This document shows positions 1-52,664 of a stretch of 52,664 bases of DNA, one piece after another (the stretch's first letter is position 1; the number at the start of each line of letters is the position of its first letter). A program made the translations under genes and the position numbers. Where the stretch lies: NCBI GenBank assembly GCA_017444015.1, contig JAFSXN010000052.1:1-52664 (forward strand), given 5' to 3'. A model generated the notes under the pieces. The model made no database searches. It was not told where the DNA came from and saw only the letters and a program-made list of their open reading frames with translations. Source of the stretch: Lachnospiraceae bacterium. Lineage in GTDB: Bacteria; Bacillota; Clostridia; Lachnospirales; Lachnospiraceae.

Positions 1-41
1 CATACAATGCCGATCCCGTTGATCTCTTCCTCAATTCTCAT
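1..41 (-). CDS. Start of an unidentified gene, cut by the window edge
   Basis: An ATG overlaps the TGA of the upstream tcdA gene in an ATGA arrangement and opens a frame that stays open to the window edge. Only 13 residues are visible (MRIEEEINGIGIV), too few to identify the protein. The stop-start overlap indicates translational coupling to tcdA, so the two probably share an mRNA. Confidence 0.5.
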   Translation of the reverse strand, partial: MRIEEEINGIGIV

Positions 42-808
42 GAAATCACTCCCGCCTCCGCCTGTTTCGCCAGATCGTTGATGATCTCTCCCGCAATGAT
101 CAGCCCCGCCACCGAGGGCACAAAGGCCGTTGACCCCGGAATATCCCTCCGAACTGTACATTTTCTTGTCCCCGGCGGGCAGACACAGTGCTGCCTGCAG
201 CTGATGGACATATCCTCCAGGGGTCTTCTCGGCTCCTCCTTCGAATAGACCACCTTCAACGACTCGATCCCCCTTTTTCTGCACTCTCTGCGCATTACCT
301 TCGCCAAAGGACAGATCGAGGTCTCATAGATATCCGCTACTTCAAATAAAGCCGGATTTACCTTGTTTCCCGCACCCATGGAGGAGATCACGGGAATACC
401 GGCCTTTCTTGCGTTCTCGATGATCGCAAGCTTCCCTGTTACGGTATCGATGGCATCCACAATATAATCATATTGTGTAAAGTCAAACTGATCTGCCGTC
501 TCCGGAAGGTAGAACGTCTGATATGTCCTTACCTCACAGTCCGGAAAGATTTCCAGCACTCTCTCTTTGGCGACCTCCACCTTGTATTTTCCGATGGTCT
601 TTCTCGTCGCGATGATCTGGCGGTTCAGATTCGTCAGACAGACCTTGTCATCATCGATCAGGTCCAGAGCCCCGATCCCGCTCCTTGCAAGAGCCTCAAC
701 GACATAGCCCCCCACGCCTCCGATCCCGAATACCGCGACCCTTGCGGCAGCAAATCTTTTCATCGCCTCGATCCCATATAAAAGCTGCGTTCTCGCAAAC
801 TGATCCAA
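38..808 (-). CDS. tcdA: TcdA/CsdL-type E1-like enzyme (tRNA threonylcarbamoyladenosine dehydratase)
   Basis: A 256-residue protein of the ThiF/MoeB/HesA superfamily. The Rossmann loop GIGGVG (residues 28-33), the acidic IDDDKV stretch and the intact NLNRQ motif (60-64) mark an ATP-using adenylating enzyme. The Cys-rich C-terminal part (CRQHCVCPPGTRKC) and the terminal SVAGLIIAGEIINDLA helix match the TcdA/CsdL branch, which cyclises t6A to ct6A at position 37 of ANN-decoding tRNAs and can draw on a CsdA-type desulfurase. The start is a TTG with GGAGG seven bases upstream. The downstream partial gene overlaps its stop. It is separated from the sulfur operon by 0.6 kb of repeats and one plus-strand gene, so it is probably a separate transcript. 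Assignment as TcdA rather than another E1-like protein is strong. Confidence 0.9.
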   Translation of the reverse strand: MDQFARTQLLYGIEAMKRFAAARVAVFGIGGVGGYVVEALARSGIGALDLIDDDKVCLTNLNRQIIATRKTIGKYKVEVAKERVLEIFPDCEVRTYQTFYLPETADQFDFTQYDYIVDAIDTVTGKLAIIENARKAGIPVISSMGAGNKVNPALFEVADIYETSICPLAKVMRRECRKRGIESLKVVYSKEEPRRPLEDMSISCRQHCVCPPGTRKCTVRRDIPGSTAFVPSVAGLIIAGEIINDLAKQAEAGVIS

Positions 809-837
809 AGTTTAACCTCCGATTCCATATCTTATTA

Positions 838-1061
838 TAGGAAACGAATTTATTCGTTTCCTTTTGCGCCGATTGCGGAGCGCTGAAAGCGCCTTCATTA
901 CCGCAATCGTGCGCATCAATTATTATCGTAAACGAATTTATTATACTCGCGAACGCAATTAGCTGCCGATTACGACTAAGCAAATATACTGAAATTGCGT
1001 TTGCGAGTCTGGTTTATCGGCAACGAAAATCGTTAACAAGTATAAATTCGTTTACGATAAT
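838..1061 (+). repeat. Three-hairpin palindromic element, copy I, interrupted by a 103-bp repeat
   Basis: Hairpin 1 is AGGAAACGAA/TTCGTTTCCT. The core (865-918) starts TGCGCC, has an outer stem GATTGCGG/CCGCAATC around an inner GCGCT/AGCGC hairpin, and ends TGCGCATCA. Hairpin 3 has 17-base perfectly complementary arms (ATTATCGTAAACGAATT and its reverse complement) whose loop is filled by the 103-bp element at 942-1044. Other copies lie at 42160, 47504, 51391 and 52531. Confidence 0.8.
942..1044 (-). repeat. 103-bp palindromic repeat, inside a hairpin loop
   Basis: Full-length but diverged copy in minus orientation, with TATACT at one end and AGTATA at the other. It lies exactly between the two arms of hairpin 3 of the three-hairpin element, so removing it restores an uninterrupted palindrome. 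Confidence 0.85.
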
Positions 1062-1167
1062 ATTCCATTCACCGGCATCTGTCTTATCATAGCCGACTTC
1101 CCGCCCTTCGTCCAGAAAATCCTGGAACTATTTCTATTGATTTTCCAAGGCTGGATCATTACAATAA

Positions 1168-1239
1168 TTAATATTGGTTAGCACTTTTCATTGCCGCTTT
1201 ACTGGATACGCAAACATATTTTCCAGTGCGATCGCTATA
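1168..1239 (+). repeat. Degenerate 103-bp repeat
   Basis: Resembles the left three quarters of the 103-bp family (ATTGGTTAGCACTTTTCATT, then GGATACGCAAAC and CCAGTGCG), but much diverged. It abuts the full copy that begins at 1240. Confidence 0.5.
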
Positions 1240-1342
1240 TATACTGGTTAACGCTTTTCTGTGCCGATTAATCGGACTCGCAAACGCAATTTCAGTACGT
1301 TTGCGTTATCAGAAACGGCAATTAATTGCGTTCGCGAGTATA
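1240..1342 (+). repeat. 103-bp palindromic repeat
   Basis: Full-length copy in plus orientation, with TATACTGGTTAACG at the left end and GCGTTCGCGAGTATA at the right. A few bases differ from the copies at 3443 and 12367. It lies just upstream of the plus-strand gene at 1388 and may supply part of its leader. Confidence 0.9.
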
Positions 1343-1387
1343 AAAAAAGACGATGAAGTTCATTCGTGAGTAGTAAAGGAGACCGCT

Positions 1388-2425
1388 ATGAACCGTTTTG
1401 AATGTGATAATGCCTACGAAAAGGATCTGAAGGAGTTTTCAGAACAGCTTCTTGAAAAAGCAGGAGTTTATTCTCCCGCCGCGGAGCGTGAGATCATGTG
1501 CCTTGCGGACAGCGGAAATCTCATCGCCTGTAAGCTCTACGCGGATCTGATCTACTATAAAAAAGTCCCCCGAAAGGAACCCTTCCGTGAGGCTTTTTCC
1601 CTGTATCTGAAATCCGCGGGGCTTTGTATCGACGAGACCGGTGCCGTTTCATGCGACGGTCCCTCCTATCCTCTGGCCTTCTGGATCGTCGGCTACTATC
1701 TGGTAAACTATAAAAAAGAATCCCTGCTGCAAAGCTGTGAAACCATAGACGGAATCGAGGCTATGTCCGATCCTGACCGCCTTTCGACCGCGCTTGAGCT
1801 TTCGGCCGCCTGTATTCACTATGTTGACGCTCCGGGAGCGTTAAATCTGATCGGACGGATCTTAGCGGAAGCCTCCCGGGAGGAAACGGTTTTTAAAGCC
1901 CTTATGCCTGTTATCCGTGAAAGTCTGAACGTCTCCTGTGACAGCCCGGAAAAATGCTCCGCTCTTTCCGAGGAATATTTTGAAAAGGCCGCTGAAAAGG
2001 GCTATATCTATGCCGCAAATAACCTGGCGGCAAAGGAAGCCGACCGGATCCTCTCCCTTTCGAAAGAGGAGGAACAAAACGGGCTGCTTACGGTGCATCT
2101 TGAAAAATATATCAAAAACCTCAAGCTCTCAGCCGACCGCTTCGAGCCCTATGCCGCTAACCGGCTGGGTCTCTTCTATATGAACGGAGAAATCCGAAAC
2201 GGCGACGACAAAAAGGTTTTCCGGGAATATGTCGATTTCTCTCTTGCGAAAGAATATTTCCTCAAGGCGACAAAATACCCCGATGCCAATTCCGCCTGGG
2301 CTTACTTCAATCTGATCAAATATTTCCATAAGGATTACGATCGCAACATCGAGCTTTTAAATGAGCATATGGACTATATCCGCATGCTCAACCCGAAAAT
2401 CTATGACCTGGCAATCGAGCTGTAG
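1388..2425 (+). CDS. Sel1/TPR-like repeat protein of unknown function
   Basis: A 345-residue soluble, acidic protein with no signal peptide or membrane segment. It is alpha-helical in character and has segments resembling Sel1-type helical repeats, such as AEKGYIYAANNLAAKEADRI and ADRFEPYAANRLGLFYMNGE, each with the alternating small and aromatic residues of such repeats. Such solenoids usually bind proteins. The ATG start has AAGGAG eight bases upstream. It stands alone, flanked by repeats and convergent with the sulfur operon, so context gives no function. I do not recognise a specific family beyond the repeat type. Confidence 0.75.
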   Translation: MNRFECDNAYEKDLKEFSEQLLEKAGVYSPAAEREIMCLADSGNLIACKLYADLIYYKKVPRKEPFREAFSLYLKSAGLCIDETGAVSCDGPSYPLAFWIVGYYLVNYKKESLLQSCETIDGIEAMSDPDRLSTALELSAACIHYVDAPGALNLIGRILAEASREETVFKALMPVIRESLNVSCDSPEKCSALSEEYFEKAAEKGYIYAANNLAAKEADRILSLSKEEEQNGLLTVHLEKYIKNLKLSADRFEPYAANRLGLFYMNGEIRNGDDKKVFREYVDFSLAKEYFLKATKYPDANSAWAYFNLIKYFHKDYDRNIELLNEHMDYIRMLNPKIYDLAIEL

Positions 2426-2455
2426 ACCTGCCGACAGCTGCTTATCATGCGCGAA

Positions 2456-2555
2456 TACCGTTTTCCGTTTCCGTTTTCCGTTTACCGTTTTCGTTTTCCG
2501 TTTGCGTCGACTGTTTTCCGTTGACTGTTTTCCGTTGTCTGTTTTCCGTTTTCGT
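2456..2555. repeat. TTTTCCG-rich low-complexity tract with a 14-bp tandem repeat
   Basis: A pyrimidine-rich run in which TTTTCCGTT recurs about ten times. It includes three tandem 14-bp units (GACTGTTTTCCGTT, the third with GT for GA) at 2509-2550. It separates the convergent ends of the repeat-protein gene and the sulfur operon. A short related piece lies near 3627-3645. Confidence 0.8.
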
Positions 2556-2588
2556 TCTCCTTCACCGTAGCAAACTTCGGGTATACCC

Positions 2589-2834
2589 TCAATCGGGACC
2601 TCTCTCTACCAGGAGATCGTAGGTCCCGTCCTCGTTATCAGTCAGCTTTAAGACCTTATGCCCCTCCTCCTTCAGACTTCTCGGAACGTTTTCCAACGGT
2701 TCCCCGCCGTTTAAATGGATCAGAAGGGTCTGCCCCTCGTCGAGCTCTTCGATTGCAACCTTCGCCTTGACAAAAGTCACCGGGCAGGTCACATCCGTGA
2801 TATCCACTCTCTCATCGATCGTATATTCATCCAT
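2589..2834 (-). CDS. TusA/SirA-like sulfur carrier
   Basis: An 81-residue protein of the TusA (SirA/YeeD) family. It has the family CP motif with the sulfur-accepting cysteine at residue 17 (TCPVTFVKAK), followed by the usual alpha helix and the GGEPLENVP segment. TusA-type proteins take persulfide sulfur from a cysteine desulfurase and pass it on. It is the last gene of the sulfur operon; AAGGAGAG stands about seven bases before the ATG. A 155-base gap holding a worn palindromic repeat separates it from the JAMM gene. It plausibly links the cysteine desulfurase in this operon to the E1/Ubl steps, but the exact partner is inferred. Confidence 0.88.
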   Translation of the reverse strand: MDEYTIDERVDITDVTCPVTFVKAKVAIEELDEGQTLLIHLNGGEPLENVPRSLKEEGHKVLKLTDNEDGTYDLLVERGPD

Positions 2835-2867
2835 TTTCCGTCTCTCCTTGTAAGTATTCCATTATAT

Positions 2868-2965
2868 GCATATTTAATTTTTATTGCCGATCAACCGTAC
2901 TCCGGACTCACAAACGAGATTTCAGAACCTCTCCGTAATCGGAGCAAATCGCGTTTGCAAGTATA
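2868..2965 (+). repeat. Degenerate 103-bp repeat between operon genes
   Basis: Retains TTGCCGATCAACCG, GGACTCACAAACG and the GTATA end, with an altered middle. It lies in the gap between the JAMM and TusA genes, so it is probably transcribed within the operon. Confidence 0.6.
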
Positions 2966-2989
2966 ATTCCTTTTCAGTTCCCAGGCCGC

Positions 2990-3403
2990 TCACCGGATCG
3001 TAAGCTCCTCCTCCTTTGAAACCCCATCCTCAAAATGAAAGGATTTCATTACGGGAGCCTCCTTATCCTGCAGCGACAAAATCATATAGCTGGCCGTTTT
3101 GTCAAAGGACAGCCGCTTATCTTCCTCCGACTGCCTCGCGGGAGATTCCGGGTGGGAATGCCAGTTCCCAAGGGGCTTTAATCCCAGTTTCCTCATATCC
3201 TGAACCGCGGAAAGCTGCTCCTTGGGATCAAGGGTGAAATGCTCGTTGGAATGATCCGTATTCGTCAGAAGATACACCTTTTTGATCTCCCGAAGCTCTC
3301 CCTCGTCCGTCCCCGCGATCAGTCCGCAGGCCTCATCCGGCAGCTCCTTTTTCGCATATGCCAGGATCTTCTCATAGTCCTCCCGCTGCAAAACTACCTT
3401 CAT
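2990..3403 (-). CDS. JAMM/MPN metalloprotease (Mec+/QbsD/HcyD type)
   Basis: A 137-residue single-domain JAMM peptidase. The zinc motif is complete: Glu24 in DEACGLI, then H82-x-H84-x7-S92-x2-D95 in NWHSHPESPARQSEED. Bacterial stand-alone JAMM proteins next to ThiS/MoaD-like carriers remove residues after the C-terminal Gly-Gly (QbsD, Mec+ and HcyD are the known examples). Here the carrier encoded two genes upstream has exactly such a tail. The start chosen is the ATG preceded by GGGAG; an in-frame ATG six codons upstream lacks a site. Two copies of the 103-bp repeat fill the 242 bases before it. Function as the carrier-trimming protease is inferred from context and motif. Confidence 0.88.
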   Translation of the reverse strand: MKVVLQREDYEKILAYAKKELPDEACGLIAGTDEGELREIKKVYLLTNTDHSNEHFTLDPKEQLSAVQDMRKLGLKPLGNWHSHPESPARQSEEDKRLSFDKTASYMILSLQDKEAPVMKSFHFEDGVSKEEELTIR

Positions 3404-3442
3404 AGCTCTCTCCCATCTCAAAATAACGGCACATTCCCAACT

Positions 3443-3545
3443 TATACTGGTTAACGATTTTCGTTGCCGATCAACCGGACTCGCAAACGCAATTCCAGTA
3501 CGTTTACTTTATCAAAAACGGCAATTAATTGCGTTCGCGAGTATA
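3443..3545 (+). repeat. 103-bp palindromic repeat
   Basis: Identical by eye to the copy at 12367-12469. Ends are TATACT and AGTATA. A 16-base imperfect stem pairs ACTCGCAAACGCAATT with AATTGCGTTCGCGAGT, and a smaller AACGA/TCGTT hairpin lies in the left part. It sits inside the sulfur operon between the E1 and JAMM genes. Confidence 0.95.
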
Positions 3546-3640
3546 TACTGGTTACCGCTTTTCATTGCCGATCAATCGCAATTCCAATGTGTCTGCATTA
3601 TCAAAAAAATCAATTGCTCTCGTTCATTTTCCGTTTACTG
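3544..3640 (+). repeat. Degenerate second copy in tandem
   Basis: Begins in the last bases of the previous copy (TATACTGGTTACCGCTTTTC) and lacks the GGACTCGCAAACG block. It decays toward the end of the E1 gene, where a short TTTTCCGTTTACTGTTTTC tract follows. Confidence 0.65.
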
Positions 3641-3645
3641 TTTTC

Positions 3646-4452
3646 TTACTTCATATCACACGCCGCCTGCTCATAATCTACTAACTCCGTGATTGTCGGA
3701 GTATCCGAGCACACCGCGCAGCCCTTCCCTCTTTTCGGAAGCTTTATCTTATGAAATTCCATTTTCAGCGCGTCAAAGGTCAGAAGTTGCCCAACTAAAA
3801 GGTCTCCTGCGCCGGTCAGAAACTTTACCGCCTCCATCGCCTGCAGAGAACCGATCACGCCGCCCATAGCGCCGATCACACCCGCCTGCTTGCAGGTCGG
3901 AACAGCATCCTTTGGCGGGGGATTCTTAAATACACACCGGTAGCACGGACCCTCTCCCGGGATCACCGTCATCAGCTGTCCCTTAAACCGGATGATTCCC
4001 GCATGGGAAAAAGGCTTCTTTGCCATAACACAGGCATCGTTTATCAGAAACTTGGCAGGAAAATTATCGGTCCCGTCGAGAATGAAATCGTAATCCTTGA
4101 TGATATCCAGGATATTTTCACTCGTGATAAATTCGTGATAAGTATTTACCGTGATCTCCGGATTGATCGCAAGCATCGACTCCTTGGCGGATTCTACCTT
4201 CGGCTTTCCGATATCCGGCGTGCTGTGGATGACCTGGCGCTGAAGATTGGAAAGATCCACCTCGTCCGCGTCCGCGATCCCGATGGTCCCTACGCCTGCC
4301 GCCGCAAGATACAGGGCTGCGGGAGCTCCAAGTCCTCCCGCTCCGATGATCAGGACCTTTCCGGCAAGGAGCTTTTTCTGCCCCTTGACACCGATCTCCT
4401 TTAAGATGATATGTCTGGAATAGCGCTCCAGCTGCTCATTCGTAAATGCCAC
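3646..4452 (-). CDS. ThiF/MoeB-type sulfur-carrier adenylyltransferase (HcyF-like)
   Basis: A 268-residue E1-like enzyme that would adenylate the C-terminal glycine of a ThiS/MoaD-like protein. Visible are the GAGGLG nucleotide loop (37-42), the intact NLQRQ motif with Arg72, the GTDNF aspartate region, a PTCKQAG cysteine, and two CxxC zinc pairs (CYRC and CAVC). No rhodanese domain is fused. It starts at a GTG whose GGAGG site lies within the last codons of the carrier gene, so the two overlap by 17 bases and are translationally coupled. That makes the carrier its natural substrate. In the protein-thiocarboxylate methionine route described for Wolinella, this role is called HcyF; placement in that route is inferred from the adjacent metY. 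Confidence 0.9.
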   Translation of the reverse strand: MAFTNEQLERYSRHIILKEIGVKGQKKLLAGKVLIIGAGGLGAPAALYLAAAGVGTIGIADADEVDLSNLQRQVIHSTPDIGKPKVESAKESMLAINPEITVNTYHEFITSENILDIIKDYDFILDGTDNFPAKFLINDACVMAKKPFSHAGIIRFKGQLMTVIPGEGPCYRCVFKNPPPKDAVPTCKQAGVIGAMGGVIGSLQAMEAVKFLTGAGDLLVGQLLTFDALKMEFHKIKLPKRGKGCAVCSDTPTITELVDYEQAACDMK

Positions 4453-4660
4453 TCTGCTGTCCTCCGCCCATAAAATACAGAAACTCTACGACATCCCCGT
4501 CCTGTAAGACCGTCGTATCAAACGTGTCCCGTCCGATAAACTCCTCATTTACCGAGACCGAAACATATTCCGGAGTCTCGACATTCTCTGATACGATCAG
4601 CTCCGAGACCGTCGTCCCGTCCTTGATCTCCTTTACCTCTCCCGCGATAGTAAGCTTCAT
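4436..4660 (-). CDS. ThiS-like sulfur carrier with a C-terminal tail (HcyS-like)
   Basis: A beta-grasp sulfur carrier of about 74 residues. It shows the ThiS pattern (DGTTVSELI near the start, VSVNEEFI in the middle, LQDGDVVEFLYFMGGG near the end). Mature carriers end in Gly-Gly, but this one continues GQQSGIYE, so it must be trimmed before activation, as for QbsE and HcyS. The JAMM protease needed lies in the same operon. The start is the ATG nine bases after AAAGGA; an earlier in-frame ATG lies directly against that site. Its 3' end overlaps the E1 gene. Because metY is immediately upstream, homocysteine synthesis is the likeliest use of the sulfur, rather than thiazole synthesis. Confidence 0.85.
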   Translation of the reverse strand: MKLTIAGEVKEIKDGTTVSELIVSENVETPEYVSVSVNEEFIGRDTFDTTVLQDGDVVEFLYFMGGGQQSGIYE

Positions 4661-4718
4661 TTTTTCCATTCCTTTCTATCTACCTTTTTTATGTCCAATA
4701 TACCGGTCACATATTTTA

Positions 4719-4750
4719 TACTTGCAAACGCCATTAACTGCTGTTTTTAA
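4719..4750 (-). repeat. Fragment of the 103-bp repeat
   Basis: TATACTTGCAAACGCCATTA followed by ACTGCTGTTTTT matches one end of the family with several changes. It lies in the 87-base gap between metY and the carrier gene. Confidence 0.45.
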
Positions 4751-4756
4751 TCTTCA

Positions 4757-5986
4757 TCAGAGACTCGTCCGGATCGCCTCCGTAAAATCACAGATCAGAT
4801 CCTCTGCATCCTCGAGCCCGACACTGATACGGATCGTATCGTCGTATACCTGGGCCGCTTCCTGCTGCTCTCTGGTAGCCCGGACATAGAGCGTGGACTG
4901 CGGATGGATCACAAGCGTCCTTACGTCTCCGATGCTGGTGGCACGGATCGCGTAGTTCAAGCTGTTCAGGATCCGAAAGGCCGTCTCCTTCGACCCTGCC
5001 CGGAAGGTCAGAAGCCCTCCCCCTCTGCCGCCAAGCTGCCTCTCAGCAAGCTCTCTGTACGGATTTTCGGACAGTAACGGATAGCACACCTCGATCTCAG
5101 GAATCTCTGCCAGAGCCTTTGCAAGCGTATATGCTGTCTCACAGATCCGCTCCATCCGGATCCCCAGGGTTTCCAGGCCGATCGTTGTAAGAAAGGCCGT
5201 CATCGGTGCCATACAGCCCCCGATATTGTCCCAGATATCCGTCCGAAGCCGCATGGTATAGGCCAGCTTCCCGAATTTCCGATAGCCGCTTAAGCCCTCG
5301 AAGCGGTCAAAATCCCAGTCAAACCTTGCCGCGTCAACGATGATCCCGCCGATGGAATTCCCGCTGCCGTTGATATATTTGGTCGTCGAATGGATCACAA
5401 CATCCGCGCCCTCTTCGATCGGATGAAAGAGATAGGGAGTTACCGTTGTCGCGTCCACCACCAGAGGAAGGCCTTTTAAATGCACATACTCAGAAACCCT
5501 GCGGACATCCATGATTTCAAGGCTCGGATTACAGAGGATCTCCCCGAAAACCGCCTTGGTACGCTCGTTGATCAAAGGCTCCAGCGCCTCCGGTGTCAGA
5601 TGGGGGACAAATCTGGTCGTGATGCCGAACTTAGTCAGATCCTCAAACAGATCGATCGTTCCGCCGTACAGGTTGCTTCCCGCAATGATCTCATCCCCTG
5701 CGCCAAGAAAATTCAGCAAAGAAAGCGTTACCGCCGTCATTCCCGAAGCACAGGCCACCGCGGCGTTTCCTCCCTCTAACTCGTTGATCCGCTGTTCCAG
5801 CGCCGCTACGGTAGGGTTTGCGACTCTGCTGTAAGCGTAGCCTGCTGCCTTATGCTCAAAGACCCTCGCCATCTCCTCCGCGGAATCGTGCTGAAATGCC
5901 GAAACCTGGGAGATCGGCGGCAGAGTCGAACCCTCCGCGTATTTCTTTACCGCCCTGCCGTGCAGGACTTTGGTATTAAAATTCAT
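4757..5986 (-). CDS. metY: O-acetylhomoserine sulfhydrylase (MetY)
   Basis: A 409-residue PLP enzyme of the Cys/Met metabolism family. It joins O-acetylhomoserine and sulfide, or sulfur delivered as a protein thiocarboxylate, to give homocysteine. The PLP lysine is K203 in HSTTKYINGSG. The N-terminal SQVSAFQH region and YSRVANPTV, typical of the MetY group, are clear, and the C-terminal GLEDAEDLICDF segment is intact. Length fits MetY rather than MetB. It follows the cysteine desulfurase by 36 bases and precedes the carrier, E1 and JAMM genes. That arrangement matches the thiocarboxylate-dependent methionine route reported from Wolinella. Sulfur source in this organism is inferred, not shown. 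Confidence 0.92.
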   Translation of the reverse strand: MNFNTKVLHGRAVKKYAEGSTLPPISQVSAFQHDSAEEMARVFEHKAAGYAYSRVANPTVAALEQRINELEGGNAAVACASGMTAVTLSLLNFLGAGDEIIAGSNLYGGTIDLFEDLTKFGITTRFVPHLTPEALEPLINERTKAVFGEILCNPSLEIMDVRRVSEYVHLKGLPLVVDATTVTPYLFHPIEEGADVVIHSTTKYINGSGNSIGGIIVDAARFDWDFDRFEGLSGYRKFGKLAYTMRLRTDIWDNIGGCMAPMTAFLTTIGLETLGIRMERICETAYTLAKALAEIPEIEVCYPLLSENPYRELAERQLGGRGGGLLTFRAGSKETAFRILNSLNYAIRATSIGDVRTLVIHPQSTLYVRATREQQEAAQVYDDTIRISVGLEDAEDLICDFTEAIRTSL

Positions 5987-6022
5987 AACAGTTTCTTCCG
6001 TTTTCTGTGAACGTTCTGTCGT

Positions 6023-7774
6023 TCAGGCCAGAGAATGCAGGACCTTCACCATAGCGTCGATATCCTCCGGTGAGTTATAGAGCGCAAGTGTCGGCCGTAT
6101 GGAGCCCTCGTAACCGAAGCGTCTGAGAACGGGCTGCGCGCAGTGATGTCCTGTCCGCACCGCGATCCCGTACCGATTCAGCTGCTCTCCCACCTCATCG
6201 TCCGAATATCCGTCCAGTTTAAAGGACAGTGCCGAAGCCTTATCCAAAGCCGTTCCGATCAGGTGCAGTCCCTTGACACGGCGCATTTCCCGCATCGCGT
6301 ACTGCAAAAGCTCCTGCTCCCACTTCTGTACAGCGGGCATACCAATCTCCATCAGATACGTCAAAGCCGCTCCGAGACCCACGGCATCGGCGATACTTCC
6401 GGTCCCCGCCTCAAACTTGTTGGGAAGATCATTGTAAATCGTCCGCTCAAAGGTCACATCCGCAATCATATTTCCGCCGCCATGGTAGGGCGAGGCCGCC
6501 TCAAGCAGCGGGCGTTTTCCGTACACCACACCTATTCCGGCAGGCGCAAAGATCTTGTGTCCGGAGAAGACAAAGAAATCCGCGTCTAACGCCGATACAT
6601 CCACCGGCATATGGGCAACCGACTGCGCCCCGTCGATCAGGACCGGAACACCGTGACTATGTGCGATCCTTATGAGCTCCGCTGCCGGAGTGACTGTACC
6701 TAAGACATTGGAGACCTGTGTAACCGCAACGAACTTCGTCTGCTTCGTAAACAGCCTCTCGTATTCCGAAAGGATCAGCTGCCCCGACTCGTCGCAGGGG
6801 ATCACCTTGATCACCGCTCCCGTTTTCTGCGCCGCCAACTGCCAGGGTACGATATTCGCGTGATGCTCAAGGATCGAAACGATGATCTCATCGCCCGGCG
6901 AAAGCATGGGCCGTACAAAGGCATCCGCCACCAGATTGATCCCCTCCGTGGTTCCCCGGACAAAAATGATCTCGTCCGAAGAGGGGGCTCCGATAAACTT
7001 CCTTACGATCTCCCTCGCGTTCTCATAGGCGTCAGTGGAGCGGGCCGCCAACGTATGTGCCCCTCTGTGCACATTCGAATTTTCCTGCTCATAATATTTC
7101 ACTAACCGGTCGATCACCACCTGCGGCTTCTGGGTCGTCGCCCCGTTATCCAGCCAAACCAGCCGATTCCCGCCGACCCTTTCCGAAAGGATCGGAAAAT
7201 CCGAACGGATCTGCGAAAGTGTTTTGCTGCCGATATAAATATGATCATCCCGGTCGGTGGCGATGGAAGGCCTTGCATTCTGCGAAGACGCAATGAAATC
7301 TCCGGAAAGGGAGGTCGGTGCGTCAATAGCTCTGCTGTTCTTCAGGGCCTCTTCCTGAGATACAACAACCGGAGAATACGAACGGTCAGCCGGAGTTTCC
7401 TTTGTCCCGAGGCTTTTTCCCGTATTCGCAGGGACCCTGATCGCCGGCTCCTCAGTTATACCCTGGTCAAAGGAGAACATGGCGTTTGCCAGCTCCTCTA
7501 ATTCGCCTGCGCTCGGAAGTCCGTACAGCTCTTCAAAGGAAGAAGCATAGGCGGCCTCATCCTGCCCGAAGGGATCATAGTTCGTATCTGCCCAGCTATT
7601 CTGGGCAGATACGGCAGCCGGGGCTGCTTGCGCATTGGAAATGCCCCGGCTGCTTGACTCCGCAGCTTTATTGGTATGCCACTCGCAAGTCTGCGAGCGG
7701 CTGATCGGGAAATTACCATAATTCAGTCCGGATGCTCCGTAGAGCCCAGGATCAATCGTAGTCATAGTACTCAC
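6023..7774 (-). CDS. Cysteine desulfurase with long disordered tail, encapsulin cargo type
   Basis: A 583-residue protein. The C-terminal 400 residues are a SufS-like (group II) cysteine desulfurase: PLP lysine K407 in SGHKIFAP and catalytic cysteine C545 in RTGHHCAQP. It converts cysteine to alanine and enzyme persulfide. The first 180 or so residues are rich in Ala, Ser, Gly and Pro, without a fold I recognise. They contain short motifs spaced by filler (LYGASGLNYG, YDPFG, ELYGLPSAGELEELANAMFS). Desulfurases that travel with family 2A encapsulins carry just such an N-terminal targeting tail; the LA-x-A-x-FS-like motif recalls it. The gene overlaps the end of the encapsulin gene by 23 bases. 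The given start is a GTG; an ATG three codons later, after GGTGAG, is an equally good start. Confidence 0.93.
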   Translation of the reverse strand: MSTMTTIDPGLYGASGLNYGNFPISRSQTCEWHTNKAAESSSRGISNAQAAPAAVSAQNSWADTNYDPFGQDEAAYASSFEELYGLPSAGELEELANAMFSFDQGITEEPAIRVPANTGKSLGTKETPADRSYSPVVVSQEEALKNSRAIDAPTSLSGDFIASSQNARPSIATDRDDHIYIGSKTLSQIRSDFPILSERVGGNRLVWLDNGATTQKPQVVIDRLVKYYEQENSNVHRGAHTLAARSTDAYENAREIVRKFIGAPSSDEIIFVRGTTEGINLVADAFVRPMLSPGDEIIVSILEHHANIVPWQLAAQKTGAVIKVIPCDESGQLILSEYERLFTKQTKFVAVTQVSNVLGTVTPAAELIRIAHSHGVPVLIDGAQSVAHMPVDVSALDADFFVFSGHKIFAPAGIGVVYGKRPLLEAASPYHGGGNMIADVTFERTIYNDLPNKFEAGTGSIADAVGLGAALTYLMEIGMPAVQKWEQELLQYAMREMRRVKGLHLIGTALDKASALSFKLDGYSDDEVGEQLNRYGIAVRTGHHCAQPVLRRFGYEGSIRPTLALYNSPEDIDAMVKVLHSLA

Positions 7775-8711
7775 CTACCTCAACATCCTCAAGCACAGCC
7801 AACGCGTCATCCGCTAAAACAGCCGCCGAGCAGTACAGAGAAAGCAGATAGGAAGCGACTCCCTTATCGTCGATCCCGCGGAAGCGCACCGAAAGTCCTC
7901 TGGAATGCTCATTCTTCAGGCCCGCCTGGAACAGACCGATCACGCCCCGCTTTGCCTCTCCGGTACGAAGCAGCAGAATATTGGTCTTTCCGCTCTGGGA
8001 CTTGGGGTTCTTCAGCCCATCCACCAACAGCTTATCTGTCGGGATGATCGGGATCCCCCGCCAGGTCAGAAAGGTCCCGCCCTGGATATTCGTAGTTACA
8101 GGAGGAACTCCTCTCCTGGTGCATTCTCTCTCAAACGCCGCGATCGCCCTGGGATGCGCAAGGAAGAAGGAAGGCTCCTTCCATACCTTTGTGATCAGCT
8201 CATCGAGATCATCCGGGGTCGGCGCGCCGTTTCTGGTCTGGATCCGCTGGGAATCCGCCGCGTTTTTCAGAAGCCCGTAGTCGTCGTTATTGATCAGCTG
8301 GCTTTCCTGGCGCTCTCTCAGCGACTCGATCGCAAGCCCCAGCTGCTCCTGCACCTGATCATAGGGTGCGCTGTAAACATCCTCAATCGCCGTATTGACG
8401 TTGATGATCGTAGAAATCGAATTCAGCCGATACTCCCTGGGCTCGGTCTGATACTCGACATAACCCGCGGGGATGATATCCGACTTCTTTGTCTGACTGC
8501 ACAGCACATCCAACGGCGTATCTCCCTCGACAACCCGGTTGACCCGGTAGATACCGCTCTCAAGGCCTTTGAACTCAAGGAGCCTTGCGAGCCATTTCGG
8601 CGTCAATGCTCCGTACTGCGGTTTGGTTTTGGTCACATTCGCGAGATTATAGGCTGCTGCCGCGCCTAACGCGTTGATCCCCTGTGCCTGTGTTTCTGTT
8701 TCTTTTGCCAT
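7752..8711 (-). CDS. Family 2A encapsulin shell protein (SrpI-like)
   Basis: A 319-residue shell protein with the HK97 phage-capsid fold. Recognised from the INALGAAAAYNLANVTKTKP N-arm, the LLEFKGLESGIYRVNRV E-loop region, the FFLAHPRAIAAFERECTRRG spine segment and the C-terminal RFRGIDDKGVASYLLSLYCS strand. It is the usual length of family 2A and has no cyclic-nucleotide-binding insert, which separates it from family 2B. Family 2A shells package cysteine desulfurase, and at least one has been reported to store elemental sulfur. The start chosen is the ATG eight bases after GGAGG; an in-frame ATG eight codons upstream lacks a site. It overlaps the desulfurase gene, which fits co-assembly of shell and cargo. 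No other encapsulin gene is seen in the window. Confidence 0.93.
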   Translation of the reverse strand: MAKETETQAQGINALGAAAAYNLANVTKTKPQYGALTPKWLARLLEFKGLESGIYRVNRVVEGDTPLDVLCSQTKKSDIIPAGYVEYQTEPREYRLNSISTIINVNTAIEDVYSAPYDQVQEQLGLAIESLRERQESQLINNDDYGLLKNAADSQRIQTRNGAPTPDDLDELITKVWKEPSFFLAHPRAIAAFERECTRRGVPPVTTNIQGGTFLTWRGIPIIPTDKLLVDGLKNPKSQSGKTNILLLRTGEAKRGVIGLFQAGLKNEHSRGLSVRFRGIDDKGVASYLLSLYCSAAVLADDALAVLEDVEVGEYYDYD

Positions 8712-8794
8712 GTTACTGTCCTCCGTTTCTGGCATAAAATATTGTTATCTCCATAAAATAAAGTAAGTGTCCGTTAAACAGGATATATTTTCTC

Positions 8795-10273
8795 CTACAG
8801 CCATGCGCCTTCGTTGGAAAATACGATATCCTTTGCCGCGTCGATCCCGCCCTTGAGGTTGAACATCGGGCCCTGATAACCGGCCTCTCTCAGCGTATTC
8901 ACCGCTAAGATGCTGCGCTTGCCCTCCTTGCAGATAAATACCGTATCTACCTGCGGGTCCAGCTCCTTCTGCCTTCTTGCCAGCTGGCCAATGGGAATGG
9001 CGATCGCGTTTGGGAAGCGGTGGATCGCCCGTTCGTGCGGCTCTCTGACATCAATGATCGTTACGGGCTCCCCCTGCTCGATCCTTGCCATCAGCTCCTC
9101 CGGTTCGATCCCCTCTACAGGAAGCTCGCTCTCGTCCTCCTTTAAGCCGCAGAAATCCTCATAGTCAAAGTCCTCCACCTCGGTAAGCGTCGGAGCCTTT
9201 CCGCAGATCGGACAGGTATCGCTCTTGTGTACCGAAAGGAGATGGGATCTCAGATACAGACTGTCGATCGTAAGGAGCTTCCCCGAAAGACTGTCTCCGA
9301 TCTCCGCAAGGAGCTTTAACGCCTCTGTCGCCATAATACTGCCTGCGATCCCGGAAAGAGGGCTTATGGTCCCGCCGGACGCGCAGCTTGGAACAAGTCC
9401 CGGAGGCGGGGGCGAGGGAAAAATACATCGAAGACAAGGTCCGTCCCCCACATTCAGGATCGCGACCTCCCCCTCGAACTGATAAACCGCGCCGAAGATT
9501 AACGGGATCCTGTACAGAGCGCAGGCATCATTGATCAGATATCGGGATTTGAACTGATCCGAACAATCTAACACCAGATCGCAATCCTCGATGAGCTCTG
9601 TGATATTCTCAGCGCTTACCGGCGTATTTACCGTCTCGGTTTCGATCGATCTGTCAATATTCCGTATGCTGTCCTTCGCGGAAGCAGCCTTAGGACGGTT
9701 GACATCTCTGAGGGAATGGATCGGCTGGCTCTGAAGGTCACTTACAAGGACCTCCTTTTCATCGATCACCCGAAGGAAGCCGACTCCGGCTCCCGCAAGA
9801 TACTGGATCACAGGAGAGCCCAGGGCCCCTGCCCCGAACACGGCGACTCTCGCGGCCCGAAAACGCTTCTGTCCCTTGACGCCGATCTCCTTTAACATCA
9901 GATGTTTGGAAAATCGATCGATCTCCTTATCGTCTAACTTGATCTCCTTTCTCCTCTCATCGGAGATCAGAACAGGACGCTTTTCCTGCTCCTCCTTATC
10001 CGCCGCTCCTCCGGCAATGACCGGCAAAAGCAGAAGCTCCGTCTCTTTTGGAAGGGGAAGATCCCAGTGATCCTGCGAGGTATGATCCTCGGAACCTGCA
10101 AAGATCCGGATAAATTCCCTGAGTCCTCCATCCTCGGTAAAGAGCGCCTCCTTTGTCTCCGGAAACGCCTTGATCAAAGCATTCAGAACCTCTCTGACGC
10201 TGCCTCCTTCCGCTTCGATATGATCCTGCTTCTGAAAAAAGGAGCGAAGCGTCGCCGCCACATATATCCTCAT
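8795..10273 (-). CDS. MoaD-E1(MoeB)-rhodanese triple fusion
   Basis: A 492-residue fusion. Residues 1-89 are a MoaD-like beta-grasp carrier ending in Gly88-Gly89, which here continues into a linker rather than ending the chain. Residues 118-350 are an E1 domain with GAGALG (147-152), an SDQF aspartate region, and zinc pairs CLRC (280-283) and CPIC (354-357). Residues 390-490 are a rhodanese domain with active-site loop CKEGKRS (Cys448). The E1 motif normally NLxRQ reads DLQSQ, losing the ATP-contacting arginine, so adenylation by this domain is doubtful. It is the first gene after the promoter, with GGAGG seven bases before the ATG. It may carry or relay persulfide; release of the MoaD part would need proteolysis. 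Confidence 0.9.
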   Translation of the reverse strand: MRIYVAATLRSFFQKQDHIEAEGGSVREVLNALIKAFPETKEALFTEDGGLREFIRIFAGSEDHTSQDHWDLPLPKETELLLLPVIAGGAADKEEQEKRPVLISDERRKEIKLDDKEIDRFSKHLMLKEIGVKGQKRFRAARVAVFGAGALGSPVIQYLAGAGVGFLRVIDEKEVLVSDLQSQPIHSLRDVNRPKAASAKDSIRNIDRSIETETVNTPVSAENITELIEDCDLVLDCSDQFKSRYLINDACALYRIPLIFGAVYQFEGEVAILNVGDGPCLRCIFPSPPPPGLVPSCASGGTISPLSGIAGSIMATEALKLLAEIGDSLSGKLLTIDSLYLRSHLLSVHKSDTCPICGKAPTLTEVEDFDYEDFCGLKEDESELPVEGIEPEELMARIEQGEPVTIIDVREPHERAIHRFPNAIAIPIGQLARRQKELDPQVDTVFICKEGKRSILAVNTLREAGYQGPMFNLKGGIDAAKDIVFSNEGAWL

Positions 10274-10292
10274 AGCAAAGCCTCCGAGTTAT

Positions 10293-10319
10293 TAATTCCT
10301 ACCTTTTCTATAGGACTTA
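10293..10319 (-). promoter_or_regulatory. Palindromic operator in the sulfur operon leader
   Basis: Half-sites TAATTCCTA and TAGGACTTA are separated by nine bases and pair with one mismatch. The site starts at the predicted transcription start, where a bound repressor would block the promoter. It resembles sites of Rrf2-type sulfur regulators in spacing, but the regulator is unknown. Confidence 0.5.
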
Positions 10320-10326
10320 TGTGCTT

Positions 10327-10355
10327 ACTATAATATGTTTTACTCAGACTGTCAA
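10327..10355 (-). promoter_or_regulatory. Strong sigma-A promoter of the sulfur operon
   Basis: On the minus strand a consensus -35 TTGACA (10355-10350) and a -10 TATAGT (10332-10327) are 17 bases apart. Transcription would start near 10320, about 47 bases before the MoaD-E1-rhodanese ATG. Confidence 0.8.
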
Positions 10356-10375
10356 CACTTTCCGGAGAGATTTCC

Positions 10376-10876
10376 ATGATGTCAGGCTCAAAGACGGAAA
10401 TTTACTACTATATTGACGTAGCCGATACTATGACGGGGCTCTGCAAAAAATATGATGTCCCGCCCAAAATGCTGCACATCGAGATTACGGAAACCGCGGT
10501 AGCCGACGAGACCTTAAACAACAAGCATCAGATCGAGCTTTTGCAGGAAAGAGGTTTTACCGTCGAGATCGACGACTTCGGGAAGGGCTCTTCTTCCTTA
10601 AGTCTGTTAAAGGATATCAAGGCGGATGTGTTAAAGATCGATATGGGGTTTTTGAACCAGAGTGAGGAATCCGCCCGGGGAAATGTGATTTTGGAATCGG
10701 TGATCGATATGGCAAAGCGCCTCGGAATGGAGGTCATCTCCGAAGGCGTCGAGACCGAAAAGCAGCTTGCCAATCTGACCGAGTTGGGCTGTGATATGTT
10801 TCAGGGGTATTTCTTCTCACGCCCCATTCCTGTCGCCGCCTTCGAAGAGCTGGTCCGGGAAGGGTTTTCGACATAA
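10376..10876 (+). pseudogene. 5'-truncated EAL-domain gene
   Basis: Encodes only the C-terminal two thirds of a c-di-GMP phosphodiesterase domain. Visible are EITETAV, IDDFGKGSSS, LKIDMGF, EGVET and the terminal QGYFFSRP. The first part of the domain, including the EAL motif itself, is missing, so metal and substrate binding cannot be complete. Similarity begins around VADTMTGLCKKYDVPP. A GGAGAG before the ATG leaves open that the fragment is translated. It sits directly upstream of the sulfur operon promoter, divergent from it, and is followed by a good terminator. A remnant of a larger signalling gene is likeliest. Confidence 0.75.
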
Positions 10877-10881
10877 TAACG

Positions 10882-10924
10882 AAAAAACAGCCGCAGAGCT
10901 TTTCTCCCTGCGGCTGTTTTTCTC
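10882..10924. terminator. Bidirectional intrinsic terminator
   Basis: Stem CAGCCGCAG/CTGCGGCTG, flanked by an A run on the left and a T run on the right. It lies between the convergent EAL remnant and the minus-strand gene at 10959. Confidence 0.88.
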
Positions 10925-10958
10925 ATTTGCGCCAGAGGAGAAGTCGCCTCCCTTCAGG

Positions 10959-11183
10959 TTACGTCGGGGACGGCACCTTATATTCAAGGGGTACAACCAG
11001 ATATTCCTTCTTTAAGATCTTCTCCAGCGCGTCCGACGCCCGCTCCGTATCCGGATACTCCACTAAAAGCGTACTGTCATCGTCTAACTGGAAGTAACAG
11101 ATATTCTCATCCACGGTCGCGGAGATCACGTTTCCGTACACCTCCTGGATTCTGAAATTTTTAGATATTCCAATCCGCATCAT
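10959..11183 (-). CDS. Small hypothetical protein
   Basis: A protein of about 74 residues, beginning MMRIGISKNFRIQEVYGNVI, with no membrane segment. It looks like a compact beta-rich domain ending in an amphipathic helix (ERASDALEKILKKE). The start chosen is the ATG seven bases after GGGAGG; a frame open further upstream has no site. I do not recognise the family. It lies alone between a terminator and the truncated DUF1703 gene, so context suggests no role. Confidence 0.6.
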   Translation of the reverse strand: MMRIGISKNFRIQEVYGNVISATVDENICYFQLDDDSTLLVEYPDTERASDALEKILKKEYLVVPLEYKVPSPT

Positions 11184-11296
11184 AGCCATTCCTCCCTTCT
11201 GTCTTGAAAAAAACGACTTCTCTTCTACCTCTATCATAGCATTTTCAGGGGGTTTGTCAATTGGTTCCGCCTATTACGTCCCGCCTGTTTCTGCCC

Positions 11297-12366
11297 TTAT
11301 TTTACATACCTCTCAATCCTGCAGGTATGGGTCTTGTCCTTTTCGTCATAATTGATTCCGACAAACAAAAGATTGCCTTCATAATGGGAAAGGCAGTCAA
11401 AATATCTCTTCTCTTTGATCTGATCCAGCGCGCTCTCCGTACTGCTGTTCCTCTTCAGTTCGATTATGAGCGCCGGATCCGTCTGTTTGATCGGTGTAAA
11501 GACAACATCGGCAAATCCGCGCCCCGATGTTGCCTCCCTTATGATCGTATATTTATTGATCGCATAAAGATAAGCCAGATAAATGGCGCTCTGCAAAGCA
11601 TCTTCATTGTTATAGCTGCGATTGCCCGTCACATGGATATGACTTTCATCGAGTGCCCTGGCAACCGCTTCTTCGTCGCCGTCAATAGTCGCTTGCAGGA
11701 GCTCTTTAGAAGCACGGATGATATTGTCGGTTTCCTCATACTCATCCACAACCGCTGCAGCGAATTCCCACTCCTGCCATATCTCCCGGTTTGGTATGCG
11801 GCAGGTTCCGTTTTCTTCATCATATGCCAGATATCCGATGTGAAGGAGATACGTAAAGATATCATCACGGGTCGCAAAATCCGTGAGCGTATTCATATAG
11901 GACGTAACGCGGACATCAACCGACTCTCCGGCCATCATACGGATCACAGCGTCCCTCGTACCCTTGAAATTCTCTCTCAGTCGTTCCGCGATGACCTGAT
12001 AGGTGGATGTCTGACTCCAGTAGCTCTTAAACTTCCTGTCCTCAACAGCCATCACCACAGATTCAGGATTATATATTTCCAGACCGTGCTGTCTGTATCC
12101 GTCGTACCAGCTCCTGCACTCCGCGTAATCCAAACCATGCTCATCACAAAGAGTATGCACTTCATCATCGGTAAATCCCACATATTCCGCAAGGTCCCTG
12201 GCATCCAGGATTGTATACTCCCTGAAATTATTCAGCTTTGATTGGATCCGGTCCCGAACCACCGGCAAAATCCCGGTCAGATACGAAAGAGCTATTGCCT
12301 GCCTTACTGTATCGCTCTTAAACAGCCCGTTCAGGAAACTCAGGTATCTGGAAAAAAGCTCACCGC
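11297..12366 (-). pseudogene. DUF1703-type PD-(D/E)XK nuclease-like gene truncated by a repeat
   Basis: Encodes the middle and C-terminal parts of a protein from the AAA-ATPase-like/DUF1703 family. Typical features are ILPVVRDRIQSKLNNFREYT, WYDGYR...IYNPESVV, and a nuclease fold ending with GFADVVFTP and LIIELKR (the D and E-x-K of PD-(D/E)XK). The N-terminal ATPase-like domain of about 200 residues is missing. The reading frame runs back without a start codon (RYLSFLNGLFKSDTVRQAIA is still recognisable) until it meets the 103-bp repeat at 12367. A TTG at 12268 could start a 323-residue product but has no good site. Probably inactive. Confidence 0.75.
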
Positions 12367-12469
12367 TATACTGGTTAACGATTTTCGTTGCCGATCAACC
12401 GGACTCGCAAACGCAATTCCAGTACGTTTACTTTATCAAAAACGGCAATTAATTGCGTTCGCGAGTATA
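12367..12469 (+). repeat. 103-bp palindromic repeat at a gene truncation point
   Basis: Identical by eye to the copy at 3443-3545. It is flanked by GC on both sides (GC-TATACT and AGTATA-GC). The interrupted reading frame of the DUF1703 gene stops at one edge, and the small reading frame at 12449 ends within it. Confidence 0.95.
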
Positions 12470-12634
12470 GCGTCTTTCCCCTATCCCATAAACGGCATCG
12501 AGATAAATACCCCACGCACAAACCAAAAGGATACTAACAAAGACTCCCAATACTTGCAAAACCGGTTTCCAATGAGATTTACGGGGCTGGATGAAAACCA
12601 TTTTACTGTAGAACCCCATAGTATCCGGCGTCAT
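12449..12634 (-). CDS. Possible small membrane protein, C-terminus supplied by a repeat
   Basis: A 61-residue frame starting six bases after the end of the upstream ATPase gene, with GAGG five bases before its ATG. One membrane-spanning segment is predicted by eye (PVLQVLGVFVSILLVCAWGI). The last codons lie in the 103-bp repeat, so any original gene has been cut there. It may be a real but truncated small gene or a chance frame. Confidence 0.3.
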   Translation of the reverse strand: MTPDTMGFYSKMVFIQPRKSHWKPVLQVLGVFVSILLVCAWGIYLDAVYGIGERRYTRERN

Positions 12635-12640
12635 CCCGCC

Positions 12641-14236
12641 TCACACCGTCCCTTCAATCAGCGTCTTCCCGCCGATCTCCACCCTTCTCACTCCGGTTTC
12701 CTTGTTCTTGTTGAAGTTAAAGCTCAGCATATAGCCCTTCCTCAGTCCGAAATAGTCGAGGTACTCGCTGATCTGCCGCTCGCCTTTCGCATTGTAGCGC
12801 TCGCCGCGCCAAATCTTTAGCTCGATGATATACTGCTTCCCGAGGTAATCCACCACAACGTCAGTCCTTGTCTGATCCCTCGTCTGCGCCTCGATATAGT
12901 AATTTCCGGTTCCGTTGATGATCGGCCTTAAATATAGAAGAAACAGCTCCCTCCCGTCCTTTTCTTTGAATTTTCCCTTCAACGGGCCAAATACCTTGTG
13001 ATAGGTATCGATGAACCGCTCCAGAATCAGCGACATATCGAGCTGCCCATCATGAATGAAAATATTTTTCTGCGCGGCTCCCTCATTTGCAAATTCGCTG
13101 TTTTGAAGCTCTTCGTCCGAAAGAAACAGGTTATACAGCCGGGTTTCAAAAACCCGATTAACAATAACCGCCTTTCCGTTCTGACTTCGTATAAATCCAT
13201 ACATTTCCATTTGTCGAAGTTCTTCCTGATCCGGATTATAGGAGGCTGTATCCCCCTCCATTAAAATCTTGCGAAGCGTCTCCCGCAGCTCCGGATAATT
13301 CACCAGCTTTCCCGTAAGGGATTCAAAAAGCGTGTTCCGCTCACAAAGCAGACGCTTGACCGCCTCATCAATTCCTACGAGGGTCCAGGCACCGGAAAGC
13401 GAGGAAAACCCCATATCCTCCCAATACAGATCAATGAGCTGACAGATCCGGGACACGAGGAACGGATAACCGCTCGTATAGTCCTCGATGCTCTGAGCGA
13501 TCGCCGTAAGCTCCATCCCCGTCCGATGATCGGTCTCGTACTCCGAAAGCATACCGGCAATCTCCTCCGTACTAAACTCCATCCGTACCAGAAAATCCGC
13601 CGCGATATTCCAGGGACTGTTTACCCTGTGCTGCGCCTCATCCCGTATCTTGCTTTTCAGGTGCCTGATATCGGTCACTCCGGCAAAAATCACCGATTGA
13701 AACGCAGGCGCATCCTCGGTATCCCGGCGGATATAACCTTCGCGAAGCTGCGCCAGAAAGTCTAAGAACACCTGGTTGTTGCTCGCACTGTCCACCTCGT
13801 CGATCATCAGAACGATCGGTTTTTCCGACGCTGCAATCCATTTACGGAATATGCGAAACAGACTGTACATCCGGACACTGCTTCTTTCCTGTCCGACCAA
13901 ACCCTGCAACGCCTCAGCAACGTCTTCGGGAACGTAAAAACCGGAAAAATCGACGAGATCAAGGATAATTTGTGCCATAGCCGCAGAAAAATCCGCCTCG
14001 TCCTGAAACGAATCATATCCAAGGCTCTGAAAATCCAGCGAAAGGACAACATATTCCTTTTTCAGATATTGCTTCAGCGCAAACAGCGTCGTCGTTTTCC
14101 CGTACTGCCGCCCGCGATTGATCGTAAAATACTTTCCCGCGTCCACCATTGTCTTGATCTGCTTCACCCGCTCGGTCAGATCAACCATATAATGCTTTTG
14201 CGGAATACAGACCGCCGTCGTATTAAACTCCTTCAT
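12641..14236 (-). CDS. AAA-like ATPase with C-terminal PD-(D/E)XK domain
   Basis: A 531-residue protein. The N-terminal half is a STAND/AAA-like P-loop ATPase (AAA_35 type) with a Walker A variant NRGRQYGKTTT (about 40-50) and Walker B PIVLMIDEVDSASN (about 140-153). The C-terminal part has RTDVVVDYLGKQYIIELKIW, giving the D...E-x-K core of a PD-(D/E)XK nuclease-like domain. Proteins of this design are common, often in many copies, in gut Clostridia and Bacteroidetes. Mobile-element or defence roles are suspected but unproven. The ATG has AGGAG seven bases upstream. It lies in the decayed accessory zone beside another PD-(D/E)XK gene. Intact by length. Confidence 0.85.
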   Translation of the reverse strand: MKEFNTTAVCIPQKHYMVDLTERVKQIKTMVDAGKYFTINRGRQYGKTTTLFALKQYLKKEYVVLSLDFQSLGYDSFQDEADFSAAMAQIILDLVDFSGFYVPEDVAEALQGLVGQERSSVRMYSLFRIFRKWIAASEKPIVLMIDEVDSASNNQVFLDFLAQLREGYIRRDTEDAPAFQSVIFAGVTDIRHLKSKIRDEAQHRVNSPWNIAADFLVRMEFSTEEIAGMLSEYETDHRTGMELTAIAQSIEDYTSGYPFLVSRICQLIDLYWEDMGFSSLSGAWTLVGIDEAVKRLLCERNTLFESLTGKLVNYPELRETLRKILMEGDTASYNPDQEELRQMEMYGFIRSQNGKAVIVNRVFETRLYNLFLSDEELQNSEFANEGAAQKNIFIHDGQLDMSLILERFIDTYHKVFGPLKGKFKEKDGRELFLLYLRPIINGTGNYYIEAQTRDQTRTDVVVDYLGKQYIIELKIWRGERYNAKGERQISEYLDYFGLRKGYMLSFNFNKNKETGVRRVEIGGKTLIEGTV

Positions 14237-14449
14237 CCCAGAACTCCTTTAATCATAAGGTTCTCCTTAAGATTACCCCCTATTCCGGGTTTTCACAAGA
14301 AGAACCTGCCGGAAAATCTTCCTACTATAAAACGCAAGAAAAAACAAGAACAAGCTGTTAAAAAAAAATTCTCTCCCTTTTTTGCTCTTTCTATGATCAA
14401 TATTCAACTTTCTCAGAATAATTCCACATGTTTTTTCGTATATTGACCT

Positions 14450-14546
14450 TTACATATTCCATCGTGAAATAAGATACGGTTCAATCATCTCCCGGACTCT
14501 TCTTGCTTTTCCAATTTGAGTATCCGCCTGCTCCTTTGAAGAAAGT
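14450..14546 (-). pseudogene. HEPN-domain toxin remnant (C-terminal end)
   Basis: A frame ending in TAA reads SSKEQADTQIGKARR followed by VREMIEPYLISRW, the C-terminal helix of HEPN proteins paired with MNT nucleotidyltransferases. About 30 residues remain, of roughly 130 expected. It follows the MNT remnant directly, in the usual gene order or its decayed form. Confidence 0.5.
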
Positions 14547-14551
14547 TCTAA

Positions 14552-14740
14552 TTAAGCTGCTTTCCATAAAACAATTCCTTCCTTCCTGACATTCATATAA
14601 AAGGGCGAAATATCCCCCAACCTGTTAAGCGCACTATCTTCGATGTCTATCACTGAAAACACAGTATCATATTTTAAATCCATATCTACTACAAAATCCG
14701 ATAGCAGGTTCTCCTTCTCCTCCCCCAGCTTGCCTTTAAT
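14552..14740 (-). pseudogene. MNT nucleotidyltransferase antitoxin remnant
   Basis: The last 62 codons of an MNT-type nucleotidyltransferase remain, ending in TAA. SDFVVDMDLKYDTVFSVIDI is typical of the third-aspartate strand region, and PFYMNVRKEGIVLW is the family's usual C-terminus. The catalytic GSxARG region is absent because the frame is cut by the MITE-like element at 14744. With the HEPN remnant it marks a dead MNT-HEPN module. Confidence 0.7.
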
Positions 14741-14743
14741 AAT

Positions 14744-14926
14744 CTATAATTCCGCATTCAAATTCTACTTACATTTCTCAGAATGCCTATAGATAAAGTA
14801 TTGCGAACTGGAATGTAGGTAGAAAACGTTATATGTAAGTAGAATACATTAGACTTACATCAGTTGTCGTAAACTCAGTATTTAATCCAGTTTGGGTGTA
14901 AGTAGAAAAATTCTGCGGAATTATAG
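14744..14926. mobile_element. MITE-like element of 183 bp
   Basis: Inverted terminal repeats CTATAATTCCGCA and TGCGGAATTATAG are perfect for 13 bases. After a mismatched stretch they pair again through TTCTACTTACA/TGTAAGTAGAA. Further copies of a TGTAAGTAGAA-like word lie inside, and no protein is encoded. It sits exactly between the MNT and VapB remnants. No clear target duplication is seen, so the boundaries are judged from the inverted repeats. Confidence 0.7.
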
Positions 14927-15024
14927 TTAACAGGCGTAATCAGAATGGAATCTCCCAGCTTGGATAATACGACCTCATCCGAATCCAGATGAAAACCGGA
15001 TGGCAGCTATATGGTCTGATTATT
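14926..15024 (-). pseudogene. VapB/AbrB-type antitoxin remnant with an in-frame stop
   Basis: The reading frame gives QTI, then a TAG stop, then LPSGFHLDSDEVVLSKLGDS followed by ILITPVN. This is the SpoVT/AbrB DNA-binding fold of VapB antitoxins, whose consensus at this place is QAVRLP. The TAG replaces the expected arginine codon. The 5' end is cut by the repeat at 15025 and the 3' end by the MITE-like element. Confidence 0.65.
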
Positions 15025-15127
15025 TATACTGGTTAACGTTTTTCATTGCCGATCAATCGGACTCGCAAACGCAATTCCAGTACATTCGCTTTATCATAAG
15101 CGGCAACTAATTGCGTTCGCGAGTATA
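15025..15127 (+). repeat. 103-bp palindromic repeat
   Basis: Full-length copy with about ten differences from the 3443 copy (for instance CAGTACATTCGCTTTATC). It abuts the VapB remnant on one side. On the other, about 105 bases lead to the retropepsin gene, with no further gene visible there. Confidence 0.93.
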
Positions 15128-15233
15128 CATTTATAAGAACTCTAATTGAACTCATCTTCAAAACTACCCAGTACTTCCTCCCTCTCTGCCCGCTTCAAGC
15201 TGCCTTTGTATAATCGATTCTTCTTCTCGATCC

Positions 15234-15830
15234 TCAAACGATCTGACTATCATGCACAAGGAAAATGTCCCTGTCATATATACCGCTCTTAATGAAATAC
15301 TGGGGCGATATTTTCCCGTATTGCTTTATTGCGTTCTTACATTTTTCAGACAGACTAAGTGTCAGGAGATTCTTGTCATTATCAATCTCCATATTAAGCA
15401 AACCCAATATATCCCGACCAAGCAGAGGTGTCTGAAAGCGATCATCAAATACAACAAATACAGGTACCCCACCAAGATCTAATACTCCATCATGGGTTAT
15501 GATCTGAAAATCATCCAGTTGCAAAGCATAAGACGTGATACTGGCAGCTTTTTTATCCACGCCTCTGGTTCTTGCTGCAATAATATGATGAGTTGTCTTC
15601 TTCCCATTCTGTATAAGTTCGATATTATCCGTTGTTTGAATCCATTTTGTAAATTCCGCCTCTCCTGCATTGATTCCCAAGTAGGAAGCAGGAATGCAGG
15701 TGATGTCAGCACCCGGATCAAACTTCATCTTCCCCTCATAATAAATCGACGAGGAGCAGGGTGAATCCTTACAATTCATTAAAGTCCTGATACTCGGTGG
15801 AAAAAGAGTATAGCTTATCCTGACATTCAT
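15234..15830 (-). CDS. Retropepsin-like aspartic protease
   Basis: A 198-residue protein with the layout of a single-domain, clan AA aspartic protease that would act as a dimer. The active-site region is FDPGADITCIP, where D-T/S-G-A is expected, and the C-terminal hallmark LLGRDILGLL matches the retropepsin G-R-D/N signature closely. The Thr or Ser after the catalytic Asp is replaced by Pro, which is unusual and could reduce activity. The start ATG follows a GAGG ten bases upstream that lies in the last codons of the small upstream gene; the genes are two bases apart. Bacterial proteins of this type come with short partners in Clostridia, but their substrates are unknown to me. Confidence 0.8.
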   Translation of the reverse strand: MNVRISYTLFPPSIRTLMNCKDSPCSSSIYYEGKMKFDPGADITCIPASYLGINAGEAEFTKWIQTTDNIELIQNGKKTTHHIIAARTRGVDKKAASITSYALQLDDFQIITHDGVLDLGGVPVFVVFDDRFQTPLLGRDILGLLNMEIDNDKNLLTLSLSEKCKNAIKQYGKISPQYFIKSGIYDRDIFLVHDSQIV

Positions 15831-15832
15831 GA

Positions 15833-16096
15833 TTACATCGCCTCAAATCTCTCAACGGTAAGCGTCACATTACTGTCATCTGAGAATCCAATGGCAACTG
15901 TTTCCCCTTCCTCCCTGCACTTTTTTTCATATAGTTTCAATTCGGGAATATCCGCATAATCGGAAACAGCGATCGGTATGCCGCTATACTTGAGATCCTC
16001 ACCATCCTTAACTATATAGAGAAATATCAGCCCCCTGAATCTCTGCTCCATTTGCTCCTCAGTCATCACATCTCTGTTTTCGATCAATCTGAACAT
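15833..16096 (-). CDS. Small partner protein of the retropepsin-like protease
   Basis: An 87-residue acidic protein starting MFRLIENRDVMTEEQMEQRF, with no membrane segment and no recognised domain. The start is the ATG nine bases after GGAGG. Its stop codon is two bases before the protease ATG, so the two are almost certainly co-translated. A regulator or substrate of the protease is possible by analogy with other two-gene units, but nothing in the sequence proves this. Confidence 0.7.
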   Translation of the reverse strand: MFRLIENRDVMTEEQMEQRFRGLIFLYIVKDGEDLKYSGIPIAVSDYADIPELKLYEKKCREEGETVAIGFSDDSNVTLTVERFEAM

Positions 16097-16281
16097 AAGG
16101 TGAAACCTCCACATTATACAACCATGTTGAAATCCTGAACAATCCGACCTGCCTTTTCAAACTTTTAGGATATTATAACACTCTCATCCACCCTGAGCAA
16201 TAAACAAGAGACTTACTTATACGGCATGATATATGCCCTTACAAACACACTATTCACCAAACGTTTTTTACTCATGCTCAA

Positions 16282-16308
16282 ACAGCTCTGTCCTTAAGAC
16301 AGAGCTGT
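16282..16308. other. Stem-loop between small genes
   Basis: Perfect 11-base stem ACAGCTCTGTC/GACAGAGCTGT with a 5-base loop and no long T run. It lies in the 358-base stretch 16115-16472, which otherwise holds the 103-bp repeat at 16333 and AT-rich sequence that probably includes the promoter of the retropepsin pair. Confidence 0.6.
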
Positions 16309-16332
16309 AATGAAAATTGACGATATTGTTTT

Positions 16333-16435
16333 TATACTCGCGAACGCAATTAATTGCCGTTTTTGATAAAGTAAACGTACTGGAATTGCGTTTGCGAGTC
16401 CGGTTGATCGGCAACGAAAATCGTTAACCAGTATA
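16333..16435 (-). repeat. 103-bp palindromic repeat
   Basis: Full-length, near-consensus copy in minus orientation. Its flanks, GTTTT before TATACT and AACAAC after AGTATA, are weakly complementary. It lies just downstream of the 38-residue gene. Confidence 0.95.
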
Positions 16436-16472
16436 AACAACGTTATTGAGAATTGTATGACAGCCTATATTA

Positions 16473-16589
16473 TCATTTGCTTGCCTTATACAAGGACTTT
16501 GCTTCTTTCATGGCAGCCTTTACATCCATATTGGATTGAATATTCTTCACCTGTTCCTTAGCTTCCTTCATCATTGTACCATTCATCAT
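16473..16589 (-). CDS. 38-residue small protein
   Basis: A short frame with an excellent ribosome binding site, AAGGAGG, seven bases before ATG. The product starts MMNGTMMKEAKEQVKNIQSN and ends AKSLYKASK. It is highly charged, lysine-rich and likely a single amphipathic helix. It has no signal peptide or membrane segment. The family is unknown to me. The well-placed site and good codon content argue that it is real despite its size. Confidence 0.55.
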   Translation of the reverse strand: MMNGTMMKEAKEQVKNIQSNMDVKAAMKEAKSLYKASK

Positions 16590-16733
16590 AACGCTACCTC
16601 CTTCTTGAAACCCGGTTGTTTTGTTGTTGATGATGGTATGATAGCATCCCCCTTCGGTTCAAATTGCAAACAATGTCCAAAAAGCTTCCGTCGCCGGAAT
16701 ATATAGTAAAATCCTCTAATTCTGTATAATTAC

Positions 16734-17414
16734 CTATTGTCTCGATAGCATCCACGCCAGGCAATGCACCGCCTGCTGAAATCTCCCGCTTTTTACCAGT
16801 TCTTCAAGCTCCTCTCCCGTATAAAGACATACCTTCAGGAATTCTGTGTCGTCCAATTTCTGTCCCGATACCCTACGGCAGTTTTTTGCGGCAAAAATAT
16901 AGGCGTAATTGTCTGCGATCGTCGCGTTAGAGGGCACGGTCAGAAGATGCCGCCATTCGTCGGACTCATAACCGGTTTCCTCACGAAGCTCCCGTTTTGC
17001 CGCCGTTAACGCATCCTCAGCATCCTGTCCGCCCTTTCCGGCTCCGTATTCCTTCCCGTCGCTCCTGCGGTTCCCCGCCAGGGGCCGCGCAGAATTTCCC
17101 TGGAAATTCTGCATAAGAGAATCGCCTTGCGATTCTACCCTATGCTCAATGCCACCCGCCGGAAATTCCGTGGTGACCTCCTTTATCCCCTGACGATACT
17201 GCCGGACGCAGAGGTAACGCCCCTCCTCATCCGTAGCGGCGATGACCACATAATCCTTTCTGCTGTAGCTGTAAAAGGGTTCAAATACCGATCCGTCCGG
17301 AAAGCGGTAAGCGGATCTTCGGATATCGATCCACTCATCCGTTACCAGATGCTCTGTTTTGATCTCCTCCCAGGCTAGTTCCTGCCCGTTAAAATCTTTA
17401 TTATTCTCTATCAA
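16734..17414 (-). CDS. Nudix hydrolase (ADP-ribose pyrophosphatase type) interrupted by an in-frame palindrome
   Basis: A 226-residue Nudix protein. The N-terminal half (WIDIRRSAYRFPDG, YVVIAATDEEGRYLCVRQYR, TEFPAGGIEH) matches ADP-ribose pyrophosphatases, and AAKRELREETGYE is the second half of the Nudix box. In normal members GGIExGED is continuous; here about 40 extra residues separate GGIEH from AEDALTAAK. They are partly encoded by a triple hairpin at 17067-17136, and the frame is kept. The start is a TTG nine bases after GGAGG, which overlaps the end of the GGDEF gene, so the two are coupled. Open frame further upstream is antisense-like filler inside the GGDEF gene. Whether the split Nudix box is still active is uncertain. 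Confidence 0.85.
   Translation of the reverse strand: MIENNKDFNGQELAWEEIKTEHLVTDEWIDIRRSAYRFPDGSVFEPFYSYSRKDYVVIAATDEEGRYLCVRQYRQGIKEVTTEFPAGGIEHRVESQGDSLMQNFQGNSARPLAGNRRSDGKEYGAGKGGQDAEDALTAAKRELREETGYESDEWRHLLTVPSNATIADNYAYIFAAKNCRRVSGQKLDDTEFLKVCLYTGEELEELVKSGRFQQAVHCLAWMLSRQ
17067..17136. repeat. Triple-hairpin palindrome inside the Nudix coding sequence
   Basis: Three consecutive stem-loops lie on the plus strand. The first is GCGGTTCCCC with GGGGCCGC (67-88). The second is a perfect GCAGAATTTCC/GGAAATTCTGC with a two-base loop (89-112), followed by ATAAG. The third is AGAATCGC/GCGATTCT with a three-base loop (118-136). The order hairpin, core ending TGCATAA, hairpin recalls the three-hairpin element seen elsewhere in this window. 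Confidence 0.85.
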
Positions 17415-17418
17415 AAGT

Positions 17419-18702
17419 TTAATCCCTCCGCATACTCGGATCATAAAGCCTGTAATTTGCTCTCCCGCTCTCCTTGACCGCGTAGAGCGCGGCATCCGCG
17501 GCTTTATAGAGCTCGTCAAAGTCCCTTCCGTCCTTCGGGCAGATCGCAATCCCGATGGAAAGAGATACACACCCCTCCATCTCCTGATTGTCAAAGGCGT
17601 GGACCACCTGCTCCTCGATCCGCTCCGATAGCAGGCAGGCCTCTTCCTCGCTGTGAAGATCCCGAAGCAAAACCATAAACTCATCGCCCCCGATCCGTCC
17701 CGCCACATCCTTACCCTTAAAACTGCTGTGTATGATCTTTCCGATCGTGATCAGGACCTGATCCCCTGCCGCATGGCCAAAGGTATCGTTGATCGTCTTA
17801 AAACGGTCGGCATCAATCATCAAGAGCGCGCACTTCCCGTCCCTCTTGCGATGCCCGGCAAGCATCATCCCGATCAGCTCCTCGGTCGCGCCCTTATTCA
17901 GGAGACCGGTCAGCGGATCGGTCTTGGAACGCTTTTCGAGTTCCATTTTCAGAAGCTGTGTTTCCGTGACATCGTTGATCAGCGCGATGATCCCGTTCAC
18001 GTTTCCGTCCTCATCGTAGGTCGGCTGCTTGATCAGCTGGAGAAACTGCCGTACTCCGTCGATATTTTCCTCGATGACATAGGAGGTCCCCTCACCGGTA
18101 GCGATGATCCTCTTGTCCGACTCCATCGCCTTCGCGGCGTTCAGCTTATCCTTTCGGATCTCAAGATCCGTCTTTCCGCGGATCGTCCAGTCCGGATCGC
18201 CGCCCTGGTCCAGATGGTTCCAGTAATGCGTCGCAAAGACGTACCGCCCCTGTGCGTCCTTTAGAAAGATATTGGAGGGGAGCTGCTTAAGCATCCGCTC
18301 GATCTCATAAAAGGTCGCGGAATCCTTTGCCCGGATCGCGTTGTGGATCCGCTTCGCAACCAACTCCCATTCACAGGGCGGCGTGATCAGATCCGAGGCT
18401 CCGTTTTTTAAGCACACCATATCCTCCGGTGCCGGCGGCTCCGGCGAGATCGCGATCACGGGGATGGAGGTAAAGATAACGTCCGATTCAACCTTTCTGA
18501 TAAATTCAAAATTACTGCTCTTTGCCAGACCAAGGTCCAGCAGAATAGCGGATATCTTATTATGCTCCTTTAAGAGACGCTCAAAGCCGTCCTTCTCATT
18601 CTCCTCGCAGACCAGTTCGTAGCTCTCTGAAAGCATTTTTCTGAATTCTTCGACTTTAGCTCCCTGCGGAAAGATCACTAAGAGCGTATGTCTTTTTTTC
18701 AT
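17419..18702 (-). CDS. Diguanylate cyclase: receiver-like, PAS, GGDEF
   Basis: A 427-residue signalling protein. Residues 1-125 are a response-regulator-like domain with Asp56 in LLDLG. Residues 135-250 are a PAS domain (NIFLKDAQGRYVFATHYWN, then IIALINDVTE). Residues 258-420 are GGDEF, with the intact active-site motif RIGGDEF at 338-342 and ICPKDG near the end. It should make c-di-GMP. The inhibitory I-site normally RxxD reads KGKD, so product inhibition may be altered. No membrane segment is seen, so it is cytoplasmic. The Nudix gene starts five bases after its stop. Confidence 0.92.
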   Translation of the reverse strand: MKKRHTLLVIFPQGAKVEEFRKMLSESYELVCEENEKDGFERLLKEHNKISAILLDLGLAKSSNFEFIRKVESDVIFTSIPVIAISPEPPAPEDMVCLKNGASDLITPPCEWELVAKRIHNAIRAKDSATFYEIERMLKQLPSNIFLKDAQGRYVFATHYWNHLDQGGDPDWTIRGKTDLEIRKDKLNAAKAMESDKRIIATGEGTSYVIEENIDGVRQFLQLIKQPTYDEDGNVNGIIALINDVTETQLLKMELEKRSKTDPLTGLLNKGATEELIGMMLAGHRKRDGKCALLMIDADRFKTINDTFGHAAGDQVLITIGKIIHSSFKGKDVAGRIGGDEFMVLLRDLHSEEEACLLSERIEEQVVHAFDNQEMEGCVSLSIGIAICPKDGRDFDELYKAADAALYAVKESGRANYRLYDPSMRRD

Positions 18703-18762
18703 CCTGCCCGTTTACCCCCTTACTCTGGAAATCTATACAGAAAACCCCAAAGTCCTGTTTTG

Positions 18763-19989
18763 TCAAATTGAATATCTAAACACCGAAAGACTCCGCTTAA
18801 GGATCCCCTTCATATAAGCGATCGCGATCCCGTAGTTTGTGATCGGTACCCCCTGCTCCTCTGCGATCCTGTAGCGGGCTCTGGCCTCCGAAGGATTTAA
18901 CATACAGGCTCCGCAGTGCAGGATCAGCTTGTATTCTCTGACATCCTCCGGAAATTCTCTGCCGGAGGTAAGCGCGATATCGATCTGCTTTGCGGTAAAC
19001 TTGCGAAGCAGTGCCGGCAGCTTTACAGATCCGATATCCCCGCACTGGCGGTGATGGGTACAGCCCTCGCTGATCAGAACTCTGTCGCCGTCCTTTAACT
19101 CTTTGATCTTCGAAGCGCCTTTCACAGATGGCTCAAGGTTTCCCTTATATCTCGCCATCAGGATCGAAAAGGAGGTCAGCGGGATCTCCTTTGGAACAAG
19201 GGCATCCACCTCCGAAAAGACCTGGGAATCCGTAATCACCATCGCGGGAGGCTCCCTGAAACAGGAAAGCGCCCCGGAAAGCTCACTGTCTCTGCAAACT
19301 AAAGGGATCGCCCCATGATCTAACGCATCCCGGATCACCTGCTGCTGCGGAAGGATCAGCCTGCCCTTCGGCGCCGCCTTATCAATGGGAACGACTAAGA
19401 TGATCCGATCTCCCAGCTTTACAAGATCCCCAATCAGTTCATTCCCCGCAGGAAGCTCCTTGAGAAGACCTGCCGTCAGCTCCTTCAGCTCCTGAATATT
19501 CTGCCCGGTTTTTGCGCTGACAAAAATTGTTGTTTGTTCTCTCTCTGATACATCATCATTACCCTGCTCAGAGATTGTGTCAATCTTCCCCCTCAAAAGA
19601 TCCGCCTTATTATAAGCAAGGATATGTGGGATCTCCCTCTCCTTAAACAGTGAAAGCAGCCTCCGGTCCTCCCCGGACAATCCGGTTTGCGCGTCCACCA
19701 CAAGAATCGCGACATCCGTTTTTCGAAGCACCTGCTCCGCTCTCTCGACCCGTAAAGCTCCTAGCTCCCCTTCGTCGTCGATCCCCGGCGTATCAATCAG
19801 GACGACCGGTCCTAAGGGTAGAAGCTCCATGCTCTTCTGTACCGGATCCGTCGTCGTTCCTCTGGTCTCGGAAACTATGGAAAGGCTCTGCCCCGAAAAC
19901 GCGTTTATGAGGCTCGACTTTCCGGCGTTCCTGCAGCCGAAAAAAGCAATATGCACCCGCTCTCCCGAAGGAACATCATTTAACCCCAT
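18763..19989 (-). CDS. hydF: [FeFe]-hydrogenase maturation GTPase HydF
   Basis: A 408-residue protein. The N-terminal Era-like GTPase has P-loop GCRNAGKSS (18-26), TRGTTTDP, DTPGIDD and NKAD. The C-terminal part carries the cluster ligands typical of HydF: HHRQCGD and HCGACMLN. HydF is the scaffold on which HydE and HydG build the di-iron subcluster of [FeFe] hydrogenase. It overlaps the end of hydE by 14 bases, with GGAGG before its ATG. HydG and the hydrogenase itself are not in the window. Length is normal. Confidence 0.95.
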   Translation of the reverse strand: MGLNDVPSGERVHIAFFGCRNAGKSSLINAFSGQSLSIVSETRGTTTDPVQKSMELLPLGPVVLIDTPGIDDEGELGALRVERAEQVLRKTDVAILVVDAQTGLSGEDRRLLSLFKEREIPHILAYNKADLLRGKIDTISEQGNDDVSEREQTTIFVSAKTGQNIQELKELTAGLLKELPAGNELIGDLVKLGDRIILVVPIDKAAPKGRLILPQQQVIRDALDHGAIPLVCRDSELSGALSCFREPPAMVITDSQVFSEVDALVPKEIPLTSFSILMARYKGNLEPSVKGASKIKELKDGDRVLISEGCTHHRQCGDIGSVKLPALLRKFTAKQIDIALTSGREFPEDVREYKLILHCGACMLNPSEARARYRIAEEQGVPITNYGIAIAYMKGILKRSLSVFRYSI

Positions 19990-21061
19990 TTATACAGCCC
20001 TCCTTCTTTACAAACTGGCAATGATCCCCACGGTCGGAAACGACACGATACCCGACGCTCCCCACTCTCCGCTCAAGGCAGCGAACACACTCCGCGGACT
20101 CGTCTCCCGTACAGATCTTGTTATCATAAAGCAGATATTTATCCCGGACCCCGACAGGAGACAGGTTTGGCATAACAACATTCGCCCCCGCTAAGATCCC
20201 AAGCTCTCTGCCGCGGGGATGGATCGTTCCGAGAGCCGTGGTTGCGGGAAGCAGGACCTCCGGCAGCATCAGACGGATAACCCCCAGAAGAAACAGCGTC
20301 TCCTCAAGCGTCCCGTTTTTCTCCTCTCGAAACGGCGTGTCGTGATGCGCGATAAAGGGCCCGATCCCGACCATATGGGGCGAAAGCTCCTTTAAAAACA
20401 ACAGATCCTCCGCAAGCTCCTCCTTCGTCTGATAAGGGCTCCCGACCATAAACCCGGCCCCTGCCTGATAGCCGATCTCCTTTAGCTCAAAGAGACATCT
20501 CTTTCGGTTCTCACAGGAAAGCGAGGAAGGATGCAGCTTCTGATAATGCTTCTCGGAAGCCGTCTCGTGCCGCAAGAGATACCGGTCCGCTCCCGCGTCA
20601 AAGAAGGCCTGATAGCTTTCCCTGCTCTTCTCACCGATCGAAAGTGTAACAGCACACGCCGGATGCCTGCTTTTTATTTCGGAAACAAGCTCACAGATAT
20701 GTTCATCCGTATAAAAGGGGTCCTCCCCGCCCTGAAGTACAAAGGTCCGAAAGCCAAGCCGTTCCCCGTTCTCACAGCAGGTCAGGATCTCCTCATCCGT
20801 CAGCCGGTAGCGATCCGCGTTCTTATTGCTGCATCGGATCCCGCAATAATAGCAGTCATTTTTACAATAGTTCGTAAATTCGATCAGCCCACGCAGATAA
20901 ACAGCATCCCCGTACACCTTTTTCCGTACGGAGACTGCCCGCTCAAAGAGATAGTCCGATAGCTCCTTCGACTGGTGTGTTAAAAGCTCTACCCATTCCT
21001 CCCGGGAGAGAGCCTGTGTTTCATACAGCTGATCGATCAGTTGAAATCCAGTATCTTTCAT
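19976..21061 (-). CDS. hydE: [FeFe]-hydrogenase maturase HydE (radical SAM)
   Basis: A radical SAM enzyme of about 361 residues with the CxxxCxxC motif (Cys66, Cys70, Cys73 in YCKNDCYYC), the GGEDP SAM-binding motif, and RLLHRHETA-like and GSPYQTKEELAEDL segments typical of HydE. It acts with HydG and HydF in assembling the H-cluster. I start it at the ATG giving MKDTGFQLID, because the open frame further upstream overlaps the C-terminus of the preceding oxidoreductase gene; no clear ribosome binding site precedes it, so the start is uncertain. It overlaps hydF and follows the glycerol genes. Confidence 0.93.
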   Translation of the reverse strand: MKDTGFQLIDQLYETQALSREEWVELLTHQSKELSDYLFERAVSVRKKVYGDAVYLRGLIEFTNYCKNDCYYCGIRCSNKNADRYRLTDEEILTCCENGERLGFRTFVLQGGEDPFYTDEHICELVSEIKSRHPACAVTLSIGEKSRESYQAFFDAGADRYLLRHETASEKHYQKLHPSSLSCENRKRCLFELKEIGYQAGAGFMVGSPYQTKEELAEDLLFLKELSPHMVGIGPFIAHHDTPFREEKNGTLEETLFLLGVIRLMLPEVLLPATTALGTIHPRGRELGILAGANVVMPNLSPVGVRDKYLLYDNKICTGDESAECVRCLERRVGSVGYRVVSDRGDHCQFVKKEGCINGVK

Positions 21062-21098
21062 ATCATTATATGTGCCGCAAAATCGCGACAGCAAACCA

Positions 21099-22601
21099 TC
21101 AAAACTGCTCCGAAAGCCCCGCATCCGAGGAAGCGATAAGCGCCACCCCCGTACCTGCGATATCCTCAAGAAGCACATCCCCGATCCGAACCGGCGCCTG
21201 CACCTTTAACTCCTTCACCGCTTTCACACACTCCCAAAGCTTCTCCTTGGGAACGGCAGAAGCCGTTTTGACCGGAAGCACCTCCCTGTCGGAGCCGGAG
21301 ATCCTCACGTTTGACGTTAATATCCGGACCGGTGCCGTAACCTCATTCTTCGCATAGACCTCGCCCTTTTCACAGCTGTTTCCGCTGACGGAGAGGATCT
21401 CGGATTCCCCCCGCACCGTAACGCTTACGATGCACCCAGCCGGACAGCTGATACAGGGCAGCGTATACGTTCTCGTTCCATCCGGGTTTTCAACTGCCTT
21501 TACCGGATCGGACACATTTTTCGTCGTATTGCGCCTCGCAAACTGCTTCATTAACGTCGACTCCGGATCCGGCTCGTTTTTCAGTGAGGACCGTAAAGCA
21601 AAGGAACGGATATATTCCGCGGCATACCTCCCCGCCTTTTCCGCTTCTTTGGAAACATTGTCCACAAGGTCATGTACATGCAGGACATTTCCGCAGGCAA
21701 AGACCCCGGGGCAGCTGGTCTCCAGATTCTCACCGACCACCGCTCCCCTGGTCGCAGGCGACATCGTAAGCCCCATATTCCTTGACAGCTCATTTTCCGG
21801 GATCAGCCCTACAGACAATAGCAGAGTGTCGCATTTGACTTCCTCCTCTGTTCCCGGGATCGGCTTTAAGTTCTCGTCGACCTCCGAGATGACCACCGAT
21901 TCCACCCGGTTTTTCCCCCGGATCTCCGTGATCGTATGACGGAGCAGCAGAGGAATGTCAAAATCCTCGAGACACTGCACAATATTTCGCTTTAAGCCTC
22001 CGGAATGGGGCATGATCTCGGCTACCAGCTTTACTTTAGCCCCCTCCAGGGTCATCCGCCTTGCCATGATCAGGCCGATATCTCCCGATCCTAAGATCAC
22101 AACCTCGCGTCCCGGCATCAGGCCATCCATATTGACAAACTTCTGGGCGGTTCCCGCGGAATAGATCCCTGCCGGCCGGTATCCCGGGATATTCAGGGCT
22201 CCTCTGGGCTTTTCGCGACAGCCCATGGCAAGGATTACCGCCCTGGCCCGTAACTGTTGGAAGCCGAATTCACTGCTGGTCGCGGTGACCTCCTTGAACA
22301 CGCCGTCCTCTGTCTGGACCGGTACGATATTGACCACCATGGTATTCAGCTGATACGCGATCCCGGCCTCCTTCGTCATATGGATATATCTCTTTGCATA
22401 TTCCGGTCCGGTCAGCTCCTCATTAAAGGTATGGAGGCCAAAGCCGTTATGGATACACTGATTCAGGATCCCCCCAAGCTCCCTGTCCCGCTCAAGGATC
22501 AGGATATCCTTCACATCGTTTTCATAAAGGGAGAGCGCCGCGGCAAGTCCTGCCGGTCCGCCTCCGATAATAATGGCATCATAGTTTTTCTGCTCCGGCA
22601 T
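21099..22601 (-). CDS. FAD/NAD(P)-dependent oxidoreductase fused to DUF1667
   Basis: A 500-residue protein. Residues 1-340 form a two-dinucleotide-binding flavoprotein: IIIGGGPAGLAAA near the start for FAD, VVILGSGDIGLIMARR in the middle for NAD(P), then GVFACGNVL. Residues 385-490 are a DUF1667 domain with conserved cysteines (LPCISCPAGC and SCEKGEVYA), normally a separate gene in clostridial glycerol operons. The flavoprotein is of the kind that stands beside GlpA-like dehydrogenases and probably passes electrons from glycerol 3-phosphate to NAD or a ferredoxin-like acceptor. AAGGAGG precedes the ATG, 11 bases after the glpA-like gene. Confidence 0.88.
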   Translation of the reverse strand: MPEQKNYDAIIIGGGPAGLAAALSLYENDVKDILILERDRELGGILNQCIHNGFGLHTFNEELTGPEYAKRYIHMTKEAGIAYQLNTMVVNIVPVQTEDGVFKEVTATSSEFGFQQLRARAVILAMGCREKPRGALNIPGYRPAGIYSAGTAQKFVNMDGLMPGREVVILGSGDIGLIMARRMTLEGAKVKLVAEIMPHSGGLKRNIVQCLEDFDIPLLLRHTITEIRGKNRVESVVISEVDENLKPIPGTEEEVKCDTLLLSVGLIPENELSRNMGLTMSPATRGAVVGENLETSCPGVFACGNVLHVHDLVDNVSKEAEKAGRYAAEYIRSFALRSSLKNEPDPESTLMKQFARRNTTKNVSDPVKAVENPDGTRTYTLPCISCPAGCIVSVTVRGESEILSVSGNSCEKGEVYAKNEVTAPVRILTSNVRISGSDREVLPVKTASAVPKEKLWECVKAVKELKVQAPVRIGDVLLEDIAGTGVALIASSDAGLSEQF

Positions 22602-22612
22602 ACCACTCCTCC

Positions 22613-24082
22613 TTAAACTCTGCCCGAAAGGATCTCCGATCCGCGACCCTTTTTCGTGATCTTCTCCATCGGGATCTTAAGTTCTCTGCTCAGTATCTCC
22701 ATAACCTTCGGATAACAGAAGCCTCCCTGACAGCGCCCCATATTCGCGCCCGTCCGCCGTTTGACCGCGTCAAGGGTCCTCGCGCCAGGGGGTCTTCGAA
22801 TCGTTTCCAAAATCTCCCCCTCCGTCACGGACGCGCAGCGGCAGATCATATTCCCATACGCCGGATCCTTCTCGACAAGCGCCCTCTGCTCCTTAGCAGG
22901 CAGCAGCTTCATATAGGTAAACGGCTTTACTTCCTCTATAAAAGCTTCTTTTTCCTCCGGCTTTAAATACTCCCTGACCAGCTCCGAAACCTTGACTCCG
23001 ATCGCGGGAGAGGCGGAAAGTCCGGGAGATTCGATCGCGGCGACATCAATAAAGCCCGGGTGTCCCGATACTTCCCCAATGACAAAATCGCCTCTGTCTC
23101 CGTGCGGACGAAGCCCGGCAAAGGAGGTGATTACCTCCTGCATCGGAAGATTTTTGACAGCGCTTACTCCCGGCGTATTGACCGTAGCCAGACCCTGGGC
23201 CGTCGTAAAGGTTCCCTCTTTGTCGGTAAGGTCCGTCGCCGTAGGCCCGACTAAGAGATTTCCATGGATCGTCGGAGAAACCAGGATCCCCTTGCCAAGC
23301 GCCGAGGGCATCCGAAAGATCGTACGTCCGACGTGCTTTCCGGCCGTTACGTCAAGCAGACAGTATTCCCCCTTTCTCGGCGTGATTGTAAGCGTATCCT
23401 TAGACATCATATTGTGAAAGAAATCCGCGTTCAGGCCGGCCGCGTTTACGACGCAAGCCGCAGTATAGCTGACCTTTCTGTCAAGGGCGGGATCAAATTC
23501 GCCAAATTCCGTTCCGCTTACCTGATATCCCCCGGCTGCTGCCTCCACGGCATCCACTCTGGTCCGAAGCAGGAACTCTACCCCGTTGATACAGGCGCTC
23601 TCCGCTAAAGCGCTCGTCAGCCGGAAGGGACAGATGATCCCTCCGGTGGGCGCAAACAGAGCCCCCCTGGTATCGTCCGAAAGATTCGGCTCCATCGCAA
23701 GCGCTTCCTCCCTCGAAAGAATCTTCAGGTCCTTTACGCCATTCTGAAGCCCCCGTTCATAGAGCTCCCTCATCTGCTTTGTATCCTCCTCGGAAAGCGC
23801 CACCACCATGGAACCGTTTTGAAAAAACGGGATACCGAGCGTCTTTGCAAGCTCAGGCATCATCTGAGAGCCCTTAACGTTAAGCTCTGCCTTTAAAGTC
23901 CCCGGCTTTGCGTCAAAGCCCGCGTGGACGATCCCGCTGTTTGCCTTGGAGGTTCCCTCTCCGATATCCCAGTTTTTATCTAAGACCGCGATCGTAAGCT
24001 GATACCTGGATAACTCCCTCGCGACCGCGCAGCCCGTCACGCCCGCACCGATGATCAATACGTCATATCGTTTTTGCACCAT
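22613..24082 (-). CDS. GlpA-like FAD-dependent glycerol-3-phosphate dehydrogenase
   Basis: A 489-residue flavoprotein of the DAO/GlpA family. It begins with DVLIIGAGVTGCAVARELSR for FAD and continues with TSKANSGIVHAGFD and ITSFAGLRPHGDRGDF. A C-terminal BFD-like [2Fe-2S] domain has CRCASVTEGEI and GRCQGGFC cysteines. Together with glpK and the downstream flavoprotein it forms a glycerol-to-dihydroxyacetone phosphate route. The ATG lies just after the glpK stop, and its AAGGAG lies within the last glpK codons. The relation to GlpA versus an L-2-hydroxyglutarate-type oxidase is decided here by the glpK context. Confidence 0.88.
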   Translation of the reverse strand: MVQKRYDVLIIGAGVTGCAVARELSRYQLTIAVLDKNWDIGEGTSKANSGIVHAGFDAKPGTLKAELNVKGSQMMPELAKTLGIPFFQNGSMVVALSEEDTKQMRELYERGLQNGVKDLKILSREEALAMEPNLSDDTRGALFAPTGGIICPFRLTSALAESACINGVEFLLRTRVDAVEAAAGGYQVSGTEFGEFDPALDRKVSYTAACVVNAAGLNADFFHNMMSKDTLTITPRKGEYCLLDVTAGKHVGRTIFRMPSALGKGILVSPTIHGNLLVGPTATDLTDKEGTFTTAQGLATVNTPGVSAVKNLPMQEVITSFAGLRPHGDRGDFVIGEVSGHPGFIDVAAIESPGLSASPAIGVKVSELVREYLKPEEKEAFIEEVKPFTYMKLLPAKEQRALVEKDPAYGNMICRCASVTEGEILETIRRPPGARTLDAVKRRTGANMGRCQGGFCYPKVMEILSRELKIPMEKITKKGRGSEILSGRV

Positions 24083-24084
24083 AC

Positions 24085-25581
24085 TTATATCTCCTTTGCC
24101 CAGTCAAACGCTCTTGTAACCGCCTTCTTCCAGCCTTTGATCCGCTCTGCCCGCTCCGATTCAGTGATCTCAGGCTCAAACACCCGATCGATCCGCCAGT
24201 TTGTAAGGACCTCTTCTCTGTTCTTCCAATAGCCTACGCCCAGACCTGCCAGATAGGCCGCTCCCATCGCCGTCGTCTCGATACAGGCCGGCCGTTTGAC
24301 CGGAGCCCCTGCGATATCCGCCTGGATCTGCATCAGAAAATCATTGGCGCTGGCTCCCCCGTCCACCTTTAAGGAGGTAAGAAAGATCCCGGAATCGGAT
24401 TCCATCGCCCGAATCACCTCATCCGTGGAATAGGCGATAGATTCCAGGGTCGCCCGGATAATATGATACTTGTTGACCCCTCTGGTCAACCCCACGATGG
24501 CCCCTCTCGCGTACTGATCCCAATAGGGCGCTCCCAGGCCCGTAAAGGCAGGTACAACATAGCAGCCGCCGGAGTCGGGAACCTTTCTTGCCATATAATC
24601 CGAATCCGCAGCGGAATCGATCAGGTGCATCTCATCCCGAAGCCACTGGATCGCGGCCCCCGCGACAAAGATCGAGCCCTCCAGAGCATAAGTCGTTTTG
24701 CCCTCTAAGCCCCAGGCGATCGTCGTTACCAGACCGTTTGCGGAATAGATCGGCTGCTCCCCCGTATTCATCAGAAGAAAACAGCCGGTCCCGTAAGTAT
24801 TCTTTGCTTCCCCCTTTTCAAAGCAGGTCTGCCCGAACAGAGCCGCCTGCTGATCCCCCGCCGCGCCAGCGATCGGGATCTGTCCGCCGAAAAAGGAGGC
24901 ATCCGTCAGTCCGTAGACGTAGCTGTTGGGCAGAGGGGTCGGCAGCATACATTTTGGGATATCAAGCTCCCGAAGGATCTCGTCGTCCCACGTCAGCGTA
25001 TGGATGTTGAACAGCATCGTACGGCTCGCGTTGGAGTAATCCGTCACATGTACCTGTCCGCCGGTCAGCTTCCAGATCAGCCAGGTCTCGATCGTTCCAA
25101 ATAACAGCTCCCCCGCTTCCGCGCGATCCCTCGCTCCGGGTACATTCTCAAGGATCCAGTGGAGCTTTGTTGCCGAAAAATACGCGTCGATGATCAGCCC
25201 GGTCTTCTTTCGGAAGGTCTCCGTAAGCCCCCGTTCTACCAGAGAATCACAGAATTCACTGGTCCTGCGGCACTGCCAGACGATCGCGTTGCACACCGGT
25301 TCTCCGGTTTTCTTATCCCATACCACTGCGGTTTCTCTCTGATTGGTGATCCCGATCGCCGCGATCTGCTCCGCGGTGGCCCCGATCTTGCTCATGGCTT
25401 CTACGCAAACGCCAAGCTGCGTCGACCAGATCTCCGCGGCGTTATGCTCTACCCACCCCGGTTTCGGGAAGATCTGGGTAAATTCCTTCTGAGCGACCGA
25501 GCAGATCTCGCCCCGTTCATTGAACAGGATCGCCCGGTTGCTGGTAGTCCCTGCGTCCAAAGCCATGATATACTTCTGCAT
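24085..25581 (-). CDS. glpK: Glycerol kinase
   Basis: A 498-residue FGGY kinase: starts [20 protein letters not shown], with [37 protein letters not shown], and the C-terminal [18 protein letters not shown] and [11 protein letters not shown] typical of GlpK. It phosphorylates glycerol to glycerol 3-phosphate in the cytoplasm. The start has AGAGGAG nine bases upstream. A longer frame runs back through the divergent tRNA gene and should not be used. It is the first gene of the glycerol/hydrogenase-maturation run. The usual glycerol facilitator is not present in the window. Confidence 0.96.
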
Positions 25582-25595
25582 TCTTTGTTCTCCTC

Positions 25596-25623
25596 TTGAC
25601 AATTCCCGTTTTTGTGCTACAAT
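25596..25623 (+). promoter_or_regulatory. Promoter of the tRNA-Arg gene
   Basis: TTGACA and TACAAT separated by 16 bases, ending 18 bases before the mature tRNA. It lies between the tRNA and the divergent glpK start. Confidence 0.8.
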
Positions 25624-25641
25624 AACCTTTGTTGTTAAAAT

Positions 25642-25715
25642 GTACGTGTAGCTCAGCTGGATAGAGCGTCTGGCTACGGACCAGAAGGTCGTGGGTTCGA
25701 ATCCTATCACGTACG
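25642..25715 (+). tRNA. tRNA-Arg (anticodon ACG)
   Basis: A 74-base cloverleaf: acceptor GTACGTG/CACGTAC, D arm GCTC/GAGC with AGCTGGATA loop, anticodon stem TCTGG/CCAGA around loop CTACGGA, five-base variable loop AGGTC, T loop TTCGAAT, and discriminator G. The 3' CCA is not encoded. ACG would become ICG and read CGU, CGC and CGA codons. Confidence 0.96.
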
Positions 25716-25725
25716 CTTCCTGACG

Positions 25726-25768
25726 AAAGCGCTGAATTCCCGGGCAAAAGGATCTCAGCGCTTTTTTC
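25726..25768 (+). terminator. Intrinsic terminator of tRNA-Arg
   Basis: Stem AAAGCGCTGA/TCAGCGCTTT with the right arm running into TTTTTT, 11 bases after the tRNA. Confidence 0.88.
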
Positions 25769-25794
25769 TCTCACTCTTCCAGGGAAAGACTGAT

Positions 25795-25897
25795 TATACT
25801 CGCGAACGCAATTAATTGCCGTTTTTGATAAAGTAAATGTACTGAAATTGCGTTTGCGAGTCTGGTTGATCGGCAACGAAAAGTGTTAACCAGTATA
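25795..25897 (-). repeat. 103-bp palindromic repeat, inside a second palindrome
   Basis: Full-length copy in minus orientation. Its flanks, AGGGAAAGACTGAT on the left and AATCAGCGTTTCCCT on the right, form a palindrome with two mismatches in 15, so the element occupies a hairpin loop, as at 942. It lies downstream of the hybrid kinase gene. Confidence 0.93.
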
Positions 25898-25924
25898 AAT
25901 CAGCGTTTCCCTAAACAAAACGTT

Positions 25925-28858
25925 TTACTTCCGCTTTTTCCCCAGAAACTCCTTCAGTACATTTTGCAGGATATTCAGATTGATCGGCTTTGCCACATGC
26001 GCGTCCATCCCGGCATCCATCGCCCGTTTCACGTCCTCGGAGAAGGCGTTTGCCGTCATGGCGATGATCGGGAGATTCGAAAGCTCCGGATCAGGCAACG
26101 CGCGGATCGCCGATGCCGCCTCATAGCCGTTCATCACCGGCATCTGGATATCCATAAGGACCCCGTCGTAGTAGCCGGGCTCTGAAGCGGAAACCTTATT
26201 CACCGCTTCCTGCCCGTTCTCGGCAAACTCTATGGTAAAGCCCACACTCGTTAACTGCATATTCGCGATCTCCCGGTTGATCGGCATATCCTCGACCAAA
26301 AGCAGACGCATCCTGGAAAAGTCCACCCCAAGCTCGATCGGCTCAGAGTCTTGCTTCTCCTTCGCTTCCTCTTCTTCCCCCGGTCTTTCCTGGAGCTTAA
26401 AGGCGATCCGGATCGTAAACTCTGTGCCCTGATCCTTTGCGGTCTGAACGCTGATATCGCCGCCCATCAGATCTACGATACTCTTTGTAATCGACATCCC
26501 AAGCCCTGTACCCTGGATCCCGCTGACCGTAGAGGTCCGCTCTCTCTCGAAGGCCTCAAATACCTTCGCCGCGAATTCCTCGGACATTCCGATCCCGCTG
26601 TCCCTGACCCTTAGCTCGTACTTTCCGACGCCCTTTTCCTCATTATCGATCTCCCAGACCCTGACCGAAACGCTGCCCTCCTCCGGCGTAAACTTATAGG
26701 CGTTGCTCACCAGATTCAGAAGCACCCGGTTCAGGCGGTTTTTATCGCAGTATACATGGCTGTTTTTTATATGTGAGGTATCTACCGTAAAATCAATATT
26801 CTTCTCGGACATCTGCGTCGCGAACAGATCCTTTACCTCGCCGATGGCCTTTCTCAGATCAACGGCGATGGGCTCAAGCTCCATCTTTCCGCTCTCGATC
26901 CGGCTCATCTCCAAAACATCGTTGATCAGCGCCAGAAGATGCTGGCTGGAGCCCTTGATCTTCGTCAGATATTCCCGGATCTGCGGCAGGGTCATATCCT
27001 CCCGCTCCGCCAGATTGATATAGCCGATGATGGCGTTCATAGGCGTCCGGATATCGTGGGACATATTGGACAGAAAGACGGTCTTGGCCCGGTTGCTCTC
27101 CTGGGCGGCCACCTTTTCCACCTCACTCTGCTTTTCTCGCTGGGAGATTGTCGTATAGATACTGAACATGATGGCAAGACTTGCCATGATCAGGATCATC
27201 TGGATAATGCTGTTCCGGGTCAGAACTCGGTCCGCAAGCAGCATCTGCTGCTGAAGGTAAGCCTCGGTCTGAGCGACGGTCTCCGGATTCGTCTCGCTGT
27301 TTCTCGTCTCATAGTAACTGCTGATATTATCAACGACCGTTTCCGTTATCTCGTCGGTCGCCTGCTTGACCCACATAAGCGAGGTAAAGAAGATCAGAAA
27401 CAGCAGGCCGATCCAGACCACCGTGGATTTTCCAAACCGCCTCTCCTGATCCTTCTTAAACACATGACGGAAATAGATAAAGCCCAGGATGCTCCAGGTC
27501 GCGAGGATCAGATAAGACTCCGTAGACATGGCCCCTGCCGACATAGCCATAAAATAGAAGAAAAAGAACACGGACATGGCAAGTCCGATGATCCCGGTCA
27601 GTTTTACCTTCTCATTACCCTCCTGCTTCGCATGGTAGAGCGCGTCTCCGGAGGTATAGCCGTAGGCGATGGTCGCCCCTACCGTATTGACATCGATGAT
27701 CCAGCCAATCGCTGTTCTTCCGAGAAACGGGATCACAAGAGAGATCCCCATCAGAAAGAGGATCGCGTTCTGAGGACTTGCGTCCGCGTTCAGCTTTCCA
27801 AACCAGGGCGGAAGGATATCCTCCTCGGACATGGAATAAAGCAGGCGGCTTCCGGCGATATAATTTCCGATCAGACCGGTCAGGATCGCTGTCAGGGCAG
27901 CAACCCCTAAGATCACGACCCCTGCCTTTCCCATCACCGTATTTACCGCATAGAAGGTCGGCAGACCGGCTAACCCGGAAAGCCCTCCCAGGTCCTTTAT
28001 ATGCGCGGTCCAGCTGTCGTAGCCCTCCGGGTGTACGGAAGCAGCCATAAGCGTAAGCAGGATATAGGAAACAGCGCCGGTCACAAGCGACGCTGTAAAG
28101 ATTTTTATCGTTTTTTTCACGGGAAAATTGAAGCCGGCCGTCGAATTGGAAACGGACTCAAAACCGGCAAAGGCCCAGGGCGACAGAGCAATGATCGTAA
28201 AAATCTGGCTGGGCTTAAAGGCGCCGTCCGGTGCAAAGCCAGGCGAAAGACTTGCTCCGCTCACGCCCTCCCCCGAAAAGACCGCTACCGCGCAGATAAC
28301 GATTCCGGCAAAGAGAACCAGAGCGAAAACAATCTGCAGCCCTACCGCAAGCCGTTTTCCACAGATAAAGATCAGCCCTCCCAGGACGATCGCCGCAAGC
28401 GAAAGCAGGGCCTCGCCCATATAGACATCGTAGCCCAGCACCGTATAATGAAAGCCGAACTGAAAGAGACCTCCGAACAGATTTCTTCCAATCAGAGGGA
28501 GAGCCGTCGCGTTGGCCCAGATGATCGCCACATAGACAAGGATCAGAAACCAGGCGCTTAAAAAGCCATGATCATAGCCAAAGGAACGGATCGTATAGGT
28601 CATGGTCCCCCCGGCATCCGGATAGCGATTCATCAAATAGTGGTAATTGACCCCGATGACCCACATAACAAGCGCCCCGAGAAGCATCCCAAGCGCGGTC
28701 CCCAATGGCCCCGCTGCCGGAAGGAACGTCGTTCCCGGCATAACAAAGGCGCCCCAGCCTACCGCGCAGCCGAAGGACAGCCCCCATACAGCAAGCGGAG
28801 AAAGGTATTTCTGTAATCCCGCCTTCCCCGTAACCTCTGATCTCTCCAGATTTCCCAT
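25925..28858 (-). CDS. Amino-acid-permease-like sensor, histidine kinase and receiver in one protein
   Basis: A 977-residue protein. Residues 15-500 form an APC-superfamily transporter-like membrane domain with about 12 segments (SFGCAVGWGAFVMPG is the family's first-helix signature), followed by another membrane helix near 550-570. Then come a HisKA domain with phospho-His601 in NMSHDIRTPMN, a HATPase domain (GIGMSEEF, GTGLGMSI), and a receiver domain with Asp903 in LMDIQMP. The design suggests a kinase that senses an amino acid or amine through a transporter domain. No separate response regulator is adjacent, and the output is unknown. GAAGG precedes the ATG. Confidence 0.93.
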   Translation of the reverse strand: MGNLERSEVTGKAGLQKYLSPLAVWGLSFGCAVGWGAFVMPGTTFLPAAGPLGTALGMLLGALVMWVIGVNYHYLMNRYPDAGGTMTYTIRSFGYDHGFLSAWFLILVYVAIIWANATALPLIGRNLFGGLFQFGFHYTVLGYDVYMGEALLSLAAIVLGGLIFICGKRLAVGLQIVFALVLFAGIVICAVAVFSGEGVSGASLSPGFAPDGAFKPSQIFTIIALSPWAFAGFESVSNSTAGFNFPVKKTIKIFTASLVTGAVSYILLTLMAASVHPEGYDSWTAHIKDLGGLSGLAGLPTFYAVNTVMGKAGVVILGVAALTAILTGLIGNYIAGSRLLYSMSEEDILPPWFGKLNADASPQNAILFLMGISLVIPFLGRTAIGWIIDVNTVGATIAYGYTSGDALYHAKQEGNEKVKLTGIIGLAMSVFFFFYFMAMSAGAMSTESYLILATWSILGFIYFRHVFKKDQERRFGKSTVVWIGLLFLIFFTSLMWVKQATDEITETVVDNISSYYETRNSETNPETVAQTEAYLQQQMLLADRVLTRNSIIQMILIMASLAIMFSIYTTISQREKQSEVEKVAAQESNRAKTVFLSNMSHDIRTPMNAIIGYINLAEREDMTLPQIREYLTKIKGSSQHLLALINDVLEMSRIESGKMELEPIAVDLRKAIGEVKDLFATQMSEKNIDFTVDTSHIKNSHVYCDKNRLNRVLLNLVSNAYKFTPEEGSVSVRVWEIDNEEKGVGKYELRVRDSGIGMSEEFAAKVFEAFERERTSTVSGIQGTGLGMSITKSIVDLMGGDISVQTAKDQGTEFTIRIAFKLQERPGEEEEAKEKQDSEPIELGVDFSRMRLLLVEDMPINREIANMQLTSVGFTIEFAENGQEAVNKVSASEPGYYDGVLMDIQMPVMNGYEAASAIRALPDPELSNLPIIAMTANAFSEDVKRAMDAGMDAHVAKPINLNILQNVLKEFLGKKRK

Positions 28859-28965
28859 AGTCGTCTACCTTCACGAAAAGGACATAATGATATCTTAATA
28901 TTATATCATATCCCGGAAAGGTTACAACTTTATTTCTGGCGCTGTCCCGGGCCCGTAAGCCTTAC

Positions 28966-29283
28966 CTAACCCGAAAACGTATTCAGCCTGTGACAGACCG
29001 GACAGACCGCGGAGGGCTTCTGAACATCCGCTTCAAAGCTAGTCGGGCAGAACTGGCAGGTCACCGTCATCATCTGAACAGAGTGTCGCGTACCCTGTTT
29101 CCCGCTGCCGGATACGCCAGATTCTGTCGACACCCCCGCCGCAGCGTATTCAAGCGCCTCGTCGGATAAGGGGATCCGCCGGATCTTCCCCCCTCCCACA
29201 GCCGTTTCATCGATCACTTCCTGTAATTCTTTATTCTGCGCGAATTTCTGATAATCAAACAGATGAAATAACTTAGATCTCAC
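28966..29283 (-). CDS. Small protein with C-terminal zinc ribbon
   Basis: A 105-residue protein starting at GTG about ten bases after GGAGG. The C-terminal third has CQFCPTSF and CPVCHRLN, two Cys pairs likely to bind zinc. The N-terminal part is helical, with a Gly-rich GGGKIRR segment. I do not recognise the family. It lies alone between the permease-kinase and the divergent tdk. Confidence 0.65.
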   Translation of the reverse strand: MRSKLFHLFDYQKFAQNKELQEVIDETAVGGGKIRRIPLSDEALEYAAAGVSTESGVSGSGKQGTRHSVQMMTVTCQFCPTSFEADVQKPSAVCPVCHRLNTFSG

Positions 29284-29373
29284 GATATGATATCCTCCTT
29301 CATATACTTATACGACAGAAAAAACCTCGCGGCAATTTTTTTATGATTTACAACATGTCGGGAATCAGCTATA

Positions 29374-29424
29374 GTATACACGCGAACGCAATTAACTGCC
29401 GTTTTGATAAAACAGGCGTATCTG
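29374..29424 (-). repeat. Half of a 103-bp repeat
   Basis: ATACACGCGAACGCAATTAA, CTGCCGTTTTGATAAA and CAGGCGTATCTG match one half of the family. The other half is absent. It lies 46 bases before tdk, within the 186-base gap 29284-29469 that otherwise holds only leader sequence. Confidence 0.7.
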
Positions 29425-29469
29425 TAAAGCGCGGATCAAAGCGGCCAGGCAGACAAAAAGGAAACAGCA

Positions 29470-30048
29470 GTGGCAAAGCTATATTTCTACTACGGTGCCA
29501 TGGGTGCCTCCAAGACAGCCCAGGCCCTTATGACGAAATTCAACTACGAAGAAAAGGGGCAGAAAGCCCTTCTGTTAAAGGCGGATCTCGATACGAGAGA
29601 CGACAGGGACGGGAAGCATCTGATCCGCTCCCGCGTCGGTCTTGAATCCGAGGGCGGACTGTTGAGCGAATTCTGTGATAACTATCAGGAGATCCTTACG
29701 GAGCGATACGATGTGATCATAGTGGACGAGGCTCAGTTCGCGACAAGGGCCCAGGTAAGCGTCCTCTGCGAGATCGTAGATACCTTCAATATCCCCGTCG
29801 TCACCTACGGTCTCAGGTCCGATTTTCAGGGGAACCTCTTTACCGGCAGCGAAGCCCTTTTAGCCTGCGCCGATCAGATCCTTGAGATCAAGACCATGTG
29901 CTGGTGCGGCAAAAAAGCGACCATGAACGCCCGTTTCAACGAAAACGGCATCATCAAGGAGGGCGACCAGATCGTCATGGGCGCAGGCTCCAATTATACC
30001 GCCCTCTGCCGCAAGCACTGGAAGCTCGGGATGCTGCATCCGATGTAA
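29470..30048 (+). CDS. tdk: Thymidine kinase
   Basis: A 192-residue type II thymidine kinase. The P-loop reads YGAMGASKTAQ in place of the usual GPMFSGKT pattern. Also present are VIIVDEAQF for the Walker B and catalytic region, YGLRSDFQGNLF for the lasso, and zinc cysteines in MCWCGKKA and ALCRKH. It salvages thymidine to dTMP. The start is GTG with AAAGGA upstream. It stands alone, divergent from the zinc-ribbon gene. Confidence 0.93.
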   Translation: MAKLYFYYGAMGASKTAQALMTKFNYEEKGQKALLLKADLDTRDDRDGKHLIRSRVGLESEGGLLSEFCDNYQEILTERYDVIIVDEAQFATRAQVSVLCEIVDTFNIPVVTYGLRSDFQGNLFTGSEALLACADQILEIKTMCWCGKKATMNARFNENGIIKEGDQIVMGAGSNYTALCRKHWKLGMLHPM

Positions 30049-30189
30049 TATCATCCCTCCTTTAATTCCCGCTTGTCCTCGTACATCCTCTGATCCGCCG
30101 CCTTCCCAACGTTTATTTCCATCGAAAAATCCCAAAAATCTGTTGTAGTTCCCCGAAATCATTTATATAATGATGAGCAGGAGGTACCT

Positions 30190-30270
30190 ATGGAAGCATG
30201 CGAGATACCGAAAAGCTCAGAAAACGGATCTTTGAGATCGTTCAGATCGGGAACCATCCCGATCTTTTAA
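30190..30270 (+). other. Short reading frame with the best ribosome binding site, overlapping the channel start
   Basis: AGGAGG is five bases before an ATG that opens a 26-codon frame (MEACEIPKSSENG...) ending in TAA inside the channel gene in another frame. The channel's own ATG lies 13 bases from the same site. It may be a regulatory leader peptide, or just a poor start for the channel. Confidence 0.3.
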
Positions 30271-31175
30271 GCATCGCTTTTGACATCTTCATTACCGTCG
30301 TCATCGCGCTCAATCTGTTTGTGACGCTCTATTCCACCTTTGACAGCTCCGTGCGGTTTGCGGGACTGTTAAAGGCGATCGAGCTGCTTACGATCCTGAT
30401 CTTTACGGCGGAATATATTTTGCGGCTCTGGACGGCGAAGTATCTTTATCCAAAGCTTTCAGACGTTACGGCTGCCTGCCGCTTCGTCTTTTCCTTTTTC
30501 GGGATGATCGATCTTCTGTCGATCCTGCCCTACTATCTTCCTCTGGTTTTCCCGCAGGGGGCCGTGGCCTTTCGGATCCTTCGGGTATTTCGGATCCTGC
30601 GTCTCTTTCGGATCAATGCCCAGTACGATGCCTTCAACGTGATCGCCGATGTCCTGAAGGCGAAAAAAAATGAGCTGATCGCCTCGATCTGTCTGATCCT
30701 GATCCTAATGACGGCGTCAGCTCTCTGTATGTATTCCTTTGAGCACGAGGCACAGCCGGAGGTTTTTCAGAACGCTTTTTCCGGCCTCTGGTGGTCGATG
30801 TCTACGCTTTTAACGATCGGCTACGGCGATATCTATCCTGTTACGATCGGCGGCCGGATCACAGCGATCATCATCGCTTTCTTAGGGGTCGGTCTCGTTG
30901 CGATCCCTACCGGCATCCTCAGCGCCGGCTTTGTCGGACAGCTCAGCAAATACGAGGAAAAGCTGGCAAAATCCGATATTATTCCCGAAACCGGCTATAT
31001 CTCGATCCAGATCGGCGAGACTCATCCATGGTTTAATAAAAAACTCTCCGATCTTCTCATTCCGCCACAGCTTGATCCTCTTCTGATCCTCAGGGACGGC
31101 TCAAAGCTCCTGCCCCTGCCGGATATCACGCTTTTGGAGAACGACACCCTGATCTTTGATATCAAGAAACTATGA
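30198..31175 (+). CDS. Voltage-gated potassium channel with RCK/TrkA-C-like tail
   Basis: A 325-residue membrane protein. It has six transmembrane segments, with an S4 helix carrying arginines at every third place (RILRVFRILRLFRI, about 126-139) and the selectivity filter TIGYGD (206-211). Residues 260-325 form a small cytoplasmic domain (GETHPWFNKKLSDL...LPDITLLENDTLIF) like TrkA-C. Potassium selectivity is inferred from the filter. The ATG is oddly far from the AGGAGG. Its last bases overlap the convergent response-regulator gene. Confidence 0.92.
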   Translation: MRDTEKLRKRIFEIVQIGNHPDLLSIAFDIFITVVIALNLFVTLYSTFDSSVRFAGLLKAIELLTILIFTAEYILRLWTAKYLYPKLSDVTAACRFVFSFFGMIDLLSILPYYLPLVFPQGAVAFRILRVFRILRLFRINAQYDAFNVIADVLKAKKNELIASICLILILMTASALCMYSFEHEAQPEVFQNAFSGLWWSMSTLLTIGYGDIYPVTIGGRITAIIIAFLGVGLVAIPTGILSAGFVGQLSKYEEKLAKSDIIPETGYISIQIGETHPWFNKKLSDLLIPPQLDPLLILRDGSKLLPLPDITLLENDTLIFDIKKL

Positions 31176-31949
31176 CTGTGAGGGCAGGGTATTATTGACA
31201 AAGAAGAAAGAGATCGCCGCGATCAGCTCATTGGCCGGCATGGTCTTGGTCAGATAATTTACCGGCTTGAGCTTCAAAGCATTGGTCACGCTCTCCTTAT
31301 CCATCTTTCCTGTTAAGAACATGATCGGCGTATCTCCCACCGCGGGCTCCGCCTTGATCATTTCATAGGCTGTCGGCCCGCTGACGATAGGCATCTCATA
31401 GTCCAAAAGGATCAGGTCCACCGTATGCTTGGACAGCACCATTAACGCTGAAGCAGCGGAATTTGCCATAAAGATCTTGTATTTTTCCTTTAACAGCTGC
31501 TGCGTCTTATGTAAAAACGTCGGATCATCATCAATAATCAGGATCGACTTCCGCCGACCCTCGGTCAGAGATTTCTGGTAGATCTCCTCCAGGTTCGTTC
31601 CGATCTCCTTGATATTGACGGGCCGTTCATAGAGCGCCGCGACCTCCTCCATGGAGATATAGCCTGTGATCTCCGGAACGTCGATATGGTTGCAGACAAT
31701 GCACACATACAGCTTTTTCTCAAAGGAAACATCCTTCAGATATACGAGAAGATCCTGTATCCCCTGCGTATTCTCGATAAACAGGACATAAACCTTGATG
31801 GCCGGATCGGTTTTTGAAACATCGGTAACCGTAAGCCCCGCCTCGGAAATCTCAAATCCGCGCCACACCAGATCGTTGATGACGCTTCGGACCAGAAACT
31901 CATTATTATTTCCGATGATCAATATCTTCTTTTCTCTCTCCTCCGTCAT
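31170..31949 (-). CDS. Response regulator with a degenerate and a normal receiver domain
   Basis: A 259-residue protein. Residues 1-125 look like a receiver-type fold lacking the phosphorylation Asp. Residues 133-255 are a normal receiver with IIDDD (about 138-142), phospho-Asp183 in LLDYEMP, FLTGK and YLTKT. No output domain follows, so it probably acts by protein contact. Its ATG overlaps the stop of the upstream hybrid kinase (ATGA), making the two a coupled pair. Confidence 0.88.
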   Translation of the reverse strand: MTEEREKKILIIGNNNEFLVRSVINDLVWRGFEISEAGLTVTDVSKTDPAIKVYVLFIENTQGIQDLLVYLKDVSFEKKLYVCIVCNHIDVPEITGYISMEEVAALYERPVNIKEIGTNLEEIYQKSLTEGRRKSILIIDDDPTFLHKTQQLLKEKYKIFMANSAASALMVLSKHTVDLILLDYEMPIVSGPTAYEMIKAEPAVGDTPIMFLTGKMDKESVTNALKLKPVNYLTKTMPANELIAAISFFFVNNTLPSQS

Positions 31950-34042
31950 ACCTTTTCCTCATCCCCCTGATTAAACAGATTCATAATCTCTACCCAGTCC
32001 ATCGCCTCATACGCCTTTTTCAGCCGGTTGAAGCGCTGCTGCTCCCGTCCCGGGAAATTATAGTGGTCAAGCGCCCGGAGCATGCTCCCCACCGCCTCGG
32101 CGTTAAAATCATCGACATACTCCTTCATATGCTCATAGATCCCCTTCAAATGCTCGACATCAATCGTCCCCTCTTTTTTCTCCTCTTTCTTGATCAGAGG
32201 AGACAGCGCCATCGCCAGCTCCCCGAACTGGGAGAGCAGAGCGCCGATGTTTTTAGTAACAAATTCAAAGTCCCCTCTGTCGCCGGCTTCCTCTAACTCT
32301 GCCGCAAGGAACGAAAGTCTGTCAGCGCCGATCAGCCTGGCGCTGCTCTTGACACTGTGAACCCTGGTCGTAAAATCCCTGAGATTCTTTTCTACCAGAA
32401 GACCGCGAAGCTCGTTGATGGTTTCCATCGAGTATTCCGCAAACCGCGTAACCGTATCCATATATACATCCGCGGAGCCGCAGAGCGAAAGACCGTTTCC
32501 GATATTTAATTCCTTATTCTTTCTGAGCCAATCCGGGATCTCCGTATAGTCATCTTCTTCGGTGGTCTCCGTCAGGATCACCTTTTCGATCGGAAGAAAA
32601 CGAAGCAGCATACTTTCTAAATCCGTCGGCTTTACGGGTTTCGGAAGATAATCGTCAAAGCCGTAGGACATATATTGTTCCTTGGCACCGCTTAATACGT
32701 TTGCGGTCAGTACGATGATCGCCGTAGACGGGTCCGCAAGGCCCTCTGCCCTGATCTTTTGAAAGGTTTCGACACCGTCCATCTCCGGCATCCTCGCGTC
32801 CATAAAGATGATATCATACTGCTCGTTTGCTCGCAGCTTTTCCAGACACTCCAAACCGGAAAGAGCCGTATCGACAGCAATCTTCGTTTTCTTCAGAAGA
32901 TTTTTCATAACCTCCAGATTCATGGCGGTATCGTCCACCACTAAGATCCTTGCGTACGGAGCGATAAAGGTCGAGGTGTCGGTTTCCCGCTCCCTGAGCA
33001 TCTGGCGGATCCGATCCTCCAAGTTTCCGATCGGCGCGTCCTCTACGATCTTCTGCGGGATCAGAAGCGTAAAAACCGAGCCTGCCCCATAGACGCTGTC
33101 TACCAGGATATCCCCCTCCATCATATCAAGGATCGCCCTGGTAATAGAAAGGCCGAGTCCGGTTCCCTCGATCGTATTGTTGGCCTTCATATCCAGACGG
33201 TTAAAGCGCACAAAGAGGGAATCCAGATTTTCCGGCTTGATCCCCCGTCCGGTATCCCGGATCTCCGCACGTAAAACTAACTGATCTTCTCCCTGTCTCT
33301 CATAGGTGACCTTCAGGCCGACCTTGCCCTGGTCGGTATATTTTACGGCATTTCCAAGGAGGTTTACGATCGCCTGCTGGACCCGCAGCTTGTCCCCGAA
33401 CAATCTGTCCGGGATAGTCTCGTCGACGTTCAGCTCAAAGGCGAGCCCTTTCTCCTCGGCCTTCGTCCAGATCATATGGTAGATGTCATTCAGCATACTG
33501 CTGAGCTCGTAGTTATCCTCGATCAGCTCAAGTCTGCCCTCCTCGATCTTCGAGAAGTCCAGGATATCGTTGATCAGAGACAGAAGGTTTGCGCCCGCCG
33601 CCTCTACATTCCTGGAATAATCACGGATATGCTCTTCCCTGGTCTCCCGAAAGATCATCTCATTCATTCCGAGGATCGAGTTGATCGGCGTACGGATCTC
33701 ATGGGACATATTGGCAAGGAAATTACTCTTGGCCTGGTTAGCCTGCTTTGCGATATCCCGCTCCCTTTCCGCCTCCTTGATCGAAAGGGAACGCCTGTTA
33801 AAGCGAAGGATCACCCGGACCTCCGCGATCAGCAGCAGCGCGATGACGATAACGGAAACAAAGAACAGCGAAAAAACACTCTCCCTTGTCGCAGGGATCA
33901 TGCCCCGATACAGAGCGAAATGCAGGCCGGTTATAGCGGCAAGGGCCAAAAGGCTGATCCCCGCCGAGGACAATAGCGCGATCTTGTTTAACCGCTTTAT
34001 TTCCTTATCTTCTCTTTTTTCTTTTACGTCGGTTTCTTCCAT
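31946..34042 (-). CDS. Hybrid histidine kinase with receiver and Hpt domains
   Basis: A 698-residue protein with two membrane helices (about 21-45 and 56-76) and almost no external domain. It has HisKA with His114 in NMSHEIRTPIN, HATPase (NLLGNAVKYTD, GTGLGLSI), a receiver with Asp415 in FMDARMPEMDG, and an Hpt domain with His562 in RVHSVKSSARLIG. This permits a full phosphorelay to the downstream response regulator. The sensed signal is unknown; the short loop between helices suggests sensing within the membrane or through a partner. Confidence 0.93.
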   Translation of the reverse strand: MEETDVKEKREDKEIKRLNKIALLSSAGISLLALAAITGLHFALYRGMIPATRESVFSLFFVSVIVIALLLIAEVRVILRFNRRSLSIKEAERERDIAKQANQAKSNFLANMSHEIRTPINSILGMNEMIFRETREEHIRDYSRNVEAAGANLLSLINDILDFSKIEEGRLELIEDNYELSSMLNDIYHMIWTKAEEKGLAFELNVDETIPDRLFGDKLRVQQAIVNLLGNAVKYTDQGKVGLKVTYERQGEDQLVLRAEIRDTGRGIKPENLDSLFVRFNRLDMKANNTIEGTGLGLSITRAILDMMEGDILVDSVYGAGSVFTLLIPQKIVEDAPIGNLEDRIRQMLRERETDTSTFIAPYARILVVDDTAMNLEVMKNLLKKTKIAVDTALSGLECLEKLRANEQYDIIFMDARMPEMDGVETFQKIRAEGLADPSTAIIVLTANVLSGAKEQYMSYGFDDYLPKPVKPTDLESMLLRFLPIEKVILTETTEEDDYTEIPDWLRKNKELNIGNGLSLCGSADVYMDTVTRFAEYSMETINELRGLLVEKNLRDFTTRVHSVKSSARLIGADRLSFLAAELEEAGDRGDFEFVTKNIGALLSQFGELAMALSPLIKKEEKKEGTIDVEHLKGIYEHMKEYVDDFNAEAVGSMLRALDHYNFPGREQQRFNRLKKAYEAMDWVEIMNLFNQGDEEKV

Positions 34043-34195
34043 AGTACACTGTTATACTCTGTCGATCATTCCATCCCACAACTATCATATATGAAACCCG
34101 TGAAAAATGCAATTCTAATCTGGATTTTTCGGGGCTTCTGTGATAGTGTTACGATACAGTCTTATCCTATTACAGAACACTAAAGGAGCGGTTTT

Positions 34196-35368
34196 ATGGG
34201 AAAATACGATTTTGATACAATTATAGAGCGAAGAGGGACCGGGAGCCTGAAATGGAACGGGCCCGAAAGTGAGCTGCCGATGTGGGTAGCGGATATGGAC
34301 TTCTCCACGGCCCCGGAGATCAGAGAGGCCATCGTTCGAATCGCCGAGCGGGGCGTTTACGGATATAACGTTATGCCCCCTGCCTGGGAGCTTTCCTACC
34401 AGGAATGGTGGCAGAAACGGCACGGACTTACGATCAACGCAGGCGAACTCCTGTTCGCGAAGGGCATCGTTCCTGCGATCTCCTCCATGATCCGAAGCTT
34501 TACGGAGCAAGGCGATGGCGTCCTGATCCAGCCTCCGGTCTATAACTGCTTTTTCCGTACGATCCGGGAGAACCAGAGAAGGGTTGTGGAAAATAATCTG
34601 CTCATAGCGGAGGACCTCTCCTGCTCTATTGATTTTGACGACCTTGAAACGAAGCTTTCCGACCCATCGGTAAAGCTGTTTATCCTCTGCAATCCTCAGA
34701 ATCCAGGCGGACGGCTCTGGACAAAAGAGGAGCTTAGCGCCATGGGAGATTTGGCTATAAAGCATAACGTTGTTATTATTTCCGATGAGATCCACTGTGA
34801 TCTGACCGAGCCCGGAAAAAACTACCAGCCCTTTGCCGCGGTAAGCGAAACCTGCCGTCAGAACTCTCTGACCTGTCTGGCCCCCTCCAAAACCTTCAAT
34901 CTGGCAGGGATCCAGACCTCGGCCATCTTTTCCGCGAATGAGGAGCTTCGAAAACGGGCGGAGCAGGGCTTTGATACCGACGAGGTCTCCGAGCCGGGCA
35001 GCTTCAGCGCGGAGGCTGCGATCGCGGCTTTCCGCTACGGGGAGCCCTGGCTGGCGGAGCTGAACGAGTATATCCAGGAAAACAAAGAGACGGTCAAGTC
35101 CTTCTTAGGCGCGGAGCTGCCGGAGATCCGGGTCACTCCCTCCGAAGCGACCTATCTGCTCTGGCTTGATATCCGGGCTCTTCCAGGGCAGGGAGAAGGC
35201 TTTGCCGCTTTCTTAAGGAAAGAGACCGGCCTCTATCTCCTGGACGGCAGGATCTACGGCGACCATGGAAGAGGGTTCCTTCGTATGAACGTCGCCTGTC
35301 CGAGAGCTCTTTTAGACGACGGGCTGAAGCGCCTGAAAAAAGGGACCGAAGCCTTTATTTCGAGGTAA
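34196..35368 (+). CDS. PatB/MalY-type aminotransferase (putative cystathionine beta-lyase)
   Basis: A 390-residue fold-type I PLP enzyme. It begins MGKYDFDTIIERRGTGSLKW and has PMWVADMDF and CNPQNPGGRLW. The PLP lysine is K232 in APSKTFNLAG. These mark the MalY/PatB group, many of which cleave cystathionine to homocysteine, fitting the methionine theme of the sulfur operon though far from it. AAAGGAG precedes the ATG. sbcD follows four bases after its stop, so these genes are probably co-transcribed. Confidence 0.9.
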   Translation: MGKYDFDTIIERRGTGSLKWNGPESELPMWVADMDFSTAPEIREAIVRIAERGVYGYNVMPPAWELSYQEWWQKRHGLTINAGELLFAKGIVPAISSMIRSFTEQGDGVLIQPPVYNCFFRTIRENQRRVVENNLLIAEDLSCSIDFDDLETKLSDPSVKLFILCNPQNPGGRLWTKEELSAMGDLAIKHNVVIISDEIHCDLTEPGKNYQPFAAVSETCRQNSLTCLAPSKTFNLAGIQTSAIFSANEELRKRAEQGFDTDEVSEPGSFSAEAAIAAFRYGEPWLAELNEYIQENKETVKSFLGAELPEIRVTPSEATYLLWLDIRALPGQGEGFAAFLRKETGLYLLDGRIYGDHGRGFLRMNVACPRALLDDGLKRLKKGTEAFISR

Positions 35369-35372
35369 GCCG

Positions 35373-36515
35373 ATGCTCCTGTTACATCTCTCTGACCTGC
35401 ATCTCGGAAAGCGGATCGGTGAACAGTCATTGCTGCCCGATCAGGAATATATCCTGCAGGAGATCCTCTCGATCGTCGATAAACGCGCCCCCGATGGAAT
35501 CCTCATCGCCGGCGACATCTACGACAGGACTGCCCCCTCCGAGGAGGCGGTAAAGCTCTGCGGAGGCTTTCTCTCAGAGCTTGCGGCAAGGCAGCTGCCC
35601 GTTTTTATCATAAGCGGCAACCACGACTCGGCCGTGCGTCTCTCCTTTGCCTCCGACCTGATCGACGGCGCCGGCATCCACATCGCGCCAGTTTATGACG
35701 GGAATGTAAAGCCCTTCAGGCTCTCCGTAAATGGCCAGACTGCGGCTATCTATATGCTTCCTTATCTGAAGCCGGTGACGGTCCGGGCGGCTTTCCCCGA
35801 AAAAGCGGAGGAGATCCACGACCACAACGATGCCGTGCGGACAGCTATAGATAACATTGCTTTTGATCCCTCCGTCTGCAATATCCTGATCGCCCACCAG
35901 TTCGTCACCGGCGCAGACCGCAGCGAATCCGAGGAAATCAGTGTAGGCGGGATGGATAATGTAGATGCCTCTCTGTTTGATTCCTTCGATATCGTGGCTC
36001 TTGGCCATCTCCACCGCCCGCAGTACGTTAAACGGGAGACCCTCCGGTACTGCGGCACACCGTTAAAATACTCCTTTTCCGAGGCAAACGACACCAAATC
36101 CGTTACCCTGTTTGAAATTCAGGAAAACAAAAATATTTCCGTCCAGACCGTTCCTCTGACTCCGCTCCGCGATATGCGGGAGATAAAAGGGACATATGAT
36201 GAGCTGACAAATAAACATACCTATGAAAATACCGAGACAGAGGATTACCTGCACATCATCCTGACCGACGAGGAGGACATCCCGGATGCGGCAGGGAGGC
36301 TCCGGATCATCTACCCGAATCTGCTAAAGCTGTCCTATGATAACGCAAGGACCCGCGCGGGACATGTCCCTGAGGAGGCCGCGGATACAAAGGCAAAGGA
36401 TCCCCTGGCCCTGTTCTCCGAGTTTTATGAAACCGTAAACAGCCGTCCGATGAGTGAGCCGCAGAGTCTGCTTGTACAGAAGCTCATCCGGGAGATCTGG
36501 GAGGAGGAAACGTAA
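35373..36515 (+). CDS. sbcD: Exonuclease subunit SbcD
   Basis: A 380-residue calcineurin-like nuclease with metal-binding motifs in order: DLHLGK (8-13), GDIYDR (47-52), GNHDS (82-86) and ALGHLHRPQ. With SbcC it forms the Mre11-Rad50-like complex that cuts hairpins and processes DNA ends. The stop is directly followed by the sbcC ATG. Its hairpin-cutting role is of interest given the many palindromes in this DNA. Confidence 0.96.
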   Translation: MLLLHLSDLHLGKRIGEQSLLPDQEYILQEILSIVDKRAPDGILIAGDIYDRTAPSEEAVKLCGGFLSELAARQLPVFIISGNHDSAVRLSFASDLIDGAGIHIAPVYDGNVKPFRLSVNGQTAAIYMLPYLKPVTVRAAFPEKAEEIHDHNDAVRTAIDNIAFDPSVCNILIAHQFVTGADRSESEEISVGGMDNVDASLFDSFDIVALGHLHRPQYVKRETLRYCGTPLKYSFSEANDTKSVTLFEIQENKNISVQTVPLTPLRDMREIKGTYDELTNKHTYENTETEDYLHIILTDEEDIPDAAGRLRIIYPNLLKLSYDNARTRAGHVPEEAADTKAKDPLALFSEFYETVNSRPMSEPQSLLVQKLIREIWEEET

Positions 36516-38990
36516 ATGCGTCCGATAAATCTCACACTTTCCGCCTTTGGTCCCTACGCCGGCAGAACGGAAATTCCGATGAAGGAGCTTGGGGAAAAAG
36601 GGCTGTATCTGATCACGGGCGATACCGGAGCAGGCAAGACCACGATCTTTGACGCGATCTGTTACGCCCTCTTCGGAGAAGCAAGCGGCGACAACCGAGA
36701 GCCCTCCATGCTTCGTTCCAAATACGCCGATCCGAAGACTCCTACGGAGGTCGAACTGATCTTTTCGCACAAAAATAATGAATACCGGATCCGAAGAAAC
36801 CCGGAATACGAGCGTCCCAAGGACAGAGGAAGCGGCTTTACAAAGGAGCCTGCTGCCGCGGAGTTTTACCTTCCGGACGGCAGCGTGATAAGCAGGGTCC
36901 GGGAGGTCAACGAGACTGTGATCCGGCTCTTAGGGGTGAACCGGGAGCAGTTTTCTCAGATCTCGATGCTTGCTCAGGGGGACTTTTTAAAGCTCCTTTT
37001 AGCCGATACCAGAGAGCGGCAGCAGATCTTTCGGGAGCTCTTTCAGACCGGCCTGTATCAAAAACTCCAGACCAGGCTGTCCGAGGAGGACAGGGCTTTG
37101 TACGGAGAATGTCAGGACGCGGAGAAGTCCTTAGTACAGTTTATCCGGGGGATTTCCTGCCCTTCCGATCATCCTCTGTTCTCAGAACTTAAAGAAATAA
37201 AAAACGGAAACCGGACTACAGAGGATACGGTCACGCTCTTAAACGAGCTTCTGAAGGAGGACTCCGAGGCTCTCGGCAAAATGACCTCGGAAGTCGAAAG
37301 GATCGATACGCTTCTCGCGGAAAAAAACGAAGCGCTGGGGCGGATCGACGCGCAAAAAAAGGCCAGAAAAGAGAAGGCAGACAGACAGAAGGCGATCGCG
37401 GAAAGCATAAAGGCAGATGAACAGAGCTTAGAGAGCCAGCGGGAACAGCTCCTTGAAACGGAAAAGCGGATCGAAGCACTGTCAAAGGAACTGCTCTCTA
37501 AAAAGGAGGAGCTGGCCCTGCTTCAGAGCACAGGGGAGAACCGGACGGAGCTTTTGGCGCTAAAGGAGCGGTTAAACGAAAAAAAAGAGGCTCTCTTAAA
37601 GCTCGAGTGCGACCGGAAAGCATATGAGCAGAAGGCTTTGGAATACCAAAACGCCGTTTCTTCCTATAAAGAAGAGGAAGCAGCGTATCAGAAGCAGAAA
37701 CTCCTTTACGATCAGATGGACCGGGCCTTTTTAGATGGCCAGGCCGGGATCCTCGCGGACAGCCTGCGGGACGGAGAACCCTGCCCGGTCTGCGGTTCAA
37801 GAGAGCATCCCGCTCCCGCAAAACAGCTCACAGACATCCCTTCGGAAAAGGAGCTGAAGGACGCCAAACGAAAGACCGAAAGCGCCAGAGACCTTCTGCA
37901 AAAAGCCAGCGAGCTCTCCGGTGCCTTAAACAGCGCAAGAGAAACGCTGCAAAAGGCTCTGTCCGGGGCCGCGGAAAAGCTACTCGGAAACGGAGAGCTT
38001 TCGGAGCTTTCAGGACTGCTTATAAAGGAGCAGGAGGGGCTTACGGCAGAGCTTTCTGAAAACAGCAGGCAGCTTTCCGCTATTGAAAAAAAGTTTCGAA
38101 AAAGGGAAGAACTTACCGGAGAACTTCCGAAGGAGGAAGAGCGTTTAAAAAAGACAGAAGAAGCAGCGGGAAAGCAAAGAGAAGCTCTTGCCTCCTTAAG
38201 CAGCAGGCTGGCGGGTCTAAAAAAGCAGCTTGCGGAGGCAGAGGAGGAATTAAACCGGGAGGCTTCCGAAGAGATCGAGGAAAAGGCTCTTACTCTGCTT
38301 CAGGAGAAAAACCAGCTTGAGGCGGAAAGAAAGCAGGTTTTTAATGAAGAGAAAAACCTCCATACCAGATTTTCCACGAATGAAAAAGCCAAAGCGGATA
38401 TAGAATCAAAGGAAAAAGAGCTGGCCGCTCTCAGAGAGCATCATAGGTGGGTCCGTTCCCTTTCCGATACGGCTAACGGCAGGCTTTCCGGGCAGGAGAA
38501 ACTGATGCTTGAAACCTGGATCCAGACCACCTGGTTTGACCGGATCATAAGGCGCGCCAATCTCCGCTTTCTGGAAATGTCGGGAGCCCAGTATGAGCTG
38601 AAGCGCGCGACCGCAGCCGCAAATAACCGCAGCCAGAGCGGGCTTGAGCTTGCGGTCGTCGATCACTATAACGGTACGACAAGAAGCGTTAAAACCCTTT
38701 CGGGAGGCGAAGCCTTTCTAGCCTCCCTGTCCCTTGCACTCGGTCTCTCCGATGAGGTACAGTCCTCCAGTGGGGGGATCCATGTGGATACCATGTTTGT
38801 GGACGAGGGCTTCGGGACTCTGGATCCGGAAGCGCTTTCTCTCTCGATCCGCGCTCTCTCCGGTCTCACCGAAGGAAACCGTCTTGTCGGGATCATCTCC
38901 CACGTCGGCGAGCTGAAGGAAAAGATCGACCGGCAGATCCTTGTTACCAAGGAAAAGAGCGGAGGCAGCCGGATCAGGATACAGCACTGA
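36516..38990 (+). CDS. sbcC: Exonuclease subunit SbcC
   Basis: An 824-residue SMC-like ATPase. Walker A is in ITGDTGAGKTTIFDAICY (33-50). Long coiled coils run on both sides of a zinc hook CPVCG at about residue 422. The signature KTLSGGEAFLASLSLALGLS lies near 727, and Walker B TMFVDEGFGTLD near 757. It is somewhat shorter than E. coli SbcC but normal for Clostridia. It starts directly after sbcD with a GGAGGA site. Confidence 0.95.
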   Translation: MRPINLTLSAFGPYAGRTEIPMKELGEKGLYLITGDTGAGKTTIFDAICYALFGEASGDNREPSMLRSKYADPKTPTEVELIFSHKNNEYRIRRNPEYERPKDRGSGFTKEPAAAEFYLPDGSVISRVREVNETVIRLLGVNREQFSQISMLAQGDFLKLLLADTRERQQIFRELFQTGLYQKLQTRLSEEDRALYGECQDAEKSLVQFIRGISCPSDHPLFSELKEIKNGNRTTEDTVTLLNELLKEDSEALGKMTSEVERIDTLLAEKNEALGRIDAQKKARKEKADRQKAIAESIKADEQSLESQREQLLETEKRIEALSKELLSKKEELALLQSTGENRTELLALKERLNEKKEALLKLECDRKAYEQKALEYQNAVSSYKEEEAAYQKQKLLYDQMDRAFLDGQAGILADSLRDGEPCPVCGSREHPAPAKQLTDIPSEKELKDAKRKTESARDLLQKASELSGALNSARETLQKALSGAAEKLLGNGELSELSGLLIKEQEGLTAELSENSRQLSAIEKKFRKREELTGELPKEEERLKKTEEAAGKQREALASLSSRLAGLKKQLAEAEEELNREASEEIEEKALTLLQEKNQLEAERKQVFNEEKNLHTRFSTNEKAKADIESKEKELAALREHHRWVRSLSDTANGRLSGQEKLMLETWIQTTWFDRIIRRANLRFLEMSGAQYELKRATAAANNRSQSGLELAVVDHYNGTTRSVKTLSGGEAFLASLSLALGLSDEVQSSSGGIHVDTMFVDEGFGTLDPEALSLSIRALSGLTEGNRLVGIISHVGELKEKIDRQILVTKEKSGGSRIRIQH

Positions 38991-39045
38991 TTTTTTTTAT
39001 ATGAGAATTATGATATAATGATATCAGATTCAGAAAGGAGCGGAA

Positions 39046-40341
39046 ATGGAGGAGTTAAGGGATAAGGATCTGATCAACTCGATCGTAACGAATTTCATTG
39101 GCGGCATAACCGTGTTAGAGATCGATTCCGTTACAAGAAGCATCCGCCCGGTCTATCTGAACGAGGGCTTTTACCGTATGATGGGCGGAAGTCACGCTCA
39201 GACCGACGCGCTGATGCACGATATCCGCCTTTCTGTTATCCCCGAGGATCTGCCGTTATTGGAGCAGGGAATCGACGATATTCTGGATGACAACGGCTCC
39301 GCCGAGTGTGAATTTCGGATCGTGGATCAGGACGGGGGGCTGATGTGGCTCAAGCTGCGCGGCAACCTCTATACGAGAACGGGCAGTAAAAATCTTGTTT
39401 CCGCGGTGATTTTAGACTGTACCGAGCAGAAGACCATCGAGGAAGAATTGAAACGGCAGTCAGACTATATGCATCTTCTGATGGATACCGATATCACCTT
39501 TGATTTCAACTGCCGGACCGACGTCTGTATCTACCGCTTCAGCGAGGTCGACTCTCTCTCCCATGACTCCGTCGTAAAGGGCTATCTCGAACAGATCCCT
39601 TCCTCCGGCATTCATAAGGACGATCTCGAGCAGTATATGAATATGCTGGAAAACGCGATGCACCACGCCAGAAGGGATTCTATGGAGTTTCGCTCACTGG
39701 GAATCATCGACGCCGGAGACGACTACCGCTGGTACAAGGTCGATATCGTCAGTATCCTCGGTCACGAGGGCTATGTATCCCATATCATCGGCCATATCAT
39801 GGACATCCACGAGCAGAAGCTCAAGGAGCTCGAGCTCAGACTCCGGGCGGACAGGGATTCGCTGACCGGCCTTATGAACAAGGAAGCGACCCGCAGCCTG
39901 ATCGAAAAGGCGCTGGAGCAGTACAAGGGCGGTTCTCTGACCGGCGCTCTCTTTATGATCGATACTGACAACTTTAAGAATATCAATGATTCCTACGGCC
40001 ATATGGCGGGGGACAGAGTCCTTGCTACGATCGGCGAGATTTTGACAAACAATTTCAAGGGAATGGATATCACGGGACGGATCGGCGGCGACGAGTTTAT
40101 GGTCTTTATGAACAATATCCGCTCCGAGGAGGATGCCGCTGCTCTTGCGAAAAAACTCCAGCGGATGCTTGCGGAGGCTTTTTCGGGAGAGGCCATCGGA
40201 AAGGACGTTTCGATCTCCATCGGGATCGCGGTCTGTCCGAAGCACGGTCTGAGCTTTGAAGAGCTGTACCAGAAGGCGGATAAGGCTCTGTATTTTATTA
40301 AGAATAACGGAAAATCCGGCGTAAAGATCTACGACGAATAA
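39046..40341 (+). CDS. PAS-GGDEF diguanylate cyclase
   Basis: A 431-residue soluble protein. Residues 15-130 are a PAS-like domain (YLNEGFYRMMGG, then ILDCTEQKTIEEEL). Residues 140-260 form a second PAS-like part (TFDFNCRTDVC...IIGHIMDIHEQK). Residues 268-430 are GGDEF with intact GRIGGDEF (GG at about 347). The inhibitory-site position reads KGMD rather than RxxD, as in the other cyclase of this window. AAAGGAG precedes the ATG, and a TATAAT lies 27 bases further upstream. Confidence 0.92.
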   Translation: MEELRDKDLINSIVTNFIGGITVLEIDSVTRSIRPVYLNEGFYRMMGGSHAQTDALMHDIRLSVIPEDLPLLEQGIDDILDDNGSAECEFRIVDQDGGLMWLKLRGNLYTRTGSKNLVSAVILDCTEQKTIEEELKRQSDYMHLLMDTDITFDFNCRTDVCIYRFSEVDSLSHDSVVKGYLEQIPSSGIHKDDLEQYMNMLENAMHHARRDSMEFRSLGIIDAGDDYRWYKVDIVSILGHEGYVSHIIGHIMDIHEQKLKELELRLRADRDSLTGLMNKEATRSLIEKALEQYKGGSLTGALFMIDTDNFKNINDSYGHMAGDRVLATIGEILTNNFKGMDITGRIGGDEFMVFMNNIRSEEDAAALAKKLQRMLAEAFSGEAIGKDVSISIGIAVCPKHGLSFEELYQKADKALYFIKNNGKSGVKIYDE

Positions 40342-40372
40342 TAGGAAACGCGCAAACTATGTACGTATATTT

Positions 40373-40407
40373 ATTAGGAAACGAATTTATTTAATTCGTT
40401 TACGATA
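40373..40407 (+). repeat. Solo hairpin: hybrid of hairpins 1 and 3 of the three-hairpin element
   Basis: AGGAAACGAATTTATT is joined directly to TAATTCGTTTACGATAA. The left arm is that of hairpin 1 and the right arm that of hairpin 3 of the copies at 838 and 51391, with the core missing. It sits 30 bases before the ABC-ATPase gene. Confidence 0.75.
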
Positions 40408-40436
40408 AGCGCACGGACGCAAGGAGAAGTGAATAC

Positions 40437-42149
40437 ATGACAGCAAGAACCGACAGGGATCTGCGGGCTCTTTTAGAGCAGATCGACCATAAAAGCTACC
40501 CGGCCTATAAGCAGACAGCCGGGAGCTATTCCTTTCAGGACTATAGCCTTACGATTGACCACGTACAGGGGGACCCCTTCGCGGCTCCTTCTCATGTGAC
40601 AATAAAGGTTTCCGGCAAAAAGGCCGGCTTTGAAAAGCAGTTTTATGAAAAGAGACACCGCAGGATCGCTCTGGAGGATCTGCTGTCCAGGCGTTTTCAC
40701 CGCCAGGCAGAGCAGTACGACCATCTGGCGAAGGGCTCCGGAAAGAGCGGCGCCATCGAAACCTACCGTCCCGGACAGGAGATCCTGGAGACAACTGCCT
40801 GCCATATCGACGAAGCCACCGGCGATATCCACTACCGCTTCCATATCGGCTTCCCCGCAAACGGCAGGACGATCAACGCAAGAGAGCTTATTAAGATCCT
40901 CTTTGACTTTCTTCCGAAATGTGTAAAAGGAGCCCTGTATTACCAGGAATCCATGGCGGAGACCCTGAATAAGATCTCAGCGCTCTCAGACGACCAGCTG
41001 TTTATCCGAAAGGAGCTGAAAAAGCAAGGACTTTCCGCCTTTGTCGCGGACGGCTCGATCCTTCCGAGAAAAAGCGGCGTTTCAAGCGTACCGATGAAGG
41101 ACGCGATCCCCTTTAAGGCTCCGGAATCCCTAAAGATCACGTTAGAGCTTCCTCACCGGGGAAGCGTAAGCGGCCTCGGGATCAAAAACGGTGTGACGCT
41201 CATCGTCGGAGGAGGGTATCACGGAAAATCCACCCTGCTTTCGGCGTTAGAGCTTGGGATCTATAACCATATCCCCGGCGACGGGCGTGAATACGTCATT
41301 ACCGACGATACTGCCGTAAAGATCCGTGCGGAGGACGGCCGGAGCGTACACGGGGCCGATATCTCCCTCTTTATCAATAATCTTCCGGACAACCGGGATA
41401 CGAAGCGGTTCTTCTCTGAGGATGCCAGCGGCTCGACCTCTCAGGCGGCAAACGTCATCGAAGCGGTGGAATGTCAGAGTAAGCTGCTATTGATCGACGA
41501 AGATACCTGCGCGACCAACTTTATGATCCGGGATAAGCTGATGCAGCAGGTCATCTCAAAGGAGCAGGAGCCCATCACTCCCTTTATCGACAGGGTCCGG
41601 CCCTTGTATGAGGATTGCGGGATCTCAACGATCATGGTCGCCGGGAGCTTCGGCGCCTACTTTACTCTGGCGGATACGATCCTTCAGATGGACTGCTACA
41701 AACCGGTGGATATCACGGAAAGGGCGAAAAAGGCCGCGGCGGACAGCTCTCTTTCTGTCCCGGATAACGGACACATTGACCTTAATCTTTCGAGCCGGAT
41801 CCCCTCTCTTACGAAGCATTTTGACCTCGGAGGACGGATCAAAACAAAGACGCTTGGCAAGGACGGCTTTATGCTCGACCACGAGACTGTTGAGCTGCGC
41901 TACGTCGAGCAGATCGTGGAAAGCGGCCAGCAGACCGCTCTAAGCCGGGCGCTTCTCTATGTGATGAAGCACTGCCTTGGCAAAAAACTTTCTCTCACGG
42001 AAATCCTTGAGACCCTGGAAACACAGATCAAAGAAAAAGGGATCGACACGCTTTCCGAAGGCTCCTACGTCGCGGAGGGACTTACCTTTGTCCGTCCGCA
42101 GGAGATCGCCGCCTGTCTGAACCGGTGCAGATTCCTTACCTATCAGTAA
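40437..42149 (+). CDS. ABC-class P-loop ATPase (PF09818 type)
   Basis: A 570-residue cytoplasmic ATPase. The P-loop GGGYHGKSTL lies near 260-269, and LLIDEDTCATNFMIRD near 350-365 holds the Walker B and following family motif. The N-terminal half (LEQIDHKSYPAYKQTAGSY, DPFAAPSH) and EALGLGI-like stretch match the uncharacterised ABC-ATPase family that is widespread in bacteria and archaea. No membrane partner is encoded nearby, so it is not a transporter. Its role is unknown; nucleic-acid-related functions have been suggested for the family. AAGGAG precedes the ATG. Confidence 0.88.
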   Translation: MTARTDRDLRALLEQIDHKSYPAYKQTAGSYSFQDYSLTIDHVQGDPFAAPSHVTIKVSGKKAGFEKQFYEKRHRRIALEDLLSRRFHRQAEQYDHLAKGSGKSGAIETYRPGQEILETTACHIDEATGDIHYRFHIGFPANGRTINARELIKILFDFLPKCVKGALYYQESMAETLNKISALSDDQLFIRKELKKQGLSAFVADGSILPRKSGVSSVPMKDAIPFKAPESLKITLELPHRGSVSGLGIKNGVTLIVGGGYHGKSTLLSALELGIYNHIPGDGREYVITDDTAVKIRAEDGRSVHGADISLFINNLPDNRDTKRFFSEDASGSTSQAANVIEAVECQSKLLLIDEDTCATNFMIRDKLMQQVISKEQEPITPFIDRVRPLYEDCGISTIMVAGSFGAYFTLADTILQMDCYKPVDITERAKKAAADSSLSVPDNGHIDLNLSSRIPSLTKHFDLGGRIKTKTLGKDGFMLDHETVELRYVEQIVESGQQTALSRALLYVMKHCLGKKLSLTEILETLETQIKEKGIDTLSEGSYVAEGLTFVRPQEIAACLNRCRFLTYQ

Positions 42150-42159
42150 GAATTGAATC

Positions 42160-42320
42160 GAGCAGGGGTGATGCAATCCCCTGCTCGCCGCGCGGCCCGA
42201 TGATTGCTGCGCAATCATGGGTTGCGCACCCGCGTCCGGCTTCAGCCGGAAAACTTCCATATGCGGGCCTGCGCATAAAGAACTCCCGATGTAAGATCAT
42301 CGCTTACATCGGGAGCTCTC
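42160..42320 (+). repeat. Three-hairpin palindromic element, variant copy
   Basis: Hairpin 1 is GAGCAGGGG/CCCCTGCTC. A small GATTGC/GCAATC hairpin follows. The core (42223-42275) starts TGCGCA, has outer stem CCCGC/GCGGG, inner hairpin TCCGGC-TTCA-GCCGGA, linker ACTTCCATAT, and ends TGCGCATAA. Hairpin 3 is CTCCCGATGTAAG/CTTACATCGGGAG. It lies between the convergent ABC-ATPase and MCP genes, and may also terminate transcription. Confidence 0.75.
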
Positions 42321-42373
42321 TTTAATCATATCCCTTTATTTCAAAAAATCAGCCCTAAGAAATATTTGACTTA

Positions 42374-44107
42374 TTACAGCTTAAAGAAGCCACAGGCCTC
42401 GCTCATGCCTTCCGCAAGACCCTTCAGGCCTTTCGCCTGCTCCGCAAGCAGAGTGATCGTAGCATTCAACTCCTGCATCGAAGCCGTAGTCTGCTCGGTA
42501 GAAGCAGCGTTCTCCTCGGAGATCGCGGAAAGATTCGAGATGATATCCACAACGCCGTTTCTGGACTGATCGCACTCCTGCGCCTCGTCGTTGATCGTAG
42601 CGGTCCCTTCTCTGGAGGTTACGATACCACCGGTAACGTTCGTGAACATTTCCTTCGTCTGGTTCAGCTTTTCCTGCTGCTCCGTAAGTCTTGACTTCAC
42701 CTCTTCCATCATACTCATCGAAGCCTTGGAATCTTCCGACAGGACCTTGATGATCTCGGAGATCCTCTGCGCGGAGGAATTCGACTCCTCGGAAAGATTC
42801 TGGATCTCGGAAGCAACAACAGCAAAACCTCTTCCCGCCTCACCGGCTCTTGCCGCCTCGATCGAAGCATTTAACGAAAGCAGATTGGTCTGGCTTGCTA
42901 CGTTACTGATCAGCTGTACGGCATCCTCGATCATCTTGACGGATTCATCCGTAGCTTCTACGTTCTTGGCAACCCCTAAAACCGCCTGTGTCATCTTGTC
43001 ACTGGAATCCGAAAGCTCCTGCATGATCGAAGCCGCCTGATTTCCGGAATCCTGCATATCCGCGCTCGTATCGTTCAGAGACTCGATATTCTGAACGATC
43101 GTCTCGATAATAACACCCATCTCATTAACCCGCATGGTCGCGTTCTCAATATCCTCTGCCTGGGAAACGGCGCCCTTACTTACATCATCTACCGCATGCG
43201 CGATCTCATCCGCGGTCTGGCTGGTCTGAGAAGCCATATTCTCAAGATTGTCACCGGAATCCAGAACGCTCCCCGCGGATGCCTGGATCTTGCTCACAAT
43301 ATTACGCAGCACCTTGATAAACTCTTCGGTCCCGCGGGCCATATCTCCGATCTCGTCGCCTCTCTGTAAGACCTTGGGATCCACCTCCGTCGTAAGATCT
43401 CCCTTGCCGAGATTTAAGAGCGCATCCTTGATCAGATTGGTCGCCTTCGCGATCTTCACAGCGGTCGACACGCAGAAGATGATGGAAAGGATCATTACGA
43501 CAACCGCAACTACAACGGTAAGGGTCAGATTCCTGTGGATATCGCTTTGAAGGTCATCGTTCTTATAGGTCGAATACCCCTCCATACTTGTTTCCAGAAT
43601 ATCCAGATGATCTCTGGCCGCGTCAAACGCCTCCTGCTGCGCCTCGAAATCGCCCTCGCCCGTTTCCGCGATATAGATATTCTTCCACTCTTTGATCTCT
43701 GCCTCATACTGATCCAGAACCTGCTTGTTCGAGCTGGTTTGCCCGGAAGCGCGGAAATCGTTATACAGATAAGAATCTCTGGAAAACTCCGTCTTCAGTG
43801 CGCTGATCCCGTCCAGAACCTGCTGATAGTTGCTTTCATAGCTCTCGATATCGCCCTCCAGCTCTTCCTCCGGCTCGATCCCGCCGTGGATATCATAGAT
43901 CCCGTTTAAGGCAACCAGAGCCTGATAGGCATCCCGGTCGATGGAAAGCAGTGAGTTCTCGATCTGTCCGATATCATCGTAGTAGACCTGCTTCGCTTCT
44001 GCCAGCGTGTTCAAATTCTCCGATCCCATAAATGCTGTTACAGCGATCAGCAAGATGACCAAAGGCAACATCATTGTGATCAGCTGCGCCGTAATTCCTC
44101 GTCTCAT
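42374..44107 (-). CDS. Methyl-accepting chemotaxis protein
   Basis: A 577-residue receptor. It has a first membrane helix (about 8-27), an external four-helix-bundle sensor (28-190), a second membrane helix (about 192-214), HAMP, then the long cytoplasmic signalling domain. The hairpin tip region reads [20 protein letters not shown] and [16 protein letters not shown], the highly conserved CheA/CheW contact site. It indicates chemotaxis. The ligand is unknown. GGGGGA precedes the ATG. Confidence 0.94.
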
Positions 44108-44156
44108 TCTCTGAGCATCCCCCTTTAAAAGTATTATGATTATGAAAAAAATCTAT

Positions 44157-44183
44157 GAAAAAGACCCTTTCGGGCCTTTTTTC
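44157..44183 (-). terminator. Intrinsic terminator of the TetR gene
   Basis: On the minus strand, an AAAAAGGCCC/GGGTCTTTTT hairpin with a GAAA loop ends in a T run, 55 bases after the TetR stop. Confidence 0.85.
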
Positions 44184-44237
44184 ATCCAACGGGAATTCTA
44201 TCATAATTTCCGTTTCGGAACAATAAACAATATCCGA

Positions 44238-44819
44238 TTATTTTGAATGAACCGCCTGCTCCAGTCCGCCGCAGATCAGGTCGCCGATCACGCGAAGGGC
44301 ATACTCCTTCGTCAGAACATCGTCGTGACGTACCCAATACCCGAAAGCCTCGACAAACGCGCCTGCCATACTTTCAATAATCAGGTCCGCGCTCTCCTCG
44401 CCGAGTTTTTCAATGACCATCTTCCGGCCCTCGCTCTGGCTCAGGCTCTCGACCAACAGCTTTTTGATCTTGACGAACATCTTCGAATTATTGTCGCCGC
44501 TTAACAGCTTCTTGAAATCATCCCGAAACAGACAGAACTTGTCGAAGATATACTCCAGATATTTCCGGGTATCCTCCTCCAGGGTCAGCGGATTATTTAC
44601 AACACAGGCTTCCCGGAGAACATCCACGACCTTGCCTTCTACCTTTTCCTCCAGATCCGGGATATCCCGGTAATGAGCATAGAAAGTCCCGCGGCTCACA
44701 TCCGCCAGATCGATGACTTCGTTAACCGTGATCCTTTCATAGCCCTTGCGAATCAAAAGCTCGATATAAGCGTTTTCGATCGCCTTTTTTGTCCTTGTAA
44801 CATCTCTGCGCTCTTTCAT
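44238..44819 (-). CDS. TetR-family transcriptional regulator
   Basis: A protein of about 193 residues with a typical TetR helix-turn-helix at 10-55 (AIENAYIELLIRKGYERITV, then ADVSRGTFYAHYRDIPDLEE). The C-terminal half is a ligand-binding, dimerising helical domain. Start chosen at ATG (MKERRDV); a GTG four codons earlier is also possible. The upstream AT-rich DNA has a TAATATT/AATATTA near-palindrome at about 44849-44866 that could be an autoregulatory operator. Its target genes are not evident. Confidence 0.92.
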   Translation of the reverse strand: MKERRDVTRTKKAIENAYIELLIRKGYERITVNEVIDLADVSRGTFYAHYRDIPDLEEKVEGKVVDVLREACVVNNPLTLEEDTRKYLEYIFDKFCLFRDDFKKLLSGDNNSKMFVKIKKLLVESLSQSEGRKMVIEKLGEESADLIIESMAGAFVEAFGYWVRHDDVLTKEYALRVIGDLICGGLEQAVHSK

Positions 44820-44831
44820 AAATCTTTCCAC

Positions 44832-45240
44832 CTCACTGTATATAATATTAAATAATATTACCCATTTCGCCGGAACCTAAACTTCGTTCTGAAAAATTAA
44901 ACATTGTGTATAACTTCCCAAAACAGTATAATCCAATCATAAACAAAAATAAAGTAATTTTTTAGCAGTAAAGCATGCTAAATCTGTAAGAATTGAAACA
45001 TCTGATAATCGAATGGATCCGAACTCGGATCACTCTTATAATATATTATCAGACCGGAAAAAGCAACCGGTACGGCTATAATTTCTCTTTTTTGGGCTGA
45101 ATTTCTTGTCGAATGAAATTATATATAGCCTGAAATATTATCTTTTATCCTTTCGAAATATGTGATATTATATGCCATGTTGCGGTTGCTTATGGCTAAT
45201 TGCCGCCGATTCCGGGGATATAAAATAATGGGGAATACAT
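44832..45240. other. AT-rich gene-free stretch between TetR and DUF4956 genes
   Basis: No coding potential seen. Contents are the possible TetR operator near 44849-44866, a small GATCCG/CGGATC hairpin near 45015-45032, and several TATAAT-like boxes, so it probably holds promoters for both divergent genes. A GGGGAA precedes the DUF4956 ATG. Confidence 0.5.
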
Positions 45241-45909
45241 ATGAATCTGATCAATGCCGTTGCTGCAAATATTCAAAGCTCCTTTGAAAACTCCGAGGTC
45301 ACGACCTCTGTCATACTCAGTGTCCTTCTGGTGACGCTTATCCTGAGTATATATGAATATATCGTCTACCTGAGCGTATCACACCGTTCCGTTTATAACC
45401 GGGCCTTTCAGATCAATCTTGCTGTGATTCCCTTTTTCATCTCTATGATCATCCTCTGTCTTCAGTCGAATCTGGTCATTACACTGGGAACCATCGGAGC
45501 TCTGGCGATCATCCGTTATCGAACGGCTGTCAAGGATCCCGTCGATATGCTTTATATCCTCTGGTCCGTATTCATCGGGATCACCTGCGGGTGCAGGCTC
45601 TATGAGGTCAGTGTCCTGACCTCGCTTTTAGTCACTCTGGTACTGATCGTCCTTGAGAATCTGAAGCTTTCGAAAAAGCCGCTGATCATTGTATTTGACT
45701 GTTCTCCGGAAAATGAAGAGAGCGTTCTTCTGTCCCTGAAAAGCTCGGTCAAACGCATGGAAATAAAAAGCAGGACCTGCGCCGGAAACGAAATGCACGA
45801 TACGGTCGAGGTCATCGCAAAGGACTCCGGACTTCCCGCAAAGATCCTGAAGGAATCACAGGCCGACCGCTTTTCCATTATATCCTATGATGCGGAAAAC
45901 ATCCTATAG
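45241..45909 (+). CDS. DUF4956 membrane protein
   Basis: A 222-residue protein with about four membrane helices in the first 140 residues. The conserved GTIGALAIIRYRTAVKDPVD segment identifies DUF4956, and a cytoplasmic tail of about 80 residues follows. It is paired with the downstream VTC-domain gene, a common two-gene set in Firmicutes, sometimes alongside CotH-like spore coat or exopolysaccharide genes. The biochemical role is unknown. Confidence 0.88.
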   Translation: MNLINAVAANIQSSFENSEVTTSVILSVLLVTLILSIYEYIVYLSVSHRSVYNRAFQINLAVIPFFISMIILCLQSNLVITLGTIGALAIIRYRTAVKDPVDMLYILWSVFIGITCGCRLYEVSVLTSLLVTLVLIVLENLKLSKKPLIIVFDCSPENEESVLLSLKSSVKRMEIKSRTCAGNEMHDTVEVIAKDSGLPAKILKESQADRFSIISYDAENIL

Positions 45910-45987
45910 ACAGGACATCTATGACAACTTTCCTTAGTGCTTCGCAGAATATCCCAGGGCAGACAACGAAATCAGGAGGAGGGCTCC

Positions 45988-46698
45988 ATGGATAATAACG
46001 TCTCCCAGGCCTTAAGAAACGAATGGAAATACCCGATCTCATTAAATGAATGGCTGGTACTCGAAGAGAAGCTGAAACAAATACTGTCTCCGGACCGGCA
46101 CGCAGGGACCGACAATAAATATAAGGTTCACAGCCTGTATTTTGATGATTTCCATAACAGCTGTATGAGCGACAATGATGCCGGAAACGGCCGGAGAAAA
46201 AAGTTTCGGATCCGTTATTATCAGGACAATCCCGAAGTCCTCCGTCTGGAATGCAAGGAAAAAAACGAAGCCGGCCGATGCAGGAAGCTCTCCTGCAATA
46301 TTTCCGCGCAGCAATATGAAAAGCTGATCGCAGGACGGGCCGCGGAGCTGCTTTCCGAGACAGAGGACCCGCTTTTGAAGAGATTCTGTCTCTGCTTTAT
46401 CCACGGGGCCTTCAAGCCTGCTGCCATCATCGACTACGAACGCACCGCTTACGTGGAAGAGGTCGCGAATATCCGCGTCACCTTTGATGAACACATCTCC
46501 GTTTCCGATCAGTTTACGGAATTTCTGACCGGAGACTACGTTAAAAACCCTCTGTCAAACGCTGATTCGGTTCTGGAGGTGAAATTTGATTACGTTCTCC
46601 CCGGGTATCTTACCAGACTGCTTTCCGGCGGATCCCTTCAGGTCTCAAGTTTTTCCAAATACTATCTCGGCAGGTTATTGCAGCGCAGCGCTTTGTAG
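45988..46698 (+). CDS. VTC-domain protein (polyphosphate-polymerase-like)
   Basis: A 236-residue protein with the VTC fold: NEWKYPISLNEWLVLEEKL at the start, YKVHSLYFDD, RKKFRIRYYQ, LRLECKEK, YERTAYV, and VLEVKFDYVLPGYL near the end. These are the basic tunnel residues and acidic metal ligands of the triphosphate-tunnel superfamily. Yeast Vtc4 makes polyphosphate; bacterial members linked to DUF4956 are unproven. The start is the ATG after AGGAGGAGGG; an earlier in-frame start lacks a site. Confidence 0.9.
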   Translation: MDNNVSQALRNEWKYPISLNEWLVLEEKLKQILSPDRHAGTDNKYKVHSLYFDDFHNSCMSDNDAGNGRRKKFRIRYYQDNPEVLRLECKEKNEAGRCRKLSCNISAQQYEKLIAGRAAELLSETEDPLLKRFCLCFIHGAFKPAAIIDYERTAYVEEVANIRVTFDEHISVSDQFTEFLTGDYVKNPLSNADSVLEVKFDYVLPGYLTRLLSGGSLQVSSFSKYYLGRLLQRSAL

Positions 46699-46766
46699 TC
46701 CGCTGTCAGATCTGCCGGTTTCGGAAGTAAAACAGGTAAAATAAGATTCCGGCGAAGAAGTTTGTA

Positions 46767-46794
46767 TTGAATTTCAATGAAAAATCAGTATAAT
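46767..46794 (+). promoter_or_regulatory. Promoter of the L,D-transpeptidase gene
   Basis: TTGAAT and TATAAT separated by 16 bases, 74 bases before the ATG. Confidence 0.65.
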
Positions 46795-46867
46795 TTTACC
46801 AGGAACACATATATGTATACGTTCTTTAGTAAGGATGAGGTTTGTATAAGATTAAAGGGGAAAGACA

Positions 46868-47503
46868 ATGAAGAACTTTAAGAAATGTTTTGCTGCATGG
46901 GTCACTGTCGTGGCGCTTGTATTCAGCTTTGGAACGGAGGTTTCCGCTACGACGATCTCGGGAGAGGCGCTGCCTAAATTTGTAATCTATGTCAATCGGG
47001 CGCTGGATTGTGTTACGGTAAAGCTGGTAAACGCGGACGGAACGGAGACGGCTGTCAAGTCGATGGTCTGCTCTACCGGAAGAGCGGGACATACGACTCC
47101 GCTCGGAACGTTTGCTACCTCGGATTACTATGACTGGCGGCTGATGGTCGACGGGACCTATGGAAGATACGCGGTCCGCTTTAACCGGGGGATCATGTTC
47201 CATTCGGTGCCCTATTATACAAGAAATGAAGCGAATCTGGAATTTGATCAGTATAATCTTCTCGGGCAGAAGGCTTCTTTAGGCTGCGTCAGGCTCTGCG
47301 TCGCGGATGCGAAGTGGATCTATGATTTCTGCAAGAGGGGGACAAAGGTCGTTGTTTATGACGATCTGACCTCTCCGGGAGAACTCGGAAAGCCCGCACC
47401 GATCCCGATCGATCCGACCTCACTGAACCGGGGCTGGGATCCGACGGATGTCAATCCGCTGAACCCGTGGCTGCTTGCGGCAGCGCAACCGACACAGGAA
47501 TGA
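46868..47503 (+). CDS. Secreted L,D-transpeptidase (YkuD)
   Basis: A 211-residue protein with a signal peptide (basic start, hydrophobic core to about 21, likely cleavage after EVSA at 27). A YkuD catalytic domain follows, with His112 in MFHSVP, and Ser137 and Cys140 in SLGCVRLC. Such enzymes make 3-3 cross-links or other peptidoglycan attachments outside the cell. The C-terminal tail is Pro-rich. AAGGGGAAA precedes the ATG. A three-hairpin element begins right after the stop codon. Confidence 0.93.
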   Translation: MKNFKKCFAAWVTVVALVFSFGTEVSATTISGEALPKFVIYVNRALDCVTVKLVNADGTETAVKSMVCSTGRAGHTTPLGTFATSDYYDWRLMVDGTYGRYAVRFNRGIMFHSVPYYTRNEANLEFDQYNLLGQKASLGCVRLCVADAKWIYDFCKRGTKVVVYDDLTSPGELGKPAPIPIDPTSLNRGWDPTDVNPLNPWLLAAAQPTQE

Positions 47504-47594
47504 TTATTAATGCGCACGATTGCGGTAAGGAAAGCGTTTTCAGCTTTCCGCAATCGGCGCAACAGGAAACGAAACGAATAGATTCGTCTCCTAT
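47504..47594 (-). repeat. Three-hairpin palindromic element, copy lacking hairpin 3
   Basis: In minus orientation: hairpin 1 AGGAGACGAA...TTTCGTTTCCT, then TGCGCC, GATTGCGG/CCGCAATC around AAAGC/GCTTT, linker CTTTCCTTA, and TGCGCATTAA. It starts immediately after the transpeptidase stop codon, which replaces the hairpin 3 end. Confidence 0.8.
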
Positions 47595-47615
47595 ATTTAT
47601 ACAACAGACAGGCTA

Positions 47616-47650
47616 TAAAATAAACGCACGTATTCTGTGCGTTTATTTTT
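47616..47650. terminator. Bidirectional terminator
   Basis: A 12-base stem, AAATAAACGCAC/GTGCGTTTATTT, with T runs on the right and A runs on the left. It lies between the convergent transpeptidase and flavodiiron genes. Confidence 0.88.
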
Positions 47651-47676
47651 ACAGGAAATGAATTAATTTGATACAT

Positions 47677-48867
47677 TTAGGATAATTCCTCCGCGAGCTT
47701 CTCTACTGCCGCCAGGTTAGCTTCTGTCATCGCAGACTTTAACGTTACCTTTTCTTCGATCAGCCGGATCTCCTTCAGCCCTTCGAAATAAGCCGCCATC
47801 AGCTTTCCGGAAAGCGGTCCCCATGTACCGTTTTCGATGAGGGCGACCGTACGATTTGCAAGTCCCTTGTGGCGGATTTCCGTAAGGAGGAGCTCCATCG
47901 GAGGGAAGAGAGCCGCGTCCTTGGTAGGAGCCGCAAAGACCAGCTTAGAGCATCGGAAGGCCTCCGCTACCAGATAGGAAAAATGCGTTTTTGAAACATC
48001 ATACATCCGGATATTCCTGACACCGCGGTCTGAGAGCTTTGCTGCCAGAACAGCCGCGGCGTTTTCCGTTCCGCCATAGATCGAGCCATAGAAGATCACG
48101 ACGCTCTCCTCCTCCGGTTCATATCTGCTCCATTTGTCGTACAGGTCGATATAGTAGCCGAGATCCTTTCGGATCACAGGACCGTGCAGAGGACAGAGCA
48201 TTTTGATCTCCAGAGCCTGTGCCTTTTTCAGAAGAGCCTGTACGTTCATCCCGTAACGCCCTGCAATATTCGTATAATATCTTCTGGCTTCAAAGAGCTC
48301 TTCGCTCCAGAGCTTCGATTCGTCCGCGTAGAGGTTCCCGGAAAGCGCGCCGAACATACCGAAAGCATCCGCAGAGAACAGCAGCTTTTCCGTTTCATCC
48401 CAGGTTACCATAGCCTCCGGCCAGTGGACCATAGGAGCGGTAACAAAATGGAAGGTATGCCTTCCGGTCGAGAGCGTGTCCCCGTCCTTGACGGCGGTAA
48501 AACGATCCGAGACATCCGTTCCGTGGAACTGAAGGATCATATTTTTGACCTGCATGGTGCCGTAGATCTTAGCGTTCGGATATTTGTCCAAAACCAGCCC
48601 GAGACTTGTACAGTGGTCCGGCTCCATATGGTTTATTACGATCAGATCAAGCGGTCTGTCCCCCAGAACACAGGCAATATTTTCCATAAAGACCCGGGAA
48701 ACCGAATAATCCACCGTATCAAACAGGATCGTCTGTTCATCGGTAATCAGATAGGAATTATAAGAAACACCGTTATTTAACGGGTAGACATTTTCAAACA
48801 ACGCCAGTCTCCGATCGCTGGCGCCGATATAGTACATATCCTCAAACATTTTTGTTACATTATACAT
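47677..48867 (-). CDS. A-type flavodiiron protein (FprA family)
   Basis: A 396-residue protein. The N-terminal metallo-beta-lactamase-like domain has the diiron ligands HMEPDH (His80, Glu82, Asp84, His85), MVHW, SADAFG and PLHGPV. The C-terminal flavodoxin domain begins FYGSIYGGTENAA. It reduces oxygen or nitric oxide in anaerobes. The start is the ATG nine bases after AAAGGAG; an earlier in-frame start lacks a site. It has no rubredoxin domain. It stands alone. Confidence 0.94.
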   Translation of the reverse strand: MYNVTKMFEDMYYIGASDRRLALFENVYPLNNGVSYNSYLITDEQTILFDTVDYSVSRVFMENIACVLGDRPLDLIVINHMEPDHCTSLGLVLDKYPNAKIYGTMQVKNMILQFHGTDVSDRFTAVKDGDTLSTGRHTFHFVTAPMVHWPEAMVTWDETEKLLFSADAFGMFGALSGNLYADESKLWSEELFEARRYYTNIAGRYGMNVQALLKKAQALEIKMLCPLHGPVIRKDLGYYIDLYDKWSRYEPEEESVVIFYGSIYGGTENAAAVLAAKLSDRGVRNIRMYDVSKTHFSYLVAEAFRCSKLVFAAPTKDAALFPPMELLLTEIRHKGLANRTVALIENGTWGPLSGKLMAAYFEGLKEIRLIEEKVTLKSAMTEANLAAVEKLAEELS

Positions 48868-48910
48868 TTCCCGGGCTCCTTTCCTGAGCGTCATATTTGA
48901 AATCCGCATA

Positions 48911-48938
48911 TCGTAAACGAATAAATTCGTTTCCTATA
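48911..48938 (-). repeat. Solo hairpin of the three-hairpin family
   Basis: On the minus strand TATAGGAAACGAATTTATTC is followed by GTTTACGATA. The left arm is that of hairpin 1 and the right end that of hairpin 3, with no core. It lies just upstream of the flavodiiron gene. Confidence 0.75.
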
Positions 48939-49120
48939 CATTGTAGCAGAAAAACAGGATAAAGTACATAAGACTCTCCGCAAACGGAATCCTTGAAAAA
49001 TTAGTTCGATAGTGCTACCATAACCCGGGTCGGTTAAGAAAAGCTTCCCGGCCGTCTGATAAGCAAAGGATCAGGCTGTCAGGGAGCAGGCAGCTGATCA
49101 TATGGGTGAAGGATATAATA

Positions 49121-49987
49121 GTGAGTCGAACAGGCGCAACGATCTTATTGATACTGGTATTTATGGCAAGGGGAACATCGTTCCTCTTTTCCAAAACGCT
49201 TATGCAGGATATGTCTCCCATGAGCGTGCTTGCGGTCAGATTTGTTCTGGCCTTTCTCATACTTGCTGTTCTTTTTCGAAAAAAACTCCTTGCCTGTGAC
49301 AGAAAATGTCTGTTAAACGGTATGATACTCGGCAGCTTATATACGATCTGCATGATATTTGAGATGTACGGTCTTCGCCTGATCGATACCGGAGTAAGCT
49401 CTCTGATCGAAAATATGGCGATCGTTCTCGTCCCTCTGTATGTTGCCGTTCTCACCCGATCCCTCCCGAAACCGAAAACCATGCTCTGCGCTGTTTCTGC
49501 GGTTATCGGAGTCGGGTTTCTCTCACTGGATCAGGGAAGAAGTGTCGGCGGCGGTTTTGGCATCCTTCTCATTCTGCTAGCTGCTATGACCTACGCGGTA
49601 TGTATATTGTTTACTGAGAATATCAGCCGAACGTCCGATCCTCTGACGATCGGGATAATCCAATTGGGAACTATGGGGCTGCTCAGCCTTTTGATCTCGT
49701 TTATCACCGGGACTTTTGAATATCCGCAAACCGGCTCGCAGTGGGGGATGCTGCTGATACTTGTTCTGGTCTGCAGCTGCTTCGGCTTTGCTTTTCAGCC
49801 GCTCGGACAGAAATATCTTCCCGCGGAAACCGCAGCCGTTTTGACGGTTGTGAATCCTCTTACAGCAAGCGTGCTTGGTACGGTCGTCGCCAATGAGAGC
49901 CTCACTGCTTTTAAAATCGTCGGCTACATCATCATCCTGGCTACATTGATCTTTTATAATCTGAAGGATTCTCCCCGAAATAATTGA
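49121..49987 (+). CDS. EamA/DMT-family permease
   Basis: A 288-residue membrane protein with about ten hydrophobic helices and two EamA repeats. The first repeat has ARGTSFLFSKTLMQDMSPMS, the second ENISRTSDPLTIGIIQLGTM and PLTASVLGTVVANESLT. These are typical metabolite exporters, with unknown substrate here. The start is a GTG seven bases after AAGGA; a GTG five codons earlier is less well placed. It is convergent with larC. Confidence 0.9.
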   Translation: MSRTGATILLILVFMARGTSFLFSKTLMQDMSPMSVLAVRFVLAFLILAVLFRKKLLACDRKCLLNGMILGSLYTICMIFEMYGLRLIDTGVSSLIENMAIVLVPLYVAVLTRSLPKPKTMLCAVSAVIGVGFLSLDQGRSVGGGFGILLILLAAMTYAVCILFTENISRTSDPLTIGIIQLGTMGLLSLLISFITGTFEYPQTGSQWGMLLILVLVCSCFGFAFQPLGQKYLPAETAAVLTVVNPLTASVLGTVVANESLTAFKIVGYIIILATLIFYNLKDSPRNN

Positions 49988-49991
49988 CCCT

Positions 49992-51365
49992 TTACAAGAT
50001 CCCTATCAGCTCCCTTACCTTTGCGATGCTCAGATCCTGCTCTCTTGCGATCCTTGCCAGATCCTCAAACTCCGCTTTCTTCCTCTCTGCGCCATATCCG
50101 GTCGACTCCTTGATCCGTACCGTGCCAAACTTCGTTGACATTTCCTTTACCGAGCGATCCAGCACATACCGATCGTAGCTCTTCTCCCGGATCCCGATGG
50201 TAGTCGTATGTTTAAAAATAGCATATGTTATCTTTTCTTTGTCCGTTTCCCTGCACAGTACACAGAGCATCGTCCCGGGTCTTTCTTTTTTCATCCCGAT
50301 CGGGACCGTATAAACCTCCAACGCTCCAGCTTCAAACAATCTCTCCATGCAGAAGCCGATCTCTTCCCCGGTCATATCATCTACGTTACAGGATAACTCT
50401 ACAACCTGATCCGTCTCTTCAGATTTCGGCAGCCCTGCCTCGCTCTCGCCATACAGCGATCGTACAACATTCGCTGCGGAAAACTCTTTTTTTCCAAGAC
50501 CGTAGCCGACCCGTTCCGCTTTCATGGCAGGCATCACACCAAACCCATTGACAAAATATTTTAAGAGGGCTGCCCCCGTAGGAGTACAAAATTCTCCGGA
50601 ATAATCCCCCGCATAGATCGGAATATCCCGTAACAGCCAGGCTGTCGCCGGCGCAGGGACCGGAAGAATGCCGTGAGCGCATTTTACCTGGCCGCTTCCG
50701 ACACGTACCCAGGAAGCAGTTACTCTCTCCGGCTTCAAATATTCCATCGCAAGGCATACCGCGGTGATATCCGCGATGGCATCCATCATCCCTACCTCAT
50801 GGAAATGTATCTCGGAAACCTCCGTCCGATGCGCACTGCTTTCCGCCTCAGCAATCAATTTATAAACGTTTATGACATCGCTCTTTACCTTCTCGGAAAC
50901 CTTTAAGCCGGATACGATATGCTCGATATCCGCCATGGAAGCATGGTGATGGTGGTGATCGTTGTGCCCGTGGTCTCCGTGCTCATAGTCCGGGTGATGG
51001 TGGTCATGATGAGGTTGATCGTCATGGTTATGATGATCGTGAGCGTGATACTCATCATCCATATGCTCGTGGTCATGGTGATCGTTGTCCGAATGATCCT
51101 TATGATGCCCTTCTCCGTGATGGTGATGATGTTCATGCACATCCACCGACTCCTCCTCGACACCATGCACACGTACCTCGAACCGAGTCCCTCCGATCCC
51201 ACAGCTCACCCCAGGCTTTGCTTTGATCTCCACCTCGGGAATCCCCGCTCCCAAAAGCTCAGCTAAAAACCGCTCCTTCTCCTCTTCGGTAAGCAGTTCG
51301 TACAACGCCGCGGACAGCATATCCCCCGCCGCTCCCATATTACAATCCAAATATAGTTCTTTCAT
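49992..51365 (-). CDS. larC: Nickel-pincer cofactor protein LarC with a long His-rich insert
   Basis: A 457-residue full-length LarC. It begins MKELYLDCNMGAAGDMLSAA. The middle carries SEIHFHEVGMMDAIADI, PAPATAWLL, FCTPTGAALLKYF and SCNVDDMTGEEIGF. LarC is a CTP-dependent nickel insertase that finishes the cofactor of lactate racemase and relatives. Residues 77-141 are an insert with about 30 histidines, presumably storing nickel. Both the LarC1 and LarC2 parts are in one frame, unlike the split Lactobacillus gene. larB lies upstream, separated by 378 bases of palindromic DNA. larA and larE are not in the window. Confidence 0.94.
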   Translation of the reverse strand: MKELYLDCNMGAAGDMLSAALYELLTEEEKERFLAELLGAGIPEVEIKAKPGVSCGIGGTRFEVRVHGVEEESVDVHEHHHHHGEGHHKDHSDNDHHDHEHMDDEYHAHDHHNHDDQPHHDHHHPDYEHGDHGHNDHHHHHASMADIEHIVSGLKVSEKVKSDVINVYKLIAEAESSAHRTEVSEIHFHEVGMMDAIADITAVCLAMEYLKPERVTASWVRVGSGQVKCAHGILPVPAPATAWLLRDIPIYAGDYSGEFCTPTGAALLKYFVNGFGVMPAMKAERVGYGLGKKEFSAANVVRSLYGESEAGLPKSEETDQVVELSCNVDDMTGEEIGFCMERLFEAGALEVYTVPIGMKKERPGTMLCVLCRETDKEKITYAIFKHTTTIGIREKSYDRYVLDRSVKEMSTKFGTVRIKESTGYGAERKKAEFEDLARIAREQDLSIAKVRELIGIL

Positions 51366-51390
51366 TCCTTCTCCTGTCTGTCATTAATTT

Positions 51391-51512
51391 TAGGAAACGA
51401 ATATATTCGTTTCCTATTGCGCCGATTGCGGAGCGCTGAAAGCGCCTTCCTTACCGCAATCGTGCGCATCAATTATTATTGTAAACGAATTTATTTAATT
51501 CGTTTACGATAT
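51391..51512 (+). repeat. Three-hairpin palindromic element, complete copy
   Basis: Hairpin 1 AGGAAACGAA...TTCGTTTCCT, core starting TGCGCC with GATTGCGG/CCGCAATC around GCGCT/AGCGC, linker CTTCCTTA, end TGCGCATCA, then hairpin 3 GTAAACGAATT/AATTCGTTTAC. It is the cleanest copy. It begins 26 bases from the larC start, in the larB-larC gap. Confidence 0.9.
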
Positions 51513-51536
51513 ATGCTCACAAATGCCAATGAATTT

Positions 51537-51681
51537 GTTACTATTCACGGCCCTTCGAGCCGCGAATAGTAACGGGTTCTGCCATGTAAAATCGCCTTCG
51601 GCGATGGGCAGAACCCATCTCATATGCTACGTATCGGGCCGTAACTGCGCAAGTCTGCGCAGTTCGGCCGTGAATGGTAAC
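51537..51681. repeat. Branched palindromic structure in the larB-larC gap
   Basis: GTTACTATTCACGGC can pair with GCCGCGAATAGTAAC nearby or with GGCCGTGAATGGTAAC at the far end, one mismatch each. Between them lie GGGTTCTGCC/GGCAGAACCC enclosing ATCGCC/GGCGAT, and GGCCG..CTGCGCA/TGCGCAG..CGGCC. This gives either three consecutive hairpins or a closed multi-branch fold. The gene-free stretch 51366-51743 holds this and the element at 51391; I see nothing else in it. Confidence 0.75.
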
Positions 51682-51743
51682 ATGAATTTCACTTTTATAA
51701 AGAAAATGTTCTGTACTTACGTTTGTAAAAATAACAACGTTTT

Positions 51744-52499
51744 TTATTTTGATATGTGGTTCATAAGCGATGCCTGATACCCCGCGCCGAACCCGTTATC
51801 AATGTTCACTACCGAGATCCCGTTCGCGCAGGAATTGATCATGGAAAGCAGCGCAGAGATACCTCCGAAAGCCGCTCCATACCCGACGCTTGTCGGGACC
51901 GCAATGACCGGACAGCTTACCAGGCCCCCGACAACACTGGCAAGCGCGCCCTCCATCCCGGCAATCGCAATAACGACCTTCGTTCCCGGTGACATCAGCT
52001 CATCCATATGCGACAACAGCCGCTGAAGCCCCGCCACACCGACATCATAGATCTTTTTTACCTCGTTCCCCAAAAATCTTGCCGTATGATAAGCCTCCTC
52101 CGCCACCGGAATATCACTGGTTCCGCCGGTTACGATCAGAATCCTGCCGACTCCGTCCGGCTCCTTAGCTCCCCCGACGATTCCCAGCCTTCCCTCCTCA
52201 TAATACTCAAGCGAAATGCTCTCTGAAAGCTCTGAAGCCTTTTCCGGCGTGATTCTTGTGATCAGGATCCTCTCCTGTCCCTCCGAAAGCATGGCCGAAA
52301 CGATCCCGTGGATCTGCTCCGTACTCTTCCCCGCTCCGTAGATCACCTCCGAAACGCCGGTCCGATAGCCCCGATGGGTATCGATATTCGCATACCCCAG
52401 ATCCACAAAGGGCTTCTTTCGGATCGCAAGCTCCGCGTCTTCGACGGAGAGCCTGCCGTCCCGTACATAAGTTAAAATTTCTCTGATATCTTCTTTCAT
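51744..52499 (-). CDS. larB: LarB, nickel-pincer cofactor carboxylase/hydrolase
   Basis: A 251-residue protein with a PurE-like C-terminal domain: VTGGTSDIPVAEEAYHTARF, IAIAGMEGALASVVGGLV, and VPTSVGYGAAFGGISALLSM. LarB carboxylates nicotinic acid adenine dinucleotide and hydrolyses it in the first step of nickel-pincer cofactor synthesis. It precedes larC on the same strand. No strong ribosome binding site is visible before the ATG. Normal length. Confidence 0.95.
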   Translation of the reverse strand: MKEDIREILTYVRDGRLSVEDAELAIRKKPFVDLGYANIDTHRGYRTGVSEVIYGAGKSTEQIHGIVSAMLSEGQERILITRITPEKASELSESISLEYYEEGRLGIVGGAKEPDGVGRILIVTGGTSDIPVAEEAYHTARFLGNEVKKIYDVGVAGLQRLLSHMDELMSPGTKVVIAIAGMEGALASVVGGLVSCPVIAVPTSVGYGAAFGGISALLSMINSCANGISVVNIDNGFGAGYQASLMNHISK

Positions 52500-52530
52500 A
52501 TGTGCATTCCAATAAATAAAAACTTGTTAT

Positions 52531-52664
52531 ACTCAATAACGAAAAGGCTTGCCGTTTCGTTATTGAGTGCGCCGGATTCGGGCCGCTTTAAGCGGCATAT
52601 TTCCTTACCGAATCCGTGCGCATCACTTTATACGGTTAACGAAAATCGGCAACGATTTTCGTTA
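52531..52664 (+). repeat. Three-hairpin palindromic element, divergent copy at the window end
   Basis: Hairpin 1 is a perfect ACTCAATAACGAAA/TTTCGTTATTGAGT. The core starts TGCGCC, with outer stem GGATTCGG/CCGAATCC, inner GCCGCT/AGCGGC, linker TTTCCTTA and end TGCGCATCA. Hairpin 3 is a perfect TAACGAAAATCG/CGATTTTCGTTA and reaches the window edge. All stems differ from the other copies but stay paired. Confidence 0.85.

Follow-up and report, generated by a model that had tools for sequence, protein, structure and literature searches.

Family 2A encapsulin shells are said to store sulfur. In Wolinella, a protein-thiocarboxylate pathway to homocysteine built from HcyS, HcyF, HcyD and MetY was reportedly described by Krishnamoorthy and Begley in 2011. 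The CysO/CysM/Mec system of Mycobacterium tuberculosis reportedly has neither a shell nor a desulfurase, and its carrier is unfused; its carrier-JAMM-cysteine synthase logic resembles that of the cysteine-synthase-bearing sister cassettes discussed below. Krishnamoorthy and Begley 2011 is the reference for the Wolinella pathway in PMC5764234 and PMC6225789, the latter of which also names the cysteine route.

Among described shells, SrpI/CyD of Synechococcus elongatus belongs to the same family as the one reported here (PMC8049743, PMC8346489). Its desulfurase is likewise of the SufS type with a disordered N-terminal arm and a LANxxF-like motif, and serine acetyltransferase (SAT), rhodanese and cysteine synthase are its neighbours. 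The passages of these two papers on the most enriched 2A accessories name SAT and rhodanese only, and some of the genes reported here may already be listed as neighbours in the supplementary tables of both surveys of encapsulins. What becomes of the sulfur set free inside 2A encapsulins is a named open question in PMC8049743. In the classification of Iyer 2006 (PMC1779556), type 4c (ThiS/MoaD, E1-rhodanese, JAB, cysteine synthase) corresponds to the first module of the present operon and type 4e (ThiS/MoaD, JAB, E1, SirA, sulfite reductase, OAH sulfhydrylase) to its HcyS module. Ub-like domains fused to ThiF are noted in that paper, in the text of which the term cysteine desulfurase does not occur.

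The operon described here contains both modules together with a shell and a desulfurase. The preferred reading, with a probability of roughly 0.5, is that the shelled desulfurase is the sulfur source for protein-thiocarboxylate chemistry in an operon that is probably regulated by sulfur.

Gene content and motifs of the operon

The window (the whole stretch of DNA that was analysed, 52,664 nt or 52.7 kb) contains eight minus-strand open reading frames at 2589-10273, all located where the first-pass annotation had placed them. The families it had assigned were confirmed by the profile scores of each protein.

8795..10273, minus strand: MoaD~E1~rhodanese fusion (beta-grasp carrier, linker, MoeB/ThiF E1, rhodanese with CKEGKRS; Pfam ThiF and Rhodanese)
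7752..8735, minus strand: family 2A encapsulin shell protein, SrpI-like (PF19307, 320.3 bits; NF041162, 489.2 bits)
6023..7774, minus strand: SufS-type cysteine desulfurase, probable shell cargo, with an N-terminal arm of about 185 aa carrying LEELANAMFSF (Aminotran_5, 458.6 bits)
4757..5986, minus strand: MetY-like O-acetylhomoserine sulfhydrylase of a carrier-linked subfamily (PF01053, Cys_Met_Meta_PP, 354.4 bits)
4436..4669, minus strand: HcyS-like ThiS carrier, ending in FLYFMGGG followed by QQSGIYE (ThiS, 49.0 bits; TIGR01683, 63 bits)
3646..4452, minus strand: HcyF-like E1 adenylyltransferase, MoeB/ThiF, without rhodanese (ThiF, 292.2 bits)
2990..3403, minus strand: JAMM/JAB metalloprotease, HcyD-like, HSHPESPARQSEED (Prok-JAB, 75.1 bits)
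2589..2834, minus strand: TusA/SirA-like sulfurtransferase with CPVTF in place of CPxP (PF01206, TusA, 64.9 bits)

The desulfurase frame overlaps the end of the encapsulin gene (start codon ATG 7765 or GTG 7774), and the HcyF-like E1 gene overlaps the HcyS-like carrier gene. The JAMM gene is preceded by a gap of 242 nt, measured to ATG 3403 (224 nt to an upstream TTG), and tusA by one of 155 nt. Both gaps contain repeats; in relatives their medians are 16 nt and 6 nt, respectively. A single transcript of the whole operon is likely. SAT and a second JAMM, members of the operon in most relatives, are absent beside it. A related acetyltransferase is encoded elsewhere in the window's genome, while the second JAMM had no match over the cut-off in that genome.

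Unlike in SrpI/CyD, the rhodanese forms one protein with a carrier and an E1, and JAMM, a second carrier, TusA and MetY are added. With the Wolinella HcyS pathway the operon shares a masked-GG ThiS-like carrier, an E1 without rhodanese, JAMM, MetY and TusA/SirA, but in place of sulfite reductase it has a probably shelled desulfurase and another carrier system. The E1 without rhodanese and the TusA/SirA protein match row 4e of Iyer 2006; in contrast to that classification (PMC1779556), 4c and 4e lie in one operon here, with encapsulin and desulfurase.

The shell protein (327 aa) has SrpI-like as its sole Pfam match and no cNMP-binding domain. It passes the family 2A equivalog model NF041162 (cut-off 380) and remains below the cut-off of the 2B model (NF041163, 386.1 vs 400); its solved structural relatives are 8t6r and 6x8m. 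The desulfurase scores 762.2 bits against the curated NCBIfam cargo model (cut-off 800), matching positions 152-623, with most of the N-terminal arm outside the match. The tail claimed for this protein was found: its LEELANAMFSF resembles the published cargo motif LARLANEFFS (PMC8049743), and LxxLANxLFPDL-like stretches were seen by eye in most of 12 aligned relatives. The Cys motif is kept in 75/77 relatives, and the desulfurase is probably the cargo of the shell.

The MoaD part of the fusion reaches 42.4 bits with NCBIfam SAMP1, below the cut-off of 60. Its carrier tail is PVIAGG (residues 84-89), with AGG invariant in 21 aligned rows. The structure model of the fusion has three folded parts (mean pLDDT 75) and low confidence at 86-90, the GG tail. 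CxxGxRS of the rhodanese is present in 76/76 fusions. Among the relatives, HcyS-like carriers end in FMGGG and at least one further residue in 59/59 cases, so that the GG is masked, as it also is in 20/20 carriers of unjoined HcyS clusters. The JAMM pattern is intact in 53/53 relatives (70/70 for the second JAMM). The usual TusA motif is CPxP; here CPxTF is found in 51/51 relatives. A molybdopterin or thiamine role of the carriers was considered and rejected, as no other gene of either pathway is present in the operon.

The operon's MetY belongs to a subfamily apart from the other MetY proteins of the same genomes. In the MetY tree the window's protein and 76 relatives lie on one side of a branch labelled 100 (starred) and 32 others lie opposite, a split which is partly built in because rows were presorted by 45% identity to the window's MetY. 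Carrier nearness was scored afterwards: a carrier gene lies within 4 kb of 74/77 MetY genes on the window's side and of 5/32 on the other. The labels joined and unjoined are rough within the 77: shell genomes are the source of L112-L114, and to judge from its coordinates L114 is probably identical with the joined operon of L049. The window's MetY reaches 391 bits with the curated NCBIfam TIGR01326 (cut-off 495). Its best PDB match is 7kb0 (329 bits); 3ri6, which we take to be the Wolinella enzyme, matches at 289 bits. The masked GG tails and the separate MetY subfamily fit a Wolinella-type thiocarboxylate route.

Conservation of the pairing

In a sample of 397 genomes of the window's family (Lachnospiraceae, over 334 genera), a 2A encapsulin was detected in 10. 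The MoaD-E1-rhodanese fusion was found in 11, namely all 10 encapsulin genomes and G672, and an HcyS-like carrier (at least 98 bits) in 45, again including all 10. With kinship ignored, the co-occurrence of encapsulin with the fusion and with HcyS has Fisher values of 5e-19 and 1e-10.

Related loci were the best 80 of 540 by identity to the window; they are those nearest to it, contain near-copies (e.g. L077, L081, L082) and come from genomes that are not independent. The 37 with 6 kb on both sides constitute the full-flank set, and the other 43 were excluded. Fusion and desulfurase occur in 37/37 full-flank loci, the second JAMM in 36/37, SAT in 33/37, E1 and JAMM in 30/37 each, HcyS and TusA in 29/37 each, MetY in 27/37 and cysteine synthase in 6/37. 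HcyS is more than 7 kb away or missing in 8/37. The shell cassette and the HcyS set are joined in at least three gene orders; the union is therefore not one frozen block.

The predicted conservation of the neighbourhood was thus borne out by the counts in 80 loci and 397 genomes, on the strength of which chance adjacency of the two gene sets was also set aside. That the two sets are one system was only partly supported: their union is conserved, but the HcyS set is separable. The constant partner of the shell is the MoaD-E1-rhodanese cassette, which in most cases includes a JAMM of its own, SAT, and either MetY or cysteine synthase; HcyS-E1-JAMM-TusA-MetY is a second module joined to it.

In another phylum, the cassette recurs on Aliarcobacter plasmid pACIB with carrier, E1 and rhodanese unfused (cysteine synthase, JAMM, MoaD ending in IAGGI, E1, rhodanese, encapsulin, desulfurase, cysE, cysK). 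Three non-family genomes of the phylum sample had a PF19307 match, and in none of them was the cassette seen in the 20 kb that was covered. A phylum-wide carrier search matched 37/299 genomes at E<=1e-5, with the window's alone exceeding 100 bits; several weaker matches fall within long open frames, and the phylum may therefore contain further MoaD fusions. In the encapsulin tree, which was flagged for long branches, L006 and L007 branch far away.

The deep branches of that tree (L087, G669, Aliarcobacter) have cysteine synthase before JAMM. This would agree with the fused MoaD cassette being a CysO/CysM/Mec-like maker of cysteine and the true partner of the shell, with the HcyS set sharing its rhodanese and homocysteine being a late addition. 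Such a history is very unlikely: among the 70 loci with a second JAMM, MetY is directly before it in 47 and cysteine synthase in 2 (best cysteine synthase match per locus).

The frequent SAT, the occasional cysteine synthase, and the presence of both in Aliarcobacter would suit a different use of the same genes. The shell could be a reservoir of elemental sulfur or polysulfide drawn from plentiful cysteine, from which cysteine and homocysteine are later rebuilt by the carriers, SAT, cysteine synthase and MetY, making the flow two-way. One of the models in PMC8049743 has polysulfide retained by the shell. A store of this kind is nevertheless unlikely, and by itself it leaves unexplained why so few joined operons contain sulfite reductase.

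Sulfite reductase and the upstream palindrome

In the window's family the HcyS set usually has sulfite reductase beside it, an association overlooked in the first-pass annotation. Sulfite reductase is present in 18/20 unjoined HcyS clusters vs 3/29 joined ones. Among genomes whose joined operon has no sulfite reductase, 5/7 had no match to PF01077. These counts fit a replacement of sulfite reductase by the desulfurase as the sulfur source of joined operons. The window's operon also has no sulfite reductase, but one is encoded elsewhere in its genome, as is another, ordinary MetY, so this genome need not depend on the operon route.

Two features lie upstream of the first gene.

10327..10355, minus strand: sigma-70-like promoter TTGACA-17-TATAGT, 11/12 consensus matches
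10298..10314, no strand: palindrome CCTA-N9-TAGG, between the -10 box and the first start codon

The operon had been described as lying behind one strong promoter. The site there scores 11/12, but promoter-like sites are not in excess over the operon region (6 vs 6.1 in shuffles), and a further 10/12 site is found at 2890-2861, before tusA.

The palindrome is the sole exact copy in the window. It recurs within 400 nt 5' of the first operon gene in 43/69 related loci, where 0.44 matches are expected by chance at 1 per 65,536 bases. It emerged from a k-mer table produced in the search for a CymR-like pattern, AWTCC-N8-16-GGAWT, which was itself rejected (1/71 upstream regions vs 0.82 in shuffles; the palindrome shuffles preserved base content, not dinucleotide content). 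No Rfam elements were detected over 2300-11000 at gathering scores. CCTA-N9-TAGG also occurs 5' of ordinary metY, cysteine synthase and other desulfurase-like genes and may hence mark a wider sulfur regulon. It is a candidate operator of a sulfur (Rrf2/CymR-like) regulon. The operon is probably under sulfur regulation, and the common palindrome fits shared control of the joined sets.

Shared control could also be the whole explanation, the two sets being neighbours in one sulfur-limitation regulon between which no sulfur flows, with the carrier of MetY loaded from sulfide. The palindromes at ordinary sulfur genes speak for this, as do the 7/37 full-flank loci in which the whole HcyS set is missing and the 10/12 genomes without HcyS near the shell that encode it elsewhere. 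Co-regulation alone is improbable to about the same degree as a sulfur store, since the only fusion without a shell among the 397 genomes is that of G672, whose contig ends inside the fusion gene, and since five joined genomes appear to have no sulfite reductase.

Possible route of sulfur

If the shelled desulfurase is the sulfur source, it would, within the shell, draw sulfur from cysteine in the form of a persulfide. The sulfur would then pass to the rhodanese domain of the fusion and to the TusA-like protein. The E1 domains would adenylate the MoaD part and the HcyS-like carrier at their GG ends, and the sulfur would be transferred to give carrier-COSH. MetY would couple this thiocarboxylate to O-acetylhomoserine, while in sister operons cysteine synthase may couple it to O-acetylserine. 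The JAMM protease would act twice, first unmasking the GG end of the carrier and later freeing homocysteine. Cysteine sulfur would thereby reach homocysteine without cystathionine, with a shelled desulfurase in place of sulfite reductase.

The carriers probably help to build homocysteine or cysteine. A stricter form of the scheme is tentative and slightly less probable than the general one; in it the shelled desulfurase is the dedicated donor of a relay without cystathionine or free sulfide, the shell replaces sulfite reductase, and the fusion is the docking piece that links shell and pathway. A simple one-way flow falls short, because the desulfurase destroys cysteine and the SAT and cysteine synthase of sister operons make it. 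Knocking out the shell and desulfurase genes of Synechococcus produced no growth phenotype (PMC8049743).

The joining of shell genes to sulfur-carrier genes suggests a destination for the sulfur of the shell, and the joined operons propose a concrete acceptor (rhodanese-E1-carrier) and product. If true, this adds a cystathionine-free transsulfuration route. In the PF01077 search of isolates XBB2008, AB2028 and G41 no sulfite reductase was found, which makes the question open to testing in culture. These named Lachnospiraceae isolates are among the carriers of the joined operon, and joined operons were found in some gut and rumen bacteria related to Lachnospiraceae.

The operon and its conservation

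Eight genes fill 2589-10273 of the minus strand, and their reading frames and profile matches bear out the families named in the first-pass annotation. In transcription order, from profile searches:

2589-10273, minus strand: MoaD-E1-rhodanese fusion, family 2A encapsulin (the shell), SufS-type desulfurase, MetY-like enzyme, ThiS-like carrier (HcyS), E1, JAMM protease, TusA-like protein

The encapsulin passes the curated NCBIfam 2A model; the desulfurase, which has a long N-terminal arm, and MetY score below the curated cut-offs of their nearest NCBIfam models. Reading frames overlap at encapsulin/desulfurase and at carrier/E1. The genome assembly is a draft of 3.77 Mb and 201 contigs, with 94% completeness and 5.5% contamination.

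A scan for encapsulins, with one genome per species, yielded 540 relatives. The best 80 of these 540 were retained and come mainly from Lachnospiraceae, Butyrivibrio, Pseudobutyrivibrio and Eubacterium, many of them rumen-derived. Neighbourhoods were mapped by tblastn with the window proteins and the relatives' serine acetyltransferase (SAT), cysteine synthase, Rrf2, second JAMM (JAMM2) and sulfite reductase as queries. Same-strand genes within 7 kb were counted in the 37 loci, from the best 80 of 540, with at least 6 kb on each side. In this biased sample the fusion and the desulfurase are present in 37/37, JAMM2 in 36/37 (typically directly before the fusion) and SAT in 33/37, followed by E1 and JAMM (30/37 each), HcyS and TusA (29/37 each), MetY (27/37), Rrf2 (12/37), cysteine synthase (6/37) and sulfite reductase (3/37). 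HcyS, E1, JAMM, TusA and MetY occur all together in 27 of the 37; seven have none of the five. The genes typically run (Rrf2)-MetY-JAMM2-fusion-encapsulin-desulfurase-SAT-HcyS-E1-JAMM-TusA. The HcyS set is found upstream, differently ordered, in three loci (L009, L035, L057); L049 has it downstream, accompanied by a sulfite reductase. Some genomes have two encapsulin loci (L176/L177 in genome G442, L020/L023, L022/L024); G442 has one that is joined to HcyS and one at a distance of about 20 kb from another, separate HcyS cluster.

Among 397 genomes of the family, drawn evenly over 334 genera, 10 contain the encapsulin. The fusion is found in 11, the same 10 and G672, where it is cut by a contig end. 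HcyS reaches at least 98 bits in 45, including all 10 encapsulin genomes (54 at E<=1e-8). Fisher tests, made without kinship correction, give 5e-19 for shell with fusion and 1e-10 for shell with HcyS. In G499, the window's genus-mate in this sample, none of the three was found. Twelve encapsulin genomes showed no HcyS within 7 kb of the shell in the stretch covered; ten carry it at some place in the genome, and in G707 and G708 it was not found anywhere. The union of shell cassette and HcyS set is real and conserved, and the neighbourhood conservation proposed as a check in the first-pass annotation is borne out.

The best reading, to which we give a probability of about 0.5, is that the shelled desulfurase feeds thiocarboxylate carriers for homocysteine. 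A sulfur store built from the same parts is a less likely alternative. Each component belongs to a known kind, and their combination, a new one, has no description in the searchable literature, in line with the earlier statement that the pairing had no known description. A search covering neither preprints, most subscription papers nor the supplements of two encapsulin surveys found nothing joining encapsulin to thiocarboxylate, sulfur carrier, Butyrivibrio or O-acetylhomoserine, and encapsulin with homocysteine (two matches) or MoeB (one) gave only matches unrelated as judged by title. PMC8346489 gives SAT and rhodanese as the most enriched accessories of family 2A encapsulins.

Sulfur source, MetY and the history of the cassette

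The Wolinella homocysteine pathway reportedly takes bisulfide from sulfite reductase. Iyer 2006 (PMC1779556) places sulfite reductase among the genes of an HcyS-type operon. Among 29 HcyS operons that are joined to the shell and have full flanks, three (L049, L056, L067) contain the enzyme. Twenty HcyS loci from shell-less genomes, drawn from the 34 such genomes with strong HcyS (G672 excluded), contain sulfite reductase in 18, TusA in 18, JAMM in 19 and MetY in 14. For sulfite reductase, 18/20 against 3/29 gives a Fisher value of 2e-8, without kinship correction. A PF01077 search covered 16 encapsulin genomes; in seven the operon is joined and lacks sulfite reductase. Genome-wide there was no PF01077 match in five of the seven (G661, G538, G636, G302, G307); the window's own genome and G305 encode the enzyme elsewhere. 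Because sulfite reductase is common in unjoined and rare in joined clusters, and given the Wolinella/Iyer operon type, the joined operons may be read as having swapped their sulfur source, with desulfurase in place of sulfite reductase.

The sulfite reductase of the window's genome adjoins a rhodanese-TusA-like fusion; the contig that holds both is 3.2 kb long. Rhodanese-TusA-DsrE-like fusions of about 350-370 aa (cluster c13, domains read by eye) also lie beside sulfur genes in L033, L225 and other loci.

In a quick tree of 109 rows, a fully supported branch splits 77 MetY from 32. For 74 on the larger side an HcyS or fusion carrier gene is no more than 4 kb away, and the remaining three sit in loci too short for a verdict; on the smaller side this holds for five. 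In the window's genome the MetY family has two strong members, neither of which groups with the MetB/MetC-sized ones; the MetY outside the operon falls among the 32. With rough labels, the shell label would have to change at least four times on starred branches.

Matches to the shell protein came from 32 plasmid records, some of them weak and 2B-like, and five regions were read (annotation and tblastn):

Aliarcobacter cibarius pACIB (L254; Campylobacterota): cysteine synthase, JAMM, MoaD, E1, rhodanese, shell, desulfurase, cysE, cysK
Synechococcus: cysK-epsC-shell-desulfurase-rhodanese
Azospirillum: shell-desulfurase-cysE
Variovorax: 41% MetY-like gene, then rhodanese-epsC-HTH regulator-shell-desulfurase
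Methylosinus: shell-desulfurase-Rrf2

The pACIB shell, 71% identical, is sister to the Lachnospiraceae shells (support 96/85, in a tree with long-branch warnings). Its MoaD is stand-alone, ending IAGGI, and two insertion sequences (L254 3460-4677 and 6214-7596) interrupt the cassette, one between E1 and rhodanese. Since Lachnospiraceae and pACIB share the carrier-E1-rhodanese-JAMM cassette, and neither carrier nor JAMM was found in the other four plasmid regions, this cassette is the constant companion of the shell within the Lachnospiraceae-Aliarcobacter branch. The first-pass proposal that shell and HcyS pathway form one system stands as to their conserved union, but the constant partner is this cassette, and the HcyS-MetY set is absent from 7/37 full-flank loci. 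The cassette was perhaps at first accompanied by cysteine synthase, as in the deep branches L087, G669 and Aliarcobacter; the encapsulin tree and neighbourhoods suggest that the HcyS-MetY set was added later.

Carriers, proteases and control

All 59 HcyS carriers extracted from shell relatives end in FMGGG plus at least one residue, and all 20 from unjoined clusters are likewise masked (L205 as YMGGG); a protease would therefore be needed to unmask the carrier. GG closes the MoaD part in 76/76 fusions, with AGG invariant in 21 aligned rows, and in a structure model of the window's fusion the GG region (86-90) is a low-confidence stretch between folded parts. The JAMM pattern is present in 70/70 JAMM2 and 53/53 of the other JAMM. 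A genome search found no second JAMM over the cut-off in the window's genome, and its single JAMM may serve both carriers. The desulfurase motif RxGHHCAQP occurs in 75/77 and CPxTF in 51/51 TusA.

In 43/69 loci (0.44 matches expected at uniform base content) the palindrome CCTA-N9-TAGG occurs no more than 400 nt ahead of the first operon gene, usually as AAACCTATTGACATAGTAGGTAA, then overlapping a TTGACA. Enrichment is confined to the 9-nt gap (26/71 versus 0-2 for other gaps, 5 to 14 tested). The window has one exact copy:

10298-10314: CCTA-N9-TAGG, between the -10 and the start codon

By position, copies also precede other metY, cysteine synthase and desulfurase-like genes, and in L033 one lies immediately before the rhodanese-TusA-DsrE-like fusion. 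A CymR-like Rrf2 repressor would fit the palindrome, and the operon's Rrf2 would be predicted to bind this candidate site. That the shell cassette and HcyS set are merely co-regulated is likewise a less likely alternative.

Other features of the window were:

38-808, minus: TcdA-like E1 scoring 164 bits against a curated cut-off of 304, with no apparent relation to the operon
2455-2560: run of GTTTTCC-like direct repeats directly after tusA
2863-2906, 3443-3486, 3544-3587: 44-nt repeats in the gaps between the final operon genes, 66-100% alike
10376-10876, plus: part of an EAL domain (profile positions 104-236) that runs divergently from the operon and may be a truncated phosphodiesterase
11297-12268, minus: PD-(D/E)XK nuclease-like protein
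12641-14236, minus: AAA and PD-(D/E)XK protein
25925-28858, minus: 977-aa fusion of an amino acid permease with histidine kinase and receiver domains, in one frame
49992-51365 and 51744-52499, minus: nickel insertion protein and AIRC-like protein, probably larC and larB

Synthesis of the lar cofactor also consumes sulfur.
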